This document shows positions 1 to 64,000 of a DNA stretch of 64,000 nt, piece by piece. Every line of letters starts with the position of its first letter. Position 1 is the stretch's first letter. The position numbers were made by a program, and so were the translations under genes. The stretch is from Propionispira raffinosivorans DSM 20765 (GTDB lineage: Bacteria; Bacillota; Negativicutes; Selenomonadales; Selenomonadaceae). The DNA is taken from assembly GCF_000381065.1 (NCBI RefSeq), contig NZ_KB905846.1:86651-150650 (forward strand). The letters run 5' to 3'. The notes below the pieces were generated by a model that was not told the DNA's origin, did no database searches, and saw nothing but the letters and a program-made list of their open reading frames with translations.

Positions 1-542
1 TCTGGATACCGACTTCGTAAAGGAACTGAAGCAAACGGTGCTGTAATTCTTTTTTTATCAATACCCGGCATAGGAAACCTGGCAACAGCAGCCATTTTTC
101 TTGGAAGTCGCTTAAAACTCAAAGGACCAAATAGACCAGCTGCTTTTAATGCAATATCAAACAGTTTGCGATTTGACAGCAATTTGAATACTAGTTTTTT
201 TACAGGATGAAGTCCGCGTGCCTTTACGACAGCTTGACGTCCACGAATAATCAACTCGTCAGCCTTCACTCCACATGGGCAGTTAGCCGCGCAGGCCTTA
301 CAGCATAAACATTTTGACAAAATATGGTCAAGATCTGCTGAAATTTCATTTTCACCACTTAATATTCCTTCAATGAGTGATAATTTTCCTCTGGCTACAG
401 ATGCTTCATTTTTAGTTTCTTTGTAAATTGGGCACACCGCCATGCAATTACCACATTTCATACACTTTGCCAAGGCATCACGGATATCAGCAAGCAGCCG
501 TTGATCTTTATTTTGTATCTCTTTTATTGCAACATAGTCCAT
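1..542 (-). CDS. glcF: glycolate/D-lactate oxidase iron-sulfur subunit (partial, 3' end outside window)
   Basis: The first 180 codons of an iron-sulfur subunit that passes electrons from a GlcD-type FAD dehydrogenase (glycolate or D-lactate oxidation) to the membrane pool. Two ferredoxin-like [4Fe-4S] motifs are visible, CMKCGNCMAVCP (C27, C30, C33, C37) and C78-xx-C81-xx-C84-xxx-C88-P, which is the family's N-terminal layout. The C-terminal CCG domains would lie beyond base 1. The ATG is one base after the glcD stop codon, so the two genes are translationally linked and co-transcribed. The substrate (glycolate versus lactate) cannot be told from the sequence. Confidence 0.85.
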   Translation of the reverse strand, partial: MDYVAIKEIQNKDQRLLADIRDALAKCMKCGNCMAVCPIYKETKNEASVARGKLSLIEGILSGENEISADLDHILSKCLCCKACAANCPCGVKADELIIRGRQAVVKARGLHPVKKLVFKLLSNRKLFDIALKAAGLFGPLSFKRLPRKMAAVARFPMPGIDKKRITAPFASVPLRSRYP

Positions 543-543
543 T

Positions 544-1926
544 CTAACACTCACCCACTAATTTACCAGGATTCAAAATAAGATTAGGATCGAGTGCTCG
601 TTTAATAGATTTCATGGCATCCATAACTTTACTGCCATGTTGTTGCTCCATCCATGGCAATTTTCCCAAGCCAATTCCATGTTCACCACTCAATGTACCA
701 CCTAGTTTAATGGCTGACAAAAATATTTCATTCATTGCTTTTTTAACAGATTCCATTTCTTTTAAATCACGACTATCGCAAACAATCGTCGGGTGCATAT
801 TGCCGTCTCCAGCATGCCCAAACGTACCAATTGTTACGTTAAATTCTTTTGCTATTCTACTAACTTCGCGCAAAAATTCAGGCACCTTACTTCTCGGAAC
901 AGTCGCATCTTCCACATAAGTAGTTGGTCTTAGTTTCGCTAGTGCAGGCAGTGCTGCCCGGCGTGCTGCCCACAGTTTATCTCTTTCTGCGTCATTTTGT
1001 GCCACTTGAATAGCATCCGCATGATTGGTTTTCAGTACACGCAAAACTTCATTGGCTTCTTTTGCCACCACTTCAGGCATACCATCGACTTCAATTAATA
1101 ATACCGCCTCAGCGTCTAGTGGTAACCCAACATGGGCATAATCTTCTACCGTACGAATCGTAGCATTATCCATAATTTCCAACGTAGCTGGCGTAATCTT
1201 AGCCGCAATAATTCCCGCTACCGTTTTTCCAGCATTATCTAAATTTTTAAATACTGCCATAATGCTTTTTTTACATTCCGGTGCTGGTACTAATTTCAAA
1301 GTTGCTTGCGTGATAACGCCTAACGTACCTTCCGAACCAGTAAACAATTTTGTCAGATCATAGCCAGAAACATCTTTAACATTTCGCCCTCCCGTATGCA
1401 AGATATCTCCATTCGCCAAGACAACTTCCAGCCCCATAACATAATGCTTAGAAACTCCATATTTCAACCCCCGTAGACCACCCGCATTTTCAGCAATCGT
1501 ACCGCCAAGTGTCGCTGTAGCAACTGTACCTGGATCTGGTGGATAAATCAATCCATGCTTAGCTGCTAGATTATTCAGATCAGCTACAATTACCCCCGGT
1601 TCTGTTACCACTACAAGATTTTCCAAATCGACATCGATAATGTGGTCAAAACGATTCATCAGCAACACGATTCCACCTTTTAATGGTACACAGCCCGCAC
1701 TCAAATTAGTCCCTGATCCCCGCGGGTAAACAGGAATTTCATGCTGATTAGCAAGCTTCAATATAGCAGATACCTGTTGAACATTCTCTGGAATTATAAC
1801 AGCCTCTGGCAAATGTGAATATCCAGGTGTAGCATCATAGGAATAACAAAATAAGTCTTCCTGCCCCGTAAGGACATTCTCTGCTCCAACAATTTTCTGG
1901 AATTCCTGCATATATAATGTTTGCAT
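544..1926 (-). CDS. glcD: FAD-linked oxidase, GlcD/DLD family (glycolate or D-lactate dehydrogenase)
   Basis: A 460-aa flavoprotein of the VAO/PCMH family that oxidises a 2-hydroxy acid. The FAD-binding PP-loop YPRGSGTNLSAG is at about aa 67-78 and PPDPGT at about 128. The C-terminal metal/substrate motif GHAGDGNMHP is near 365, followed by SGEHGIGLGK, and the protein ends NPGKLV. Length is typical of GlcD. An AAGGAG ribosome site sits 7 nt before the ATG. It is first of a two-gene unit with the iron-sulfur subunit downstream. GlcD and bacterial D-lactate dehydrogenase (Dld2-like) cannot be separated by eye. Confidence 0.9.
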   Translation of the reverse strand: MQTLYMQEFQKIVGAENVLTGQEDLFCYSYDATPGYSHLPEAVIIPENVQQVSAILKLANQHEIPVYPRGSGTNLSAGCVPLKGGIVLLMNRFDHIIDVDLENLVVVTEPGVIVADLNNLAAKHGLIYPPDPGTVATATLGGTIAENAGGLRGLKYGVSKHYVMGLEVVLANGDILHTGGRNVKDVSGYDLTKLFTGSEGTLGVITQATLKLVPAPECKKSIMAVFKNLDNAGKTVAGIIAAKITPATLEIMDNATIRTVEDYAHVGLPLDAEAVLLIEVDGMPEVVAKEANEVLRVLKTNHADAIQVAQNDAERDKLWAARRAALPALAKLRPTTYVEDATVPRSKVPEFLREVSRIAKEFNVTIGTFGHAGDGNMHPTIVCDSRDLKEMESVKKAMNEIFLSAIKLGGTLSGEHGIGLGKLPWMEQQHGSKVMDAMKSIKRALDPNLILNPGKLVGEC

Positions 1927-2062
1927 AATTTATGCTCCTTATATAAAATCTATAGTCTCATTTTTACACGAATTTGCAAACTCGTAAATCCGGTATACCC
2001 TGTAAAAAAGTGTAAGGATTTGTCTTATTCAACCTGTAGGATAATTCCTTACAAAGAAACTA

Positions 2063-2121
2063 TTAAACATAAAACAACGCTCATCCATGTATTTCATCAA
2101 TGAGCGTTGTTTTATGTTTAA
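2063..2121 (-). terminator. perfect 22-bp stem terminator between response regulator and glcD
   Basis: A perfect inverted repeat with arms at 2063-2084 and 2100-2121 and a 15-nt loop, lying directly downstream of the response-regulator stop codon. It should end that transcript and separate it from the glcDF unit. Confidence 0.8.
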
Positions 2122-2125
2122 CTGC

Positions 2126-2782
2126 CTAGGTTCCCATCATTTTATATTTAATCGCGTAATTTACCAGCTCCGATTTTTTACGAATACTTAATTTTTTCAT
2201 AATTCGGGAACGATACGTGTCAACGGTTTTGGGACTTATAAAAAGTTTTTCCGCAATTTCCGTGTTGGTATACCCCTGTGCTAAAGAACGCAAAACTTCC
2301 CGTTCGCGACCACTTAACATCGTATAAGGGTCCTTGGTATCACACTCTTTATTTGGTTTTTTAAGCAGTGTCTCAATAAGTTTTTGTGAGATGCTTTCGT
2401 TTAGATATTTTTTCCCGTCAGAAATTCTTTTAATAGCTTCCATCAGCTCCGTATCTGCTGAACGTTTTAACACATATCCATTTGCTCCAGAACTCATGAC
2501 CTCTTTAACAAATTCATCATCATCATACATCGTTAAAACTAGAATTGAACATGCCAAATTTTGAGAACGAAGCTCCTTAATACATTCAAACCCATTCATG
2601 TCCGGCATTGATAAATCTAAAATCAGTACATCTGGATCCAGCTTACTAACAAGGCTAACCGCTTCAATACCAGTTCCTGCCTCTCCAATGACTTCAAATT
2701 CTGAATAGCAATGCAATAAGGCCTTCAATCCGGCTCGTAGTACGGCATGGTCATCAGCAATGATAATACGAATTTTTTTCAT
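2126..2782 (-). CDS. NarL/FixJ-family response regulator
   Basis: 218 aa. The receiver domain (aa 1-120) has the acidic pair D10/D11, the phosphoacceptor D56 in LILDLSMPDM and the conserved lysine in VLKRSAD. A LuxR-type helix-turn-helix follows (about aa 150-212: LSGREREVL, GYTNTEIAEKLFISPKTVDTY). It is a DNA-binding transcription factor switched by phosphorylation. No sensor kinase is adjacent, so it is an orphan in this window. It lies between the glcDF genes and a permease pair, and its targets are not evident. Confidence 0.9.
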   Translation of the reverse strand: MKKIRIIIADDHAVLRAGLKALLHCYSEFEVIGEAGTGIEAVSLVSKLDPDVLILDLSMPDMNGFECIKELRSQNLACSILVLTMYDDDEFVKEVMSSGANGYVLKRSADTELMEAIKRISDGKKYLNESISQKLIETLLKKPNKECDTKDPYTMLSGREREVLRSLAQGYTNTEIAEKLFISPKTVDTYRSRIMKKLSIRKKSELVNYAIKYKMMGT

Positions 2783-3101
2783 ACTTCACCTGCTTTCCTA
2801 AAACCATCTATAATAACTGTAGCACAAGAAAATTTTACAATTCACAACTGTTTATCCATAAATACCACCCATATGTTTTTCAAACAGTGCTCATACTAAT
2901 TTGACTTTTTTACACCGAATAGATTACACACTAAAGGCTTGGATCTTAAGAATCCACTATGTTACAGTCTGATATTTATTTCGACAGGACTATAGGGGAA
3001 ATCCTTTTTTCATCATTAAAACTTTTAATTTTGATACCACTATAACTATGAAAATAAAGTAGAGCGGAAAAACAAGGTTGCTTTCCTTTCCACAAAAATT
3101 T
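2783..3101. other. 319-bp intergenic region, no gene seen
   Basis: AT-rich spacer between the response regulator and the YcgQ-like gene. No convincing ORF, RNA or terminator was found. The response-regulator promoter should lie in its left part, but no consensus -35/-10 pair stands out. Confidence 0.5.
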
Positions 3102-3899
3102 TCAAGTGGTTTGTACGAATATATATGTGAATAAAGGTTTTTTGATTTCATTAGACCAAGTAACTTTTAACACAGGAGAAGCATCTTTTTTGCAAACAAG
3201 TGTATGGATTGTCCCTTGTATCTCATACCAATGTCCAGCAACAATATTATTTTTATCATCTGAATCGATTGCCAATCCAACTGCTGAAGCATCCACAATA
3301 CAGCAACTAATAACATAACGAGCAATAGAAACACGTTGTGTCGTTGGATCTATGTAAGCAAATCCTGTTATTTCTACGTTTTTACCAACATAATCTGCCG
3401 GATGGCAATATAAATTTTGTATCATGTCAACATAATTTTTATCTGATATTTTAATAAATTTTGTATCTTGAAAATTATCTATCGGGACACTCATACCACT
3501 TTTTACTTTATCCGATATAGTATTATTTAACCCTTTATTTTCAATTAATTTTGAATCAAGTGACGTGCTAGGGATAAATAAGGCAACTGCTAAAGAAAAA
3601 ATAAAAGTTACATAATAGAAAAAAAGTTTATACTTTTCTTTTTCAACATGATAACTTTTAATATTTGAATCTTCTTGACGTAAAATATTTTGGTTTAGAC
3701 TATTTTGTAAATGCATACATTGTGCAAGCAACATAATAAATAATATTATATCTGATATTTGTAGTAAAATAGTAAAACGTGGATGAACATAAAAAATCAC
3801 TTGATTCATTATAATAATCCAAGAAAGAAGACTTACCATGCATAATAATATTAAAGTTTTCACACAGTTATCTTTTACATGATATGTCATTTCATACAA
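3102..3899 (-). CDS. TIGR03943/DUF1980 family putative permease subunit (YcgQ-like)
   Basis: 265 aa. Three hydrophobic segments lie in the N-terminal half (about aa 13-31, 37-60 and 85-110), followed by a soluble extracytoplasmic-type domain. That domain contains the family signature region around CHPADYVGKNVEITGFAY and a second cysteine-bearing stretch (VISCCIVDASAVGLAI). Such proteins are normally encoded beside a DUF318-type permease, as here, where the permease gene lies 9 bp upstream in the same orientation. The transported substrate is not established. The adjacent permease carries a Cys/His loop and a zinc-uptake locus lies 4 kb away, so a metal-linked role is a reasonable inference only. 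Confidence 0.75.
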   Translation of the reverse strand: MYEMTYHVKDNCVKTLILLCMVSLLSWIIIMNQVIFYVHPRFTILLQISDIILFIMLLAQCMHLQNSLNQNILRQEDSNIKSYHVEKEKYKLFFYYVTFIFSLAVALFIPSTSLDSKLIENKGLNNTISDKVKSGMSVPIDNFQDTKFIKISDKNYVDMIQNLYCHPADYVGKNVEITGFAYIDPTTQRVSIARYVISCCIVDASAVGLAIDSDDKNNIVAGHWYEIQGTIHTLVCKKDASPVLKVTWSNEIKKPLFTYIFVQTT

Positions 3900-3908
3900 A
3901 ACTCCTTT

Positions 3909-4817
3909 TTAAAATAAATTTGTCATAATATAACTTCCTAAAAAAGTCAAAATAAAAACTATAGTAATTAAAAAAACTACAAACTTTGTACGAAATGTAT
4001 GTAATAACATCAATGTATTTTTTATATCAATCATAGGACCAAAAACTGTAAAGGCTATAAGAGCTTCTGTACTAAAGCTACTTATAAACGAAGCTGCTAT
4101 AAAAGCATCTGCAGACGAACAAACAGAAATCAGAAATGCAAATAAGATCATCACAATAACGGGAAAAAATGGATTATGTCCTATATTTAATAGTGTTGCA
4201 TGCGGAATACAGAGTTGGGCAATCGTACTTAGAAAAGACCCCAATACTAGGAATCTTCCCATTTCAAAAAACTCATTTGATGCATCATAAACAAAAACTA
4301 AAACTTTACCAATTAAAGTTGTCGGCAATACTGTATGCATATGACAACAACATGAACTATCGTGTTGTGATATGGTCAACGCATTTTTCAGGACTGTTTG
4401 CTTAAAACTTTTGCTTATAATCCATGACGCATTATAAGCAACAAATAAAGCAGTCGTAACACGCACAAGAGCAATTTCCCAACTATTAAATGCATAAAAA
4501 GTAGAAAATATTGTTAAAGGATTCATGATCGGTGCAGCTAACATAAAAGCAATCGCTGAATAAGCTGGTACACCTTTTTGTATAAGTTTTTTAACAATGG
4601 GTACCGTTCCACAGTCACAAATAGGAAAAATAGCACCTAAAAAGCAGGCTAATAAAATACTATAAATTTTATTAGCTGGTAATATTTTTTGAATTAATTT
4701 TTCAGAAATAAAATTATGTAAGAAAGAAGAAACAATAACACTAATTAAAATGAAAGGTAAAGCATCAATCAAAATACTGAAAAAGATCATTTTAAAATTT
4801 AACAATGACTGCCACAT
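3909..4817 (-). CDS. DUF318-family permease (YcgR/ArsP-like)
   Basis: 302-aa polytopic membrane protein with about eight hydrophobic segments. The family motif CDCGTVPI is at aa 67-74 and APIMNPLTI at about 95. A cytosolic loop at aa 152-161 is unusually rich in metal ligands (HDSSCCCHMH). It has AGGAG upstream of the ATG and is the first gene of a two-gene unit with the YcgQ-like subunit. Members of this superfamily include the organoarsenical exporter ArsP, but the pairing with TIGR03943 points to the less characterised YcgR/YcgQ complex. Confidence 0.8.
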   Translation of the reverse strand: MWQSLLNFKMIFFSILIDALPFILISVIVSSFLHNFISEKLIQKILPANKIYSILLACFLGAIFPICDCGTVPIVKKLIQKGVPAYSAIAFMLAAPIMNPLTIFSTFYAFNSWEIALVRVTTALFVAYNASWIISKSFKQTVLKNALTISQHDSSCCCHMHTVLPTTLIGKVLVFVYDASNEFFEMGRFLVLGSFLSTIAQLCIPHATLLNIGHNPFFPVIVMILFAFLISVCSSADAFIAASFISSFSTEALIAFTVFGPMIDIKNTLMLLHTFRTKFVVFLITIVFILTFLGSYIMTNLF

Positions 4818-4910
4818 GAAATAGTCTCCTGTCTATGCGTAAATTTCAAAATTCACGTCTGCGATTCCCCTTGCAGGGCAATATGTACTACCAAACGTGA
4901 AATTTCCACA

Positions 4911-5507
4911 TCACGCTAAAGAATCAACAATACGCTGTCGAAAGGCACCAAGTTGTGCATAAAGATTTTTCCCCGGACATAATGTTGAACTAAGATCTCG
5001 ATGCCCCAAGATTGTTTTGTTTGTAGGACTAAGATTATAAGTTTTACATAAAAATGTGGTTAATTCTAAAGCGGATTGTATTTGTTCCTCCGTAGGTTTA
5101 GACTTTTCAAAATCGCCCACCAAATTGATGCCTATAGAAGTACGATTATAGTGATAACAATGAGCACCAATTGCATTTTGTGGACGGCCGCGCTCAATTG
5201 TTCCGTTTTTTCGAATAATATAATGATATCCAATACCAGCCCAACCATTATCCAGATGCCATTGATGCACTTCCGCTGCAGAAACATCACGATCTGTGCC
5301 GCCAATATGATGAATAATAATCATATTGGTTTCAGAACGATCCACTAAAGGACTGGCAAATTTAAGATAAGTTTCTTTAATAAAAGGAGATTTGTTATTT
5401 ATTTTTCTTACCCCAGCAAAGCTTTTCTTACTAACTATAATTTCTGGGAACAAATAAAAAAAACTAAAAATATAAAACGTATATATTAAAAATTTTCGGC
5501 GATTCAT
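4911..5507 (-). CDS. secreted N-acetylmuramoyl-L-alanine amidase (Amidase_2/PGRP fold)
   Basis: About 198 aa from the chosen start. AAGGAGA lies 8 nt before the ATG that begins MNRRKFLIYTF, whereas the longer reading starting at 5549 has no ribosome site. An N-terminal hydrophobic signal or anchor is followed by an Amidase_2 domain with the zinc ligands in MIIIHHIGG and GHRDLSSTLCPG. It cleaves the amide bond between muramic acid and the stem peptide. It follows the polysaccharide deacetylase gene by 43 bp and is probably co-transcribed, which suggests a shared job in remodelling peptidoglycan. Confidence 0.85.
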   Translation of the reverse strand: MNRRKFLIYTFYIFSFFYLFPEIIVSKKSFAGVRKINNKSPFIKETYLKFASPLVDRSETNMIIIHHIGGTDRDVSAAEVHQWHLDNGWAGIGYHYIIRKNGTIERGRPQNAIGAHCYHYNRTSIGINLVGDFEKSKPTEEQIQSALELTTFLCKTYNLSPTNKTILGHRDLSSTLCPGKNLYAQLGAFRQRIVDSLA

Positions 5508-5550
5508 CAAAAAGTTCTCCTTACAAAAAACATATATAAGATACTGCAAT

Positions 5551-6369
5551 TTATATGTGTAATAACGAAAAATTGACTTTTTCAGTCTGTATATAATTCA
5601 TAAAGGCAGGAAAATGTAAACTAATCCAGAATCGCAGAAAAGTATGCGTCTGCGATTGAAAAATAGGAACCCGATTTAATGTGTACGGATTATCTTTGTC
5701 CATATCAGAACCTAAATGAACCGTAAAGGCGGCACGGTATCCATATTTTTGAACCATAGAAATAACATGTTGATCATAGTCACCATAAGGATATGCTAAA
5801 CAATCAATTTTATAACCTAAATTTTTTTCTAGATCTTCCTTTGAATCAAGTAATTCTTGTTGTAATATTTTCTCATCTTTTACTTGATTTAAATGTGGAT
5901 GACTAAAAGTATGTCCTTCAAAAAGAATATTGTTGTTTTTCATTTCTTGAATTTCCTGCCAAGAAAGATAGTGATCTTTATTTACAAGACTAGAAATCAG
6001 AAATATGGTTGCATTAAATTTATATTGTTTTAGGATAGGATATGCATTGAAATAGTTATCTTTATAACCATCATCGAACGTAATTAAAACCGGTTTTTCA
6101 GGAAGTGTCATTCCTTGTTGTAAATAATCCAACAATTGATCTGGCGTAATCGTTGTATATCCTTCTTCCGCTAAATCTTTCATTTGTGCAGCAAATTCAG
6201 TCGTACTTAACGTTAAAGCATTATGATCTTGATTATTGATTTGATGATAATTCAAAACAGGAATGCCCTGCTGACTAAAAAATAATAATTTTAAAATAAT
6301 GCAAATTAAAATAAGCACAAAAAAAATCACATAAAAATTCCATTTAGACTTCCCCACTAAAGCATACAT
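5551..6369 (-). CDS. membrane-anchored polysaccharide deacetylase (NodB domain)
   Basis: 272 aa with one N-terminal transmembrane anchor (about aa 11-31) and a carbohydrate-esterase-4 domain. Motif 1 is TFDDGYKDNY (Asp-Asp catalytic/metal), motif 2 is GHTFSHPHL (His-x3-His metal ligands) and motif 3 is LAYPYGDYD. The early stretch VLNYHQI is typical of PgaB/YadE-type deacetylases acting on poly-N-acetylglucosamine or peptidoglycan outside the cytoplasm. A palindrome at 6379-6390 sits just upstream of the gene and is shared with the yibE gene. Confidence 0.85.
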   Translation of the reverse strand: MYALVGKSKWNFYVIFFVLILICIILKLLFFSQQGIPVLNYHQINNQDHNALTLSTTEFAAQMKDLAEEGYTTITPDQLLDYLQQGMTLPEKPVLITFDDGYKDNYFNAYPILKQYKFNATIFLISSLVNKDHYLSWQEIQEMKNNNILFEGHTFSHPHLNQVKDEKILQQELLDSKEDLEKNLGYKIDCLAYPYGDYDQHVISMVQKYGYRAAFTVHLGSDMDKDNPYTLNRVPIFQSQTHTFLRFWISLHFPAFMNYIQTEKVNFSLLHI

Positions 6370-6377
6370 CTCCTATT

Positions 6378-6407
6378 TAGTAATATTACTGATTGACCTA
6401 AACTATA
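6378..6407 (-). promoter_or_regulatory. palindromic operator AGTAATATTACT upstream of deacetylase gene
   Basis: A perfect 12-bp palindrome at 6379-6390 lies 10-21 bp before the ATG and about 11 bp downstream of a possible -10 box TATAGT (6407-6402, minus strand). The same palindrome, extended to 14 bp, sits in the equivalent position upstream of the YibE/F gene. Confidence 0.5.
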
Positions 6408-6477
6408 GCTATATTAACCAATGTTTATGAAAGAAAGCTGAATTTATAACAAATGTTGTCAATCTATGAAAATGGCT

Positions 6478-7638
6478 TTACGAGTTAACAATGCGTTTTT
6501 TTCTAGAGCTCTTGCGTTTGTCACAAAATAAATAAGCAGAAATACATGCGGTCAAAGGAATAGCACAAACCAATCCTATACTGCCTGTCAAAGCTCTTAC
6601 TATTTCTGTGGCAATTAAATTAAAATTCATGATTTTAATTAAAGAAAGATCTTTTTGTACGGATAATAATAAAATCAAAGGTAAAGATGAGCCAACGTAA
6701 GCTAAAATCAACGTATTTGACATGGTTCCCATGACATCACGCCCTATATTCATCCCCGCCTTAAATAATGGTTTAAAATGAATTTCATTTGAATGTTGTT
6801 TAACTTCATGAATGGATGACGATATTGATATTGCTACATCCATTACAGCACCTAATGCACCGATTACCATTCCAGCAAATAAAATGCCTTGAAAATCCAC
6901 ATTAGGGAGAGCGGTTGCCTTCAACATAATCGCTTCTTCATTTGCTAATCCATTTAAATGCATTAAATAAATTGATATTTTAGCTAAAATACCCGCAATT
7001 GCAACACCGCCCAATGTCCCTAAAATAGCAGCAAATGTTTTCTTATTCCATCCACTAATTAATGTTTGAGAAATTATTGAAATAATTGTACACAACAAAA
7101 AAACCATGAATCCAATTTCCCAGTGATTTTCTTTTAAAATTTGATTAATAAAAACCGCCACAATTAAGAAACAGGAACAGCCAATAACAAGGATCGACTT
7201 GAATCCAATAGCTCTGCCGAAAATCAATAAACAAAAAACAAATAACCCAATAAGCAAATAAATATAATTATCGCGTTGAAAATCACTGATATGATATTCT
7301 AGCTTACCCATTTGATTTACAGCTTCGAGAATAAGATGATCCCCTTCGTGAAGTTCCATGACTCCGAATGCCGACCGTTCTGGTTGATAATTGACTATCG
7401 TAATTTCCTGATCTGTATCAACACCAGAGGTTATTTGCAGCTTAATCAGTTCTTGTTTGCCAAACTTCATTTTTGAAGAGGAATCTTGGTCTATAGGTTG
7501 AACGGAAAGCACAATTCCTTTTTCGTATTGCACGTCAGGGGTTTCCGGCTGTGCATCTGCGACAGACGGTAAAATAAACAAGCAGAATACTATCATCATT
7601 GCGTAAAATAGATATTTATTTTTCATTTCAAAAGCCAC
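6478..7638 (-). CDS. YibE/F family membrane protein
   Basis: 386 aa. A signal-like N-terminus ending near VADAQP is followed by an extracytoplasmic domain (about aa 30-125). About seven or eight hydrophobic helices then make up the YibE/F-like module, with the conserved stretches FQGILFAGMVIGALGAVMDVA and NTLILAYVGSSLP. Function is not established for the family. It ends with a basic tail (KRKSSRKKR). It is transcribed toward the deacetylase gene with 108 bp between them. The shared upstream palindrome suggests common control. Confidence 0.8.
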   Translation of the reverse strand: MAFEMKNKYLFYAMMIVFCLFILPSVADAQPETPDVQYEKGIVLSVQPIDQDSSSKMKFGKQELIKLQITSGVDTDQEITIVNYQPERSAFGVMELHEGDHLILEAVNQMGKLEYHISDFQRDNYIYLLIGLFVFCLLIFGRAIGFKSILVIGCSCFLIVAVFINQILKENHWEIGFMVFLLCTIISIISQTLISGWNKKTFAAILGTLGGVAIAGILAKISIYLMHLNGLANEEAIMLKATALPNVDFQGILFAGMVIGALGAVMDVAISISSSIHEVKQHSNEIHFKPLFKAGMNIGRDVMGTMSNTLILAYVGSSLPLILLLSVQKDLSLIKIMNFNLIATEIVRALTGSIGLVCAIPLTACISAYLFCDKRKSSRKKRIVNS

Positions 7639-7658
7639 CTCTTAATTATTTTATTCAT

Positions 7659-7707
7659 TAGTAATATTACTATTTGATAATTATACTAAATTTATATAAA
7701 AAAGCAA
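7659..7707 (-). promoter_or_regulatory. promoter plus palindromic operator of the yibE-like gene
   Basis: On the minus strand TTGCTT (7707-7702) and TATAAT (7685-7680) are 16 bp apart. The perfect palindrome TAGTAATATTACTA lies immediately downstream at 7659-7672, covering the expected start of transcription, which is the place for a repressor. Confidence 0.6.
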
Positions 7708-7742
7708 AATATAGGCACCATGATTTTTTTGCATAACAAAAA

Positions 7743-7768
7743 GGAAGGCGTATAAATTCCCGCCTTCC
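7743..7768 (-). terminator. terminator of znuA
   Basis: Stem GGAAGGCG/CGCCTTCC with a 10-nt loop. On the minus strand the stem is followed by TTTTTGTT, so it ends the znuA transcript. Confidence 0.75.
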
Positions 7769-7858
7769 AAAAAAATTCAACATTTCTATAAAATCTTACC
7801 CATTTTGAAGCGTCTTACAATATAACTTCGTCTGCTTCTAAACACTAAATTGCACTTT

Positions 7859-8779
7859 TTATTTTAAACTCTGATATATTTTTTCCAAGTTATCGCGCAT
7901 ACTTTGAAGATAGTCCTTGTTATCTTCTTTACTTTCCAGAGTATAAATTTTTTCGGCTTTTGCTCCAACTTCATTAGCTAAAGTCTCTGAAACTTTTGGA
8001 CTAACCATATCTTCTACAAAAATAGTTTTAATATGATTTGTCTTACAATAATCTGTTAACTCTTTCAGTTTTTTTGCACTCGGTTCACCTTCAGCAAAAA
8101 CGTCTTCAACACTGTTTTGCTTTAAACCAAAATCACGTGACAGGTAGGCAAAAGCAGCATGTCCTGTAACAAAGTTCTTATTTGCTACAGATTGAAACTT
8201 TTGATTATATTCTTGATAAAGTGTTTCAAGTTGATCATAAAAGATTTTATAGTTCGCTTCATAAAAATCTTTATTCGCTGGATCAGCCTTGATTAAAGCA
8301 TCTTGTACATTTTTTGCTTCTATTTCAGCACCTTTTAAACTTAACCACAAATGAGGATCATTTTGTGCACCTGATTCAATTTCTTCCGCTCCAGTCGCTG
8401 GCAGTGGTTCAGCTCCTTTTGCCGCTTCAACCACAATCAAATTTTTATTGTCTGCAGCTTCTAAAGCTTTATCAACCCATGATTTTTCCATATCAAAGCC
8501 ATTGTAAACAAAGATTTTAGCACTATGTAACCCTTCTAAATCACTTGCTTTTGGTTCAAAATCATGTGGTTCCGTTCCATCGGGTATAATCGTCTGTACC
8601 TCTACCTTCTCTTTACCAACTGCCTCCACGATTTCTCGCATGGCATTAAAGGAAACCATCACTTTTATCTTTCCATTATCTTCCTGTTTGGTTGGTTCCG
8701 AATTTTTCGGTGTTCCACAGCCCGCAAAAATGCCCAGCAGAAGAATGAACAACAAACAGTAAAAACCTGATTTTTTCAT
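7859..8779 (-). CDS. znuA: zinc/manganese ABC transporter substrate-binding lipoprotein
   Basis: About 306 aa from the ATG at 8779, which has GGAGTG 6 nt upstream. The longer reading from 8872 crosses the operator and promoter region. The N-terminus MKKSGFYCLLFILLLGIF-AGC is a lipoprotein signal with its lipobox cysteine. Cluster A-I solute-binding features are visible: GTEPHDFEP, DPHLWLS and VTGHAAFAYL carry the three metal-binding histidines, and FVEDMVSP carries the acidic part. The histidine-rich loop common in ZnuA is absent and replaced by an acidic stretch (GAEEIESGAQND). The gene is divergent from znuCB-fur. Zinc is favoured over manganese because of the fur/zur neighbour. Confidence 0.9.
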   Translation of the reverse strand: MKKSGFYCLLFILLLGIFAGCGTPKNSEPTKQEDNGKIKVMVSFNAMREIVEAVGKEKVEVQTIIPDGTEPHDFEPKASDLEGLHSAKIFVYNGFDMEKSWVDKALEAADNKNLIVVEAAKGAEPLPATGAEEIESGAQNDPHLWLSLKGAEIEAKNVQDALIKADPANKDFYEANYKIFYDQLETLYQEYNQKFQSVANKNFVTGHAAFAYLSRDFGLKQNSVEDVFAEGEPSAKKLKELTDYCKTNHIKTIFVEDMVSPKVSETLANEVGAKAEKIYTLESKEDNKDYLQSMRDNLEKIYQSLK

Positions 8780-8803
8780 AATATCACTCCAGTTTTTATT
8801 TTC

Positions 8804-8830
8804 AGATGCGAATAGTTTGCATTTGCATCT
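8804..8830. promoter_or_regulatory. Fur-family (Zur-type) operator between znuA and znuC
   Basis: Inverted repeat AGATGCGAAT-N7-ATTTGCATCT (9 of 10 positions match between arms). It overlaps the -35 box of the znuC promoter and the expected start site of the znuA promoter, so one bound repressor could shut both. The fur-family gene ending the znuCB operon is the obvious candidate. Assignment to Zur is inferred. Confidence 0.65.
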
Positions 8831-8846
8831 AAAAATAGGATATAAT
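8817..8846 (+). promoter_or_regulatory. sigma-A promoter for znuC-znuB-fur
   Basis: TTGCAT (8817-8822), 18-bp spacer, TATAAT (8841-8846). The -35 box lies inside the inverted-repeat operator. Confidence 0.65.
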
Positions 8847-8865
8847 GATATTAAAAATATGTCAA
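8837..8865 (-). promoter_or_regulatory. sigma-A promoter for znuA
   Basis: On the minus strand TTGACA (8865-8860), 17-bp spacer, TATCCT (8842-8837). Initiation would fall within the operator at 8804-8830. Confidence 0.55.
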
Positions 8866-8888
8866 GTGACAAATTTACGGAGGATATA

Positions 8889-9569
8889 ATGATTCATATC
8901 AAAAACATGTATTTTTCATATGAGCAAAGCTCATATATATTGAAAAATTTAAACTTTTCAATTCAAGACGGCTCCTATATTTCAATTTTAGGTGAAAATG
9001 GTTCAGGAAAAAGCACCTTCATCAAACTTTTATTAAACTTACTCATACCAACTAGTGGTCATATAGAAAATACATTCACAAGAACAGCCTATGTGCCGCA
9101 GCGATTTGAGAGCCTCAATACACAATTTCCTATAACAATTGAGGAAATTTTAACGTGCTATCAAAAAGCACGTCATATTCCTGGTAAAAAAATCATTGAT
9201 GATAGTCTTGCTCTCGTTAAAATGCAGGATTATAAAAAATCCCTCGTCGGAACTTTATCAGGCGGGCAATGCCAAAAAATTTTTATTGCCCGTGCACTCA
9301 TGGGAAACCCGGATTTATTGATCTTAGATGAGCCTTCAAATGGGGTTGATATAAAAAGTCAAAATGAAATTTATCAATTGATAAAAAATCTAAACCAAGA
9401 AAAAAAAATTACAGTTATTTGTGTAGAGCATAATCTAAAAGCTGCGATTAAAAACTCCACCCTTTTATATCATATTGCACAAGGAGTTGGTCATATCTGC
9501 AATCCACAAGATTACATTCGCGAATATCTCATTGAAAATACAGGAGTTGAAAATTATGTTTCAATATAA
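8889..9569 (+). CDS. znuC: zinc/manganese ABC transporter ATP-binding protein
   Basis: 226 aa starting at ATG 8889 behind GGAGG. The in-frame extension back to 8817 lies within the promoter. Walker A is GENGSGKST, the ABC signature LSGGQ and Walker B LLILDEPS, followed by the H-loop CVEH. It energises import of Zn2+ or Mn2+ with the membrane protein encoded immediately downstream. The 3' end overlaps the znuB start by 14 bp, indicating translational coupling. Confidence 0.9.
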   Translation: MIHIKNMYFSYEQSSYILKNLNFSIQDGSYISILGENGSGKSTFIKLLLNLLIPTSGHIENTFTRTAYVPQRFESLNTQFPITIEEILTCYQKARHIPGKKIIDDSLALVKMQDYKKSLVGTLSGGQCQKIFIARALMGNPDLLILDEPSNGVDIKSQNEIYQLIKNLNQEKKITVICVEHNLKAAIKNSTLLYHIAQGVGHICNPQDYIREYLIENTGVENYVSI

Positions 9570-10575
9570 TTTTATGCAAAACGCTTTTATGATTGCCATT
9601 TTAATCTCAATTTTATGTCCTCTAATTGGTATGTTTCTTGTATTAAAGCGCTATTCTATGATGGGTGATACCTTATCCCATGCCTCATTCGCTGGTGTAG
9701 CCGCCGGATTGATGGTTCATATACATCCTATTTTAAGTGCATTTTGTTTAACTTCTATATTTGGCGTATTGATTGAAATTTTACGACGACATTTTAAAAA
9801 TTATGCTGAATTAATTTTAGTTGTTATCTTATCGCTATCTGTCGGAATTGCCATTACACTCATTAGTTCCGGTCTTGTACATGCAAATATCGATTCCTTT
9901 TTATTTGGCAGTATCCTAACTGTTACACGAGAAGATTTTTATATAGTTTTGCTTTTAAGTATCCTATCTTTGATTATCATTTCTCGGCTATACCACTCTT
10001 TAATGTTCATGATTTTTGATGAAGAAGGTGCCAAAATTTCCGGCATCAATATCAAATTCATTAATTATACCTTTGCAGTTTTGGTCGCTGCAACAATTTC
10101 GGTATCGATTCGAATCGTAGGCATTTTAGTCATTAGTTCTCTAATTGCGTTACCCATTGCAACTGCTCTGCAGCTTAGAAAAGGTTTTAAAACGACATTA
10201 CTCTTTGGTGTTTTATTTAGTTTCATTGATATAATAAGTGGTATTACGATTTCCTATTGGATTGATGCTGCACCAGGGGGAGTTATTGCGATAATGTCCG
10301 TCTTAGTTTTGGCTTTCGTATTATTTTTGCAAAATCATCATTTTCCATTCAATATACATTTGCTAAATTTCAAAAATATGGCTAAAATAAACTGTATGAT
10401 TGCAAACGAAAAGAGGGATTCTGATGGAAGAAGAAAGTTTCGAATACAAAGCATTTTTAAACCAGCATGGCATCAAAAGTACCAAACAACGAAATTTACT
10501 TTTGAAACTTCTCAATCAGAGCAACGAACTATTAACAGCGGATACTCTATATCTAAAAGTACTCCAAGAAGATAA
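9556..10575 (+). CDS. znuB: zinc/manganese ABC transporter permease with abnormal C-terminal extension
   Basis: ABC-3 family permease. The chosen start is ATG 9556 behind AGGAG. The conserved part (about aa 1-270) has seven or eight helices including the motif GDTLSHASFAGVAAG. The family normally ends near the helix finishing at LFLQNHH (about aa 262). Here the frame stays open for about 70 more residues of low-hydrophobicity sequence and overlaps the fur gene by 152 bp in another frame. This suggests that the original stop codon was lost. Function of the core is probably intact. Confidence 0.85.
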   Translation: MFQYNFMQNAFMIAILISILCPLIGMFLVLKRYSMMGDTLSHASFAGVAAGLMVHIHPILSAFCLTSIFGVLIEILRRHFKNYAELILVVILSLSVGIAITLISSGLVHANIDSFLFGSILTVTREDFYIVLLLSILSLIIISRLYHSLMFMIFDEEGAKISGINIKFINYTFAVLVAATISVSIRIVGILVISSLIALPIATALQLRKGFKTTLLFGVLFSFIDIISGITISYWIDAAPGGVIAIMSVLVLAFVLFLQNHHFPFNIHLLNFKNMAKINCMIANEKRDSDGRRKFRIQSIFKPAWHQKYQTTKFTFETSQSEQRTINSGYSISKSTPRR

Positions 10576-10873
10576 TACAATGAATTTATCGACGATTTAT
10601 CGTATCTTAGATTTATTCACAAAAAAACAAATTATCCAAAAATCAAACTTTCTTGAAAATACAACGAGTGTTTTTGAGCTCAAACGATTATCTCATCAGC
10701 ACCATTTAATTTGCTTAAATTGCAAAAAAATTATTTATATTGATCATTGCCCTTTAGAAAAATTTGAAAAATCGTTGGAATCAAAAACAAATTTTTTTAT
10801 TTCAGATCATAAACTAGAACTTTACGGATATTGTGGTGACTGCAAAAAAAATTTACACCACGAAATTTCATAG
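10424..10873 (+). CDS. Fur-family metalloregulator, probably Zur
   Basis: 149 aa from ATG 10424 (ribosome site AGAGGG). The N-terminal winged helix (TIYRILDLF recognition region) is followed by a dimerisation domain with the structural-zinc cysteines C97-xx-C100 and C137-xx-C140. A His-rich HQHH stretch at 91-94 is where regulatory metal ligands usually lie. Position as last gene of the znuCB operon, together with the inverted repeat controlling the locus, makes zinc sensing most likely. PerR or Fur specificity cannot be fully excluded. The start lies inside the 3' extension of znuB. Confidence 0.85.
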   Translation: MEEESFEYKAFLNQHGIKSTKQRNLLLKLLNQSNELLTADTLYLKVLQEDNTMNLSTIYRILDLFTKKQIIQKSNFLENTTSVFELKRLSHQHHLICLNCKKIIYIDHCPLEKFEKSLESKTNFFISDHKLELYGYCGDCKKNLHHEIS

Positions 10874-10888
10874 AACGATACGTTTAAT

Positions 10889-10922
10889 TTGTCACAAAAT
10901 TGTCATAAAATTGAGGTATTCT
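10889..10922 (+). promoter_or_regulatory. Pho-box-like activator site and -10 element
   Basis: Two direct repeats TTGTCA-N5-TTGTCA form the 18-bp box TTGTCACAAAATTGTCAT (10889-10906). Exactly 10 bp later comes TATTCT (10917-10922). This is the PhoB-promoter geometry, in which the box replaces the -35 element. Transcription would start near 10929 and meet the terminator at 11001-11031. Confidence 0.45.
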
Positions 10923-10928
10923 ATTTGT

Positions 10929-11031
10929 AGGGATTACTCCTCCACAGATTAATCTCAAGTATTACAACTCCTAAGTTTCAAAATCTATTCCCTATTAGAT
11001 CGCACAGATTATTGTTCTGTGCGCTTTTTTT
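10929..11031 (+). ncRNA. putative ~100-nt transcript between Pho-box promoter and terminator
   Basis: No ORF of convincing size lies between the predicted start (about 10929) and the terminator. The unit could be a small RNA, or a tiny leader left behind after gene loss. This is inference from the promoter-terminator arrangement only. Confidence 0.3.
11001..11031 (+). terminator. rho-independent terminator
   Basis: Stem CGCACAG/CTGTGCG with a 9-nt loop followed by CTTTTTTT. It terminates transcription from the znuCB-fur direction and from the Pho-box promoter. Confidence 0.85.
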
Positions 11032-11052
11032 GTCTAAAAAAGAAAACCCTCA

Positions 11053-11462
11053 TTATCCTTGCAAACATAAATTCATCGCCGCTTTTGCGGAAACAGCTTT
11101 ACTAAAAATATAGCCTTGAATGTAATCGCACTGACATTCTGCCAATTTTGCCAGCTGTTCTTTTCTTTAAACGCCCTCAACAACAATCCTCATATCTAAA
11201 GTATGACTCATAGCAATAATTAATTTAACAAAATTCGCATGAATCATCCGCATCGCATCCTCTGCTTTTTGCAGTAATGGTAGTTAGAAAAAACGCCAGC
11301 AATTTTCACCCGATTCCTTAGCTTCATACAAAGCAACATCAGTCTTTTCCATAATATCTTCCAACATATCAGCGTGCTGCGGATAAAGAAGTATCCCTAT
11401 ACTTGCCGACATTTTGATTTGTTCTTCTGCTACTTCATATTCCCGGCAAAGCCTCTGCTATT
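11053..11462 (-). pseudogene. relic of a GGDEF-EAL cyclic-di-GMP protein
   Basis: On the minus strand the 3' part of a GGDEF domain is readable (MSASIGILLYPQ... ALYEAKESGEN, ending FF-stop at 11284). The last part of an EAL domain follows (LDMRIVVEGV-stop-RKEQLA, then CDYIQGYIFSKA). The N-terminus and most of the EAL domain are deleted and in-frame stops interrupt the rest. The diguanylate cyclase/phosphodiesterase is therefore dead. The relic marks the left edge of the decayed accessory region. Confidence 0.8.
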
Positions 11463-11535
11463 GTGACGAATATGGCATTGTCGCTACAGGAACTAGTAAT
11501 GAAGAACACCTTACTCTGCAATGGAAAATTTTATA

Positions 11536-12219
11536 TCATAAAAGAATATTTGAGATTTTCTTAAATATTTCATCCGTTATACCAAGTTTTTTCTTAAATC
11601 TTTCATCTTCCATTCTTGTAATAATTATCTTATCAGGAGATATTTTTTTAATGATATTTTTGATCTGCCGGACTGATTTATCATCATCGTTATAGTCCTT
11701 AATAATAGTAATTTCAAAGATAAATTTTCCTTCATATTGTTTATTAAATGAAATCATGTTTGAAATATATTCTTCTAATGTATATTCTCTAATCGGTCTT
11801 TGCACTGTTTGAAAATCTTCTTCTGTTATTACTTTTAATTCTCCAATAACCTCATCACATTTATTAGCAATTTTTATATATTCATCTTTACCTAATAAAT
11901 ATCCATTGGAAAGCAACCTTACAGGTAAACTTTTCCCTTTGATAAATTCAATAATATCAACAATTTTATCATTTATTAATGATTCTCCTTTTGAGTTAAT
12001 AAAGATTAATTCTGCTTTTTTATTCTCTATCATACGTCCTAGTTCAAGCATCGAACGATCCATTTCATTAAATGATTTTTGGGTATCCACTTTATATTTT
12101 GACCTTCCAATAGGACAAAATATGCAGTCGAAGTTGCAATACTTCTCTGGGAGCACATTCACCTCAAGCACTCTTTTCCCCTCTTCAACATAAATTTCTT
12201 TATATGTGAAACCACTCAT
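11536..12219 (-). CDS. radical SAM protein
   Basis: About 227 aa. The start is set at the third residue of the long reading (ATG 12219), because AGGGGG is 7 nt before it and almost abuts the first ATG. The radical SAM cluster motif C28-xxx-C32-xx-C35 lies in EKYCNFDCIFCPIG. The rest is compatible with a partial TIM barrel (LLSNGYLL, EVIGELKVI). The C-terminus is lysine-rich. The reaction is unknown. AT-rich composition and its position between relics suggest it was acquired. Confidence 0.75.
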   Translation of the reverse strand: MSGFTYKEIYVEEGKRVLEVNVLPEKYCNFDCIFCPIGRSKYKVDTQKSFNEMDRSMLELGRMIENKKAELIFINSKGESLINDKIVDIIEFIKGKSLPVRLLSNGYLLGKDEYIKIANKCDEVIGELKVITEEDFQTVQRPIREYTLEEYISNMISFNKQYEGKFIFEITIIKDYNDDDKSVRQIKNIIKKISPDKIIITRMEDERFKKKLGITDEIFKKISNILL

Positions 12220-12270
12220 TGCCATTCCCCCTAAATTTACATAATTGATACAGTTTTGTTATTAATATCA

Positions 12271-12353
12271 AGAATCGATTGCACGATACAAAGATGCCTT
12301 TCCCTTGATTTTAAGATAGGTTTCATCCATGCGCTATGAATCATTTGTTGGCT
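12271..12353 (-). pseudogene. relic of an IS6-family transposase
   Basis: Minus-strand translation gives RMDETYLKIKGKASLYRAIDS, which matches the DDE core start of IS6/IS26-type transposases (consensus W-RMDETY-KIKG-W-YLYRAVDS). Stops lie on both sides, so only about 25 codons remain. Confidence 0.7.
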
Positions 12354-12367
12354 TAAGATATTTGTGT

Positions 12368-12682
12368 TTATTCAATCAGCTTTAAACCAACAGCAGAGCC
12401 TAGCAAAACGGCTATAGAAATAATTCTTGATAAATTCCTAGGTTCACCATATACAAACATCCCCAATATCGCTCCGCCCGAAGCTCCAATTCCAGTCCAC
12501 ACTGCATAGGCTGTTCCCATAGGCAATGTCCTCATAGCAAGTGCTAAAAATAAAAAACTTAGGCAAAATCCGATGAACAGCGGAACAAACGCCTTCCAGT
12601 TGTGATCTTTATGCAACTTGTTAATCATTGTAACCCCCATCATCTCAAAGATGCCTGCCATGATTAAGAATAACCAATCCAT
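12368..12682 (-). CDS. ykkD: paired SMR transporter subunit, YkkD-like
   Basis: 104 aa, four transmembrane helices, small multidrug resistance family. The N-terminal glutamate of helix 1 (AGIFEMMGV) is the coupling carboxylate, and MGTAYAVWTGIGASGG is the helix-3 packing motif. It closely resembles Bacillus YkkD in length and sequence. It pairs with the YkkC-like subunit encoded 1 bp upstream. A guanidine-I riboswitch precedes the pair, so guanidinium export is the likely role. Confidence 0.9.
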   Translation of the reverse strand: MDWLFLIMAGIFEMMGVTMINKLHKDHNWKAFVPLFIGFCLSFLFLALAMRTLPMGTAYAVWTGIGASGGAILGMFVYGEPRNLSRIISIAVLLGSAVGLKLIE

Positions 12683-12683
12683 C

Positions 12684-13019
12684 TTATAGCACCGTTTTAT
12701 CTTTCTGATTACTTAGCATCTTAAGACTGATAACGCTACTTAACAGTAGTACAATCAAAGCACTCTTAGCAGGTATAACAGGTACATTGAACAATATAGT
12801 CTCTGCCAGTACGGTTCCCGCGGTTCCAAGTCCAACGAAAACAGCATATACTGTCCCAACAGCAAGGTCACGCCCAGCCATAATCATCAGATAAAAGCTA
12901 ATGATTATGGCGATTAATGTTCCTCCCCATTCCAAGACACTATCCGCATGCTTCAGCCCGATTACCCAGCCCACTTCAAAAAAAGCGGCAATAACAACTG
13001 ATATCCAAATTTTGTTCAT
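12684..13019 (-). CDS. ykkC: paired SMR transporter subunit, YkkC-like
   Basis: 111 aa, four transmembrane helices. Glu in helix 1 (AAFFEVGWVIGLKHADS) and GTVYAVFVGLGTAGTVLAE match Bacillus YkkC. It forms an asymmetric heterodimer with the next gene. Expression is controlled by the guanidine-I riboswitch and terminator immediately upstream. Confidence 0.9.
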   Translation of the reverse strand: MNKIWISVVIAAFFEVGWVIGLKHADSVLEWGGTLIAIIISFYLMIMAGRDLAVGTVYAVFVGLGTAGTVLAETILFNVPVIPAKSALIVLLLSSVISLKMLSNQKDKTVL

Positions 13020-13063
13020 ATAGCCTTGCCTCCTTCTTTAGTAATAACGAAATACGGACAAAG

Positions 13064-13115
13064 AAAGCCCGGGAAAATAAGCTGCCATATTGCAGCAACT
13101 ATTCTCCCGGGCTTT
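13064..13115 (-). terminator. expression-platform terminator of the guanidine-I riboswitch
   Basis: Stem arms AAAGCCCGGGA (13064-13074) and TCCCGGGCTTT (13105-13115) with a small inner GCTGC/GCAGC hairpin. On the minus strand a T-rich stretch follows. Ligand binding should prevent its formation because the aptamer shares the GGGATAAAAGCCCGGGAGA side. Confidence 0.75.
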
Positions 13116-13190
13116 TATCCCTCCGTGCTATAGTCGTAGACTATCGTTTTCTCTCGGACCAGACCAGCGAACTGCGGAACCCTAGAAAAC
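13100..13190 (-). ncRNA. guanidine-I riboswitch (ykkC class)
   Basis: The minus strand shows the conserved aptamer landmarks in order: CTAGGGTTCCG, then CTGGTCCGAGAGAAA, and finally CACGGAGGGATAAAAGCCC-GGGAGA. These are diagnostic of the ykkC/guanidine-I RNA. It lies upstream of the ykkC-ykkD pair and turns the exporter on when guanidine binds. Confidence 0.92.
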
Positions 13191-13210
13191 TATTTATTAC
13201 ATCTAATGAT

Positions 13211-13238
13211 ATTATACACAATTGATTTGAGTTGTCAA
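13211..13238 (-). promoter_or_regulatory. promoter of the riboswitch-ykkCD unit
   Basis: On the minus strand TTGACA (13238-13233), 16-bp spacer, TATAAT (13216-13211), about 20 nt before the aptamer. Confidence 0.75.
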
Positions 13239-13664
13239 GAACCTCTGCAAAAACAATGTGTTTAAATTTTGCGACTCAATTACATCCTATTAAATTCTTT
13301 TTTTAATATGGCACGGGTTTTAGACCATTTCCGTTAACCGTGTTCCTCCACGTCCACTTAAAACATCAATTAACCCCTTGCTCCCATTTACAGATGGCCG
13401 ATCATAGAAGTTATTTAGGTATTGGGATATCAATATGATTTAATTTTGCTATTGCGGACAAATTTAAAGCAGGTAGTATGACATCTTATGAGTTGCCAGT
13501 TTATTTACGAATTTGCATAATATTGATGTAATGAGTCACTGATATTGACTTTCAAAGACTGGCCTCTTTCCTTTTTTCAAATCTGGCCCTTTTACGAAAG
13601 ATAGTTTACATGCTTTAATATAACTATCACGTGCACGGATAATAAAAATTGGGGGTTATAAGTT
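13239..13664. other. 426-bp intergenic region with no recognisable gene
   Basis: It separates the riboswitch promoter from the DJ-1/ferredoxin gene. A minus-strand stretch (about 13320-13385) reads GLIDVLSGRGGTRLTEMV before a stop and may be the tail of a lost gene, but I cannot name it. GGGGG lies ahead of the 13665 ATG. Confidence 0.4.
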
Positions 13665-14501
13665 ATGGATAACAATAAATTGTTCTTGAAAGTAGGCATA
13701 TTTTTGTTTGATGGTGTTGAGCCAACCGATTTCATTGGACCTTATGATGTATTTACTGCTGTAGATTCCGGACATCCTGAAAAGCAAACCACGCTATATC
13801 AGACACCACATGCCATGTATGACGTTTTTACTGTCAGCGAGACTAAAAAAGATATACATGTTAGCGCGGGGGGATTAGTGTTTAAGGCTGAATATGATTT
13901 TAGCGATTGTCCTGCGATTGATATATTAGTTGTTCCTGGCGGCCGAATAACAGAGGCGCTTTTATCTAATCCAAATGTAATTGATTGGCTACAAAATCAG
14001 AGCAAAAATGCAGAGATTACCTTCTCTGTGTGTAGCGGAGCTTTATTACTTGCAAAGGCAGGATTACTTAAAGAGTCATCGGCTACAACACATCATCTTG
14101 CTTTTGATGCTTTATTAGCTATTGATCCTACAATAACGCTGAAAAAAGATGAGCGATTTATTGATAATGGTCGGATTATCACGGCAGCTGGCGTTACGGC
14201 TGGGTACGATGCAGCAATGCATATTGCCTATAAAACAGCTGGACGGGATGCTTTTTTTAAAGCTGGTGAAATATTGGAATATGGTGAAGCTTGGAAAAGC
14301 GTACAAAGACGGTTGGTTGGACTACCTGTGCATCGAAAAATTACTGCTAAATGTATCAAATGTGGTAAATGCATGAAGGTTTGCCCATTTGGTGCGGTTG
14401 TAGAAGGACAAAACCAATTCATGATTCAACCTGAACGTTGTGTCGGTATAGGTCCGTGTGCCAAACTATGTCCAGTCGCAGCTATTGAATCATTATTCTA
14501 G
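13665..14501 (+). CDS. DJ-1/PfpI-family domain fused to a ferredoxin-like Fe-S domain
   Basis: 278 aa. Residues 1-215 are a DJ-1/PfpI (class I glutamine-amidotransferase-like) domain, with VVPGG at 89-93 and the nucleophile-elbow cysteine C123 in SVCSGALLLAKAG. Residues 228-278 are a ferredoxin module. The first cluster has canonical spacing (C230, C233, C236, C240). The second keeps only three cysteines (C259, C265, C269), because the expected second cysteine position is I262. DJ-1 domains of this subgroup occur as glyoxalase/isonitrile-hydratase-like enzymes or AraC sensor domains. A ferredoxin fusion is unusual. The substrate is unknown, and a redox-coupled role is inferred. Monocistronic, ended by a strong hairpin. 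Confidence 0.8.
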   Translation: MDNNKLFLKVGIFLFDGVEPTDFIGPYDVFTAVDSGHPEKQTTLYQTPHAMYDVFTVSETKKDIHVSAGGLVFKAEYDFSDCPAIDILVVPGGRITEALLSNPNVIDWLQNQSKNAEITFSVCSGALLLAKAGLLKESSATTHHLAFDALLAIDPTITLKKDERFIDNGRIITAAGVTAGYDAAMHIAYKTAGRDAFFKAGEILEYGEAWKSVQRRLVGLPVHRKITAKCIKCGKCMKVCPFGAVVEGQNQFMIQPERCVGIGPCAKLCPVAAIESLF

Positions 14502-14858
14502 ATAGAGATTAGCTATGATCATGAAACCAAACTTATATAAATAGTTTGTAATTCTAGGGAGAACAGGATTTACTGTTCTCCCTAGAATTGTTTGCTCAAT
14601 ACAGTTCGTAACTTGATAGTGAGAATAGCGTAAGCAACTTCGTGGTATAGCCTCCTTCTATCAATAGGTGAGGGGGAAACATTAGATGAATCAGCACACA
14701 TTTAAAAGTTAGTTAAAACAATATTTTGCTGTCTTAGGTAAATCATTGGCAAAGATTTTTGTTCGTTAAAGGACGTGCTATTAAGGGGTAAAGAAACGTA
14801 AGGTGAAAAGGATCTCTCAGAAGAGGTGATTTCTCGTTGGGAGATAAACTACATCACC
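14502..14858. other. 357-bp spacer: terminator and undetermined sequence
   Basis: Apart from the hairpin at 14550-14589 it contains a plus-strand stretch from 14686 that begins MNQHTFKS and has several in-frame stops. This might be a degraded ORF, but I do not recognise it. Confidence 0.4.
14550..14589 (+). terminator. perfect 17-bp stem terminator
   Basis: Perfect arms at 14550-14566 and 14573-14589 with a 6-nt loop, downstream of the DJ-1/ferredoxin gene. Only a weak T tract follows. Confidence 0.7.
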
Positions 14859-16247
14859 TCACTTAAGCCAAATTTGGCACAATAAACGAATGGCCGGATC
14901 AATATCCTCATCTTTTATGCTTCCATAGCCTAGGAGAACGCGACCAGCTTTACTGGGTGAAGATTCTATCCAGATATTGTTGCTAGAAAGATATATGCCC
15001 ACCTTACGTGCCTTGTCAATCAAAATTGCTGAAGATATCGGTTGGTTTAAATCTAACAGAACATGAATGCCGGCATTTTCTCCAGACACTGTAATGGTTT
15101 CGCCGAAGTGCTTTTGTAGTGCACGTAATAAAATATCTCTTTTTTTCTTAAACTGACGAAGTATTTTTCGCAAATGACTTTCAAAAAGATTTTCCTGTAA
15201 GAAAAGCTCTAGCGGTTTTTGAATAATGAATGGTACTGAACAAGAAAAACTTTCGTTTTTTTGCTGTAAGGACAATGCTAAGTTTTTCGGCAATACCATA
15301 TAAGCAATTCTTAATGAGGGAGAAAGTATTTTGGAAAAGCTGCCAATGTAGATTACTTTATCTGGTGCTAGTCCTTGTAAAGCTGGTGCTGGTTTTACAT
15401 CATAACGAAGATGACAGTTATAGTCATCTTCAATAATCAGGGCATTCCGTTCATAGGCCCAATCAATAAGCTGTAATCTTCGGGCTATCGACATAGTTCG
15501 TCCCGTTGGAAACTGATGTGAGGGAGTCACATATACAGCATTAGCAGTGGTGTTCCGTAAGGCTTTAACATTGAGACCGTGATAATTTACCGGAACTAGC
15601 GGGACATGAAAACCGCGATTGGTAAAAGCTGAGTGAGCAGCGGAGAAACCGGGGTCCTCCATGGCTATGGTGTCTATTTCATCTTTGAGAAGCTGACAAA
15701 TAAACATAAGGCATTGAGTAGTTCCAGAAGTAATCAATATTTGATCTGGTGTACATCGGACATCCCGATATTCATGCAAATATTTTGTCAGTTCTCGGCG
15801 TAATCCTGGTTCGCCTCTCAAGTCACCGTAGTTTAGAAATGGTTCCTTGTATTGTTTCAAACAGCAATTGGTTAATTGTTGCCATTGCGCAAATGGAAAG
15901 GACTGCTGGCTTAGATTGCCATATCGAAAATCGTATAACATTCTGCCCAAGTGCAATTCGTTGGTAGTCGAATCTGGAATAACTTCTGTAGAAACAGAAT
16001 ATTTAGTATTATGAATTGTTTCTACATAGTATCCGCTACGGCTTTTTCCAATGATATAACCTTCAGAGAAGAGTTGCTGGTAGGCGGTATCCACTGTATT
16101 TCTGCTAACATGAAGTTCAGTCGCAAGGTATCGGCATGAAGGTAGTTTTGCCTGTTCGCGGAGTTCACCGCTTAGAATTTTATCACGGATTTGTTGGTAG
16201 AGTTGTTGGTAAAGTGGCTTTTTACTAGTTGAAACCAATACATACAT
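14859..16247 (-). CDS. MocR/GabR-type regulator (GntR HTH + aminotransferase domain)
   Basis: 462 aa. An N-terminal GntR winged helix (about aa 8-78, including LPSCRYLATELHVSRNTVD) is joined to a fold-type-I aminotransferase domain (about 100-460). In that domain D275 in IIEDDY and K306 in YIGSFSKILSPS should bind pyridoxal phosphate. Such proteins control vitamin B6 or amino-acid/amine metabolism (PdxR, GabR, TauR types). No pdx gene is adjacent, so the target is unknown. A short inverted repeat (16283-16299) upstream could be its own operator. Confidence 0.88.
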   Translation of the reverse strand: MYVLVSTSKKPLYQQLYQQIRDKILSGELREQAKLPSCRYLATELHVSRNTVDTAYQQLFSEGYIIGKSRSGYYVETIHNTKYSVSTEVIPDSTTNELHLGRMLYDFRYGNLSQQSFPFAQWQQLTNCCLKQYKEPFLNYGDLRGEPGLRRELTKYLHEYRDVRCTPDQILITSGTTQCLMFICQLLKDEIDTIAMEDPGFSAAHSAFTNRGFHVPLVPVNYHGLNVKALRNTTANAVYVTPSHQFPTGRTMSIARRLQLIDWAYERNALIIEDDYNCHLRYDVKPAPALQGLAPDKVIYIGSFSKILSPSLRIAYMVLPKNLALSLQQKNESFSCSVPFIIQKPLELFLQENLFESHLRKILRQFKKKRDILLRALQKHFGETITVSGENAGIHVLLDLNQPISSAILIDKARKVGIYLSSNNIWIESSPSKAGRVLLGYGSIKDEDIDPAIRLLCQIWLK

Positions 16248-16282
16248 TTTATTCTCCTTTAGAAATTGTTGATTAAAATCGC

Positions 16283-16299
16283 TGTGCGGTTATCGCACA
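16283..16299 (-). promoter_or_regulatory. inverted repeat upstream of the mocR-like gene
   Basis: TGTGCG-N5-CGCACA, a perfect 6-bp inverted repeat 36 bp before the ATG. It is a candidate autoregulatory operator, but its function is unproven. Confidence 0.35.
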
Positions 16300-16390
16300 A
16301 AGTTTCGAGTTTAGCTTTCTCCGTACTATTAAAAGTGTCCGCGCCAATTTTTATGGCTTAGTTATCTATCAGATAAATTTCTTTAGTTTT

Positions 16391-16517
16391 TTTCATCTTG
16401 TGTGAGTTCTGCATTATCATCTAACCGTTGCTTTGGCACAGGAGCTTATTCATATAGATCAAATATACGCATAAATAGTTTCTGATTGTTTGCTTTGATA
16501 TGTTGTATTCTATAATA
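16391..16517 (-). pseudogene. relic of a second Tn7-like tnsB gene
   Basis: About 125 bp are clearly homologous, at roughly 75 percent by eye, to bases 29856-29990 inside the intact tnsB of this window. Shared blocks include TTCATCTTGTGTGAG, ATTCATATAG and TGCTTTGATATGTT. The reading frame is not maintained. It shows that another Tn7-like element of the same family once occupied this region. Confidence 0.75.
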
Positions 16518-16690
16518 TGTAAATTCACAAATCACGAATTCTGGAAATGGAACTATCCTATCGTTACTAACTTCTCAGTATCCTCATGAACAAAGTTCTA
16601 AACGAAGGACAAAAAATGTGATATATGTACCATACCAGAAAAACAAATTTTGTCAATGATATATTGCTTTGTCTCTATCTATAAGGGCAG
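16518..16690. other. intergenic, nothing recognised
   Basis: AT-rich sequence between the tnsB relic and the first copy of an inverted repeated element. I see no ORF or RNA. Confidence 0.4.
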
Positions 16691-16774
16691 CATATGGTAT
16701 CCGAAACGATATATGCTTAGCATGACACCATAATGAATCCCCATGCCATCACGGCACAGGGATTCATCTTGTAG
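16691..16774 (+). repeat. repeated hairpin element, copy A
   Basis: About 80 bp sharing the blocks GAAACGATATAT, ACACCATAA and GAATCC-CATGCC with an inverted copy at 17845-17931. The right part folds as a stem (GAATCCC ... GGGATTC) resembling a terminator. The two copies face each other across an IS1182-type relic. Confidence 0.6.
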
Positions 16775-17148
16775 TGGGGATGTTTAGAAAATCGTAATAT
16801 TAAGAAATATCTCTACCAGCTATTCAACAAAAAATCTTTGATATTCAAATGGATAATTCCCTTATAAAACATGTTGATACCATTATACTGCCTACTTAAT
16901 GAAATCACTTTATGTTCTGATCATGCTCCAAAATCCCACTTATCTACTATCAAGAAATTATCTTTTTCCTATAATTCTCTTTCAAGTTCAATTAGCCTTG
17001 AATCTTTTAATCTACAATTATATGAATCATCCTTCTTTTCCAACCTCGCAACAAAGGGGCTGTCGCACGTTACAAAAACGTACGGCAGCTTTTTTTTGAA
17101 AAAAAAACTCCCAGGCTTTTAATCGTCTGAGAGTACGTGTAAATTTTA
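16775..17148. other. 374-bp gene-free stretch with a hairpin near an IS end
   Basis: No gene is recognised. At about 17055-17095 a GC-rich hairpin (GCTGTCGCACGTT paired with AACGTACGGCAGC) is followed by TTTTTTT. It looks like the left end or a terminator of the IS1182-type element whose transposase fragment starts at 17149. Confidence 0.45.
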
Positions 17149-17611
17149 AGTATGTGCCACTGGTAAGAAAATCATCGTAAGTGGCGAACGAAAACAGAAA
17201 ACCCAAACAGGCTATGAAACATGGAAGACGCAATATTCGTGTGAAAATTGTAGCAACTGCACATTAAAAGCACAGTGCATTCATGGGAATCGCAGCAAGA
17301 CGCCCATAGAAACACGAACTAAACATTTTGAAATCTCAAAGATTTTCCAGCAGAAACGGGCAGAAGATTTGGAACGCATTACGTCAAAGAAAGGGATTGA
17401 ACTACGGGTGAATCGGATCATTCAGTCGGAAGGAACCTTTGCAAATGGCAAAGCCGACCTACAGTTTAGGCGTTTTCTTGGACGGGGAAAAGTAAATGCG
17501 TTAGTAGAAAGTATGTTGATGGCAATGGCACATAATATAGGAAAAATGCATCATAAAATACAGTCTAGCCGATCAGGACAGTATCTATTCCCTATAAATA
17601 ACGCAGCCTAA
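17149..17611 (+). pseudogene. 5'-truncated IS1182-family transposase
   Basis: An open frame with no start codon after an upstream stop. It encodes the C-terminal third of an IS1182-like DDE transposase (DDE_Tnp_1_6 type). The Cys-rich segment CENCSNCTLKAQC is followed by RIIQSEGTFANGKADLQFRRFLGRG, the region carrying the last catalytic glutamate, and by ALVESMLMAMAHNIGKM. About 154 codons remain of roughly 450-550, so it is inactive. Confidence 0.85.
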
Positions 17612-18515
17612 AAGAAAAGATGTACGAAAAACCAATTAATAGGTGGGCTGTTTTCGTGCGCCTTTTTTTATCATTCAATATAAAAAATGACTTCAAAGTG
17701 TTTTGTTCCGAAAAAAGGAGCCGCCGCAGAAGTGAAAAATCACTTCATGCGACAGACGATTTAGGAAATCTTTTAGCAAAAGATTAATAATGATATCGTT
17801 TACACATACAGTCATTCTACCAAGACCATTTTCTTCCCCCTTCATATGAAAAAAATCCCCATGCCAGTTAAGGCATGAGGATTCTTATGGTGTTATGTAA
17901 ATAATATATCGTTTCAGATACAGCTCATTTGATAGACCATATTGGGTCAAACGATTAAATCACTGAAGTTCGCTTAGTAAACATTTATTTTTATAGCGGA
18001 ATAAACAAGCCCGCCCTTCGGTAAAACAGTTCACATACGGGCGCGGAGATAACTTTTTTAAATTTTTCCTGAGAGGGTGAAAACATCACTAATACCTTAA
18101 ACAGAGCATCATTAAACATGCGTTTATGTTAGGAATGCCTCCTTTTTCGTCATTACGCGTAGAGCCTGATCAATCCATGCAAAGCTGCAGAGATTGATAG
18201 GTGCCTACCCCGGCGCTCACAATATCATGTATGTTATCACGTGCATACTACGTACGGATTTCTCTCTGGCTAAATTTATTGTTTGTACGATTAAAGGGAA
18301 CTGCCGGAAAGCCAATTGGTATCGGAGCAACCGAGAAGGTTTCATTAAACATATATATAGGTAGCCATTATCACAAGTTAAATACACTGCTATTTGAAAA
18401 TTCTTGTTTTTTCAACTGTTTTAAAGTATAATTTCTCTACATAAACAGGCAATTCTTCGATATTCCTATATAAAACAATCCCTACCTGACAGCCAGATAG
18501 AGATTGTTTTATACA
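17612..18515. other. ~900-bp gene-poor decayed region
   Basis: It contains a hairpin at about 17624-17663 (ACGAAAA ... TTTTCGT) that may be the right IS end, the inverted repeat copy B (17845-17931), and a GC-rich hairpin around 18007-18045. On the minus strand between about 18150 and 18350 short segments such as MFNETFSVAPIPIGFPAV and then NIHDIVSAGVGTYQSL read like protein but are broken by stops. I cannot identify the family. It is probably a dead gene. Confidence 0.4.
17845..17931 (-). repeat. repeated hairpin element, copy B (inverted relative to copy A)
   Basis: Reads on the minus strand like copy A at 16691-16774: TATCTGAAACGATATAT, ACACCATAAGAATCC, CATGCC and then GGCATGGGGATT. About 75 percent identity by eye. 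The terminal part forms a stem-loop. Confidence 0.6.
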
Positions 18516-18899
18516 TTAGTCTGTATATGCGACAGCACTTATTTCTATTAATTGTGCCGGAAAAGCAAAATACGGCACTCCTACAAGAGTTCCCGCTGGC
18601 CGGTGCTTCCCTAAGTATCCCTTGAACAGCTTAATAACGGAATCCGAATGCTCCCCAGCATCTGCCAGATAAATTTCCACATAAGCGAGGTTGGATTTCG
18701 TGACACCAAACTCCGCTAATACATGGTCAAGATTTTTAAGTGTCTGGCGAGTTTGCGTTTCAATGTCACCTTCGCCAATAAATGCGCCCTCTGAATCATG
18801 GGAAAATTGCCCAGAAACATAAATCGTGCCGTTCACGCTGTAGGCTTGGGAAATGCCATGATCCCAAAGATTATGATTATAAGTTTTAATATTAGTCAT
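18516..18899 (-). CDS. RidA/YjgF family protein
   Basis: 127 aa, full family length. It contains YVSGQFSHD near the N-terminus and the signature segment HRPAGTLVGVPYFAFPAQLIEISAVA near the C-terminus, with the arginine that contacts carboxylates in imine hydrolysis. Family members hydrolyse reactive enamines/imines from PLP enzymes, or act as catabolic deaminases. It is divergent from an HxlR regulator, which probably controls it. Confidence 0.88.
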   Translation of the reverse strand: MTNIKTYNHNLWDHGISQAYSVNGTIYVSGQFSHDSEGAFIGEGDIETQTRQTLKNLDHVLAEFGVTKSNLAYVEIYLADAGEHSDSVIKLFKGYLGKHRPAGTLVGVPYFAFPAQLIEISAVAYTD

Positions 18900-18954
18900 T
18901 TTCTCTCTCCTTTACTTTAAGGTAAATTTAGTATAACAAGACAGTAAATAAAAA

Positions 18955-18985
18955 AATAGTACACACTTTATTGATAGGTACTATT
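18955..18985. promoter_or_regulatory. inverted-repeat operator between ridA-like and hxlR-like genes
   Basis: AATAGTAC-N15-GTACTATT, a perfect 8-bp inverted repeat in the divergent promoter region. It is the natural binding site for the adjacent HxlR-type regulator. Confidence 0.5.
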
Positions 18986-19004
18986 AGAAAGGATAGTGTC
19001 AATT

Positions 19005-19346
19005 ATGGGAATGGCTGCATATAAGGGTCAAGTAAAAAATATCCAAGATACACCTTTTGGATACACCTTGTCAGTGATTGGCGGTAAATGGAAAATGGTT
19101 ATCATATACCTTTTGGCAGAAAACCAGCCAGTCCGCTTTAATGACCTAAAAAGACAAATTGGCTCGATTACCTTTAAGATATTGAGTTCACAATTGAAAG
19201 AACTGGCATCAGATGATTTAATAGAACGAAAAGAGTATCCTCAAATTCCTCCTAAAGTTGAGTACCGTTTGACAGCTAAAGCAGAAACGCTCTTGCCTGT
19301 TTTGGAAGGATTATGCGAATGGGGAGCAAGGAATCAAAATAAATAA
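19005..19346 (+). CDS. HxlR-family transcriptional regulator
   Basis: About 113 aa from ATG 19005, where AAAGGA has usable spacing. The GTG at 18996 is only 2 nt from that site. A winged helix with the family hallmark GYTLSVIGGKWKMVIIYLL is followed by LKELASDDLIERKEYPQIPPKVEYRLT. The usual redox-sensing cysteine just before the helix (CPV-YTLS in relatives) is replaced (TPFGYTLS), so thiol sensing of the HypR/YodB kind is unlikely. It is divergent from the RidA gene. Confidence 0.85.
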   Translation: MGMAAYKGQVKNIQDTPFGYTLSVIGGKWKMVIIYLLAENQPVRFNDLKRQIGSITFKILSSQLKELASDDLIERKEYPQIPPKVEYRLTAKAETLLPVLEGLCEWGARNQNK

Positions 19347-19399
19347 GCTGCCCTGTCAGGCGGATTTATGTACCCCGAGCCAAGTTGACCCGAAGTACC

Positions 19400-19459
19400 G
19401 CTATCCACGCAAAAACGTCGCTCATAGTCCCACTAAGGCGGCGTTTTTGCGTGGATAGC
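19400..19459 (+). terminator. long hairpin terminator
   Basis: Arms 19400-19421 and 19438-19459 pair at 21 of 22 positions with a 16-nt loop. It lies between the HxlR gene and the IS4-type relic and could serve both strands. Confidence 0.7.
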
Positions 19460-19483
19460 TCTATTTTCGGTCACGCGTGTTGA

Positions 19484-19966
19484 TTAACCATTAATGTCCA
19501 TATTGAGCGAGTAAACTCTCAAGAATCGGTCACAAAAATGTTGAATGGCAACTTGCCATTCAACTGGCAGTTTTCCCTCAAAATTTTTACGCGTAAAACT
19601 AAGCAAAGAAAGTGGCTTTTCTCTAATGTTTTTATTAACCCAAGTATGCGTATGCTGTAATAAGACATAAGTCAAAAGGGCTGAAAATAATTGATTATAG
19701 ACGGCATTTTTTGTCGTGCCAAACAGTCTCGGAATGTTTGGATTTTGCTTGATCCATCTAAAAAACAGCTCCACTCCCCACCTGGCTTTATAAATTCCTG
19801 CGATCATTTCAGCTGTCACGGTATATAAATTAGTAATTACCCGGATTATTTTTCCTTCATAGTCTGTAAATTCAACAATCCTATGTCGATGAGTCGAGCG
19901 TTTTTGCTTTGTTCCTAATTTGCAGGTGAAGTCATCTATAATATTTGAATCGATATCAGGTAAACG
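19484..19966 (-). pseudogene. 5'-truncated IS4-family transposase
   Basis: The minus-strand frame is open from a stop near 19967 to 19484. It reads SNIIDDFTCKL, then HRIVEFTDYEGKIIRVITN and TAEMIAGIYKARWGVELFFRWIKQN. The last stretch contains the Y-x2-R-x3-E-x6-K motif of IS4-family DDE transposases. The first two thirds are missing, so this is a dead fragment. Confidence 0.85.
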
Positions 19967-20212
19967 TTATACTGGATGCACGCAAGTTATACTGATTAGT
20001 CGTACACTGGTTCATAATCACGATCTACCATGTGACTCATGATGTTCAGCCAAAAACTTACCGTTACTTGTGAGACTGTTCTCTGTATTGGGTATAACGA
20101 CGAAACTTCCATAAATTAGCAACAATTCTACGAGCCTCATTTGCTCCAATAGATTAATCGCACTCATCGCATTAATTACGAACCCAGAGTATTGCTTCAG
20201 GAAAAAACTGTG
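19967..20212. other. intergenic junction, nothing recognised
   Basis: Sequence between the IS4-type fragment and the nitroreductase. No gene or clear repeat is seen. It may contain scrambled transposon sequence. Confidence 0.3.
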
Positions 20213-21010
20213 TTAAATTATGTATGTAGCATCTAGTGAATTTCTATCTACTAATCTCATATATTTATACTTAGGATAACCAACCATAACTGCACCAACT
20301 ACCGTTTTTTCTTCTGAAATATTGAATAAATCAGATAACGGTGAATTTTCGATAGCTGCAAAATGTTCAAAAATACCAGCCCAACAGGTTCCAAGTCCTA
20401 ATGAAGGGGCAAATAACTCCAGATAGGTTAAGCATGAAATAGCATTATTTTTAGCATATGGAAAATTCTTGTCTGCAATAGCTATAATTAAATTTGGTGC
20501 GCCACGGAAAACTGAATCAAGTCCTTTTTCCCTGTAACCTATAATCGCTACTTCTATTAAATGCCTTACAGGGGATTTTTCTGCCATCTGAATAGTTATT
20601 TCAGCAGCTTTTTCAAGTAATTGTTTATTTTCTACGATAACATAGGATATACCCTGACTATTAGACACAGTAGGAGCTAGTCTAGCGATATTCACTAATT
20701 TTGATAACATTTCTCTTGATACAGGCTTGTCATGATAATTTCTTATAGAACGACGAGATCTTAAAAAATGCTCTGCCTGGTGCGGATTTAATTTAGGAAA
20801 ATTATTGGCATCAACTTGTAGCGCCAGTGGTGCTTTCTCGTTATCGATTGCAGAATTAGGACATATTGCAACACAATGTCCACAGGCATTGCAATTGGTG
20901 CTTGCCACTTCTTCCGGCCCTTTTTCTCCCATCTGTAGAACATCTACTGGGCATTCTTTAATGCAAAGTCCACATTTAATACACCTTTCGTTGACCGTTA
21001 TTAAGCTCAT
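20213..21010 (-). CDS. nitroreductase-family protein with N-terminal 2[4Fe-4S] ferredoxin domain
   Basis: 265 aa from ATG 21010, with AAGGAG 9 nt upstream. The ATG three codons earlier abuts the ribosome site. Two complete clusters, CIKCGLCIKECP and CNACGHCVAICP, precede a flavin nitroreductase domain beginning RSRRSIRNYHDKPVSREML and including LGLGTCWAGIF. Electrons probably flow from the ferredoxin domain to FMN to reduce an unknown substrate. This fusion architecture is common in anaerobes. It has a stand-alone nitroreductase gene 340 bp upstream. Confidence 0.88.
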   Translation of the reverse strand: MSLITVNERCIKCGLCIKECPVDVLQMGEKGPEEVASTNCNACGHCVAICPNSAIDNEKAPLALQVDANNFPKLNPHQAEHFLRSRRSIRNYHDKPVSREMLSKLVNIARLAPTVSNSQGISYVIVENKQLLEKAAEITIQMAEKSPVRHLIEVAIIGYREKGLDSVFRGAPNLIIAIADKNFPYAKNNAISCLTYLELFAPSLGLGTCWAGIFEHFAAIENSPLSDLFNISEEKTVVGAVMVGYPKYKYMRLVDRNSLDATYII

Positions 21011-21353
21011 TGTAGTCATCTCCTTAATAAGAATAACCAACACAGGATTTTTCTCCTGGCTGGTTGCATATTTTTTAATCTATGGGCATAATTAGGAACA
21101 CGGGGACAGGTTCTTTGTCCCACTAATTTCTATCCAATAAACAGCTACTTGTAATTTTTAAGTGCTTGTCTTATTTATAAAATTCATGAAATGGAGTTTC
21201 AGGTCGTTTACCATAAAATGGACATCAGTGACTACTTATGGATGGGTAGTTACTGAATACCTTTTTCTACTTCTTCATAATGTAATCAGGACTGTCTATC
21301 TTATTTGTTAATGTCTATAACCTCGTCGTCATGACATTTCATGTTTGATCCTT
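21011..21353. other. 343-bp intergenic region
   Basis: Between two nitroreductase genes. It contains the short palindrome GGGACAGGTTCTTTGTCCC at about 21103-21121, of the kind often seen in dispersed repeats near REP-type transposases. No gene was found. Confidence 0.4.
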
Positions 21354-21875
21354 TTATAACCAGCTTACGATGCTCTCTAAAATATCTCTTCTTCTGGATG
21401 TAGTAGTTTTATTTGGGTAACCAACCGATATCACAGCCATTAGTTCTAAATCATCTGTTGTTCCTACTAGTTCTTTTACCTGCTCTTCCTTTTTTAAGAT
21501 CTCTCCAATCCAGCAAGTTCCCAGACCAAGCTCATGGGCTGCAAGCAACATATTTTGTATTGCCGCTCCTATGGCTTGCACGTGTTTGAGATAAATACCG
21601 TGGATGTTAGGATCGATTACTTTTTTATCGAGAAAGACTGCTATCAAGCAGGGAGCCGTTTGTACCCAACTATGGTAGACTGTAAGTAAGGCAAGCTTTT
21701 CGAGTAGCTGCTCATCATTCATGACGACAGAAAATCTCCACGGTTGAAGATTATTTCCCGATGGTGCCCAGTTAGCAGCCATTAGTATTTTAGTAATATC
21801 ACTGGGGCTTACTTTTTTCGATGTATAGGATCTGATACTTCTACGATTTACGATATGTGGTATTATTGTATCCAT
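21354..21875 (-). CDS. nitroreductase family protein
   Basis: 173 aa, compact FMN-dependent nitroreductase. RRSIRSYTSKKVSPSDI and NWAPSGNNLQPWRFSVV mark the N-terminal FMN-binding region and LGLGTCWIGEIL the second conserved region. It ends with MAVISVGYPNKTTTSRRR. It may act on nitro or quinone compounds with NAD(P)H. It resembles the catalytic domain of the downstream ferredoxin-nitroreductase, and the two may be functionally linked. Confidence 0.88.
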   Translation of the reverse strand: MDTIIPHIVNRRSIRSYTSKKVSPSDITKILMAANWAPSGNNLQPWRFSVVMNDEQLLEKLALLTVYHSWVQTAPCLIAVFLDKKVIDPNIHGIYLKHVQAIGAAIQNMLLAAHELGLGTCWIGEILKKEEQVKELVGTTDDLELMAVISVGYPNKTTTSRRRDILESIVSWL

Positions 21876-22109
21876 ATGAATCGCCTCACATCTTTTTTGA
21901 TTTTTCTTACATGAAGTAACCTTGGTATAGTAAATTATAACTTTATACAGGGAATTCCTTCTTACTTCTATTTACCCTTCTGCCTATTATCTTATGCCCT
22001 ATTATGCGCCTAGCTACGCGTAGGAAGTAACATCAGAAAAAGATTGCTACATTGTATAAGCTGTAAATCCTGCAAACAATGCGCTATCCATTCCATGTTT
22101 ATTTCACTC

Positions 22110-22365
22110 TAGAAATGCTGATGGTATATTTTTGAAATTATTTTCCACTCACCGTCTATTTTAAGCAAATGTTGAAAATCAGTATAGTTCGCGCCATACA
22201 CATTTTCTAAAACTATACGAGCGGAAGCGATCGTACCCTCAATAGCAAGGATATCAATTCTTGCTTTAAGATTCTCTGCAGGTCCGCTTTCATCATGGGC
22301 AATTCTATTTAGATCAACAGCACTTTCTTTACTAATCGTAGCTTTCGGTGGATAGTGTACGCTTT
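22110..22365 (-). pseudogene. 3' fragment of an NTF2-like (SnoaL/lumazine-binding type) protein gene
   Basis: The minus-strand frame reads ATISKESAVDLNRIAHDE, then IDILAIEGTIASARIVLENV and FQHLLKIDGEWKIISKIYH, ending at a stop. This is the typical C-terminal half of small NTF2-like proteins. An in-frame stop precedes it and the N-terminal half is absent. It is probably a remnant of a gene once co-acquired with the neighbouring hydrolase. Confidence 0.65.
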
Positions 22366-22382
22366 ATGAACTAGAGGTGCTT

Positions 22383-22411
22383 GGTATTCGGTATTCGGTA
22401 TTCGGTATTCG
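22383..22411. repeat. 7-bp tandem repeat (GGTATTC x4)
   Basis: Four perfect copies of GGTATTC, located just upstream of the NTF2-like relic. It is a slippage-prone tract with no evident function. Confidence 0.8.
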
Positions 22412-22526
22412 CTCATTTTGAAACTTCCGTCGAATGGTATGTAAGAAACTTCATTTTACAATCTATCATGAGTAAAAATGACTTGGGTAAATATTATCCT
22501 CCCTACTCCCCTGCCAATTATCAACG

Positions 22527-23417
22527 TCAACCTTGAGAGTTATCATCAGTGACCGAGATCCTTTTTAGAAAATTACGAATCAACTCACTGATTTCCACAG
22601 CATGTGTTTCAAGTGCAAAATGCCCCGTATCAAGCATATGTACTTCTGTTGAAGGGATATCACGTTGATAAGCCTTGGCTCCAGCAGGAATAAATGCAGG
22701 ATCATTCTTTCCCCAAACTGCCAAGAAAGGAGGCTGATACTCGCGAAAATAAGATTGAAACGCGGGATAGCGTTCAACATTCGTTCTGTAGTCAAGAATC
22801 AAGTCGAGTTGAATTTCTTCTGCTTCAGGACGAGACAGATATGCTGTGTCCAATGTATATCCATCTGGGGAAACCAAGCTGGCTTTAGTTCCATGAAGAT
22901 ACTGAAAGTCGCGAATCGTTTCCGGAGCCAAGGAATCACGGCATGCTTCACGATTAGCAGGCGTTGGTAAATGCCAATAGGTTTCCCAAGACCCCCATGC
23001 ATCGCTAAAACCTTCCATATATGCATTACCGTTTTGACTGATAATTGCCTTCACGCGCTCTGGATGAGCCATGGCTAGACGATAACCTATCGGTGCGCCA
23101 TAATCAAAAACATAAAGTACATAACGGTCAAAGGCAAGTGCTTCGGTAAATTCCTCGATCACTTTGGCCAGGTTGTCGAACGTATAATCAAATTCACCAC
23201 GCAGCGGAGCCACTGTATTGCCAAAGCCCGGAAGATCAGGAGCGATCACATGATAGCGATCCGCGAGCTTTGGGATTAAGTCACGGAACATATGACTTGA
23301 AGTTGGAAATCCGTGCAAAAGCAGTATAACCGGAGCGTCTTTTGGACCAGCTTCCCTGTAAAAAACTTCAACATTTCCAACCTTTTGCGTACGATAATTA
23401 ATATTCATTTTTTTCAT
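22527..23417 (-). CDS. alpha/beta hydrolase, epoxide hydrolase/haloalkane dehalogenase group
   Basis: 296 aa. The oxyanion motif LLHGFPTSS is at about 34-42. The nucleophile elbow reads LYVFDYGAP with Asp105 rather than Ser, and the catalytic His lies in LDTGHFALETH near the C-terminus. An aspartate nucleophile places it with epoxide hydrolases and haloalkane dehalogenases that form an ester intermediate. The substrate is unknown. It is divergent from a LysR-type regulator, which probably controls it. Codon usage seems more GC-rich than its surroundings, suggesting transfer. Confidence 0.88.
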   Translation of the reverse strand: MKKMNINYRTQKVGNVEVFYREAGPKDAPVILLLHGFPTSSHMFRDLIPKLADRYHVIAPDLPGFGNTVAPLRGEFDYTFDNLAKVIEEFTEALAFDRYVLYVFDYGAPIGYRLAMAHPERVKAIISQNGNAYMEGFSDAWGSWETYWHLPTPANREACRDSLAPETIRDFQYLHGTKASLVSPDGYTLDTAYLSRPEAEEIQLDLILDYRTNVERYPAFQSYFREYQPPFLAVWGKNDPAFIPAGAKAYQRDIPSTEVHMLDTGHFALETHAVEISELIRNFLKRISVTDDNSQG

Positions 23418-23785
23418 CCTCTCTATAATTTTTGTAACTCTTTCAAAGCATAAATAATGCTCCTACAATTTGGCTAGCAATGTACAAAGCGTCTATCGTA
23501 TTAATTCTCGTCAAATACAATTCTACCTAATATTCGTTTACTGCCGTTTTACTGCAGCCTCAGGGGATTAGAAATGCATCCAAGTTCAGGATTCATTCTT
23601 CTTGCAACCGGGCCTCAATCTGAATCCTCGCTTCGTCTCTACATGCTCTCCTTCCTGACATGTCATTGCTATTAAAGTTGCATTTGACGTGTTATGTTGT
23701 TATAATACCATAAGCATATATATTTGACCAACGAATGAATAGAATGCTAGGTATTTTAAATTGCAATACCAAGGAGTAAAATGAT
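23418..23785. other. divergent promoter region of hydrolase and LysR genes
   Basis: 368 bp with no gene. A LysR-type operator is expected here. Several AT-rich partial palindromes exist but none is decisive. The LysR gene has AAGGAG upstream of its ATG. Confidence 0.4.
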
Positions 23786-24688
23786 ATGATTGATCCATTA
23801 GAAGGACGTTTTTTTCAAGCATTCATAGCTGTACTGGAGGAAAAAAGTTTTAGCCGTGCGGCTGATAAGTTAGGCTATGTTCAATCGACTATAACTACCC
23901 ACATTCAGTTATTAGAAAAAATCTGCGGTCAAAGATTATTTCATCGACTTCCTCGTGAGGTTAAGCCCACAGAGGCAGGAGTAAAACTCTCTAAATATGC
24001 TTACCAATACATCCATTTGAGCAACTGTATTCAGGAAAGCATGGATGCACTGGATCAGCCACATGGAACTGTTCGAGTCAGAATGCAGGAATCTTTTTTT
24101 CTCACCCGCATGTTGCCGTTTATGCAGCGATACATCAAGGAGTGTCCTGAAGTGAAGCTACGTGTGGAAGCGGGATTTTATCAAGATATTCTGGATGGAG
24201 TATTAGATTTTGCTGTTGACTTTGGAATAGTTCCTCAAAATCCAGATCGTCATGAAATTCTTTTTTATCCGTTAATAGAGGAAAATATCGTATTTACTGC
24301 ATCACCAAGATTAGCCCTGGAGGTTAAAGATTTAGGTGTTCAAGTTCTAAACGGGGAGATCTTTATCAGTGGCGGAACGTCTTGCTTGTATCATACTAAA
24401 GCAAGTGAAGTTTTAAAAAAATCTGGAGTTCAGGTCAAAGATGCATTAGAACTAGCAAGTCTTGAAATGATTAAACAGATTGTAAGCTGTGGTAAAAGCT
24501 TTGCTCTGATTCCTGAAATAGCTATAAAAAAAGAACTGAAATTCGGAGAACTTAAGGTTTTACCGTTCAGCCCTAAGATGAATTTTACCCATGGTCTAAT
24601 TGTTCACAAGGACCGGGAGTTAACTTCTACTGCCAAACGTTTCCAATCTCAACTTATTGATTTTTTTAGCAACGAAGAAAAATGTTAG
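23786..24688 (+). CDS. LysR-family transcriptional regulator
   Basis: 300 aa. The N-terminal winged helix (FFQAFIAVLEEKSFSRAADKLGYVQSTITTHI) is followed by a periplasmic-binding-protein-like co-inducer domain (aa 90-295). Its divergent position suggests that it senses the hydrolase substrate or product and controls that gene and itself. It is followed by a strong terminator. Confidence 0.9.
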   Translation: MIDPLEGRFFQAFIAVLEEKSFSRAADKLGYVQSTITTHIQLLEKICGQRLFHRLPREVKPTEAGVKLSKYAYQYIHLSNCIQESMDALDQPHGTVRVRMQESFFLTRMLPFMQRYIKECPEVKLRVEAGFYQDILDGVLDFAVDFGIVPQNPDRHEILFYPLIEENIVFTASPRLALEVKDLGVQVLNGEIFISGGTSCLYHTKASEVLKKSGVQVKDALELASLEMIKQIVSCGKSFALIPEIAIKKELKFGELKVLPFSPKMNFTHGLIVHKDRELTSTAKRFQSQLIDFFSNEEKC

Positions 24689-24738
24689 GTACTTACGATG
24701 AAAAAGGAACACACATCGATAAAATCAACTGTAACAAA

Positions 24739-24774
24739 AAAGACTTAAGCCTCAATACAAGAGCTTAAGTCTTT
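24739..24774 (+). terminator. terminator of the LysR gene
   Basis: Perfect stem AAAGACTTAAGC (24739-24750) with GCTTAAGTCTTT (24763-24774), loop of 12 nt. Confidence 0.75.
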
Positions 24775-24860
24775 CTAACTATCTATTTTTATTTTTTACC
24801 AATACCCTATTCCCCTTATTTTCCTCTTAAAAATAACCTGATCTTTATTCAGGCCATTAT

Positions 24861-24914
24861 TCGCCGTTACAAGTGATACGATTCTGCGTATCATTGGTAA
24901 AGGCGATTTTTTTT
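24861..24914 (+). terminator. second hairpin terminator with long T tract
   Basis: Nested stem TCGCC/GGCGA with inner TGATACG/CGTATCA, followed by TTTTTTTT. Confidence 0.75.
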
Positions 24915-25048
24915 ACAAAATAAGTCACTTAAACGAATAAGTCGTGCCCCCATGACCTCACAATTTCCTTCTACTCAACAGAACCGTCCCCTCGATTCGA
25001 TTTTATTGAAGGATTAGACCACCAATTTCCGAAAGAAACCAAGTATAA

Positions 25049-25607
25049 TCAACTAATTTTACACTTATCTACTAGGCTTTGCTGCCATTCGTTCCCTTTC
25101 TTCGTTTGATGCATCTCGCCGTCGCGGCAGTTTTGTTTATTCTTAGTAGAGCTGGGTGCCTCTAGGATGGTCGCGTCAACGATGGTGCCCTCTTTCATGA
25201 GCATACCTTGATCACTTAGACTCCCGCTAAGCTGGGTGAACATCTTTTTTGTCAGATGGTGACTTTCCAAAAGGTGGCGGAACTTCAGTAATGTTGTTGC
25301 ATCCGGCACTGACTCACTGGATAAGTCGATCCGGCTAAACTGGCGCAGGGCCTGACTGTCGTAAACAGCGTCTTCCAGCCCTTCATCCGAAAGGTGATAC
25401 CAGACCTGGAGTAGATAAAGACGCAGCATGCGTTCACATCCGATTGGCGGACGGCCACGTTTGCCTTGCGGATAATGGGGTTCGATGAGAGCTACCCATT
25501 CACGCCAGGGAACCCTTCTCTCCATCTGCTGTAAGAACCGGTCACGACGCGTCTGCTTTTTCTTGCCGGCATATTCCCACTCGCTAAAGGACGTCTGTTT
25601 ATCCAGC
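25049..25607 (-). pseudogene. truncated IS5-family transposase
   Basis: The frame begins near 25607 without a good start codon (SFSEWEYAGKKKQTRRD, the usual IS5 N-terminus). It continues through MERRVPWREWVALIEPHYP, IGCERMLRLYLLQ and GTIVDATILEAPSSTKNK, which carries the first catalytic Asp. It then breaks off after HQTKKGNEWQQ, before the remaining DDE residues. About 180 of roughly 320 codons remain, so it is dead. Confidence 0.85.
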
Positions 25608-25768
25608 TCCTATTCCCCCACGCCTCACATAGTTGCCTATTCCCCATATGTTTCGGCGTTTCGGTGCAATTGCCTGTTTGTTCGGTTAAATCAGTGTTTC
25701 CCTAGGGTAAGAAAGCTAAGTGTTGGCATGATATTCAATTTTTATTCCTTGATCTTTAAAAGCATAAT

Positions 25769-27232
25769 TTACAGCAGGTGTAGTATCTGTTCAGCAAGCT
25801 CACCGTCCGCATAATCAGAAATATATGGCAGACAAGCTTCAAAATCTCTACGGCGCATATTCGTTAAATCCCTTACCTTGCGCCATGTCAAATCATCACT
25901 CGTATCTTCTACCTGATGTGCAGCCCAAGCTACTTCCCTAGCCCAATATTGCTCCTGTGATTCCTCATGCCGATGTATTTCAGCAAGGCATTTTGGCAGA
26001 TATAAAGATATTTTCTTACTGGAAAGATGCAAGATTTTCTCAACAGTAAAAGTAGTAATCTTTTTAGGTCTGGTTGTTCCATCACCCTGTAGCTGGCTGA
26101 TAGCTTCTTTTACAAGTGGTAGTGTATTCTCATCAATGTGATTCCAGTTTTGAGGCTTCGCGCCGCTTTTGAGTGATACTTTAGTTGGCTTATGATAAGT
26201 TCCATACCTCCGTTCACCGATAGCCTTAACAATCACATATGGAGCACTGAGAGTTTTCGCAATAGCCGGATACTTCACCCCCTTTTCATGAAGTCTGTAA
26301 ATCGCTTCATCAAAAAGCTGTTGTTGTGTTTTCTCTGGCAGTTCCATATGTACCATTTCATCAGTGGTAACACCAAGAAATATAGCCATGAGACAGATTT
26401 CATAGAAGTTCACTCTATCATTCGTCAGCACCTTCTGTATCTGCCATAACTCCGTAAACCAGTTTTGGGACAAATTCCTATAATACTCTGTAAAATCTGC
26501 ATGAAAGAGTGCAATATTACGCTGCTCTCCACGTACAGAACGATATTGGGTATTAGCCATTTTGGAATGAAGAAAATCACCAACCGTAACACATGAATCC
26601 ATGTCAACATCAGCCTGAAAAACCTCTACCATATATGCGGCAACACGAATTTCGATTTCATGATCCGCAAATACGCATGATTCCGATTGTGGTATCATTT
26701 CCTCTGCTGTTTTTAAAAAGGGCGTAGCTTTCCCACTGATCATCACACCGCTATCCATCAAGTAACACCGATGAACTGGGCAAACATGAATTCCTATTAT
26801 CTGGTGTATCCGATGCCAATATGCTTCTCCACATTGTTCTCTATCATGAGCTGCACAAGCCGGACAGTAGCACAAACAACGAACTTTGCCATTCTTGCTT
26901 TGAGGTATCGACAAGAGATTATAGTAATTCCCCAACATAGATACCAATGATTGAAATGCTTTTTGTCTGCGTTCTCTCGGCAGAAATCGCCCATAGCAAG
27001 GGAACATCGTATGTTTTTCAATGACTGCTTCCATGGATATATTCCTTGTTATGGCCTGTACTGCGGCAGGAGTATAACAATTGATAAAATCCATATCTGG
27101 GCGTGCAGTCTTTGATAAAAACAATTCTTCAGCCGCAAAGCTGTAAGCCATATATCCTGATTTCGTGTAGTATCGTGCCAACTGGCTATAAAGTAGCTCA
27201 TCTGGATATGCAGCAGGGAAATAAGCTATCAT
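25769..27232 (-). CDS. tnsD: TniQ/TnsD-family target-selection protein of a Tn7-like element
   Basis: 487 aa, close in length to Tn7 TnsD. It opens with FPAAYPDELLYSQLARYY, the typical TniQ start. A zinc-finger region follows (about aa 118-160: CLCYCPACAAHDREQCGEAYWHRIHQ with CPVH). A long C-terminal part rich in helix-turn-helix-like segments comes next. In Tn7, TnsD recognises a chromosomal attachment site and recruits TnsC. The start codon overlaps the tnsC stop (ATGA). The position beside guaA suggests guaA as the recognised site (inference). Confidence 0.85.
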   Translation of the reverse strand: MIAYFPAAYPDELLYSQLARYYTKSGYMAYSFAAEELFLSKTARPDMDFINCYTPAAVQAITRNISMEAVIEKHTMFPCYGRFLPRERRQKAFQSLVSMLGNYYNLLSIPQSKNGKVRCLCYCPACAAHDREQCGEAYWHRIHQIIGIHVCPVHRCYLMDSGVMISGKATPFLKTAEEMIPQSESCVFADHEIEIRVAAYMVEVFQADVDMDSCVTVGDFLHSKMANTQYRSVRGEQRNIALFHADFTEYYRNLSQNWFTELWQIQKVLTNDRVNFYEICLMAIFLGVTTDEMVHMELPEKTQQQLFDEAIYRLHEKGVKYPAIAKTLSAPYVIVKAIGERRYGTYHKPTKVSLKSGAKPQNWNHIDENTLPLVKEAISQLQGDGTTRPKKITTFTVEKILHLSSKKISLYLPKCLAEIHRHEESQEQYWAREVAWAAHQVEDTSDDLTWRKVRDLTNMRRRDFEACLPYISDYADGELAEQILHLL

Positions 27233-28470
27233 ACCGCTACCTCCACTACAGACATATCGGACTTTAAAAGCTGCACAATATCCATATTTTCATTCTTGGC
27301 TTTAGCAACCAAATCAGCAATACTAATGCGAGCATCTGAAGTTTCATTTCCAACCGTGTGGACAAGCGTTTTTTTCTTGATTTTAGAAGTCTGCTTACCT
27401 TGCGAAATAGACGGCTGAATATAGCCATGAAGTAGAGATAAACGCTGTTGATAGGCTTCGTTCAAAGATTCCAGATTCAAAATTTCTTTGCCATTCAAGA
27501 TTGCGATTTCCTGTGCATCATGAATCAACGCTACCACAACCGATGTAATTCCTGCGCTATGTTCATAAAGCCATGCAAGGATTCCATCCGTTATTTCCGT
27601 TCTTTTTTGTACATATTGATACTTGAACATGACTTTGCAAAACTCTTGAAAATATTTGTCATTGCTCATAGTCGTATACTGCAATCCCACGGAACGTCGT
27701 GCAAGTTGCATCGCCGATTCAAAGAACCTGCTACTTTCAGGAGTACCGACCATGCAGATACTAATTCCACTATTATTGATAAGCTGTGTCAAAGCCCCAA
27801 TCAAGTTTTTTCCATTTTTACTGTTAGCTACATTTTGAATTTCATCCACCACCAGCATACCGATATGATTAAGAGCAACCTGACTGACAGAGCCAATAAG
27901 CATATCCGTTGTAGCTCTTGCCCTTAAAGCATTCTGATAGTATTTACTATCTAAAACTTCATCAACTTTACGCAGAACCTCCAATAACAGACCCTTTACT
28001 GACGAATCAAAGGGGCATTGTACAATCACACTCGGAACGACATGCGTATAGGGATTATCAGCTTCAATTACTCGATTCTCTGTAATCAGGTTAATGGATC
28101 TGCTGATAGCAGAACTCTTACCGATACCAGATGTTCCAATAATCGTAAAGCTGTCAGAGCCGCCCATGATGCCGCTATATTCCTGCTGTATGATAGCTCT
28201 ATAGTTTTGATTCTGCTGCTGTATTGCCAACTTCGTTCCCTTCTTCTGCATAGATCGCAAAAGAGCCAAATACAATTTGCTATAGATTTCCAGCGACATT
28301 TGTGATGGAATATACAACCTGTATAAATCCGATAACGCCATAAGCCTGACGGGAGCATCCGCATTACAGCTTGCCGGATTATATTTAGGCAATACTTCCA
28401 ATGCTGTTATCAAATCAGTTCCCGACTTCATACGAGGCAGAACATTGATGATGTCTGAAAAATTTATCAT
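27229..28470 (-). CDS. tnsC: TnsC-like AAA+ ATPase transposition regulator
   Basis: 413 aa. Walker A GTSGIGKSS is at 112-120 and Walker B with sensor MLVVDEIQNV at about 204. The segment ISICMVGTPESSRFFE follows. It belongs to the TnsC/TniB group of AAA+ proteins that bridge the target selector and the transposase and impose target immunity. It has ATGA overlaps with both tnsB upstream and tnsD downstream, so the operon is tightly coupled. Confidence 0.9.
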   Translation of the reverse strand: MINFSDIINVLPRMKSGTDLITALEVLPKYNPASCNADAPVRLMALSDLYRLYIPSQMSLEIYSKLYLALLRSMQKKGTKLAIQQQNQNYRAIIQQEYSGIMGGSDSFTIIGTSGIGKSSAISRSINLITENRVIEADNPYTHVVPSVIVQCPFDSSVKGLLLEVLRKVDEVLDSKYYQNALRARATTDMLIGSVSQVALNHIGMLVVDEIQNVANSKNGKNLIGALTQLINNSGISICMVGTPESSRFFESAMQLARRSVGLQYTTMSNDKYFQEFCKVMFKYQYVQKRTEITDGILAWLYEHSAGITSVVVALIHDAQEIAILNGKEILNLESLNEAYQQRLSLLHGYIQPSISQGKQTSKIKKKTLVHTVGNETSDARISIADLVAKAKNENMDIVQLLKSDMSVVEVAV

Positions 28471-30293
28471 GGTTTGGCTCCTTTCATATAGTCTCTATGG
28501 TGTTTACTCTGCTCCCGTTTCCGGGTGTCACGAATGTTTTTAATGCTTACATCAATACTGCCTCCAACGTTGTCAGTAATAGTCTCAATGTGCCGCGCAA
28601 GACTAATCTGTGCCTGTAGATTATCCGGCTTGGTTCCTCTTGCAATGGCTCTCTGGGCTGTCTGTAAACTCTGTACAGCAGTCAAATCTTTACCCTCAAA
28701 TCTGGATTCAATAATGGTAAATTTAGTATATATTCCATTTTCCAATAGCCATACAGAAGTAACGTCCTCTGGATTATAGGCAGCCATGACTTCACCACCA
28801 TTGAGATATTGCTCTGTATACCCGTCACAATGATAACGCATTTTGTTCACTTTCAAACCAAACCTGCTAAATTTACCTATGACTCTTGGCAATAGCGTAA
28901 GTATAAGCTCTTTAGCACCTACTTCAATCAAATTGGCTCCCATTTGGAATTTACCCCAATTCCAGATACAACTTGCATATGGTTTTACATTCTCGGCAAT
29001 CAGGACTTCGGTATAGGGAAAATTCTCAACTATCCGTTGGGAGTTGTAATAAATGATGCAATAAAGGATAATTTTCTCAAAGTTCGCCATGGTCAAGCAA
29101 GCGTCTTTCCTGTAGTCATGCACTCCCCGCTCCTGATAATCAAGCTCAATCACGCCCTTGCCTTTCAAGTGCTTTTTATAGGTTGACTGAATTACATCAA
29201 AGAATTTTTCCACCATGCCTTTCAACTCAGGTCTATACGAGGGAAGGTTAATTACTTTAACCCCCAGCTCGGCAATTTGCTCAAAGTTTTCAGATTTGTA
29301 TTCACTTCCCATATCCGTAACCAAAGTAGCAGGCATTTTATCACAAGACCAATCCTCTGCATTTATAGAAATGCCAAACTGTTTGCACCAAGCGGCTTTA
29401 TCCACAATAATGTTCAACATCAGCCCTCTAAGGCTATACACGCCACCCGCCCATGATAAGACATACCCGCAACATAAACCGCTGTAAGCGTCAATACAGG
29501 TCGTTAAAATGGGTCTGCCCACAAGATTGCCAGCATCATTGATAAGGTAAATATCGCATACAGTAGCGTCCAGCATACCAACGCCAATGGCAGGAGCAAA
29601 CGATTGTATACCATCGCCAATAAGAGGCCGGTTGTTTCTCTGGTAATTCTTTAATCCATCTCGAGAAATATAAAAGTTCTGTATCTTCTTTGTCTTACGG
29701 TAGAAGTAACGAAATTGATAGAAAGAAGGATACGCATCTGCTAAAACACCTATACCGTCACAATATTTCTCTTTCAATAGCATGGTATAAGCAGTCATAA
29801 GGGATTGCTTTTTCGTAGTATAAAAAAACTTATTCAAAGCCCATCGTATGTTTTGTTCATCTTGTGTGAGCTTTCCATCATCATCTAAGCGCTGCCTTGG
29901 AGCAAGGGCTGTTATATTCATATAGGCTAGATACAGGCACAAATAGATCCGAATAGTCTGCTTTGATATGTTATTTTCTATAGCTGTAGAACTAATAACT
30001 TTAGAACGCATTCTTTCATCCACTATAAAAGGGAGAATCGGTGCAATCAGCGTGTAACGATCATACATTGCTTTTCTCTGGTCAGCATCCAAAGCATCAA
30101 TAGTAGTGACTGCAAAATTCGTAGCCTCGTTCAGCACTTCACCAGTGCATTGGGAGAAGGAATCCAAAGCTGAAAATTCCACCCATACGGGCATAGTCCT
30201 TTTGATGCAATCAATAATGAGAATTTTATCAGTCAGTATCTCTAAAACCCTGATAATGTTGTTACCATCCTTCAACAAATCATGCTTCTCCAT
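28467..30293 (-). CDS. tnsB: TnsB-like DDE transposase of a Tn7-like element
   Basis: About 608 aa if translation starts at ATG 30293 (overlapping the end of tnsA). The longer reading from 30323 adds ten residues. A retroviral-integrase-like catalytic core is visible: first Asp in GMLDATVCDIYL, second Asp in LVTDMGSEYKS, Glu in LKGMVEKFFDV, with YYNSQR further on. The C-terminal beta-barrel region follows. It cuts the 3' transposon ends and joins them to target DNA. A partial decayed homologue lies at 16391-16517. Confidence 0.92.
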   Translation of the reverse strand: MEKHDLLKDGNNIIRVLEILTDKILIIDCIKRTMPVWVEFSALDSFSQCTGEVLNEATNFAVTTIDALDADQRKAMYDRYTLIAPILPFIVDERMRSKVISSTAIENNISKQTIRIYLCLYLAYMNITALAPRQRLDDDGKLTQDEQNIRWALNKFFYTTKKQSLMTAYTMLLKEKYCDGIGVLADAYPSFYQFRYFYRKTKKIQNFYISRDGLKNYQRNNRPLIGDGIQSFAPAIGVGMLDATVCDIYLINDAGNLVGRPILTTCIDAYSGLCCGYVLSWAGGVYSLRGLMLNIIVDKAAWCKQFGISINAEDWSCDKMPATLVTDMGSEYKSENFEQIAELGVKVINLPSYRPELKGMVEKFFDVIQSTYKKHLKGKGVIELDYQERGVHDYRKDACLTMANFEKIILYCIIYYNSQRIVENFPYTEVLIAENVKPYASCIWNWGKFQMGANLIEVGAKELILTLLPRVIGKFSRFGLKVNKMRYHCDGYTEQYLNGGEVMAAYNPEDVTSVWLLENGIYTKFTIIESRFEGKDLTAVQSLQTAQRAIARGTKPDNLQAQISLARHIETITDNVGGSIDVSIKNIRDTRKREQSKHHRDYMKGAKP

Positions 30294-30627
30294 CAATGAC
30301 CAGCCCCCAATCTGTGACACCATGCCTTAACCAGTATTCCCTTGAAACATCTAACAGTTTGATTGTAAGCGGCTTCATCAGTAACTTACGAAATACGCAT
30401 TCTCGCACCATCAAATCATTGTCAGACTTGACGCAGACAAAATCCGATGTGTATTGGCTAATGTCCCGCCCATCAAGCGGGACATTGCATCTGATCTCTT
30501 TTACCTCATCACTCGCTTGCAAAATATCCGCATAAGCGTACTGGATGACATCATATGTCCTGCATACCTCATTGCACTTGGCAATGACACGTTTCTCACA
30601 ACGACCTTTAAAATTTTTCTTCCTCAC
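30280..30627 (-). CDS. tnsA: compact TnsA-like endonuclease
   Basis: 115 aa, less than half the length of Tn7 TnsA (about 273). The central piece QYTSDFVCVKSDNDLMVREC aligns with the TnsA catalytic region, and SREYWLRHGVTDWGLVIDG with the conserved end of its N-terminal domain. The DNA-binding C-terminal domain is absent. The Asp of SDF is present, but the usual Q-x-K after the second strand reads R-E-C here. Strand-cleavage activity is therefore uncertain. First gene of the tnsABC-tnsD operon, overlapping tnsB. Confidence 0.7.
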   Translation of the reverse strand: MRKKNFKGRCEKRVIAKCNEVCRTYDVIQYAYADILQASDEVKEIRCNVPLDGRDISQYTSDFVCVKSDNDLMVRECVFRKLLMKPLTIKLLDVSREYWLRHGVTDWGLVIDGEA

Positions 30628-30672
30628 CTTTGCAAAACCTCCATATTAGGAACGCTCTGCTGCTTGACTCCA

Positions 30673-30846
30673 TTTTCCCAAAAGCGCTCCCCAAAAATGA
30701 AAAGGGGCGGTTTTGGGGGAATTGGATCTTCCGTTTTTGGGAAATAAATCATCATGAATATATACTCTTATCCCGTATTACGGGCGTTTCAAGCCAACAC
30801 TCATGAAAATCACAGCACTATGCTTTTTCCCAAAAAGCATAAAAGA
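30673..30846. repeat. three TTTTCCCAAAA-type sites, candidate TnsB-binding arm
   Basis: Sites at 30673-30683 (direct), 30734-30744 (inverted) and 30834-30846 (near-palindromic) lie just upstream of tnsA. Multiple transposase-binding repeats near the end are a hallmark of Tn7-like elements. Binding is inferred. Confidence 0.4.
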
Positions 30847-30862
30847 AAATATCACCATGTCG

Positions 30863-31108
30863 CGGGGCACTGCCGTTTATTCTGTAAAGGGCATTTTTCT
30901 TTATTCTCTCTGGCTTTGCCAGAAATACCTGCCACTCCATGGTGAACGCTCTTTTTCGCAAGCAGAAATCCCTTTATTTACGCGGGTGGAGGATAAAAAA
31001 ACGACCCTGCATAAGCTTCGAAAAGCTTTAATGCAAGGTCGTTTTTGTCTATGTCGGCAGGCTAAGCCATTTGACCCTTTTCAGAATAAATGGCAGTGCC
31101 CCGAGACA
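30863..31108. mobile_element. 246-bp segment bounded by ~35-bp inverted repeats abutting guaA
   Basis: The left arm starts TGTCGCGGGGCACTGCC (30863, plus) and the right arm TGTCTCGGGGCACTGCC (31108, minus). They share about 35 bp with four mismatches. The right arm begins 8 bp after the guaA stop codon. Ends starting TGT are usual for Tn7-like transposons. The segment contains a strong terminator. It could be a non-autonomous mini-element or the remains of two element ends. Confidence 0.5.
30995..31046. terminator. bidirectional terminator inside the repeat-bounded segment
   Basis: Stem AAAAACGACCCTGCAT...AAGCTT with AAGCTTT...ATGCAAGGTCGTTTTT. A and T runs on both sides allow termination in either direction. 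It is probably the operative guaA terminator. Confidence 0.75.
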
Positions 31109-31115
31109 ATTAAAT

Positions 31116-32651
31116 TCATTCCCACTCGATCGTCGCGGGTGGTTTAGAAGTTACGTCGTAGACAATACGGTTTACGCCTTCTACTTCGTTTACGATACGA
31201 CGGGAAACTTTATCGAGTACTTCATAAGGGATATGTGCCCAATCAGAAGTCATCGCATCGGAGCTGGTTACAGCACGAAGAGCTATTGTATGGCAATACG
31301 TACGTCCATCCCCCATTACACCTACTGAACGTATATTAGGCAGGCAGGCAAAATACTGCCAGATTTTTTCTTCGAGACCGGCTTTCGCGATTTCATCACG
31401 GAAGATTGCATCCGCTTCACGCGTAACCAGTAATTTTTCTTCGGTCACTTCACCTAAGACACGAATGGCAAGCCCCGGACCTGGGAAAGGCTGACGCCAT
31501 ACAAGTTTATGTGGGATACCGAGTTCTTCACCAACGGCACGAACTTCATCTTTAAACAGTTCCCGCAATGGTTCGATCAAACCAAATTTCATATCTTTTG
31601 GTAAACCGCCTACATTGTGATGGCTTTTGATCGTTGCCGAAGTTTTTGTTCCACTTTCGACAACATCTGGATATATCGTACCTTGAACCAAATAATCAAT
31701 CTGTCCAAGTTTATTCGCTTCTTCTTCGAACACACGAATGAATTCTTCACCGATAATTTTACGTTTTGTTTCGGGGTCAGAAACACCTTTTAATTTTCCT
31801 AAAAAACGATCTTTCGCATCGACACGAATCAAATTCATATCGAATTGTTTTCTGAAAATCGTTTCTACTTGATCGCCTTCATCTTTTCTAAGCAGACCAT
31901 GATCAACAAAAACACAAGTTAATTGTTGTCCCACAGCACGATGCACTAAGACCGCAGCAACGGAGGAATCCACACCACCGGATAATGCACAGAGAACTTT
32001 TTTCCCGCCGACCAGTTCTTTAATCGCTGCAATTTTTTCTTCAGCAAACGAAGCCATATTCCAGTCGCCACTAACTTTACAAATATCAACTAAGAAATTA
32101 GAAATCATTTGTCTGCCAAATGGTGTATGTTCTACTTCCGGATGGAATTGTACTCCATATAATTTTTTTGCTTCATTAATCATAGCCGCAACAGGTGTGG
32201 TTTTGGTAGATGAAACGACCTTAAAACCAGCTGGAGCTTCAGACACATAATCCATATGGCTCATCCAGCTTTCATTATCTGAATCAATCCCTTTAAATAA
32301 GTTAGCTGATGAATCAAGTGTTAGTGCTGTTTTACCATATTCACCGGATGCAGCATGTTCAACTTTACCACCTAATGTATAGGCCATAAACTGATGTCCA
32401 TAACAAATCCCCAAAATAGGAATACCCAGTTCAAATATTTTTGGATCTGCTTTAGGAGTATCCTCTGCATATACACTATTCGGACCACCCGAAAAAATAA
32501 TTCCCTTTGGGTTCTCCGATTTAATTCTTTCAATACTGCAATCATATGGCACAATTTCACAATACACGCCACATTCTCTTACCCGTCTGGCAATTAATTG
32601 GCTATATTGTCCGCCAAAATCCAGCACTAATAACATCTCTTTGTTGCTCAA
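31116..32651 (-). CDS. guaA: GMP synthase (glutamine-hydrolysing)
   Basis: 511 aa, full length. The class I glutamine amidotransferase domain (aa 1-195) has the nucleophile Cys in LGICYGHQF and the His/Glu in VQFHPEVEH. The ATP pyrophosphatase domain has the P-loop [12 protein letters not shown]. The dimerisation domain ends [18 protein letters not shown]. It converts XMP to GMP. The 3' end, the most conserved part, directly faces the Tn7-like module and is a plausible attachment site. No purine riboswitch is evident upstream. Confidence 0.97.
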
Positions 32652-32945
32652 TTCAAGAAGTCCTCCTCATGTATTAATATCGTTCAATTATAGCACAACT
32701 ATATAATACTTTTCTACTTCGTTCTAAAATTCTTAACACAATAAGCAGGATATGTGTACACTTTCACTAAAACCAGCCTAGTATTTCGTTCTTATCCCTT
32801 GTCTTTATATCATTTTTCCTAAGACAAAATACTCAACTATCGTTTTTCCAGCTAAAACACAGGATTTATAAAAAAAATTAAGAGGAACTTTATCAGAATT
32901 ATCGAATTTATATCTTAATGTCTAAAAACAATACAAGGAGGCTTT
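32652..32945. other. 294-bp divergent intergenic region
   Basis: Between guaA and the chemoreceptor-like gene. GAGGAGG lies upstream of guaA and AAGGAGG upstream of 32946. A TATAAT (minus, about 32688) probably belongs to the guaA promoter. I looked for a guanine riboswitch and did not find its consensus. Confidence 0.5.
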
Positions 32946-33797
32946 ATGATGATTTCAACTGATAATATAAAGACAAACGAGGATATTCTCAGCGCGTTTA
33001 AACTCGTTTTACCTTATCTCAATCATATTTCTCGTGAAGATATGGCCGTTGGGCTCAGCGATTTGACAGCATATTTAGATTACTATCGAGCCAAAGATTT
33101 TGAACTGGATTTACAAGCTGGCAAACCAATTGGTGATATCCCAACTATCGTTGAATGTATTCGTACGAAAAAAGATACGTTCGCCAATGTACCTAAAGAA
33201 GTATATGGTCGTCCAATCAAAACGATATTTACACCGATTTACGGATTAAATAACGAAGTCATTGGAACATTGAGTTCGGGGATCGATACCGAAAGCAATG
33301 AAAATCTCATCACTACAGTAAGCGAGCTGGCCAGTTCAACCAAAACGGCTTATGAAACCGTAGAACAGATTGCTATTAGTGCTGGTGAACTGGCTAAGGG
33401 CGGTCAGGATGCGATTGTTTTAGCTACAAACTTAAAAGATAAAAATAGTGAAACAATCCAAGTTATCAACTTCATTAATAATATTGCCCAACAGACGAAT
33501 TTACTTGGGTTGAATGCTGCGATCGAAGCAGCCAGAGCCGGTGAACAAGGACGCGGTTTTGCTGTTGTTGCTGAAGAAGTACGAAAACTCGCCGAACAAT
33601 CCAAACAAGCAACTGAAAAAATCCAGCGAATCCTAGCCGAAATCAATGGTGCCGTTATTGAATTATCAAAAGCTATTGAATCCACTGGAGCCATCAGTGA
33701 AGAACAAGCTGCCTCGACCCAGCAAATCACGGCGAATCTTGCGGAGGTTACCAATGCTGCAAATCATCTGGAAGTATATGTTGAACGGTTCAAATAA
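32946..33797 (+). CDS. soluble methyl-accepting-chemotaxis-type signalling protein
   Basis: 283 aa without transmembrane segments. The N-terminal part (aa 1-120) resembles a small ligand-sensing domain with [19 protein letters not shown]. The C-terminal half is an MCP signalling hairpin with the tip motif [23 protein letters not shown] and the following [16 protein letters not shown]. It probably signals to CheA/CheW from the cytoplasm. Either of the two consecutive ATG codons could be used, and the second has better spacing from GGAGG. It is convergent with the futalosine operon and ends at a shared terminator. Confidence 0.88.
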
Positions 33798-33831
33798 GAT
33801 GACATTGCCAGCTTAATTATTTTTTATTAAA

Positions 33832-33875
33832 AAGAAACGGTTTACAGATAAAATTTGTTCTGTAAACCGTTTCTT
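33832..33875. terminator. bidirectional terminator
   Basis: Perfect stem AAGAAACGGTTTACAG (33832-33847) with CTGTAAACCGTTTCTT (33860-33875). It overlaps the last base of the stop codon of the convergent MTAP-like gene. Confidence 0.85.
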
Positions 33876-34705
33876 TATTTATTATAAACTTCTTTGAGTA
33901 ACGTTTCTTTTCGCAAATCTTTGCACTCGCATGTATCCCCATCAAATGGTAAATTTCGGATCGTATCGAGGATGATCTTGCTAATCATCGGTGCATCATC
34001 ATAAAAAATAGCTTCGAGATCATCATGTGACCAAGATTTTACGATACCTTCACCATAATTAACTGTATAATAAAGGCCCGCATAACACGCACCAATCTCA
34101 CGGGCAAGATATACTTCTGGGCAAATGCTTTGTCCAACAATGTCAGCATGCCCTTTGAGCATGGCAATTTCAGCCGGACTTTCAAAATGGCGACCATCCG
34201 TATTCGCATAAATACCTCGTGTAAAAATCCGCCCATCAAAATGCTTACGGGTCTGCTCAATAAGCTCAGCGCGCATTTGTGTACATAAAGCATCACGCAT
34301 GACCAATAAATAGCGACCTTCAAGCCCCACGTCCTTACGTACGGACATATCAAGATAATCATCAGGAATCATAAAATCACGAATATCCATCAAATGATTA
34401 ATGGTACCAACACCACCTTCAGCGATAATACGTTTCACGCCGGCTTCACGAAATACCCAAAACACTTGACGAGAAGCATCAGCGCGACCGACACCACTGC
34501 GCCAGCCATGCATTTTACAGGTAATAACTTTTTTATCGGCTACTTGAAAAATACGAAATAACGGACTTTCGCCATACGGTGTTTCAAAAACCAGATTATC
34601 TTCTATTATTTTCACATCCGCTGCCTTTGCGCCTAACGGAAAATCACTTGATAATGTACCCGAACCGCCAACTACAGCGTATTGGGCTTGAGGAATTGTC
34701 TTCAT
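33875..34705 (-). CDS. MTAP/PNP-family nucleoside phosphorylase in the futalosine operon
   Basis: 276 aa. Phosphate and nucleoside motifs of the MTA phosphorylase family are present: VVGGSGTLSSD, EGGVGTINH, and TRGIYANTDGRHFESPAEI followed by GQSICPEVYLAREIGACYA. It is the last gene of mqnE-mqnA-mqnC-this gene. In the futalosine pathway the base must be removed from (aminodeoxy)futalosine, normally by the MqnB or MTAN hydrolases. A phosphorylase in this position probably does that step, perhaps alongside methylthioadenosine recycling. The exact substrate is inferred from context. Confidence 0.82.
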   Translation of the reverse strand: MKTIPQAQYAVVGGSGTLSSDFPLGAKAADVKIIEDNLVFETPYGESPLFRIFQVADKKVITCKMHGWRSGVGRADASRQVFWVFREAGVKRIIAEGGVGTINHLMDIRDFMIPDDYLDMSVRKDVGLEGRYLLVMRDALCTQMRAELIEQTRKHFDGRIFTRGIYANTDGRHFESPAEIAMLKGHADIVGQSICPEVYLAREIGACYAGLYYTVNYGEGIVKSWSHDDLEAIFYDDAPMISKIILDTIRNLPFDGDTCECKDLRKETLLKEVYNK

Positions 34706-34707
34706 TT

Positions 34708-35733
34708 TTAAAATCTCCTAATTATATTATATTCTGTATCACGCTGTGCCGCTTCATAACCCGCTGCACGGATCATATTGACCATCTTATCGATCGACAT
34801 TTGATAGGCCGTGCCAGCCGCACGTACAACATTTTCTTCTAGCATGATACTGCCAAGATCATTGGCACCAAAAGCCAATGTAACCTGTCCAATATTTTGC
34901 CCCTGTGTGACCCATGAGCCTTGAATATGAGAAATATTATCCATATAAAGGCGCGTCATTGCCAATGTTTTCAAATAGTCCCAAGACGATGTTTTCTCAC
35001 CACCAAGCTGCGTATTCCCCGGCTGGAAGGTCCACGTAATAAAAGCACGAAATCCACCTGTTTTTTCTTGCAGCGCCCTCACCTTTTCCATATGTTCAAT
35101 GCGATCTGCCATGGTTTCTCCCATGCCAATGACCATCGTAGCCGTACTTTCCATACCGATTTGATGCGCACATTCCATAACATGAAGCCAGTCATCTGTC
35201 ATGATTTTTTTCGGACTAACACGCTGTCGGATTCGGTCAACCAGAATTTCCGCTCCGCCGCCCGGCAAAGAATCAAGGCCGGCTGCCTGAAGTTCCTTCA
35301 ATGTATCAAGTACGGAACGGCCTGCCTGTTGCGCCATATATAAAACTTCCGTAGCTGTAAAGGAATGTATGCGAATATCAAATTTTTCTTTGATGGTCGA
35401 GAGCATATCTACATAATAAGCTAAATCCAGCTCTGGATGCAGACCACCTTGAATCATGACCTGCGTGCCACCGGCATCTATCGTTTCTTGAATTTTATCT
35501 AAAATAGTCTGTTTCGATAGAACATAGGCATCTTTATCATCTTGGCGTTTAAAAAATGCACAAAATTTACATTCATTTACACAAATATTACTGTAATTGA
35601 TATTTCGATCGATGATAAAGGTTACCGTTTTCCCTGGATGTTTTTTCTGTCTTTCTATATCTGCCATTTTCCCCAGCGCCAATAGATCACCATGGCACAA
35701 AAGTTCCAGACCTTCTTTTTCTGTCAAACTCAT
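34708..35733 (-). CDS. mqnC: cyclic dehypoxanthinyl futalosine synthase (radical SAM)
   Basis: 341 aa. The radical SAM motif C-xxx-C-xx-C lies in NYSNICVNECKFCAFFKR, and the rest follows the CofH/MqnC family (GLHPELDLAYYVD, LDSLPGGGAEILVDRIR). It cyclises dehypoxanthine futalosine in menaquinone synthesis. The stop codon is 2 bp from the start of the phosphorylase gene and the start overlaps the mqnA stop, so it belongs to one operon. Confidence 0.9.
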   Translation of the reverse strand: MSLTEKEGLELLCHGDLLALGKMADIERQKKHPGKTVTFIIDRNINYSNICVNECKFCAFFKRQDDKDAYVLSKQTILDKIQETIDAGGTQVMIQGGLHPELDLAYYVDMLSTIKEKFDIRIHSFTATEVLYMAQQAGRSVLDTLKELQAAGLDSLPGGGAEILVDRIRQRVSPKKIMTDDWLHVMECAHQIGMESTATMVIGMGETMADRIEHMEKVRALQEKTGGFRAFITWTFQPGNTQLGGEKTSSWDYLKTLAMTRLYMDNISHIQGSWVTQGQNIGQVTLAFGANDLGSIMLEENVVRAAGTAYQMSIDKMVNMIRAAGYEAAQRDTEYNIIRRF

Positions 35734-36569
35734 CGATAAACCTCCGCTATTTCAATTTCCGGTACATGATCGATCAAATTCAATTCATGCGCCATCGTGT
35801 AAAAAGTCAAAAGAGCTTCTAAATGTTCCTGCCCTAAATCCCATTTGATCACATCGAGATATTCATCCAGCTGCGTAAAGGAAAATGGTTTGCTATCTAG
35901 AATCGACTCAATCGCCTGTCTTTTTTTTGCATACCCGTTTTTAAAACCCTGTGTCACTTTTTCATACGTGTACTGCACAAGATCCGGTCTTTTTTCAGCA
36001 AATTTTCGATTTACAACCCAAACAGCATATACCATACGAAGCCCTGTTAACTTTTTCCATTGCGCCCCAATATCATAATAATACAAACCTGCCTGTTTAT
36101 GATATTTCGCATAAAGTGCATCATCACCGATCAAAAGTTTGGCTGTAATATCGCCCGATAGCACAGTATCCATATCAATATTACGGATATAGTAATTGGG
36201 TCTGGCGCCATACGCCTTACTGAGCACAATTTTCAAAAGACAATGTGAAGTCGCCGATTTTGCCGTTAAGAGAATTTTATCATTGCTCAATTTTTCAATT
36301 GGTTTTTTCGATACTAAAATTATGCTTTGAACATCACCATCAGCTGTAATGCTCACGTCTGGCATAAGCAAAAGTTTTTCATTATTGCGTGCATAAATAA
36401 TGGACGATACCGGACTTACGTCAAGCCGGTTCTGAACAATATCTTCATTAAGCACAGACGGCACAGCGGATGAAACAGCTAAGCCCTGGTCAAAGCCATC
36501 ATATTTTAAACTGTATGTCAACGGCAGACAGTTTAAAAAATTAATGTGCCCTAATTTAGGAGTTTCCAC
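35730..36569 (-). CDS. mqnA: chorismate dehydratase
   Basis: 279 aa of the MqnA/MqnD periplasmic-binding-like fold. KLGHINFLNCLPLTY at the N-terminus, DVSPVSSIIYARN and LLIGDDALYAK are typical. It makes 3-(1-carboxyvinyloxy)benzoate, the entry to the futalosine route. It overlaps mqnC by 4 bp and follows mqnE by 24 bp. Confidence 0.92.
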   Translation of the reverse strand: METPKLGHINFLNCLPLTYSLKYDGFDQGLAVSSAVPSVLNEDIVQNRLDVSPVSSIIYARNNEKLLLMPDVSITADGDVQSIILVSKKPIEKLSNDKILLTAKSATSHCLLKIVLSKAYGARPNYYIRNIDMDTVLSGDITAKLLIGDDALYAKYHKQAGLYYYDIGAQWKKLTGLRMVYAVWVVNRKFAEKRPDLVQYTYEKVTQGFKNGYAKKRQAIESILDSKPFSFTQLDEYLDVIKWDLGQEHLEALLTFYTMAHELNLIDHVPEIEIAEVYR

Positions 36570-36593
36570 AAAAACCCCTCCTTACGTCTATAT

Positions 36594-37670
36594 TTATTTC
36601 ACGAGATGATAGAAGGTATCTCGTTCTATCGGCACATAGCCTGTTTCTTCAACCATTTTTATAATTTCTAATTTTGTAATTCCTGCTTTTGTTGTAGCCC
36701 CGGCAGCATGGATTATTTTTTCTTCTTCCACTGTGCCATCCAGGTCATCAACACCAAAAGCCAGAGCAAGCTGCGCAATTGGCTGAGTCAGCATCATCCA
36801 AAAGGCTTTAATATGATCTATGTTATCTAAAATCAAACGTGACAACGCAATCATTTTGAGATCTTCCCATGAAGAAACACGTTTTAAATGAGAAAGCTCT
36901 GTATTTGCCGGATGAAAGGGAAACGATACATACGCTTGAAAGCCATTTGTCTCATCTTGTATATCGCGTAATGTAAATAAATGAGAAATTCGCTGTTCTA
37001 TTGTTTCAATGTGGCCGTACATCATTGTCGCATTCGTTAAAATACCAAGATGATGGGCTGTTTTAATTGTTTCAATCCACTGCGCTGTTGTGGCTTTATT
37101 CGGACATATGATTTTACGTACCGCATCATCTAAAATTTCTGCACCACCGCCTGGCAGAGAATCCAGTCCGGCTTCTTTTAATATAATCAGTACTTGTTTT
37201 ATGGACAAATCTGCAATTTGGGCAAAATGAACAATTTCCACTGGCGTAAAGGCTTTTAAATGAACCTTCGGCAAAACATCTTTCACCGTCTTAACAATAT
37301 CCACATAATAAGAAAATGGTTCATCTGGATGCAGTGCACTTACCATATGAACTTCCGTGAGTCCAGGTGTTTTTTTTGCTGTTGCAATAAGCATTGTGCG
37401 TATTTCTTCTTTTGACAAAATAAACCCCTGCGGATCTCCTGCTTTACAGGAAAATGCACAAAGCGGACAATTTGCTGTACAAATGTTTGTCAAATTGATA
37501 TGCCGATTCACATTGTAATAAACTTTCTTGCCGGTTTTTCGTTCTTTGGCGACACGCGCCCACTCGGCCAAAGATAATAAATCATTCAAACGATACAATT
37601 CCATTGCATCATCAAAGGATAATCGTATGCCCTGAGCCGCTTTTTGCGACGCTGTTAAGTTTGCTTTCAT
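36594..37670 (-). CDS. mqnE: aminofutalosine synthase (radical SAM)
   Basis: 358 aa. YYNVNRHINLTNIC followed by TANCPLCAF carries the radical SAM cysteines, and VHMVSALHPDEPFSYYVD and LDSLPGGGAEILDDAVR are family features. It joins the MqnA product to the adenosyl moiety of SAM. It is the first gene of the four-gene operon, so the promoter should be between 37671 and 37756. Confidence 0.9.
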   Translation of the reverse strand: MKANLTASQKAAQGIRLSFDDAMELYRLNDLLSLAEWARVAKERKTGKKVYYNVNRHINLTNICTANCPLCAFSCKAGDPQGFILSKEEIRTMLIATAKKTPGLTEVHMVSALHPDEPFSYYVDIVKTVKDVLPKVHLKAFTPVEIVHFAQIADLSIKQVLIILKEAGLDSLPGGGAEILDDAVRKIICPNKATTAQWIETIKTAHHLGILTNATMMYGHIETIEQRISHLFTLRDIQDETNGFQAYVSFPFHPANTELSHLKRVSSWEDLKMIALSRLILDNIDHIKAFWMMLTQPIAQLALAFGVDDLDGTVEEEKIIHAAGATTKAGITKLEIIKMVEETGYVPIERDTFYHLVK

Positions 37671-37756
37671 TAAAATAAGTCCACCTCAGTTCTTTCCTCT
37701 CGCTATACCGTAAAGTAATAATAATTCGTTATTTTTCACACAAACTCCTGCAATAT

Positions 37757-38641
37757 TTATAGGATACCCTCTATGTTGCGACAAAGTTCAATCGTGGCCT
37801 GCAATTCTTTCGATACATATTTATCTTTATGATACACAATATGAAAGTCACGCTTAAACGATAAATCTTCTACAGTAAAACTGCATAGCTCGCCTCTAGC
37901 CAATTCATTTTTTACGGCACGCCTTGAAATAACGCTGACGCCAAGACCCGCAATGACTGCTTTTTTTATAGTTTCTGCATTATTGTAAACACCGCTGATT
38001 TCAAAATCCACCGCATGCTGCTGCATCAGTTTCGTAAATAAATCACGCGTACCACTGCCATCTTCACGCACAAAAAACTTCATTTTTTTAAGCATCGTCA
38101 GGGAAATTTCTTTTTTTTCTAAAAAAGCACTTTGTGGTGATGCGATAAAAATTAATTCATCCGCTAAAAAAGGCTGCGCGATCAAAGATTCAGACTGAAT
38201 AACACCTTCCACCAGTGCCAAATCCAATTCATCTTGCAACAGCATTTTCTCCAACTCTGCCGTATTATGAATTTCAGAAACAATATCCTGATTGGGATTC
38301 ATCTCATACATATATTGTATCAAATCAATCAAGACACACTCCCCGATTGTTACACTGGCACCAATTCGCAGATGATATACCTGACCAAATTCACGCATGG
38401 CCAATTCCGTCTGTTGATGCAGGCTCATCGTCCGTTGCGCATAACGCAGCAATCGTTGTCCAGCCTCCGTGATGAACAATCTACGCCCCAATCTTTCAAA
38501 TAGCAGCACCTCATAATGCTCTTCTAATTCTTGAATCGCTTGGCTGACCGAAGGCTGCGTCATATGAAGCTTTGCCGCAGCACGTGTCATATTATTTTCA
38601 TCACAAACACACAGAAAAATGTTTAAATGCCGTAAAGTCAT
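37757..38641 (-). CDS. LysR-family regulator (CysL/YwfK-like)
   Basis: 294 aa. The winged helix (LNIFLCVCDENNMTRAAAKLHMTQPSVSQAI) is followed by an effector domain. It is divergent from a YeiH-type exporter gene 99 bp away, a common pairing in which the regulator controls the exporter. The effector is unknown; sulfur or selenium compounds are typical for this group. Confidence 0.88.
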   Translation of the reverse strand: MTLRHLNIFLCVCDENNMTRAAAKLHMTQPSVSQAIQELEEHYEVLLFERLGRRLFITEAGQRLLRYAQRTMSLHQQTELAMREFGQVYHLRIGASVTIGECVLIDLIQYMYEMNPNQDIVSEIHNTAELEKMLLQDELDLALVEGVIQSESLIAQPFLADELIFIASPQSAFLEKKEISLTMLKKMKFFVREDGSGTRDLFTKLMQQHAVDFEISGVYNNAETIKKAVIAGLGVSVISRRAVKNELARGELCSFTVEDLSFKRDFHIVYHKDKYVSKELQATIELCRNIEGIL

Positions 38642-38740
38642 TCACATTGCTCCTTTTATCTATTTTTACCTATCGTTTTCATAAAATTATACTATTTTAC
38701 ATATCAATATGCAAGTGCTAAGCTTACAACAAGAAAAGGA

Positions 38741-39733
38741 GTGAATTTTTTAATGAATCAACAACACATCAAAGGTATTTTATTTTGTTTTTTATTTGCA
38801 ATCCCGGCTTATTTTTTGGGTAATCAATTTCCGATTATTGGCGGTCCTGTATTCGGGATTTTACTCGGCATTGCCGCAGCAACATTTAAACGTCCATCAT
38901 CTTTTGAAACAGGCATCAAATTCACTGGCAAAAAAATATTACAGTACTCCATTATTCTACTCGGCTTCGAAATGAATTTATTTCATGTCATGGCAGTCGG
39001 CTCACAATCACTTTATGTAATGATCTTTACACTAATTACGGCCTTTGGTGTCGCCTATAGCGTTGGCAAACTGCTTAAGCTTGATAAAGATACAACGATT
39101 CTTATTGGAGCGGGTACAGCGATTTGTGGTGGTTCTGCCATTGCTGCAGTTGCACCGGTCATCGGTGCCAAAGATCAAGATGTCGCTTTTTCTATCTCCA
39201 CAATCTTTTTATTCAATGTTATAGCTGTTTTTATTTTCCCGGCTATTGGTCACTTTTTAAATTTAAGCAATACTGGTTTTGGTATGTGGGCCGGTACTGC
39301 GATCAATGATACCTCTTCCGTCGTGGCAGCTGGTTACTCTTATAGCACAGCCGCAGGAAATTATGCCACCATCGTAAAATTGACGCGCGCTTTGATGATT
39401 GTACCAGTATGCCTGCTGTTTGCTGTTCTTGCAGCACAAAACCAAAAGAAAACCGGTACATTTAACCTTGCAAAAATATTTCCTTGGTTTATCCTCTGGT
39501 TTGTTGTTGCTTCCATTATCAATACAAGTGGAATCTTATCAACCGAAATCACATCTGCCTTAGGCAATATGGGCAAATTTTCCATTATTCTAGCAATGAG
39601 TGCAATCGGTTTAAATACAAATCTAAAATCATTAATTCAAAACGGTCTCAAACCAATTACTTTAGGGCTGTGCTGTTGGATTGCCGTCGCTGTCGTATCC
39701 TTGACCGTCCAGAGGATCATCGGCCTCATCTAA
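38741..39733 (+). CDS. YeiH/UPF0324 family putative sulfate exporter
   Basis: 330 aa, about ten transmembrane helices. Conserved stretches TTILIGAGTAICGGSAIAA and GMWAGTAINDTSSVVAAGY identify the UPF0324/PSE family. The substrate is not firmly known; sulfate or sulfonate export has been proposed for relatives. It is divergent from a LysR regulator and ended by a terminator. Confidence 0.88.
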   Translation: MNFLMNQQHIKGILFCFLFAIPAYFLGNQFPIIGGPVFGILLGIAAATFKRPSSFETGIKFTGKKILQYSIILLGFEMNLFHVMAVGSQSLYVMIFTLITAFGVAYSVGKLLKLDKDTTILIGAGTAICGGSAIAAVAPVIGAKDQDVAFSISTIFLFNVIAVFIFPAIGHFLNLSNTGFGMWAGTAINDTSSVVAAGYSYSTAAGNYATIVKLTRALMIVPVCLLFAVLAAQNQKKTGTFNLAKIFPWFILWFVVASIINTSGILSTEITSALGNMGKFSIILAMSAIGLNTNLKSLIQNGLKPITLGLCCWIAVAVVSLTVQRIIGLI

Positions 39734-39758
39734 AATAAAAATCTCATAAAAATAGACT

Positions 39759-39792
39759 AGAGTATCCTTTTTCAACGAGGATACTCTATTTT
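39759..39792 (+). terminator. terminator of the yeiH-like gene
   Basis: Stem AGAGTATCCT (39759-39768) with AGGATACTCT (39778-39787), then ATTTTCTT. Confidence 0.75.
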
Positions 39793-39848
39793 CTTCTATC
39801 AATTTAATGTTATACTATAATGAAAACGGATTTTAAGGAGGTTTTTTT

Positions 39849-40190
39849 ATGATTTCCGGTGAACAAAAATTTTTAGCAGTTCTATCGCATCTGGCTTATC
39901 TGCTCGGAATCGGACTGATTATCGTACCATTAATCATTGTACTGCTCAAAAAAAGCGATCCTTTCGTCCATGAACACGCGAAACAAGCCTTGATTGCACA
40001 AGCCATGTTTGTTTTATGTTCAACAATCGTTATGTTTTTAGTACATCTGCTCATCGGTATCCTCTTAATCCCTTTTTTATGCATAATCGGCGCGGGATTT
40101 TTCATCACTTCGCTGGTTGCTGCCTATAAAGCAATGAAGGGAGACTCTTATGATTACCCACTCATCCAAAGCATCGCACGAAATTTCTAA
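39849..40190 (+). CDS. DUF4870-like small membrane protein
   Basis: 113 aa. It begins with the family-like EQKFLAVLSHLAYLLG and contains FVHEHAKQALIAQ, with three hydrophobic helices. Function unknown. AAGGAGG lies 8 nt before the ATG and a TATAAT at 39816 may be its -10 box. It is followed in the same direction by a zinc-ribbon membrane protein gene. Confidence 0.75.
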   Translation: MISGEQKFLAVLSHLAYLLGIGLIIVPLIIVLLKKSDPFVHEHAKQALIAQAMFVLCSTIVMFLVHLLIGILLIPFLCIIGAGFFITSLVAAYKAMKGDSYDYPLIQSIARNF

Positions 40191-40250
40191 ATATGATAAA
40201 ATGAATTTTAGTTTAAAATACAATGAATTTATATTGCAGGAGTTGAGCCC

Positions 40251-40541
40251 ATGTTAACATGCCAAAAGTGCGGCAAAGTCATCACGGAAAAAGAAGCCCT
40301 TGTGCATAAAGATGAAAAAAATGAACAAGCCATCATCTGCCCCGACTGTTTTAAAGCGGCTACCGGTGTGGACTACAAAACGTTTGCCTTTCGTAAAGAA
40401 AGTGCCAAGCAAACATTTTTTGCCGTAATTTTTTGTTTAGCGGCAACGATTTATGCATTTATCGAAAAAGGCCCTATTTATGGTGTTTTCGGTATTGCGG
40501 CGACAATCTTAATTTATCTGTTTGCCAGCAAAGTAAAATAA
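40251..40541 (+). CDS. small zinc-ribbon membrane protein, function unknown
   Basis: 96 aa. An N-terminal zinc ribbon (CQKCGK at 4-9 and CPDC around 35) is followed by two transmembrane helices (about aa 53-70 and 75-92). I do not recognise a named family. It is probably co-transcribed with the DUF4870-like gene 60 bp upstream. Confidence 0.7.
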   Translation: MLTCQKCGKVITEKEALVHKDEKNEQAIICPDCFKAATGVDYKTFAFRKESAKQTFFAVIFCLAATIYAFIEKGPIYGVFGIAATILIYLFASKVK

Positions 40542-40560
40542 CAAAGACCATATGTATCAC

Positions 40561-40601
40561 AAAAAGGGAATGCTGGCTAAAAGCCCATGCATTCCCTTTT
40601 T
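40561..40601. terminator. bidirectional terminator between convergent genes
   Basis: Stem AAAAAGGGAATGC (40561-40573) with GCATTCCCTTTTT (40589-40601). Confidence 0.85.
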
Positions 40602-40608
40602 GTTAAAA

Positions 40609-42330
40609 TCAAACTTTAAACTTTTGAATAGCCTCTTGTAATTCTGAGGCCATCGTTGACAAATGTGTACTTGCTGACGCAATTTCTTCCATAGATGCCG
40701 ATTGTTCTTCCGTTGCCGCAGAAATCGTTTCTGTTTCTTCAGCCGTTTTTTTCGTTTGTGTACTAATTCCACCAGCCGCTGTTACAACATCTTCGGTACC
40801 GCTGGTAAGCTGTTCAGTTGCTGCTGATATTTCATTGACTTCATCTGATATTCCTTTAATCATTTCTAAAATTTCATTAAAATTTTGCCCCGCTAAATCA
40901 ACCAGTTCCGAGCCGATTTTCACTTCACGTTTGCTTTCATTCATAAAAGTAACGGCAGATTGCGTTTTAAACTGAACTTCCGCAATCAAGCTCGTTATAT
41001 CCTTTGTTGCATGAGCAGACTGTTCTGCCAATTTCCGCACTTCATCGGCAACCACAGCAAAGCCACGCCCAGCCTGCCCGGCCCGGGCTGCTTCAATGGC
41101 CGCATTTAATGCCAGCAGGTTTGTTTGTTCGGCAATATTTGAAATCAAAGATACAATCTGTCCGATTTGTTTCGATTTGCCTTCCAGCTCCCCAATGACA
41201 TCCGCGGTATTATTGGTTTTTTGCTCAATAACCCCCATCTGTCCAACGGTTTTTTGTACAGCTTTCCCGCCAGCCACAGCTGCAACAGAAGTTTTTTCTG
41301 TAGATTTAGCCACTTCAATTGTATTTTCAGTCACTTGATGAATTCCTTTTGCCATCTCTTCCACAATACGATTGGTGGTAATGGCAATTTCCAATTGTTT
41401 TTCGGCCCCTTTTGCTACTTCTGTGATCGATTCTGCAACCTGAGCCGATGCCTGAGCAGACTGCTCAGCGCTTGCAGTCAATTCTTGTGAGGCCGCCGCC
41501 AATTGTTCGGATGTGTTAAGCAGCTGTTTGATTAAGGTTCGAATATTTCGATTCATTAAGTCGACTGCTTTCGACAAGACACCAAATTCACTTTTATCTT
41601 GCATATTACTGTCCGCAACATTTTGCGAAAAATCACCTGAGGCAATTCCCCCTAAGAAACTTACCGATTCGCCCAAACGTTTTACAATTTGCTTCACAAT
41701 CAAAATACCGAGACCGGCTCCAATGATAACAGCAAAAATGGTAATAAGTATAAACATCATACTTGCTTTGGCAAAATTATCTTTTGAGGACTGATTCATC
41801 TGGTCGGCATTTTTCTTTGCTGCATCCGTAATCGTCTGCAAGGTCTTGGATGTTATATCAGCCAAAGGCTCTACCGTTGTCTTATATAACGTATAGGCTT
41901 CGGTATTTTTATTTTGCAAAGCTAAATCAACAACCATATTATTGCCATCACGATATTTTGCTATATTAGTTTGTAATTCCTTAACATTACTTTTTTGTTC
42001 TTGTGATAATGGTAAGGCATCATATTTCACTAAAGTTTCCCCGAGTAATTTTCGCGAATCCGCTATTTGAGCTGATAATTTTTTATTTTCATTTGCATCT
42101 GCCGTAATCATAAGATCTAATATATCCGTACGAATTCTTCGTATATAAATCCGACTTTCATAGGATAATTGCATTTCTGTTAAGTTGTTTTCGTACATCT
42201 TATCCGTGTATTCACTGCTTTGCTTCAAATTGATATAGCCAATAGCCCCCACTAAAACAACAGCACAACTAAAAACAATGATTAACACACTAAGTTTCTG
42301 TTTAACCTTTAAATTATTAAACCAGTCCAT
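40609..42330 (-). CDS. methyl-accepting chemotaxis protein
   Basis: 573 aa. TM1 (about 13-34) is followed by a periplasmic four-helix-bundle sensor (35-190) and TM2 (about 190-213, [20 protein letters not shown]). HAMP comes next, and then a long cytoplasmic hairpin with the tip [23 protein letters not shown]. Heptad pairs EQ and QE typical of methylation sites flank it. It is a transmembrane chemoreceptor with an unknown ligand, transcribed alone. Confidence 0.92.
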
Positions 42331-42579
42331 TTTACATCTCTCCTTCTATAATCTTTATAAAGCCATGCCTTATAAGTAAAACACAAAATGAGTTTCTAGA
42401 ATTTTAGAAAGATCCGAATATATAGTATTATGTAAAATAAAGTATGTTCTTTTTTAGTTATTTCATAAATTCACATCTCCCTTTAATATTCTATATATTC
42501 AAAAAAATTCCTGCTGCAGTAAGCCTAGTAATCAAAGTTATTCATATCCGTTTTTATGTCCCTTTTTTACTTTGCCTAC

Positions 42580-42608
42580 TTCACAAAACAGAAAATTCAG
42601 AATATAAT
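42580..42608 (+). promoter_or_regulatory. promoter of the 72-aa membrane protein gene
   Basis: TTCACA (42580-42585), 17-bp spacer, TATAAT (42603-42608), with AAAGGAG and the ATG at 42633 following. Confidence 0.6.
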
Positions 42609-42632
42609 AGAGATATAAAAGGAGATGATATC

Positions 42633-42851
42633 ATGCTAAAAAATTACCCCGCTGCTTATTTATTTCTAATATCGCTTGGTGCTTTACTGGTTTTTCTTTT
42701 AATTTCACCAATCATAGGAGTGTGGAGTATTTACTTTGAAACAGCATTGCATATTCTCACTTTTACAACAAAAGTTATGTGTCTATTCTTTTTATTCATT
42801 ACAGTTGTCGATCTATTAAATTCAATTCATTTCAGAAAACACATTCACTAG
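42633..42851 (+). CDS. small hydrophobic membrane protein, function unknown
   Basis: 72 aa from ATG 42633 with AAAGGAG 8-9 nt upstream. The long reading from 42444 crosses the promoter and is rejected. There are two transmembrane helices (about 8-30 and 36-62). No family is recognised. It has its own promoter and terminator, so it is a discrete gene. Confidence 0.65.
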   Translation: MLKNYPAAYLFLISLGALLVFLLISPIIGVWSIYFETALHILTFTTKVMCLFFLFITVVDLLNSIHFRKHIH

Positions 42852-42869
42852 CTATGATACTCCCACACA

Positions 42870-42912
42870 AAATCCGCTGCCAAAATTGCAAATCAGCAGC
42901 GGATTTTTTTTA
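42870..42912 (+). terminator. terminator of the 72-aa protein gene
   Basis: Stem AAATCCGCTGC (42870-42880) with GCAGCGGATTT (42896-42906), followed by a T run. A second hairpin (CAAAGACT/AGTCTTTG, 42918-42963) follows immediately. Confidence 0.8.
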
Positions 42913-43402
42913 TATAAAACAAAGACTCCAAAAATGATTATATCATCTTTGAAGTCTTTGTTTCAGTTCGGGTAGGATGCCCCCCTGGTTTTGGCAAATA
43001 TATAATTTGCCATAAATATAATACCTAAAAAATCTGACTGCTAATCAAGTCGTGGCACCTGATTAAATATAAATTTTAAAGGTAATCTTATACAATTAAA
43101 GTGTGCAGCAATAATTGTATAAAAAATTTTCAACAATCGATACATAAATATATACCGATTGTGTTTTGCCTCTTAAAATTCTGGTGCTGCTATGACTTCA
43201 AACGCAAGAGATAACAACCGTAGGCCATAACTCTCATTTGGGTAAGAGTTTATAAACTTTTTACAGCTGCCGAAAAATCAAAAAAATATTATGTGTGCAG
43301 AGTCCGTTCCGTACAAAATTTCATTCCATATAATTTACATAATAATCCAATATAGCAGGACTTGTCAACTACTCTAGCAAAAAAACGATCGATAATTTAT
43401 AA

Positions 43403-43461
43403 AAAATCAACCAAGATCTTAATAAATGATCGTGACATCATCAAAGATCTTGGTTGATTTT
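43403..43461. terminator. 18-bp perfect stem-loop
   Basis: Arms AAAATCAACCAAGATCTT (43403-43420) and AAGATCTTGGTTGATTTT (43444-43461), loop 23 nt. Terminator-like in either direction, but no gene adjoins it. Confidence 0.6.
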
Positions 43462-43568
43462 ATTTTTGTGTTTAGCGATTTCAGTATGATCTTATTTCAG
43501 ATAGAAACCGTGTGCAGCAGTACCTAACTAAAACATAAATCATTATAAAAACCAGTAAATACTTTTCA

Positions 43569-43607
43569 TTTTATGAAATCAATCTGTGCAGTATTGATTT
43601 CATAAAA
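43569..43607 (-). terminator. stem-loop downstream of groL
   Basis: Perfect stem TTTTATGAAATCAAT (43569-43583) with ATTGATTTCATAAAA (43593-43607), 65 bp past the groL stop. Probably the groESL terminator, although the T tract is weak. Confidence 0.55.
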
Positions 43608-43671
43608 TTATAGTTTCTGTACATCATCTGCACAGATTTCATATATTACGTAACAGGGAATTCGGCTTAAA

Positions 43672-45360
<1,689 letters not shown>

Positions 45361-45371
45361 CTATTTAGCAA

Positions 45372-45656
45372 TTATTCAACAACTGCTAAAATATCTCTTT
45401 CACTGACAATCAGATAATCTTTACCGTCTTCTTTAATTTCAGTTCCGGCATATTTGGAGAAAATGATGCTGTCGCCTGCTTTTACATCAATAGCTGCTCT
45501 CTGACCATTTTCGAGAATTTTACCTGTGCCAACTGCTACAACTTTACCTTTTTGAGGTTTTTCTTTAGCTGTATCTGGTAATACGATACCACTTGCAGTT
45601 TTTACATCGCCTTCTGAAACTTCAATGACAACTCTGTCGCCTAATGGCTTAATCAT
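45372..45656 (-). CDS. groS: co-chaperonin GroES
   Basis: 94 aa. [12 protein letters not shown] at the N-terminus, the mobile loop around [11 protein letters not shown] and [17 protein letters not shown] near the end. First gene of the operon, under CIRCE/HrcA control. Confidence 0.98.
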
Positions 45657-45698
45657 TTTTATTTTCCTCCTTTATTTATGTAAATAATTTTTATTTTG

Positions 45699-45725
45699 TT
45701 AGCACTCGTTCGAAGCGAGTGCTAA
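45699..45725. promoter_or_regulatory. CIRCE operator (HrcA site)
   Basis: TTAGCACTC-N9-GAGTGCTAA, an exact match to the CIRCE consensus, between promoter and groS start. Confidence 0.97.
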
Positions 45726-45736
45726 TTACAATTCTT

Positions 45737-45765
45737 ATGATATATAATTTTGACCAAAAAATCAA
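45737..45765 (-). promoter_or_regulatory. groESL sigma-A promoter
   Basis: On the minus strand TTGATT (45765-45760), 17-bp spacer, TATCAT (45742-45737), directly upstream of CIRCE. Confidence 0.75.
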
Positions 45766-45797
45766 GGGCTTTTTTAAAAAATGATGCAAATATTCGC

Positions 45798-45846
45798 AAA
45801 AAGCCCCTATAAAATGTAAAACAATAACATTTTATAGGGGCTTTTT
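45798..45846 (-). terminator. terminator of the kinase/ANTAR operon
   Basis: Perfect 20-bp stem (arms 45798-45817 and 45827-45846) with a 9-nt loop and flanking A/T runs. Confidence 0.85.
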
Positions 45847-45850
45847 TACT

Positions 45851-46435
45851 TTATGATTTTTTTTTCAAAGCAGACCGAATAATTGATTCAGCAACTTCTT
45901 TAATTGTCTTGCGTTTTGCCATACTATATTGTTGTATTCTGCGGTATGCTTCAGCCTCACTCAAGCCGTAGGCATTCATTAAAATCCCTTTCGCTCGATC
46001 GAGAATTTTACGCATTTCCAATGAATTTTTTACATCGTCCAACTCTTGCTCAAGCTGTTTGATTTCTCTAAATCTGGATAAAGCAATTTCCATAGCCGGA
46101 AAAAGATTGCTTTCTTTGACTGGTTTCACAAGGTAGGCTAACACACCGGAATCTTTGGCTCGATCGACAATTTCTTTTTGACTAAATGCCGTAAGTAAAA
46201 GAACCGGCGCTAATTTCTGATCAGCAATAACTTTTGCAGCGGCAATCCCATCCAATTCCGGCATCTTGATGTCCATAATAACAAGGTCAGGACGGTATTT
46301 TTTCGTCAATTCAATCGCTTTATAACCATCAACCGCCTCACCAACAACTTCATGTCCGGCTTCTTCCAAAATTTCTTTTAAGTCCATACGAATAATCGAT
46401 TCATTATCGGCAATTACAAGTTTTAAAGATTCCAT
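45851..46435 (-). CDS. ANTAR-domain response regulator (EutV-like)
   Basis: 194 aa. The receiver domain (aa 1-120) has the phosphoacceptor Asp in LVIMDIKMPELDG. A coiled linker and a C-terminal ANTAR domain follow (about 130-190: RKILDRAKGILMNAYGLSEAEAYRRIQ). ANTAR proteins bind paired hairpins in nascent mRNA and prevent termination when phosphorylated. It is encoded 3 bp after its probable kinase. No ethanolamine-use genes are nearby, so the regulated transcripts are elsewhere. Confidence 0.92.
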   Translation of the reverse strand: MESLKLVIADNESIIRMDLKEILEEAGHEVVGEAVDGYKAIELTKKYRPDLVIMDIKMPELDGIAAAKVIADQKLAPVLLLTAFSQKEIVDRAKDSGVLAYLVKPVKESNLFPAMEIALSRFREIKQLEQELDDVKNSLEMRKILDRAKGILMNAYGLSEAEAYRRIQQYSMAKRKTIKEVAESIIRSALKKKS

Positions 46436-46438
46436 CAG

Positions 46439-47857
46439 TTATTTACCTCCTCCAAGACTACTAGGGACTGTGATTTTTGCATGTGTTCCATGATCATTAT
46501 ATAATTCGAATGTGCCAGACATATCGTCTTCAATCAAGGTACGCACAATTTGCAGCCCTAGAGATTTTGAATTGCGTGGTTCAAAATCATCCGGCAAACC
46601 GGCACCATTATCATAAAGATCAATCACATATTCCATTTTGCTTTTTGTAATATCCAGCCCAATAATACCGGTTGTTTGATTTTCAAAAGCATGTTCAATC
46701 GAGTTTAAAACCAATTCATTTATAATCAGCGCTAAGTTACTGGCCTGTTCGGATGGCAAAATAATTGTACCACCCGAAAATCTTGTTTCCAATTCAAAGT
46801 CAGGGTCTAACATATTTTGTGCCACTAGACTTAAAATGTTTTTTGTTACTTCAACCACATCGATAATTTCTGCATCTTGCTGCGACAAAAACTCATGCAC
46901 GACCGAGATGCTTAAAATACGATTTACGCTTTCCCGAAGAGCTGCTTTTACCTCTTCTGATTTGCTGCGACGTGACTGCAGCCTAAGCAAACTCGCAATC
47001 GTCTGCAGATTATTTTTCACACGATGGTGTATCTCCTGTATGACTGCTGATTTTATAAGAATTTCTTTGTCTTTCATCCTAAGTTCGGTGATATCAGAAA
47101 TGATCACCACACGCCGTAATAATTTTCCCGCTTCCATAATGGGGATATTCCGCTGGACTAAGACTAAGTCTCCAGCTTCTAATTCTTTTTCATAAGGTCG
47201 CTGGCTCACAATCGTCTCTTTGGTAATATGCATCGTCAACTGACGGTCAAACATATGATACCCAATCAGATTTCCTACACCTAATACTTTATAAATGCGA
47301 ACTACAGCTGTATTAACAAAAATGATTCGATTGTTTTGATCCGTAATGATGATACCATCACTCGCGGAAAGAGGTCTATACAAATCCGCATCAATCGGCT
47401 TGCGGGCATTGACCAAAATAACACAAGCTGTTTCTAAAAGCTGTGCATAAGCATCTATTTTTAGTTCTTCCGAATTGGTCTCAAAACTCATGACAGCAAT
47501 GACTTTTGCACCGTCATGAATCGCAAAGGTATACATATCAATCATCAAACCCAAAACCCATTCCCGTTTACCCTGAATTGGTTTTCCTGTCGTCATTGTC
47601 CGCCAGATGATTGGTTCTTCCTGAACACGGATACTTTCACCAGCTTGTCCGATATCAATTGGACTAAACGTAGTATGTGGTTTGACCTGAGCGGCTATGA
47701 TCAGCCGATCAGCCTCTTTCGATTGCACATAAACCGTTAAATGTGCATGAGCCAAATCGGCAATCAGTGGAAAACTCATACTGATTCGTTTTAAAATTTC
47801 TATTTGCATCGCCGATAATTTCGTAAACTTTCGACAAGTGTCTGCTAATGAGCTCAT
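46439..47857 (-). CDS. sensor histidine kinase (EutW-like, HisKA_2 type)
   Basis: About 472 aa from ATG 47857, where GGAGG is 10 nt upstream. The longer reading passes through a terminator. The N-terminal GAF-like sensor (H_kinase_N type) is followed by a PAS domain (SASDGIIITDQNNRIIFVN). The HisKA_2 phosphoacceptor motif is EIHHRVKNNLQTIASLL, and the HATPase domain has ALIINELVLNSIEHAF and DNGAGLPDDF. It is soluble and phosphorylates the adjacent ANTAR regulator. The input ligand is unknown. Confidence 0.9.
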   Translation of the reverse strand: MSSLADTCRKFTKLSAMQIEILKRISMSFPLIADLAHAHLTVYVQSKEADRLIIAAQVKPHTTFSPIDIGQAGESIRVQEEPIIWRTMTTGKPIQGKREWVLGLMIDMYTFAIHDGAKVIAVMSFETNSEELKIDAYAQLLETACVILVNARKPIDADLYRPLSASDGIIITDQNNRIIFVNTAVVRIYKVLGVGNLIGYHMFDRQLTMHITKETIVSQRPYEKELEAGDLVLVQRNIPIMEAGKLLRRVVIISDITELRMKDKEILIKSAVIQEIHHRVKNNLQTIASLLRLQSRRSKSEEVKAALRESVNRILSISVVHEFLSQQDAEIIDVVEVTKNILSLVAQNMLDPDFELETRFSGGTIILPSEQASNLALIINELVLNSIEHAFENQTTGIIGLDITKSKMEYVIDLYDNGAGLPDDFEPRNSKSLGLQIVRTLIEDDMSGTFELYNDHGTHAKITVPSSLGGGK

Positions 47858-47963
47858 GCTTAAGCAGCCTCCATTTCCTTCTAACATATTTGATTTCCCT
47901 TGAAATGTCCATAATTCCTTTAAATACAGCTCCTGGATCATGAATAATATTGTATACAAAAAA

Positions 47964-47995
47964 AGAATGCACTTTTTCTTTAGAAAGTGCATTCT
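47964..47995 (-). terminator. terminator of the tsa operon
   Basis: Stem AGAATGCACTTT (47964-47975) with AAAGTGCATTCT (47984-47995), then TTTTTTTGT on the minus strand. Confidence 0.85.
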
Positions 47996-48012
47996 CCATT
48001 GAATGTTTTTTC

Positions 48013-49041
48013 TTATTCTTTATCTGTTAATTTCAAATTTGGAATTGCATTTAAATACAAATTAGCAAAATCTCCCATCAGGCTTTGATAATAAGCCCGA
48101 CAGCCAATCATGGCCGCGTTATCTGTACATAATATCATATTTGGATAGTAAAATTCAACCCCAGCAGCCTCCGTTGAAGCTTTTAACTGTTTTTCCAGTG
48201 CACTATTTGCGGCAACACCACCCGCTAACACCAACTTTGTAAGTCCTGCATTTTCGACAGCCTGCAATGCTTTATCGATTAAAACAGCAATAACGGCTTT
48301 CTGAAAAGACGCCGCAACATCTGCTTTATTAACAATTTCACCTTTTTGCTCAGCATTATGTAAATAATTGAGCACAGCCGATTTAAGTCCACTGAAACTA
48401 AATTCAAAATTGCCTTTTCCACTGAGTGCCTGAGGAAATGCAATCGCATCCGCGTTGCCTAGTTTGGCTAATTTATCGATTTGCGGACCACCTGGATAGG
48501 GCAGCCCCATAACACGAGCAACTTTATCAAAAGCTTCCCCGGCAGCATCATCGCGTGTTTGCCCTATTAAATAAAACGTATTGTAGTCTTTAACATGCAC
48601 CAGTGATGTATGCCCGCCAGAAACAACTAAAGCCACAAAAGGCGGTTTTAGTTCAGGATGAGCTAAAAAATTGGCAAAAATATGACCTTCCAAATGATTG
48701 ACCCCAATAAGTGGGATATCCAGTGAAAAGGCTAATGCCTTAGCCGCTGACACGCCGACTAGCAGCGCTCCTACCAAACCTGGTCCGTATGTTACACCAA
48801 TTTGATTTATATCGGTTAAGCTGACCTGTGCCTGTCTAAGTGCTTCATCAATCACAGGCATAATATTAGCAATATGTTTACGCGATGCAATTTCCGGGAC
48901 AACACCACCAAATTTTTGGTGCACCGGAATTTGTGTTGAAATGACATTGGATAAAATAATTCGTCCACCCGAGAGCACAGCTGCTGACGTTTCATCACAA
49001 CTCGATTCGATGGCCAGCGTCAAACAAGCTTTATCTTCCAT
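48013..49041 (-). CDS. tsaD: tRNA N6-adenosine threonylcarbamoyltransferase
   Basis: 342 aa from ATG 49041, behind GGAGG at a spacing of 11. The upstream in-frame 58 codons overlap rimI and are rejected. [15 protein letters not shown], the metal-binding [11 protein letters not shown] and SGGHTSL are ASKHA-family signatures. With TsaB and TsaE it installs t6A37 in ANN-decoding tRNAs. Last gene of tsaE-tsaB-rimI-tsaD. Confidence 0.96.
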
Positions 49042-49087
49042 CAAAAAAAAAACCTCCACTCCATCTATATGTAAATTAAATCGTACC

Positions 49088-49543
49088 TTAAGCAAATGTG
49101 TCAATATTTCTAAGCCACATAATAATTGCATCTTCACCATTATCTTCATAATACTGTTTACGGATGCCTTCACTGACAAAACCAAGTTTATTATAAAGCG
49201 CCAATGCAGAAACATTCGATGGCCTAACCTCCAGAGTCATCGCCACAGCACCATTATTTTTAGCAATACGAAGTATTTCACGCATCATTTTTTCACCGAT
49301 TCCTTGTTTGCGATACTCCGGCAAAACTGCCACATTCGTAATATGGGCTTCATCTAGAATAAACCACACACCAACATAACCGATAATTTCTCCCGCCATC
49401 AGCGGCAATAAATAATATGCAACCGGATTAGCGGCTTCCTCGCAAAAAGACTGCTTTGACCAAGGATTGTTGAATGAATTTTCTTCAACTTGCACAACTT
49501 GATCAATATCATCCTGTGTCATTTGTTTAAATGTAAGATTCAT
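49088..49543 (-). CDS. rimI: ribosomal-protein-S18-alanine N-acetyltransferase
   Basis: 151-aa GNAT acetyltransferase. The acetyl-CoA loop [15 protein letters not shown] is at about 78-92, with [19 protein letters not shown] and Tyr-rich [12 protein letters not shown] at the end. It acetylates the N-terminus of ribosomal proteins or other targets. It overlaps the tsaB stop by one base and is often found within tsa operons. Confidence 0.92.
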
Positions 49544-50253
49544 TACTCTTCACTTTTCCCATTTCGGCGTTCCCAAAGCACCTCTGCTTCAGAGCGTCTA
49601 ATATAAACAGGTTCTAGCTGCATCACATGATCCGTTTTGCCTTTGGCAAACTCGGACAGTCCCAGCATGGCTACATTCGCGGCACGCGGCATAACCAATT
49701 GCGGCATAGCTGGCACAACATTCCCACCTGCTTCGGCAATAGCCAGTGCTTGTTTTTGCGCCGTATCACCCACGAAAACAACTGGTAAATCAAGTGCCTG
49801 CCCGTCTTGTAAAACCATATCAAACGATTTGACTGCCGGTGCCTGCACTTCTTGTAATATTCCATTTTCCCAACGGTATAGTGCCGTATATACATTTCCT
49901 TTTTGTGCATCTAATAGTGGTGCTATATATATATTCGGCATCGGATAATGGTAAGCCAATGCCGCCAAAGTCGAAACACCGACTATAGGAAGCTTAAGTG
50001 CATAGGCCATACCTTTTGCCGCAGCTAAACCAATCCGCAGCCCAGTAAACGAACCCGGTCCAATGCTGACAGCAATTCCCGTCAGATCTGTTTTTTTTAT
50101 TTTTGTCATTGCTAAAATTTGTTCAATATGAGGCATCAAGACTTCAGAATGGGTTAATTTCGTCTGTAGTATCAGCTCCGCAATTAATTTTTCTGGTGAA
50201 GCAATCGCCACACTTGATACCAATGTCGATGTATCTAACGCTAAAATCGGCAA
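49543..50253 (-). CDS. tsaB: tRNA threonylcarbamoyladenosine biosynthesis protein TsaB
   Basis: 236 aa. ILALDTSTLVSSVAI at the start and ISIGPGSFTGLRIGLAAAKGMAYAL are family hallmarks. It heterodimerises with TsaD. It overlaps the tsaE end by 13 bp, so the two are translationally coupled. Confidence 0.95.
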   Translation of the reverse strand: MPILALDTSTLVSSVAIASPEKLIAELILQTKLTHSEVLMPHIEQILAMTKIKKTDLTGIAVSIGPGSFTGLRIGLAAAKGMAYALKLPIVGVSTLAALAYHYPMPNIYIAPLLDAQKGNVYTALYRWENGILQEVQAPAVKSFDMVLQDGQALDLPVVFVGDTAQKQALAIAEAGGNVVPAMPQLVMPRAANVAMLGLSEFAKGKTDHVMQLEPVYIRRSEAEVLWERRNGKSEE

Positions 50254-50714
50254 AGCTCTTTCAACTCCTCATAAAACTTTTGATTCTTTTTACCTTGCTG
50301 TGAAATCGTAATTATTCTCTCATTTTCAAGCCTGCCACGATCTATTTTCAAGCCAATATAATCATTTGGCAAATCATCAGGAAAACGATCCGGCCACTCA
50401 ATAATAATAACAGCATCTTCGGTTTCGCTGTACTCATAAAATCCAATGTCTTCCAGCTCGTGTTCGAAGTCCAAACGATACAAATCAAAATGATATATCG
50501 TATAATCACCATCATATACATTCATAATGGCAAACGTTGGGCTCGTGACCTCATCGGTAACATGCAAAGCATTGGCCAGACCCTGTACCAGTAAAGTCTT
50601 GCCTGCACCTAAATCACCTTCTAAGCAAAAGGCCATCCCCTGTCTGATTTTGTCAGCTAGTTTTTGCCCAAATGCATACGTTTCCTCTGGTGATGACGTT
50701 TTTAATTGAAACAT
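50241..50714 (-). CDS. tsaE: tRNA threonylcarbamoyladenosine biosynthesis ATPase TsaE
   Basis: 157 aa. The P-loop is LEGDLGAGKTLLVQGLA, followed by VTSPTFAIMNVY and YHFDLYRL. ATPase that resets the TsaBD complex. First gene of the operon. Confidence 0.95.
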   Translation of the reverse strand: MFQLKTSSPEETYAFGQKLADKIRQGMAFCLEGDLGAGKTLLVQGLANALHVTDEVTSPTFAIMNVYDGDYTIYHFDLYRLDFEHELEDIGFYEYSETEDAVIIIEWPDRFPDDLPNDYIGLKIDRGRLENERIITISQQGKKNQKFYEELKELCRF

Positions 50715-51074
50715 TCTGCATACACTCCTACTCTATCATCTGTTATAATTATACCCGCTAACCTTTACTTTCACAATGCATACCAGTACTAAGCATCCGC
50801 AGCAATATGGATGAATAAATAAAATAGCACAATTTAATCAATAACAATTATTTATTAATAATAAAAATTGAAAAGTTATGTTAAATAATGGATTACGGCG
50901 AAAAGTGTAGAAAAACTTATAAAAATAAACAAATTTGCTTATTTATGGGCATTTCAAAATAAAGTAACATCCGCTATACTTAAAACATAATCAATACCGA
51001 ACAGAAAATACATTGAGCAGCTCGGTACTGAAAATACAATAAAAATTATACATATATATTTGGAGGAATTTTAA
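50715..51074. other. 360-bp divergent intergenic region
   Basis: It contains the rubrerythrin promoter (50952-50980) and a leader hairpin (TACCGA near 50994 pairing with TCGGTA near 51024). An AT-rich palindromic stretch near 50851-50865 weakly resembles a PerR box, but not enough to call. Confidence 0.5.
50952..50980 (+). promoter_or_regulatory. rubrerythrin promoter
   Basis: TTTCAA (50952-50957), 17-bp spacer, TATACT (50975-50980), giving a ~90-nt leader before the ATG. Confidence 0.55.
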
Positions 51075-51620
51075 ATGAAAAAATTTGTTTGCACAGTTTG
51101 TGGTTATGTACATGAAGGAGACCAAGCTCCAGCTGAATGTCCTATTTGTAAAGCACCTGCTTCAAAATTCGTTGAACAAAGCGGTGATCTTTCGTTTGCC
51201 GATGAACATCATGTAGGAATTATTGAAGGCGTTGATGCTCGCATCGTTGAAGGCCTTCGTCAAAACTTCACTGGAGAATGTAGTGAAGTTGGTATGTACC
51301 TCGCTATGAGCCGCGTTGCGGATCGCGAAGGCTATCCTGAAATTGCCGAAGCTTTCAAACGTTATGCATTCGAAGAAGCTGAACATGCTTCAAAATTCGC
51401 TGAAATTCTCGGTGAAGTCCTTACCTCAAGCACGCAGAAAAATCTTGAAATGCGCGTAGCTGCTGAACAAGGTGCCTGTGCTGGTAAAAAAGAATTGGCA
51501 ACACTTGCCAAACAACTTAATTTGGATGCAATCCATGATACCGTGCATGAAATGGCAAAAGATGAAGCACGCCATGGTTCTGGATTCAATGGTTTATTGA
51601 AACGTTATTTCACAAAGTAA
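51075..51620 (+). CDS. reverse rubrerythrin (rubredoxin domain first)
   Basis: 181 aa. The N-terminal rubredoxin-type iron site is C6-xx-C9 with C22-xx-C25. A ferritin-like di-iron domain follows, with glutamates in [31 protein letters not shown] and [10 protein letters not shown]. The domain order is opposite to classical rubrerythrin, as in the clostridial oxygen- and peroxide-reducing reverse rubrerythrins. It protects against oxygen and H2O2. Strong GGAGG and terminator. Confidence 0.93.
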
Positions 51621-51630
51621 TTTGATTGAC

Positions 51631-51656
51631 AAAGAGGCCTTCGGGCCTCTTTTATT
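51631..51656 (+). terminator. terminator of rubrerythrin gene
   Basis: Stem AAAGAGGCC-TTCG-GGCCTCTTT with a UUCG tetraloop and a T run. Confidence 0.92.
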
Positions 51657-51666
51657 TTTTATAATA

Positions 51667-51716
51667 AAAAAGACTGTTTTCCTTTTGCTCTGCAGCATGT
51701 TGGGAAACAGTCTTTT
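51667..51716 (-). terminator. terminator of the usp gene
   Basis: Stem AAAAAGACTGTTT (51667) pairing with AAACAGTCTTTT (ending 51716), just downstream of the universal stress protein gene on the minus strand. Confidence 0.75.
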
Positions 51717-51727
51717 CGTCATTTTTT

Positions 51728-52108
51728 CTATTTGATAACCATAACTGGAATTGTAGAATCTTCCACCACTTTTTGACTTACACTGCCAATCAAAGCCCCT
51801 CGGAAAAGACCCAGTCCACGACTTCCCATAATAATCATATCACTATTACAGTCTGCTGCTTTTTTCAAAATTGCCTTTGGTATGTTCCCTGATTCTACAT
51901 GACGTTCTGCTTTTAAATCCTGCGGTATTTTTTCCCAGATGCGATCAAAAACAAGATCACTGGGAATATCCTTATTAATACTGCTAGCTACATAAACGAA
52001 ATCTAAATCAGCCTTGCATTTATCCGCAAAAAAGATTGCCTGATCTACTGCTTTACAACCATTTACCGAACCATCGACCGGAACTAAGATTTTATTTATC
52101 TTCCCCAT
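51728..52108 (-). CDS. universal stress protein
   Basis: 126 aa, UspA family. ILVPVDGSVNGCKAVDQA at the N-terminus and the ATP-binding signature MGSRGLGLFRGALIGSVS near the end. Nucleotide-binding stress protein, exact role unknown. Monocistronic. Confidence 0.9.
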   Translation of the reverse strand: MGKINKILVPVDGSVNGCKAVDQAIFFADKCKADLDFVYVASSINKDIPSDLVFDRIWEKIPQDLKAERHVESGNIPKAILKKAADCNSDMIIMGSRGLGLFRGALIGSVSQKVVEDSTIPVMVIK

Positions 52109-52224
52109 AATAAACCCTCCTAGCGAGTTTTTATTTTTTGAAGTTTTACTATGATACTGATTTCGCGATTTATTCCTAAAACCCTTTTTTTAACACCTAA
52201 AATCAAAAAAAAGATTCTATATAT

Positions 52225-53532
52225 TTACTCATTGCAATACGTAACGGGTTTATTTAGATATTCACCTACAATTTTTACCGAACAATACTCTCCACACATG
52301 GAACAGCCTTCTGTACCTTCTTCATTTCTGGCGCCACGTTTAGCTTTCGCTTTTTCAGGATCGATAGCAAGATTCATCTGAGCATCCCAGTCCAGCACCT
52401 TGCGTGCTTTGGCCATTTTCAAATCCCATTCTTTGGCACCTGGAATACCCTTTACAATATCGGCCGCATGCGCTGCAATCCGCGAAGTAATAACACCTTC
52501 GTGAACATCTTCTATCGTTGGCAAAGCCAAATGTTCAGCAGAAGTTACATAGCACAGGAAATCGGCTCCGCTCGCTGCCGCCAAGGTGCCGCCAATTGCT
52601 GCTGTAATATGATCATAACCCGGTGCAATATCTGTAACCAAAGGTCCCAGCACATAAAATGGTGCATTTTTGCAAAGTTGTTTTTGCAATTTCATATTCG
52701 CTTCAATTTGATCATAAGGTACATGTCCCGGTCCTTCTACAATAACTTGAACACCTCGTTTCCAAGCACGATCAACCAATTCACCTAAAATAATGAGTTC
52801 TTGTATTTGAGCACGATCCGTTGCATCCGCCAAGCAGCCTGGTCTAAGGCCATCTCCTAAACTAATCGTAGAATCATATTTTTCACAAATATCTAAAATA
52901 TCATCATAATGTTCATATAGTGGGTTTTCTTTTTCATTATGCAGCATCCAGCCTGTAATAAAAGATCCACCGCGACTCACCACGTCCATCACACGGGTTT
53001 GACGACGCATTCGCATAATCGTTTCTCTTGTCACGCCGCAATGCAATGTCATGAAATCAGCTCCGTCTTTCGCCTGTTGTTCTATTGCATGCAGCAAATC
53101 ATCTGAAGTCATATCTACAACCGCTCCATGAGTTTTTATGGCATTGACAGTAGCTTGATAAATTGGCACAGTCCCCACCATAATGCTAGATTGTTCTATT
53201 ATTTTCTGGCGTGAGATGTCAATATGATCGCCCGTACTTAAATCCATCACAGCATCTGCACCAGCATTGATGGCAGCTACAAGTTTTAAAAGCTCTGGCT
53301 CCAAATCAGGATAAGCGCTCGAAGTACCAATATTTGCATTTACTTTTGTGGAAAGACCTTGTCCAACGCCCCGTGGGACCAAGGCTGAATGATTTATATT
53401 TGCACAGATTGCAATCGTTCCCGCGGCGACACGATCACGAATCAGATCAGCCTCCACCTGTTCTTGTTTGGCCACCAGTTTCATAAAATCAGTAATTTTT
53501 CCTTGACGAGCCATTTGCATTTGTGTTGCCAT
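52225..53532 (-). CDS. thiC: phosphomethylpyrimidine synthase
   Basis: 435 aa. C-terminal radical-SAM-type cysteine motif CSMCGEYC, with VEGPGHVPYDQIEANM and LGDGLRPGCLADATD in the barrel. It converts aminoimidazole ribotide to HMP phosphate for thiamine. It is expressed behind a TPP riboswitch and no other thi gene follows. Confidence 0.97.
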   Translation of the reverse strand: MATQMQMARQGKITDFMKLVAKQEQVEADLIRDRVAAGTIAICANINHSALVPRGVGQGLSTKVNANIGTSSAYPDLEPELLKLVAAINAGADAVMDLSTGDHIDISRQKIIEQSSIMVGTVPIYQATVNAIKTHGAVVDMTSDDLLHAIEQQAKDGADFMTLHCGVTRETIMRMRRQTRVMDVVSRGGSFITGWMLHNEKENPLYEHYDDILDICEKYDSTISLGDGLRPGCLADATDRAQIQELIILGELVDRAWKRGVQVIVEGPGHVPYDQIEANMKLQKQLCKNAPFYVLGPLVTDIAPGYDHITAAIGGTLAAASGADFLCYVTSAEHLALPTIEDVHEGVITSRIAAHAADIVKGIPGAKEWDLKMAKARKVLDWDAQMNLAIDPEKAKAKRGARNEEGTEGCSMCGEYCSVKIVGEYLNKPVTYCNE

Positions 53533-53560
53533 GATTCATAAACCTCCTATAAATTAAAAT

Positions 53561-53594
53561 AAAGCCATCCAGCATAAAACGGCTGAATGGCTTT
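53561..53594 (-). terminator. expression-platform terminator of the TPP riboswitch
   Basis: Stem AAAGCCAT...CAGC (53561-53573) with GGCTG..ATGGCTTT (53581-53594), between aptamer and thiC. A T-rich stretch follows on the minus strand. Confidence 0.75.
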
Positions 53595-53611
53595 TCTCTC
53601 GAAAACCAGTA

Positions 53612-53692
53612 GCCACTTCCCTACGCAGGTATTACCCCAACAGGTTCCAAGGGTCGACCTTGCGGTCTCTCAGCTTTCGCTCCCCTAGTGGA
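53612..53692 (-). ncRNA. TPP riboswitch (thi-box)
   Basis: The minus strand contains CTAGGGGAGC, then GCTGAGAG, GACCCTTGGAACCTG, GGGTAATACCTGCG and TAGGGAAGTGG in the order of the TPP aptamer. It represses thiC when thiamine pyrophosphate is abundant. Confidence 0.97.
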
Positions 53693-53768
53693 ATGATTTA
53701 TAAAATTTTTATTTATTTAATAAACAGATTCATTGTAACAAAAAGAATAAATATTTACAACTAAATTT

Positions 53769-54353
53769 TTAATTTTTCAAAAGATCTTTCATTCGTTTAA
53801 TGGGCTCACTTGTATCCATGTGTCCAGCAATTGTCTCAACTTTTTTGCCTTCAACTAAGATCTGCACGGACTTAATTTCCGGATACTCCGTCAAGGTATC
53901 TACAATAGAGCCAACGAGCATCAATTCCCCCGTAGAACCGCCATTGAACTTTTTGATAAACTCCTGACTGAAGTCCACATAGGCAATCCCCTTATCTACT
54001 TTCACGGAGCGTAATTTCGTTCCAACTGGAATAATCGATACAACTTTTTTGTCTTTACTGCCTTCAAGCAGGGCGTTCATTGTTTCGGTATACTGATCAG
54101 CACCGCTGTTTTTTATTTTTTTGGATTCAGCAATCAATTTTGTTCCTTCATCATTCGGAAAATACACTTTAATTGTTTCTGTCACTTTCGTTTGATCTGA
54201 CTTCGTTTCAGATTTTTTTTGCTGTTCTGTCGACGACTGCGTATCCGATGACGATTTTTTATCAACTGTTGTCCCTGTTGAATCGCATCCTGCCATACTA
54301 AGCAATAAAATGAACATCATGGTTACAATCCCATACTTTGAATTTTTCAACAT
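53769..54353 (-). CDS. GerM-domain lipoprotein
   Basis: 194 aa. Lipoprotein signal MLKNSKYGIVTMMFILLLSM-AGC, then a low-complexity Ser/Lys/Gln linker (about 24-60), then a GerMN domain (VYFPNDEGTKLIAESKKI, GIAYVDFSQEF, SIVDTLTEYPEIKSVQILV). Relatives act in sporulation/germination or cell-envelope assembly. It is co-oriented with and 15 bp from the AmiC-type amidase gene, which suggests a joint envelope role. Confidence 0.9.
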   Translation of the reverse strand: MLKNSKYGIVTMMFILLLSMAGCDSTGTTVDKKSSSDTQSSTEQQKKSETKSDQTKVTETIKVYFPNDEGTKLIAESKKIKNSGADQYTETMNALLEGSKDKKVVSIIPVGTKLRSVKVDKGIAYVDFSQEFIKKFNGGSTGELMLVGSIVDTLTEYPEIKSVQILVEGKKVETIAGHMDTSEPIKRMKDLLKN

Positions 54354-54368
54354 CGACGTTCCACCTCT

Positions 54369-55415
54369 CTAATTTCTCATTTGTCCAAAAAAAGCACTTA
54401 GACCTTTACAAATTCCTTTCGCCATTTTATCTTGAAATGAATCTGAATTCAATAAGTCTTGCTCCGTTGGATTTGAAACAAATGCCATTTCTACCAAAGC
54501 GGCTGGCATAACTGAATATTTGATTACATAGAAATTTGCTTCAGATACACCACGATCATACAGCCCTCCTGACTCTACCATTCCATCTTGCAACGCTTGC
54601 GCCAAGAGTCCATCACTTGATGATTTTGCATAATAATAGGTCGCTGTCCCATGGGCCTGAGGACTCGTAAAGGAATTGGCATGGATACTCAAAAACACAT
54701 CCGCGGTCGGATTTCTTCGCCCCACATCGACGCGAGCTTGAAGTTCTTGATGGTCTGAAGCATTTACACCATATACATCAACATCATCCGTATGTGTCAT
54801 AATAACTTTTGCCCCAGATGATTCCAACATTGACTGTACTTTTTTGGCTACGGCAAACGTCACATCTTTTTCCATAATTCCATCTGGTCCAATCGCCCCA
54901 GAATCACTACCGCCATGTCCCGGATCGAGAATAATCGTTTTCCCTTGTACACCATCTACGTTAAAACCCAAACCTTTATTCATTATTTCAATCACAATTC
55001 GAAAAGGTTTGTTTGTTTTTTTATCTGCTGCCATTGTATAGACTTTATATTGCATCATTGCCACAGCTTGCGGTAAAAGAATCACCGCCTTACTGTTATT
55101 ATCAACCTGCGAAAAATCAATGCGTTTAGCAAACGTTCCGTCTAAAGAAATATTGTGTTTTATTTTCCCGATCCCGACTTGGTTGAGATCAATTACCAAT
55201 TGTTGTGGTGTTGCCTTATCAATATGAACTTTAAAATCATTACTCGCTTTATTTAAGCCAATTTCAATCCGCAAGGCGGTATTTTGCTTATTGGTTTGAA
55301 GTATCGAATAACTAAATTGATTGATTTTATATGCTGCCCGATTATTTGCCGCATAGGTAGTTGGAACCAATAGGATACATAAAATACAGAATACAAAAAG
55401 TATTTTTTTACTCAA
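54369..55415 (-). CDS. N-acetylmuramoyl-L-alanine amidase with AMIN domain (AmiC/CwlD type)
   Basis: 348 aa. Signal peptide (cleavage near TTYAAN), AMIN domain (about 30-145) for envelope targeting, and Amidase_3 domain (about 158-345). The zinc ligands are in LDPGHGGSDSGA, the following Glu (MEKDVTF) and FLSIHANSF. The catalytic Glu is in LVEMAFVSN. It is exported and trims peptidoglycan. Confidence 0.93.
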   Translation of the reverse strand: MSKKILFVFCILCILLVPTTYAANNRAAYKINQFSYSILQTNKQNTALRIEIGLNKASNDFKVHIDKATPQQLVIDLNQVGIGKIKHNISLDGTFAKRIDFSQVDNNSKAVILLPQAVAMMQYKVYTMAADKKTNKPFRIVIEIMNKGLGFNVDGVQGKTIILDPGHGGSDSGAIGPDGIMEKDVTFAVAKKVQSMLESSGAKVIMTHTDDVDVYGVNASDHQELQARVDVGRRNPTADVFLSIHANSFTSPQAHGTATYYYAKSSSDGLLAQALQDGMVESGGLYDRGVSEANFYVIKYSVMPAALVEMAFVSNPTEQDLLNSDSFQDKMAKGICKGLSAFFGQMRN

Positions 55416-55484
55416 TAAAGCACAACTCCTATCAATAAAATTATCGCTAATTTTATTGCTTATTTCAAGTTATTTTTCCCGGTA

Positions 55485-55703
55485 TTATTTATTATTCATT
55501 TGTTGTACGTCACGCAATAAACGTTCGGATTCACTTTTTGCCACTGCGGTTGCAGCCTCATCGTACGCAATATCTATCTGTAAATAATCCCCTTCCTTTA
55601 CACCATCCGGCAAATATTGCTTAGGAAATATTACTTTTATTTCTTCGTCACCTAACAGAAGCACCGCTTTATTTTCTTCAAAACGATCAATTACTGCTTG
55701 CAT
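55485..55703 (-). CDS. DUF3006 protein
   Basis: 72 aa. MQAVIDRFEENKAVLLL with KQYLPDGVKEGDYLQID is typical of DUF3006. Unknown function. It is encoded directly after a ComEC-like metallo-beta-lactamase protein, its usual partner. Confidence 0.85.
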   Translation of the reverse strand: MQAVIDRFEENKAVLLLGDEEIKVIFPKQYLPDGVKEGDYLQIDIAYDEAATAVAKSESERLLRDVQQMNNK

Positions 55704-55708
55704 TTTAT

Positions 55709-56599
55709 TTATTTCTCCTTCTGAATGTTATAGGTTTTCCCATCTGTGGTAACCGTAATCGATCCATCCTGATCAGTACGGTATAATTTGATATTTAAAG
55801 CATTATATTTATTCAACGTAACCTGATGCGGATGACCATAATCATTACCTGCGCCAAGTGAAACCAATCCAGCCTCTGGTGCAATGGCTTGCAGATAGTT
55901 TCGATTGGAAGAGGTTTTACTGCCATGATGAGGTACTTTCAATATCGTACTTTTTAGCTCTTTGCCATATGTTTTCAATAGACCTTTTTCTGTCTCCGCT
56001 TCGCTATCGCCAGTAAACAACATCGAAAAATCACCATAAATAAGTTTACCGACAATAGAATCTGCATTTAAATCACCATCAGCCTTAATCATCTGTGCTG
56101 TTGGACTAAAAACCCTAAAACTGACACCGCCGCCAAAATCCAATTGATCCCCCGCCAAAATTTGTTTATAGGCAATGTTCTTATCTTTTATCCATTTCAA
56201 ATAAGTCTGGTAGGTTTTCGTATTCGTTGTTTGTCCATTATCATAAACCGCTTTGACATTAAATTGTTTGAATAAAATATAAGCTCCACCAATATGATCA
56301 CTATGGGGATGGGTAATAATCAATTTATCAATCGTTGTTATTCCTTCTTTTTTCAGGAGACTCATCAAGCGTTCTCGCTCATCGACATCACCTGTGTCAA
56401 TCATAATCACCTGTTCGGAAGTTCTGATTAATACAGAATCGCCCTGTCCGATATCAAGCATTTTAATCGTCACATCTTGCGACTCTTGACTTTGCAGCTG
56501 TCCCTGCTGTAGCGTCTTTGTGCTGCATCCAGTAAAAAGAAAAAGACTTAATATGATGAATACACTACAAACCTGTATTTTATTTTTCAAAAAAAACAT
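55709..56599 (-). CDS. secreted ComEC/Rec2-like metallo-beta-lactamase lipoprotein
   Basis: About 296 aa from ATG 56599, placed so that the lipoprotein signal (LSLFLFTGC) is N-terminal; GAGGTG lies 12 nt before it. Zinc motif THPHSDHIGG and LLFTGDSE, then KVPHHGSKTSS. It is like the C-terminal hydrolase domain of ComEC without the channel. It may degrade extracellular DNA or nucleotides (inferred). Pairs with DUF3006. Confidence 0.87.
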   Translation of the reverse strand: MFFLKNKIQVCSVFIILSLFLFTGCSTKTLQQGQLQSQESQDVTIKMLDIGQGDSVLIRTSEQVIMIDTGDVDERERLMSLLKKEGITTIDKLIITHPHSDHIGGAYILFKQFNVKAVYDNGQTTNTKTYQTYLKWIKDKNIAYKQILAGDQLDFGGGVSFRVFSPTAQMIKADGDLNADSIVGKLIYGDFSMLFTGDSEAETEKGLLKTYGKELKSTILKVPHHGSKTSSNRNYLQAIAPEAGLVSLGAGNDYGHPHQVTLNKYNALNIKLYRTDQDGSITVTTDGKTYNIQKEK

Positions 56600-56685
56600 G
56601 ATCGAAACCAACACCTCGAAAATTCCCAACTTTTTGCAAAAATAAAATAGGCAGAAAAAAACCTGCCTATTAAACATCAAACGAA

Positions 56686-57036
56686 TTAAAATTGTACCAA
56701 GCCTACACTGATTCCAATGGCTTCATCCACTTTGACCATGAATTTATCTTGTAGTATCGTGATCTTTTCTTTTAACCGCTTTTTATCTACAGTTCGCAGC
56801 TGTTCTAAAAGAACCACGGAATCTCGTTCAAGATTACACTCCTTGGCATTCAATTCAACATGCGTCGGCAGCTTTCCTTTGCTAATCTGCGCGGTAATCG
56901 CCGCCACAATGACTGTAGGGCTGTATTTATTACCAACATCATTCTGTACAATTAAAACAGGTCTAAGTCCACCCTGTTCCGAACCTATTACAGGACTTAA
57001 ATTAGCGTAATAAATCTCCCCTCGTTTTACAATCAT
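56686..57036 (-). CDS. ndoA: mRNA interferase EndoA/NdoA (MazF family toxin)
   Basis: 116 aa. [31 protein letters not shown] is the MazF/EndoA signature, with the catalytic Arg and following Thr region (IVAAITAQ). It cleaves mRNA at specific short motifs. Encoded 2 bp after its ribbon-helix-helix antitoxin. This chromosomal pair is nearly universal in Firmicutes and usually near alr/acpS/nnr, as here. Confidence 0.95.
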
Positions 57037-57038
57037 GG

Positions 57039-57284
57039 CTACTCCTGTCCTGCCATATCGGCATATAAACCCTCTTCCGCCAACGTTAAATTAATTGATG
57101 CCATTTCTTGATAACCTTTTTTCATGCTTTCGACAAAAGCCCTATGCCTGCGATCTTCGATATAAATGCCCATTGCGTCACGAACAAACTGGCTGCGGCT
57201 CAGTTTTTCAATTGATGCAATCGTATCGATTTGCTCAAGCATATTATCGGGAATACTGATCATAATGCGCCTTAATTCTGCCAT
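57039..57284 (-). CDS. ndoAI: antitoxin EndoAI (ribbon-helix-helix)
   Basis: 81 aa. [20 protein letters not shown], then [16 protein letters not shown] is a CopG/MetJ-type DNA-binding fold, with an acidic C-terminal tail that covers the toxin. Co-transcribed with ndoA. Confidence 0.93.
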
Positions 57285-57367
57285 CTTTCCACCCCCGCAG
57301 TTATAGCATTAAAATCTATTATTAGTATAAAATTTTTATACTCAAATGTCAATTTTTTCTTAGCGTT

Positions 57368-58918
57368 TTACTCTGCTTCAATTCCAAAACGAGCCGACGG
57401 AATTGCGTTTACAATATCACTGGCAATAATCCCGGACATACCTGCACGAGCTGCTAAATCACCTGCAAAGCCATGCAAATATACACCAGCAATTGCTGCC
57501 GTATAACTCAATAGCCCCTGTGCAGACAGAGCACTAATGGTTCCCGCTAAAACATCGCCACTCCCCGCTGTTGCCATACCAGCATTACCTGTCGTCGTAA
57601 TATAAAGATTGCCATCTGGATATACAACAATTGTCTTCGCACTTTTCACCACAAAAATTGCATTATATTCAGCCGCTGCCCGGCGAGAAATTTCTAATAG
57701 ATCTTCTTTTATTTCTTCTATCGACAAATTCAACAAAGTAGCTAATTCACCTAAATGCGGTGTTAATATCGGCATAATCTGTGCTTCTTTCAAGGACAAA
57801 GCCTTGCCATGATACGCATTAATTGCATCGGCGTCAAGAATCAATTGACGATCGGTTTGACGAACAAACTCTTGAATCAATTCAACTGTGGCAGGATTTC
57901 GCCCCAGTCCTGAACCGATTTCGACAACGTCATACTGCTGTGCTAATTCCAGTAATTTTGGCAAAGCGGATAGTCCTAATATGCCCGTATCAATTTCAGG
58001 CAGCGAGACCGTCATAACTTCCGTCAATTTCACTTCAAAAATATCATGCAAACTTTTGGCCACAGCCAAAGTAACCACACCCGCACCACTTCTCAGAGCC
58101 GCTTTCGTCACCAACGCGGCAGCTCCGGTAAGACCTGGTGAGCCAGCTATAACTAAGACTCTGCCACAAATCCCCTTATGTACATCTGGCGATCTTTTCA
58201 CAAGAAGCCGTCGAACCATTTCTAAATCAATTAGAGTTTGGTTAATTTTCGAATCTTCGAGCAATACAGATGGAATTCCAATATCATCAACAAAAAGTTC
58301 TCCTGTCATTTGTGCACCGGGATAAAATAGCAGTCCGACCTTGGCAAGTCCAAGTGATAACGTCATACTTGCTTTAACAGCAACCGATACAACATTACCC
58401 GTATCCGCCTCCACACCACTTGGCAAATCAATTGATAGCACCTTTTTCCCTGAATTATTAATCATTTGAATTATTTTCGCCAACGGCTCCGTCAAGTTTC
58501 CTTTAAAGCCCGTCCCTAGCAGCGCATCAACCAAACAATCCGAAAATGCCAATGCAACTTGCACCTTATCCCAGTCGCGTTCCGTTACGAGCTGCAAAAT
58601 ATCAATATTCATATTTTCAACAATTTCCAAATTAATTTTAGCTTCATCCGTTATATGATCTATATTTCCTAATAAAAAAATTTTCACCCGGGCCCCACGA
58701 TTGCTAAGGTGCCTGGCAGCAACAAACCCATCACCGCCATTATTGCCAGAGCCAGAAAAGATGCAAATTTTTTTATTTTTTAAATTCCCCACGAGTTTCT
58801 CAACCAATTTTGCTGCCTCAGTCCCAGCATTTTCCATCAACGCTACTGCTGGTATACCATATTGTTCCATTGCGGCAGAGTCGATTTCTCTCATTTTTGC
58901 TGCAGTTATTACTTTCAT
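57368..58918 (-). CDS. nnr: bifunctional NAD(P)H-hydrate epimerase / ADP-dependent dehydratase
   Basis: 516 aa from ATG 58918 (GGAGGG 7 nt upstream). The TTG five codons earlier lies in the ribosome site. The YjeF_N epimerase domain (about 1-215; SGSGNNGGDGFVAARHL) and the ribokinase-like dehydratase domain (about 235-510; TPHLGELATLL and NAGMATAGSGDVLAG) are both complete. It repairs hydrated NAD(P)H. The ATG overlaps the acpS stop. Confidence 0.94.
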   Translation of the reverse strand: MKVITAAKMREIDSAAMEQYGIPAVALMENAGTEAAKLVEKLVGNLKNKKICIFSGSGNNGGDGFVAARHLSNRGARVKIFLLGNIDHITDEAKINLEIVENMNIDILQLVTERDWDKVQVALAFSDCLVDALLGTGFKGNLTEPLAKIIQMINNSGKKVLSIDLPSGVEADTGNVVSVAVKASMTLSLGLAKVGLLFYPGAQMTGELFVDDIGIPSVLLEDSKINQTLIDLEMVRRLLVKRSPDVHKGICGRVLVIAGSPGLTGAAALVTKAALRSGAGVVTLAVAKSLHDIFEVKLTEVMTVSLPEIDTGILGLSALPKLLELAQQYDVVEIGSGLGRNPATVELIQEFVRQTDRQLILDADAINAYHGKALSLKEAQIMPILTPHLGELATLLNLSIEEIKEDLLEISRRAAAEYNAIFVVKSAKTIVVYPDGNLYITTTGNAGMATAGSGDVLAGTISALSAQGLLSYTAAIAGVYLHGFAGDLAARAGMSGIIASDIVNAIPSARFGIEAE

Positions 58919-59295
58919 AGTGAATCCCTCCAAAAAATTACCTGTGCCGTTGCATATGCATGGGCATGGCTTAGTGATATAAAGATTTTATTTACCTCTA
59001 ACCGTTTTGCTTCCTCACCAAAAAATCCATTTAAAAAAACATGGGGGCAGCCTTTTCCATCGGGCAATATTTCTATATCCAGTAAAGTTCCTTTCACGAG
59101 TCCCGTACCAAAAGCTTTTAAAACAGCTTCCTTCCCAGCAAAACGAGCAGCATACGATGCGGCTGACTGTGCCCCTCTACTTTGACAGTACTTAATTTCA
59201 TTTGTAGTAAAAACTCTTTCAAGAAAACGTTTATTTTTAATTGCTTTTTTTATTCTTTCGATCTCTATTATGTCAATTCCTGTACCTAAAATCAT
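58915..59295 (-). CDS. acpS: holo-[acyl-carrier-protein] synthase
   Basis: 126 aa from ATG 59295, with GGGAGG 6 nt upstream. The earlier in-frame residues overlap a hairpin. GTGIDIIEIERI carries the Mg2+ Asp and RFAGKEAVLKAFG the Glu. It transfers phosphopantetheine to ACP. Overlaps nnr by 4 bp. Confidence 0.95.
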   Translation of the reverse strand: MILGTGIDIIEIERIKKAIKNKRFLERVFTTNEIKYCQSRGAQSAASYAARFAGKEAVLKAFGTGLVKGTLLDIEILPDGKGCPHVFLNGFFGEEAKRLEVNKIFISLSHAHAYATAQVIFWRDSL

Positions 59296-59313
59296 ATTTT
59301 TCCTCCCAACCAC

Positions 59314-59361
59314 AAAAAAAGCCAACTCCTTAACCAAAATTAAAAAGTTAGCTGCCTTTTG
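59314..59361 (-). terminator. weak hairpin between motB and acpS
   Basis: Imperfect stem around GCCAACT (59317) and AGTTAGCTGCC (59346) with T/A runs. Probably partial termination after motAB. Confidence 0.4.
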
Positions 59362-59378
59362 CATCAATTTTATAAAAG

Positions 59379-60140
59379 TTACTGCATTGTCTGCATTTTA
59401 CTACTATGATTAGCACGCGATATCAAAACTTCTACGCGTCGATTTTTCGCACGGCCTTCTTCCGTATCATTGCTAGCAGCCGGTCGATATTCACTATAGC
59501 CCACAGCACTAAAACGAGCCGGATTCAAATTATCACCTTGCTCTAAAATAAATTTCGTAAAATTGCTGGCTCTTTGTGAGCTTAAATCCCAGTTCGACGG
59601 AAATTGCGCATTTGAAATTGGAATGTTATCGGTATGCCCGGAAATAACAACATTCTGTTTGATTGACCCTAAAAGCCCGGCAATTACCGGACCAATTTTC
59701 TGTGAATCAGCCACAAGATCCGCACTGCCCGATGGGAATAAAGCGCGTTCTTTAATGCTGATCATAAGTCCATCTTCCGTGAGCACTGTGTTTAACTCTG
59801 CATCCAAACCATTTTCCTTGATGTATTTATCAAGAGCCTCTTTTACTGCTGTAAGCTGCTGGTTTTCGTCGACATAGGCTTGATTGATTTCTTTATCATC
59901 AGGAATTTCTGTACTTTGTGTCATGTTCGGCCCAGCCTTGTCAAACATAGATGGTCCACCCGTGTTAAACGCTGCACTAAAGGCCTGTGCCATCTCTGTT
60001 ACTTTCTTCTGATCCGTCTGCGATACTGCAAACAATACAATAAACAGTGCCAGCAATAAAGTTAAAAGATCCGAATAAGGCAACAGCCATGCTTCACTAG
60101 CATGTTCTTCGTGTGCCTTATGTTTCTTTTTTCTAGCCAT
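59379..60140 (-). CDS. motB: flagellar motor stator protein MotB
   Basis: 253 aa. One transmembrane helix with the proton-carrying D24 (LPYSDLLTLLLALFIVLFA), then the plug and linker. An OmpA-like peptidoglycan-binding domain follows (VVISGHTDNIPISNAQ and GRAKNRRVEVLIS). It anchors the stator to the wall. Encoded 3 bp after motA. Confidence 0.95.
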   Translation of the reverse strand: MARKKKHKAHEEHASEAWLLPYSDLLTLLLALFIVLFAVSQTDQKKVTEMAQAFSAAFNTGGPSMFDKAGPNMTQSTEIPDDKEINQAYVDENQQLTAVKEALDKYIKENGLDAELNTVLTEDGLMISIKERALFPSGSADLVADSQKIGPVIAGLLGSIKQNVVISGHTDNIPISNAQFPSNWDLSSQRASNFTKFILEQGDNLNPARFSAVGYSEYRPAASNDTEEGRAKNRRVEVLISRANHSSKMQTMQ

Positions 60141-60143
60141 ATT

Positions 60144-60929
60144 TTAGTTCCCCGCCTTACTGTCCTTAATTTGGTCACGTTCTGACTGCGGAATAAACAC
60201 CATCAGCTTCGCTTCGATAGCAGTTGGTGAATCACCGGCTTGCAAGGACAAAACACCTTCAATAATCATACGTTTTTCAGCTATTTCAAGTTTTGACAGC
60301 ATTTTTAGCTTATTGGCAATCGGCAGCCACAGTACATATCCCGTAAAAATACCCAGCAGCGTTGCAATAAATGCTGCCGCAATAGAATGTCCAAGTTTAT
60401 CAATATCATTCAAACTTCCTAAGGCTGCAATCAGACCTACCACGGCACCCAAAACCCCAAGGGTTGGTGCATATGTACCCGCTTGTGTAAAAATCGACAT
60501 ACCATCATTATGGCGCTGTTCCATAACTTCAAGTTCTGCATCAAGAACATCACCGACAAATTCCGGATCCATACCATCAATGACCATATTTAAGCCAGAT
60601 TTAAAAAACTGATCCTCAATATCAGATACTCTGCTTTCTAAAGCCAAAATTCCTTCACGACGTGCAATCTGCGATAACTCAACAAAAAGCTTCAACAACT
60701 CTGCTTTTGGCCGAGTCGATGGCGGCTGAAATGTTTTCTTAATCAGTTTTGGAAATGTACGCATTTGATCCGAAGTAAAACCCGTCAAAAGGCAAGAAAA
60801 AGTTCCTCCGATAATAATCAAAAACGCTGCTGGGTTATTAAGTGAAGAAATCGGAGCACCTTTCAGAACCATTCCCACAAAGACTGAAATAAACCCTAAT
60901 AATAGACCGAATAATGTTGACTTTTCCAA
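60144..60929 (-). CDS. motA: flagellar motor stator protein MotA
   Basis: About 261 aa starting at TTG 60929, 8 nt after AAGGAGG. The GTG at 60950 lies before the ribosome site and gives a non-homologous MKKEDFL leader. Four transmembrane helices, with TFSCLLTGF, GTYAPTLGVLGAVVGLIAALG and AFIATLLGIFTGYVLWLP. It conducts protons with MotB. Confidence 0.95.
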   Translation of the reverse strand: MEKSTLFGLLLGFISVFVGMVLKGAPISSLNNPAAFLIIIGGTFSCLLTGFTSDQMRTFPKLIKKTFQPPSTRPKAELLKLFVELSQIARREGILALESRVSDIEDQFFKSGLNMVIDGMDPEFVGDVLDAELEVMEQRHNDGMSIFTQAGTYAPTLGVLGAVVGLIAALGSLNDIDKLGHSIAAAFIATLLGIFTGYVLWLPIANKLKMLSKLEIAEKRMIIEGVLSLQAGDSPTAIEAKLMVFIPQSERDQIKDSKAGN

Positions 60930-61428
60930 AAGAAAGTCCTCCTTTTTCACGTACCACTAAATTTCATCATTGAATACTCATAAATGTTTACCTGAACCCC
61001 GAAGGGAGTAAAATCAGTTTATCTAAACTAATACATAATATTCCACAAGAAAACAGAAAAATCCTATCTAATATTGTGATTATTATCTTCATTTATTTTC
61101 TCTTTGACAATCTGTTAATATATCCCTGTTATTTATATCGGAATATTTACCAAAAAGTTAAATTTATTTTAAAAATTCAACGATATTTATTTTTTATCAA
61201 TAGTATGTTACTATATTAATATCATTTATGCAAATAAAATATTTAAGAAAAAATGACTTGACGAAAAGGATGATTTCATGTGTTTTAACAAGATATGATT
61301 TATAAAATAATAAATTTTAGATATAATGTCTTATTATTCTTCCCAAATATGATATAATAATATTTAGATAACTTCAATTTATCATTACAATTTAAATCAT
61401 CTAAATTCTATGAATATGGAGAGAAAAA
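60930..61428. other. ~500-bp divergent intergenic region
   Basis: AT-rich. It must hold the motA and LysR promoters. I searched for a sigma-D (SigD/FliA) motif upstream of motA and found no convincing GCCGATAA. No gene seen. Confidence 0.5.
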
Positions 61429-62325
61429 ATGGAATTACGACAATTAGAATATTTTCAAATGGCCAGCCGTTTAAAAAACATTACCCGTGCGGCTGAAAGA
61501 CTCCGTGTATCACAACCAAATATCACCGTAGCAATAAAAAAACTTGAAGCTGAATTGGGTATTCAACTTTTCGATCGCAGCCAAAAGCAGCTATCCTTAA
61601 CACCTGAAGGTGCTGTATTTTTAAATCGTATTGAACTTGCTTTACGCAATATTCAAGATGCTGTGCTTGAGGTCAACGATTACAAGCAATTACAAAAAGG
61701 TACTATTAAAATTGGTATTCCTTCCATGATAGGGTCTTATCTTTTCCCTAAAATATTTTCGAGTTTCCAGCGTCGCTATTCACATCTTGATATTTATTTA
61801 TATGAAGAAGGCTCCATGGCGATTCGCGAACAATTAGAACGTGATGAACTCGATTTTGGAATTGTTATCATTAGTGGTGCTTCGCAAAATTTACAGCTTC
61901 TGCCAATGTCTACGAATCAAATCTTGGCATGTGTACCTGAACATCATGAACTCGCCAGCAAAGAGTCAATCAATATCTCAGATATGAATGATATTGACCT
62001 CATTATGCTAAAAGAAGGATCCTATTTACGTCATTTAGTTTTACAAAAACTAAAAAGTGCTAATATCACGCCAAATATCGTTTTAGAATCAAATCAAATT
62101 GAAACGATTAAAGGTCTGGTTGCCAGCGATGTCGGACTTGCCTATCTATTGGATTTTATTGCCGAAGATACACCTGGCATTAAAGCCCTTCCGCTGGAAG
62201 AGCCAATTTTTGTTGATGTTGGTCTTGCTTGGAAAAAAGATCGTTATATTTCTAAAGCTGCTCAATCCTTCATTGATTTTTGTAAAGGAACTTTGAGTCT
62301 GCAAAAAGGAAATATCCAAAAATAG
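61429..62325 (+). CDS. LysR-family transcriptional regulator (CynR/YybE-like)
   Basis: 298 aa. The HTH is MASRLKNITRAAERLRVSQ and then PNITVAIKKLEAELGIQLF; the co-inducer domain is at about 90-290. No obvious target gene is divergent except motA. Autonomous unit with its own terminator. Confidence 0.9.
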   Translation: MELRQLEYFQMASRLKNITRAAERLRVSQPNITVAIKKLEAELGIQLFDRSQKQLSLTPEGAVFLNRIELALRNIQDAVLEVNDYKQLQKGTIKIGIPSMIGSYLFPKIFSSFQRRYSHLDIYLYEEGSMAIREQLERDELDFGIVIISGASQNLQLLPMSTNQILACVPEHHELASKESINISDMNDIDLIMLKEGSYLRHLVLQKLKSANITPNIVLESNQIETIKGLVASDVGLAYLLDFIAEDTPGIKALPLEEPIFVDVGLAWKKDRYISKAAQSFIDFCKGTLSLQKGNIQK

Positions 62326-62329
62326 AATA

Positions 62330-62377
62330 AAAATGACAGCTATCAAATATATTTTTACATTTGATAGCTGTCATTTT
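62330..62377. terminator. bidirectional terminator
   Basis: Perfect 19-bp stem (arms 62330-62348 and 62359-62377) between convergent LysR and GH18 genes. Confidence 0.9.
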
Positions 62378-63625
62378 TTATTGTGTCTGTATCTTTTTCT
62401 TTGCCGATTGAACGATCTGCTCATGCGACCGTTTGTTGTCATTTTGATTAAGCTGCAATGCTTCAGCCTTAGGGCCTGCTAAGACGTTTTTTTCCTTCAA
62501 GACTGATTTCATATTCAAGGATTTATCAATAACAGCCCAAATCTCAGGTTTTTCAAACCCTTTTCGCCATGCTGCCACACCCGGTAACTGATATTTGTCG
62601 GCAAGCCCGACTTTGAGAGCAATCGAACGGGCATCTTCCTGCCAAACACGATATAATTTGCCATCTTCTTCATATTCGAAATAATATTGCCCTTGATCAG
62701 CCATCCATTGCGGCTGGAGTTGTTTCTCACGAATCAAATTTTCCGCTGCATCCATCGTGAGAGTTTTTGCCGTAACTTTACCATTGTTTTCTTCCCATTT
62801 ACGCATATAAAAAGGTATCCCTAAAATCAATTTATGCGCCGGAACACTTTTTAATGTATTTATTATACCAGTTTCAACCCAGCCAATCGAAGCCACGGAT
62901 CCGCTAACGGGGGAAGTTCGCCAATGTTCATCGTATGCCATAAGCATCACATAATCAACGGTCTCACCTAATGCCTGTCGATTATAACAAGTTGACCAGC
63001 GCGAGGTTTCCGAAGGTACTGTAATATCCATTGACACAATCGTACCAGTTTGTTCCAGTGCCGTTTTGATTTCTCGAACAAAAGCTGTCAACGCATCTTT
63101 ATCCTCGTCATAAATATTCTCAAAATCAAGATTGATACCATCTAAATTATATTTTTCGATAAAAAACTGCAACTGGTTTACTACATATTGACGCGCTTTC
63201 GGATCATGTAAAACGGCACTCGTTAAATCCGGATCAAAACTATTGGTAATTAACGCCCAAACTTTATATCCTTTTGCATGGGCATTGGCAACATAACTTT
63301 CATCTGCACAATTTTTAATAAATCCATTTGTACCAACAATCGAAAACCAGGATGGTGCTATAACATTCATGCCGGGTACTTTATCAAGTGAAGCCAAGTT
63401 ATTGACCGCTTCAAAGGTAGGCTGCCAGACAAGATTAATTTTAGCAGTACCAACAGCTGTGCTGGTATCATTCCCCATTGTCGGTTCCTGCTGCAGCACT
63501 AGCTTTTTAGACTGATTATCATCTAACGAAATTGTCTTAGCTTCTGATTTAGCCAAAACCATTCCTGGCAACAAAACCATGATTGATACAAAAACAGCCG
63601 TCATCCATCCTATATATTTTTGCAC
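62378..63625 (-). CDS. secreted glycoside hydrolase family 18 protein (YaaH/YdhD-like)
   Basis: 415 aa. Signal peptide (MQKYIGWMTAVFVSIMVLLP, cleavage near VLAKS), then a GH18 barrel with the catalytic motif LDGINLDFENI at about 178-188 and VMLMAYDEHWR. Such proteins hydrolyse peptidoglycan or chitin-type glycans; the YaaH relatives act on spore cortex. No LysM domain is present, and a charged C-terminal tail (about 375-415) follows the barrel. Confidence 0.88.
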   Translation of the reverse strand: MQKYIGWMTAVFVSIMVLLPGMVLAKSEAKTISLDDNQSKKLVLQQEPTMGNDTSTAVGTAKINLVWQPTFEAVNNLASLDKVPGMNVIAPSWFSIVGTNGFIKNCADESYVANAHAKGYKVWALITNSFDPDLTSAVLHDPKARQYVVNQLQFFIEKYNLDGINLDFENIYDEDKDALTAFVREIKTALEQTGTIVSMDITVPSETSRWSTCYNRQALGETVDYVMLMAYDEHWRTSPVSGSVASIGWVETGIINTLKSVPAHKLILGIPFYMRKWEENNGKVTAKTLTMDAAENLIREKQLQPQWMADQGQYYFEYEEDGKLYRVWQEDARSIALKVGLADKYQLPGVAAWRKGFEKPEIWAVIDKSLNMKSVLKEKNVLAGPKAEALQLNQNDNKRSHEQIVQSAKKKIQTQ

Positions 63626-63844
63626 TACAAAATCCTCCTACGCATCGCTTTAATTTTTCACATATTTTTTATTATACCATGCCCGCTCTATTTAGATAAA
63701 GGGTTTAAAGTCATGACCTCCGGTAAACCGGAGGCTTGCTCAAGCCCTGGAAGGGCATATTACTAACATAAGCCCCTCAAGGGGCGTCCGAATGGTCTAA
63801 CCAACGTTTTACTTTTTCGGGCGACCCCTAAAGGGGCTTTTTAT
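63626..63844. other. IS200/IS605 end region with hairpins
   Basis: It contains stem-loops CCTCCGG-TAAA-CCGGAGG type (63717-63734), GCCCCTCAAGGGGC (63772-63785) and ACCCCTAAAGGGGCT (63824-63838), the last followed by TTTTTATTT. Subterminal hairpins are the transposase recognition sites of IS200/IS605 elements. The element end is probably near 63710. Confidence 0.65.
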
Positions 63845-64000
63845 TTATGCCTTTTGCTTCTTGCTACCCGTAAACGGGTCCACAAACTCTTTTAAACTCA
63901 TTTGTTCTGTTATTTGATCTTGTTCTAGCTGATTCCTAATGTAGTTCTCTATCTGCTTTTTATTTCTTCCTACCGTATCCACAAAATAGCCGCGTGCCCA
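63845..64000 (-). CDS. tnpA: IS200/IS605-family TnpA transposase (partial, 5' end outside window)
   Basis: The last 51 codons read WARGYFVDTVGRNKKQIENY, then IRNQLEQDQ and SLKEFVDPFTGSKKQKA. The WARGYFVDTVG segment and the helix after it are characteristic of HUH-type IS200/IS605 TnpA, including part of the catalytic Tyr region just upstream. The frame looks intact as far as visible. Confidence 0.88.
   Translation of the reverse strand, partial: WARGYFVDTVGRNKKQIENYIRNQLEQDQITEQMSLKEFVDPFTGSKKQKA

Follow-up and report, generated by a model that had tools for sequence, protein, structure and literature searches.

The locus lies in a 64,000-nucleotide stretch of the Propionispira raffinosivorans DSM 20765 genome (hereafter, the window), in which four genes, tnsABCD, span 25769-30627 on the minus strand behind guaA, the gene for GMP synthase (31116-32651, minus strand; Pfam GATase and GMP_synt_C), a host gene with the putative attachment site at its 3' end. 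All four frames are open and directed away from that 3' end, as the first-pass annotation of this DNA had stated; of the ATGA overlaps it had given for the junctions, those of tnsB/tnsC and tnsC/tnsD stand (4 nt each), whereas the tnsA/tnsB overlap is 44 nt if the first start codon is taken, and shorter with an inner ATG. The genes encode a 115-aa short form of TnsA with predicted loss of the catalytic Glu and Lys (30280-30627, minus strand), the DDE transposase TnsB (28467-30323, minus strand; Pfam Mu-transpos_C), the AAA+ regulator TnsC (27229-28470, minus strand; Pfam TniB and AAA_22) and TnsD (25769-27232, minus strand), which has a TniQ domain (Pfam match, 62.9 bits) and a long C-terminal part and would be the guaA-binding target selector. 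Against solved structures, TnsB, TnsC and TnsD matched their Tn7 namesakes (E 1.8e-36, 5e-21 and 1.3e-12, respectively); the predicted structure of TnsD was poor (pLDDT 61.6) and gave no usable fold match. Aligned with Tn7 TnsB (7pik, 160-580), window TnsB agrees at all three acidic positions, i.e., the D-D-E positions that we take to be the catalytic residues of the Tn7 protein. With a TnsB-type D-D-E transposase, a TnsC AAA+ protein and a TniQ/TnsD selector, the module is, judged by its sequence, Tn7-like.

The right boundary of the element in the window is at 31108, where a right end beginning TGTC follows the guaA stop codon after 7 nt (31109-31115, minus strand); within this spacer the 5-bp target sequence would be 31109-31113, a second copy of which was not found. 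Tn7 ends, too, are TGT...ACA. The right end is a 251-bp unit (30858-31108, minus strand; TGTC...GACA) with inverted repeats of 34-35 bp (arms 31075-31108 and 30858-30891), and inside it a hairpin followed by a T-run (30997-31046, minus strand) likely serves as a substitute guaA terminator. This hairpin claim is based on a repeat search and alignment; a promoter/terminator consensus scan gave 1 and 2 sites (0.8 and 0.8 expected) and left the hairpin unflagged. Between the unit and tnsA, a leader (30640-30857, minus strand) carries repeated TTTTTGGGAA-like motifs that also occur in relatives; judged by eye, this leader is likely the tns promoter/operator. Where both ends of an element were found, each is a unit of about 250 bp, the two in direct orientation and each itself bounded by 35-bp inverted repeats; the units hold a terminator-like hairpin, and solo units remain at guaA. 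In the unit alignment, 18 of 74 predicted whole-unit pairs are altered at both partner positions in one or more sequences, and each arm contains GGGCAnnnnnnTTTATTCT-like repeats at a 24-bp spacing, with a second copy that is often weak in the five units checked; the ends of Tn7-like elements are described, in the part of PMC8649781 drawn on here, as arrays of ~20-bp transposase-site repeats at both ends. Left units share their inner flank, exactly in 7/10 and as ATACTA in 10/10. The exact ends sought by the first-pass annotation were found in relatives; ends made of 250-bp direct repeats, like the odd TnsA, had not been foreseen.

In the window copy itself, the left end is gone. One full unit, the one at guaA, was found in the window's own genome; the commonest left inner flank had no match in the window with up to three mismatches; and lax end patterns matched, besides the right-end unit, only with 7-8 substitutions. 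On these searches we reject a left end in the window, and a repeat at 17760-18033 common to two other genomes was likewise rejected as a left end, as it has no TGT/ACA end by eye. Just behind tnsD lies an IS5-family transposase fragment (25049-25525, minus strand), and the rest of the island, probably cargo, extends over 11032-25048 (radical SAM, small exporters with a guanidine-I riboswitch, nitroreductases, an alpha/beta hydrolase and LysR). Within it, 13370-16385 is common with the element of P. arboris at 92.6-96.1% identity (a DJ-1/ferredoxin protein and a MocR-type regulator) and is edged by the remnant of a second tnsB (16386-16514, minus strand; 77% identical to the window tnsB over 133 aligned positions). 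The island stretches left to about 11031, where the chromosome returns: 7659-11031 is 97% identical to sequence beyond the left end in P. arboris. Cargo to the left of the tns genes, as first proposed, is therefore partly shown, by the shared segment and the resuming chromosome, with the left end absent. The window copy retains its right end and all four tns frames open, but with no left unit before the chromosome picks up again near 11031, this island of ~20 kb is probably stranded and offers no second flank in which to seek its target duplication. A Pfam scan of 29 proteins from the island and cargo gave no cas family; PADLOC, run on 10 of these 29, matched two helicases weakly to Cas3 models.

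The association with guaA extends well beyond this genome. Across 380 Negativicutes genomes, guaA lies directly upstream of tnsA in the same orientation at all 11 loci encoding a full-length close TnsD (78-100% identical), and a copy in a Clostridia MAG is also behind guaA, so that close TnsD adjoins guaA in 12/12 testable genomes. The proposal that guaA is the attachment site of this Tn7-like family, which was to be checked against the neighbours of close TnsD homologues, is supported by this census. It omits a second, partial tns copy in G110 (contig end) and L008, whose contig starts inside the unit. TnsD had 890 relatives, 120 of them listed; the phylum sample gave TnsD in the window's own genome alone among 398, and the context outside Negativicutes is for this reason one locus (L007). 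In the same 380 genomes, six distant TnsD proteins (29-37%) in five regions do not adjoin guaA; one of these regions immediately follows a gene that, judged by eye, is glmS. The unit occurs in 22/380 genomes, behind guaA in 21 of them, and half of the 22 are without a full-length close TnsD. Its distance from the guaA stop is 6 nt at 15 of 22 loci, 7 nt at four and 109 nt at one, with two loci missed by the script placed at 6 and 8 nt by eye (the guaA 3'-end alignment covers 16/22 loci, six being lost to the motif filter). For three left-type units (G121, G161 C66 and G016 C46), the flank behind could not be linked to guaA. Given this near-fixed placement 6-7 nt behind guaA in many bacteria, guaA is likely a safe landing site that TnsD recognises. 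TnsB is more similar than GuaA in 51/55 genome pairs (mean identities 86.7% vs 69.0%); since the Tns proteins for the most part diverge less than the GuaA of their hosts, the element has likely moved into the guaA site repeatedly.

Empty sites and target duplications, both of which the first-pass annotation had suggested seeking, were found in relatives. Among the guaA flanks of 14 sister genomes, 12 have no trace of the element and two carry its units, and the chromosome behind the left end in G301 continues as in its empty sister G302. Two complete elements measure 33.0 and 47.6 kb. Exact 5-bp duplications flank 7 of the 11 pairable elements (ATAAG, AAAGA, TAATA, CTAAA, CAATA, TCCTT and AAAGA), and a cross-pairing control on six of the seven matching pairs gave 0/30 matches; four of the seven pair ends on different contigs, so there the membership of both ends in one element is inferred. 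The four inexact pairs are those of P. arboris (right end at +109 from the guaA stop, native flank duplicated), G161, G016 (one mismatch) and G033. A solo unit in G303 has AAAGA on both sides; the single-unit rows of this genome (u1 identical, u2 not) and its u3-u4 pair (not identical) are not counted as elements. G000, G024, G028, G034 (left unit at a contig end), G040 (left unit cut off), G104, G105, G121, G162, G163, G347 and L007 gave no usable outer-flank pair. From these sequence comparisons, we are confident that the window element is a Tn7-like transposon with its right end 7 nt past the guaA stop, and that its TnsD likely recognises the guaA 3' end.

The short TnsA sets this element apart. 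The window protein had no Pfam match at E 0.001, and Pfam on 36 homologues gave weak matches in 23 (best E 0.0074); profile comparison aligned it with the N-terminal TnsA domain (probability 93%, E 3.3e-7), and the C-terminal TnsA domain is absent. Its length is that of a short form rather than the result of a local truncation, because homologues are 113-174 aa long among the 120 matches listed of 1890 relatives and the match spans residues 1 to 112-115 at seven related loci, counting that of the window. In the profile alignment Val78 occupies the catalytic Lys position and, by extension of that alignment, Gln29 the catalytic Glu position, both invariant in the 36 homologues; the protein is strongly conserved in these (mean column identity 89%), including K81 (at least 90% conserved), three residues past the expected Lys. 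A sequence and profile search of the PDB returned nothing relevant, and the predicted structure was too poor (pLDDT 57.6) for a usable fold match. TnsA thus seems to be without two of its three catalytic residues, and transposition may for this reason be replicative. The element in G307 contains a serine resolvase.

Several other accounts of these data can be considered. If guaA and tns formed an old, vertically inherited neighbourhood, their adjacency would be silent on target choice; Tns and GuaA identities are indeed weakly correlated (r 0.32-0.50 for TnsB, TnsC and TnsD) and closer genera tend toward closer elements, yet the patchy presence of close TnsD, the TnsB excess over GuaA and the differences in the 5-bp duplications between elements make this highly improbable, and the empty sites and exact ends already contradict it. 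Equally improbable is a tyrosine-integrase island that uses guaA and carries the tns genes as passengers: guaA is a known site for integrase-borne islands such as GIsul2/Tn6591 (PMC8239412, as far as the part drawn on here describes them), which share the host gene but differ in enzyme and boundaries, whereas here the 5-bp duplications lie exactly at tns-linked TGT/ACA ends.

The nature of the units and of TnsA is more evenly balanced. The 250-bp units could be free-standing MITEs mobilised in trans by TnsABC+D, with the large element a composite of two around tns and cargo, as their TGT and ACA ends, inverted arms with often matched changes, the flanked G303 solo unit and their presence in genomes without a full-length close TnsD would suggest; solo units at guaA are, however, also expected as recombination remnants, and a common inner flank on left units is what a transposon end would have, so that we consider this account possible but somewhat doubtful. 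Ordinary Tn7 cut-and-paste, with a short TnsA active via other residues, comes close to an even chance: TnsA is kept and highly conserved, K81 lies near the expected position, but Val78 and Gln29 are invariant and the C-terminal domain is absent. As a tentative alternative, to which we give distinctly less than even credence, this may be a Tn7-like branch without cut-and-paste that homes to guaA, with TnsA as a non-cutting partner and an LTR-like build in which two direct 250-bp ends are each a complete mini-transposon; it would copy itself via cointegrates, stack behind guaA, supply a new guaA terminator and shed solo units that mark past visits. On the reading that we favour, the guaA-homing Tn7-like transposon described above, TnsD would bind conserved guaA codons, TnsC would pass its target signal to TnsB, and TnsB would join the outermost TGT...ACA ends to DNA a few nt past the stop, placing the tnsA side beside guaA. 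Insertion would separate guaA from its own terminator, which the right-end unit hairpin would replace, and recombination between two direct units would remove the interior and leave solo units, like solo LTRs. Less surely, TnsA may no longer cut, so that movement would proceed via a cointegrate.

Tn7 itself attaches at glmS, inserts ~20 bp behind the stop with a 5-bp duplication and has unlike ends (left 166 bp, right 90 bp), according to the portions of PMC2918618 and PMC11406308 used here. As far as these portions describe Tn7, the guaA element resembles it in tnsABCD order, in the tnsA end beside a conserved essential gene (the geometry noted at the outset, which holds), in insertion just past the stop, in the 5-bp duplication and in its TnsB, TnsC and TnsD sequence matches; it differs in using guaA (12/12 testable genomes) and not glmS, in inserting 6-7 nt past the stop, in having ends that are similar direct 250-bp units, and in its 115-aa TnsA. 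Other Tn7-like attachment sites in Table 1 of PMC11406308 include parE, tRNA genes, yhiN and comM, and as in those elements, so far as that table goes, a TniQ-family protein would direct insertion beside a conserved gene; the word guaA is absent from the main texts of PMC10293859, PMC8649781 and PMC11406308. TnsA-less Tn7-like elements (Tn5053 and type V-K CAST) would share cointegrate movement if TnsA is inactive here, though the guaA element, unlike them, keeps a conserved TnsA homologue. Direct terminal repeats and a solo repeat with target duplication recall, by analogy only, LTR-type and composite elements; the guaA element differs in having a DDE transposase with TnsC/TnsD and units that end in inverted repeats.

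With these data, the list of Tn7-like attachment sites gains guaA, a gene both essential and widespread; as empty sites and exact ends are available for it, a reconstituted guaA-directed insertion system could be built and tested. Direct-repeat ends made of inverted repeats, together with a conserved, apparently non-cutting TnsA, raise the question of what decides between cut-and-paste and replication among Tn7 relatives, and the solo units at guaA make past insertions readable from genome sequence alone.

Behind guaA (31116-32651, minus strand, an open frame) the window carries an intact Tn7-like operon, as the first-pass annotation had read it: tnsA (30280-30627), tnsB (28467-30323; Pfam Mu-transpos_C), tnsC (27229-28470; TniB/AAA) and tnsD (25769-27232; TniQ), all open and all on the minus strand. 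In a comparison with solved structures TnsB, TnsC and TnsD each matched the Tn7 protein of the same name, and the D-D-E of the window TnsB, whose residues we take to be catalytic, aligns with the D-D-E positions of Tn7 TnsB. An IS5 fragment comes after tnsD. To the right of guaA lies what reads by eye as a futalosine-pathway menaquinone cluster (33875-37670; two radical SAM proteins and an MqnA-like protein), and a TPP riboswitch occupies 53601-53696 on the minus strand.

The proposal that guaA is the attachment site of this family is supported by the neighbours of close TnsD homologues. Searching 380 Negativicutes genomes (E 1e-20) gave TnsD matches in 14, of which 11 (ten other genomes, and the window by its own map) hold a full-length, 78-100% identical TnsD; in all 11, guaA immediately precedes tnsA and points the same way. 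A separate scan gave six loci: four on contigs already counted, one in a Clostridia MAG, where guaA again precedes the operon, and a sixth that starts inside the terminal unit described below and whose neighbour is not readable. In total, guaA is the neighbour in 12/12 testable genomes. None of six distant TnsD matches (29-37% identity, five regions) adjoins guaA, and one of these regions sits directly behind a gene reading by eye as glmS. In a phylum sample of 398 genomes, close TnsD occurred in the window's genome only.

The distance from the guaA stop to the start of the element was compared at 22 loci: it is 6 nt at 15 of them, 7 nt at four and 109 nt at a single one, that of P. arboris. 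For G162 and G347, which the script missed because the arm has diverged, distances of 6 and 8 nt were read by eye. Tn7, by comparison, inserts ~20 bp past the glmS stop (PMC2918618). As a separate observation, the guaA of G161 (L067/L038) encodes a GuaA 63% identical to a congener's, vs 85-90% among three other congeners, and has a variant tail (EFE) at its end. This guaA seems to be of foreign origin, yet it bears the transposon at the usual place. The first-pass annotation's list of Tn7-like sites does not include guaA, and PMC10293859, PMC8649781 and PMC11406308 (a review) do not use the word guaA in their main text. No Tn7-like element at guaA appeared among the literature matches listed, although supplements or subscription papers may name one. 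An island located in guaA is described in PMC8239412, but that is an integrase element, whereas the present one is Tn7-like, with tnsABCD at guaA.

Each end of the element is formed by a unit (TGT...ACA with inverted-repeat arms; 248-253 bp in 26 complete aligned copies), and in every element with both ends known these units share one orientation. The unit is present in 22/380 Negativicutes genomes and stands behind guaA in 21, the exception (G121) showing a left-type unit alone on the stretch read. The right-end unit leads into TGGTGAT at all 18 loci that continue into tns DNA or its remnants; the inner flank of the left unit is AACAAGGTCGAGGATACTA in 7/10 cases, with terminal ATACTA in 10/10. 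In the window the right-end unit spans 30858-31108 (251 bp, bounded by a 34-nt inverted repeat), its outer TGTC lying 7 nt past the guaA stop, and relatives likewise carry it behind guaA. In G162 (L039:3928-4188) its outer arm is swapped for unrelated sequence with a small hairpin (by eye), the inner arm being intact.

Each arm holds GGGCAnnnnnnTTTATTCT-like repeats spaced 24 bp, the second copy often weak (five units checked), which are candidate TnsB sites. The inverted arms co-vary, with two-sided change in at least one sequence at 18/74 predicted pairs (18 sequences). A hairpin followed by a T-run is alike in 17/18 aligned units, the Clostridia unit differing but having its own hairpin by eye. 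Because insertion parts guaA from its native hairpin, the unit hairpin would supply the guaA terminator in its place; this hairpin was not picked up by a simple scan for terminators.

Comparison of guaA flanks in 14 sister genomes from three genera found the unit absent from 12 and present in two (G303, G163), and filled sites yielded exact ends and the 5-bp duplications that the first-pass annotation had anticipated. The G301 element is 47,578 bp long, running from AAAGA|TGTC to GACA|AAAGA; past its left end come a hairpin resembling those behind guaA in empty sisters and then chromosome as in the empty G302. That of G307 (32,981 bp) has ATAAG on both sides. Identical 5-bp outer flanks bound 7/11 paired elements or unit arrays (in three both flanks are on a single contig, in four they are on different contigs), and cross-pairing six of the matching flanks gave 0/30 identities. 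Flanks are not identical in P. arboris, G161, G016 (one mismatch) and G033, where GAATA recurs if 4 nt were lost from the end, a case left out of the 7/11. In P. arboris (L034:2706-2820 and L135:3948-4320) 109 nt separate guaA from the right end, and native flank, starting at about +3, comes after the left end; ~107 nt of native flank with the hairpin thus stands on both sides, which a simple 5-bp duplication does not explain.

Within an element, the left unit shares 85.8-100% identity with the right one: 99.6% in G301, 88.1% in G303 (u3/u4), 85.8% in G307 and, with units on different contigs, 100% in G111 and G034, 93.2% in G110 and 91.6% in P. arboris. The two G307 units resemble units found in other genomes more than they resemble each other, so stacked elements may have undergone exchange. 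G303 holds two solo units, both placed between guaA and a decayed element: AAAGA flanks the first on both sides, and TTAAA follows the second. A full-length close TnsD is lacking in 11/22 unit-bearing genomes. Deletion between direct units would account for the G303 stack and the TnsD-less genomes, as would units moving as mini-elements.

The annotation had placed the cargo in the mosaic left of tns, and this held in part: 13370-16385 is common to the window and the P. arboris element, while the window's left end is lost. The window genome is placed beside P. arboris, whose GuaA (locus L004) is 100% identical. Window 11031-7659 matches at 97% the P. arboris chromosome beyond that element's left end, and the island therefore covers ~20 kb (11032-31108); it has lost its left unit together with the native guaA hairpin, which is present in P. 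arboris. Its own genome holds one copy of the unit only, and the common left inner flank was not found within the window. At the edge of the shared cargo a tnsB remnant from a second related copy (16386-16514) fits stacked elements. The island also carries a guanidine-I riboswitch (13102-13196) before two small-multidrug-resistance-type exporter genes (by eye; 12368-13196 overall). Of two kinds of dispersed repeat (~270-290 bp), one lies at 17760-18033 and is common to P. arboris and Pectinatus, and the other occurs on several own-genome contigs (C4, C10, C18, C33, C38) and beside the P. arboris left end. Cargo of the complete elements was scanned in 20 proteins by Pfam (ten each from G301 and G307), 10 also by PADLOC: the G301 proteins include helicases and a molybdopterin oxidoreductase set, and those of G307 a DarT adjoining an ADP-ribosylglycohydrolase, an AbiJ-domain protein, a UG31 reverse-transcriptase defence group protein and a serine resolvase.

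TnsA here has 115 aa, vs 265-287 aa in four TnsAs of distant elements of the same class, which carry both Pfam TnsA domains. Its residues 33-113 align with the N-terminal domain (profile comparison, probability 93%, E 3.3e-7), and the Pfam N-terminal model matches 23/36 homologues weakly (best E 0.0074). Against positions invariant in the four references, which we take from Tn7 TnsA to be the catalytic triad, Asp62 aligns with Asp (D116 of L045), Val78 with Lys (K136) and, on extending the alignment four residues past its start, Gln29 with Glu (E63); Val78 and Gln29 are invariant among the 36 homologues. A CRISPR transposon with a TnsA mutant gave >95% cointegrates (PMC8188705). Together with the apparently replaced catalytic positions, this makes it plausible that the element moves replicatively.

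When the 11 Negativicutes genomes are compared pairwise, TnsB is more alike than GuaA in 51/55 pairs (mean identities 86.7% vs 69.0%); the same holds for TnsC in 51/55 and for TnsD in 50/55, and the element is patchily distributed within genera. These patterns suggest that the element has likely moved horizontally between hosts into the guaA site.
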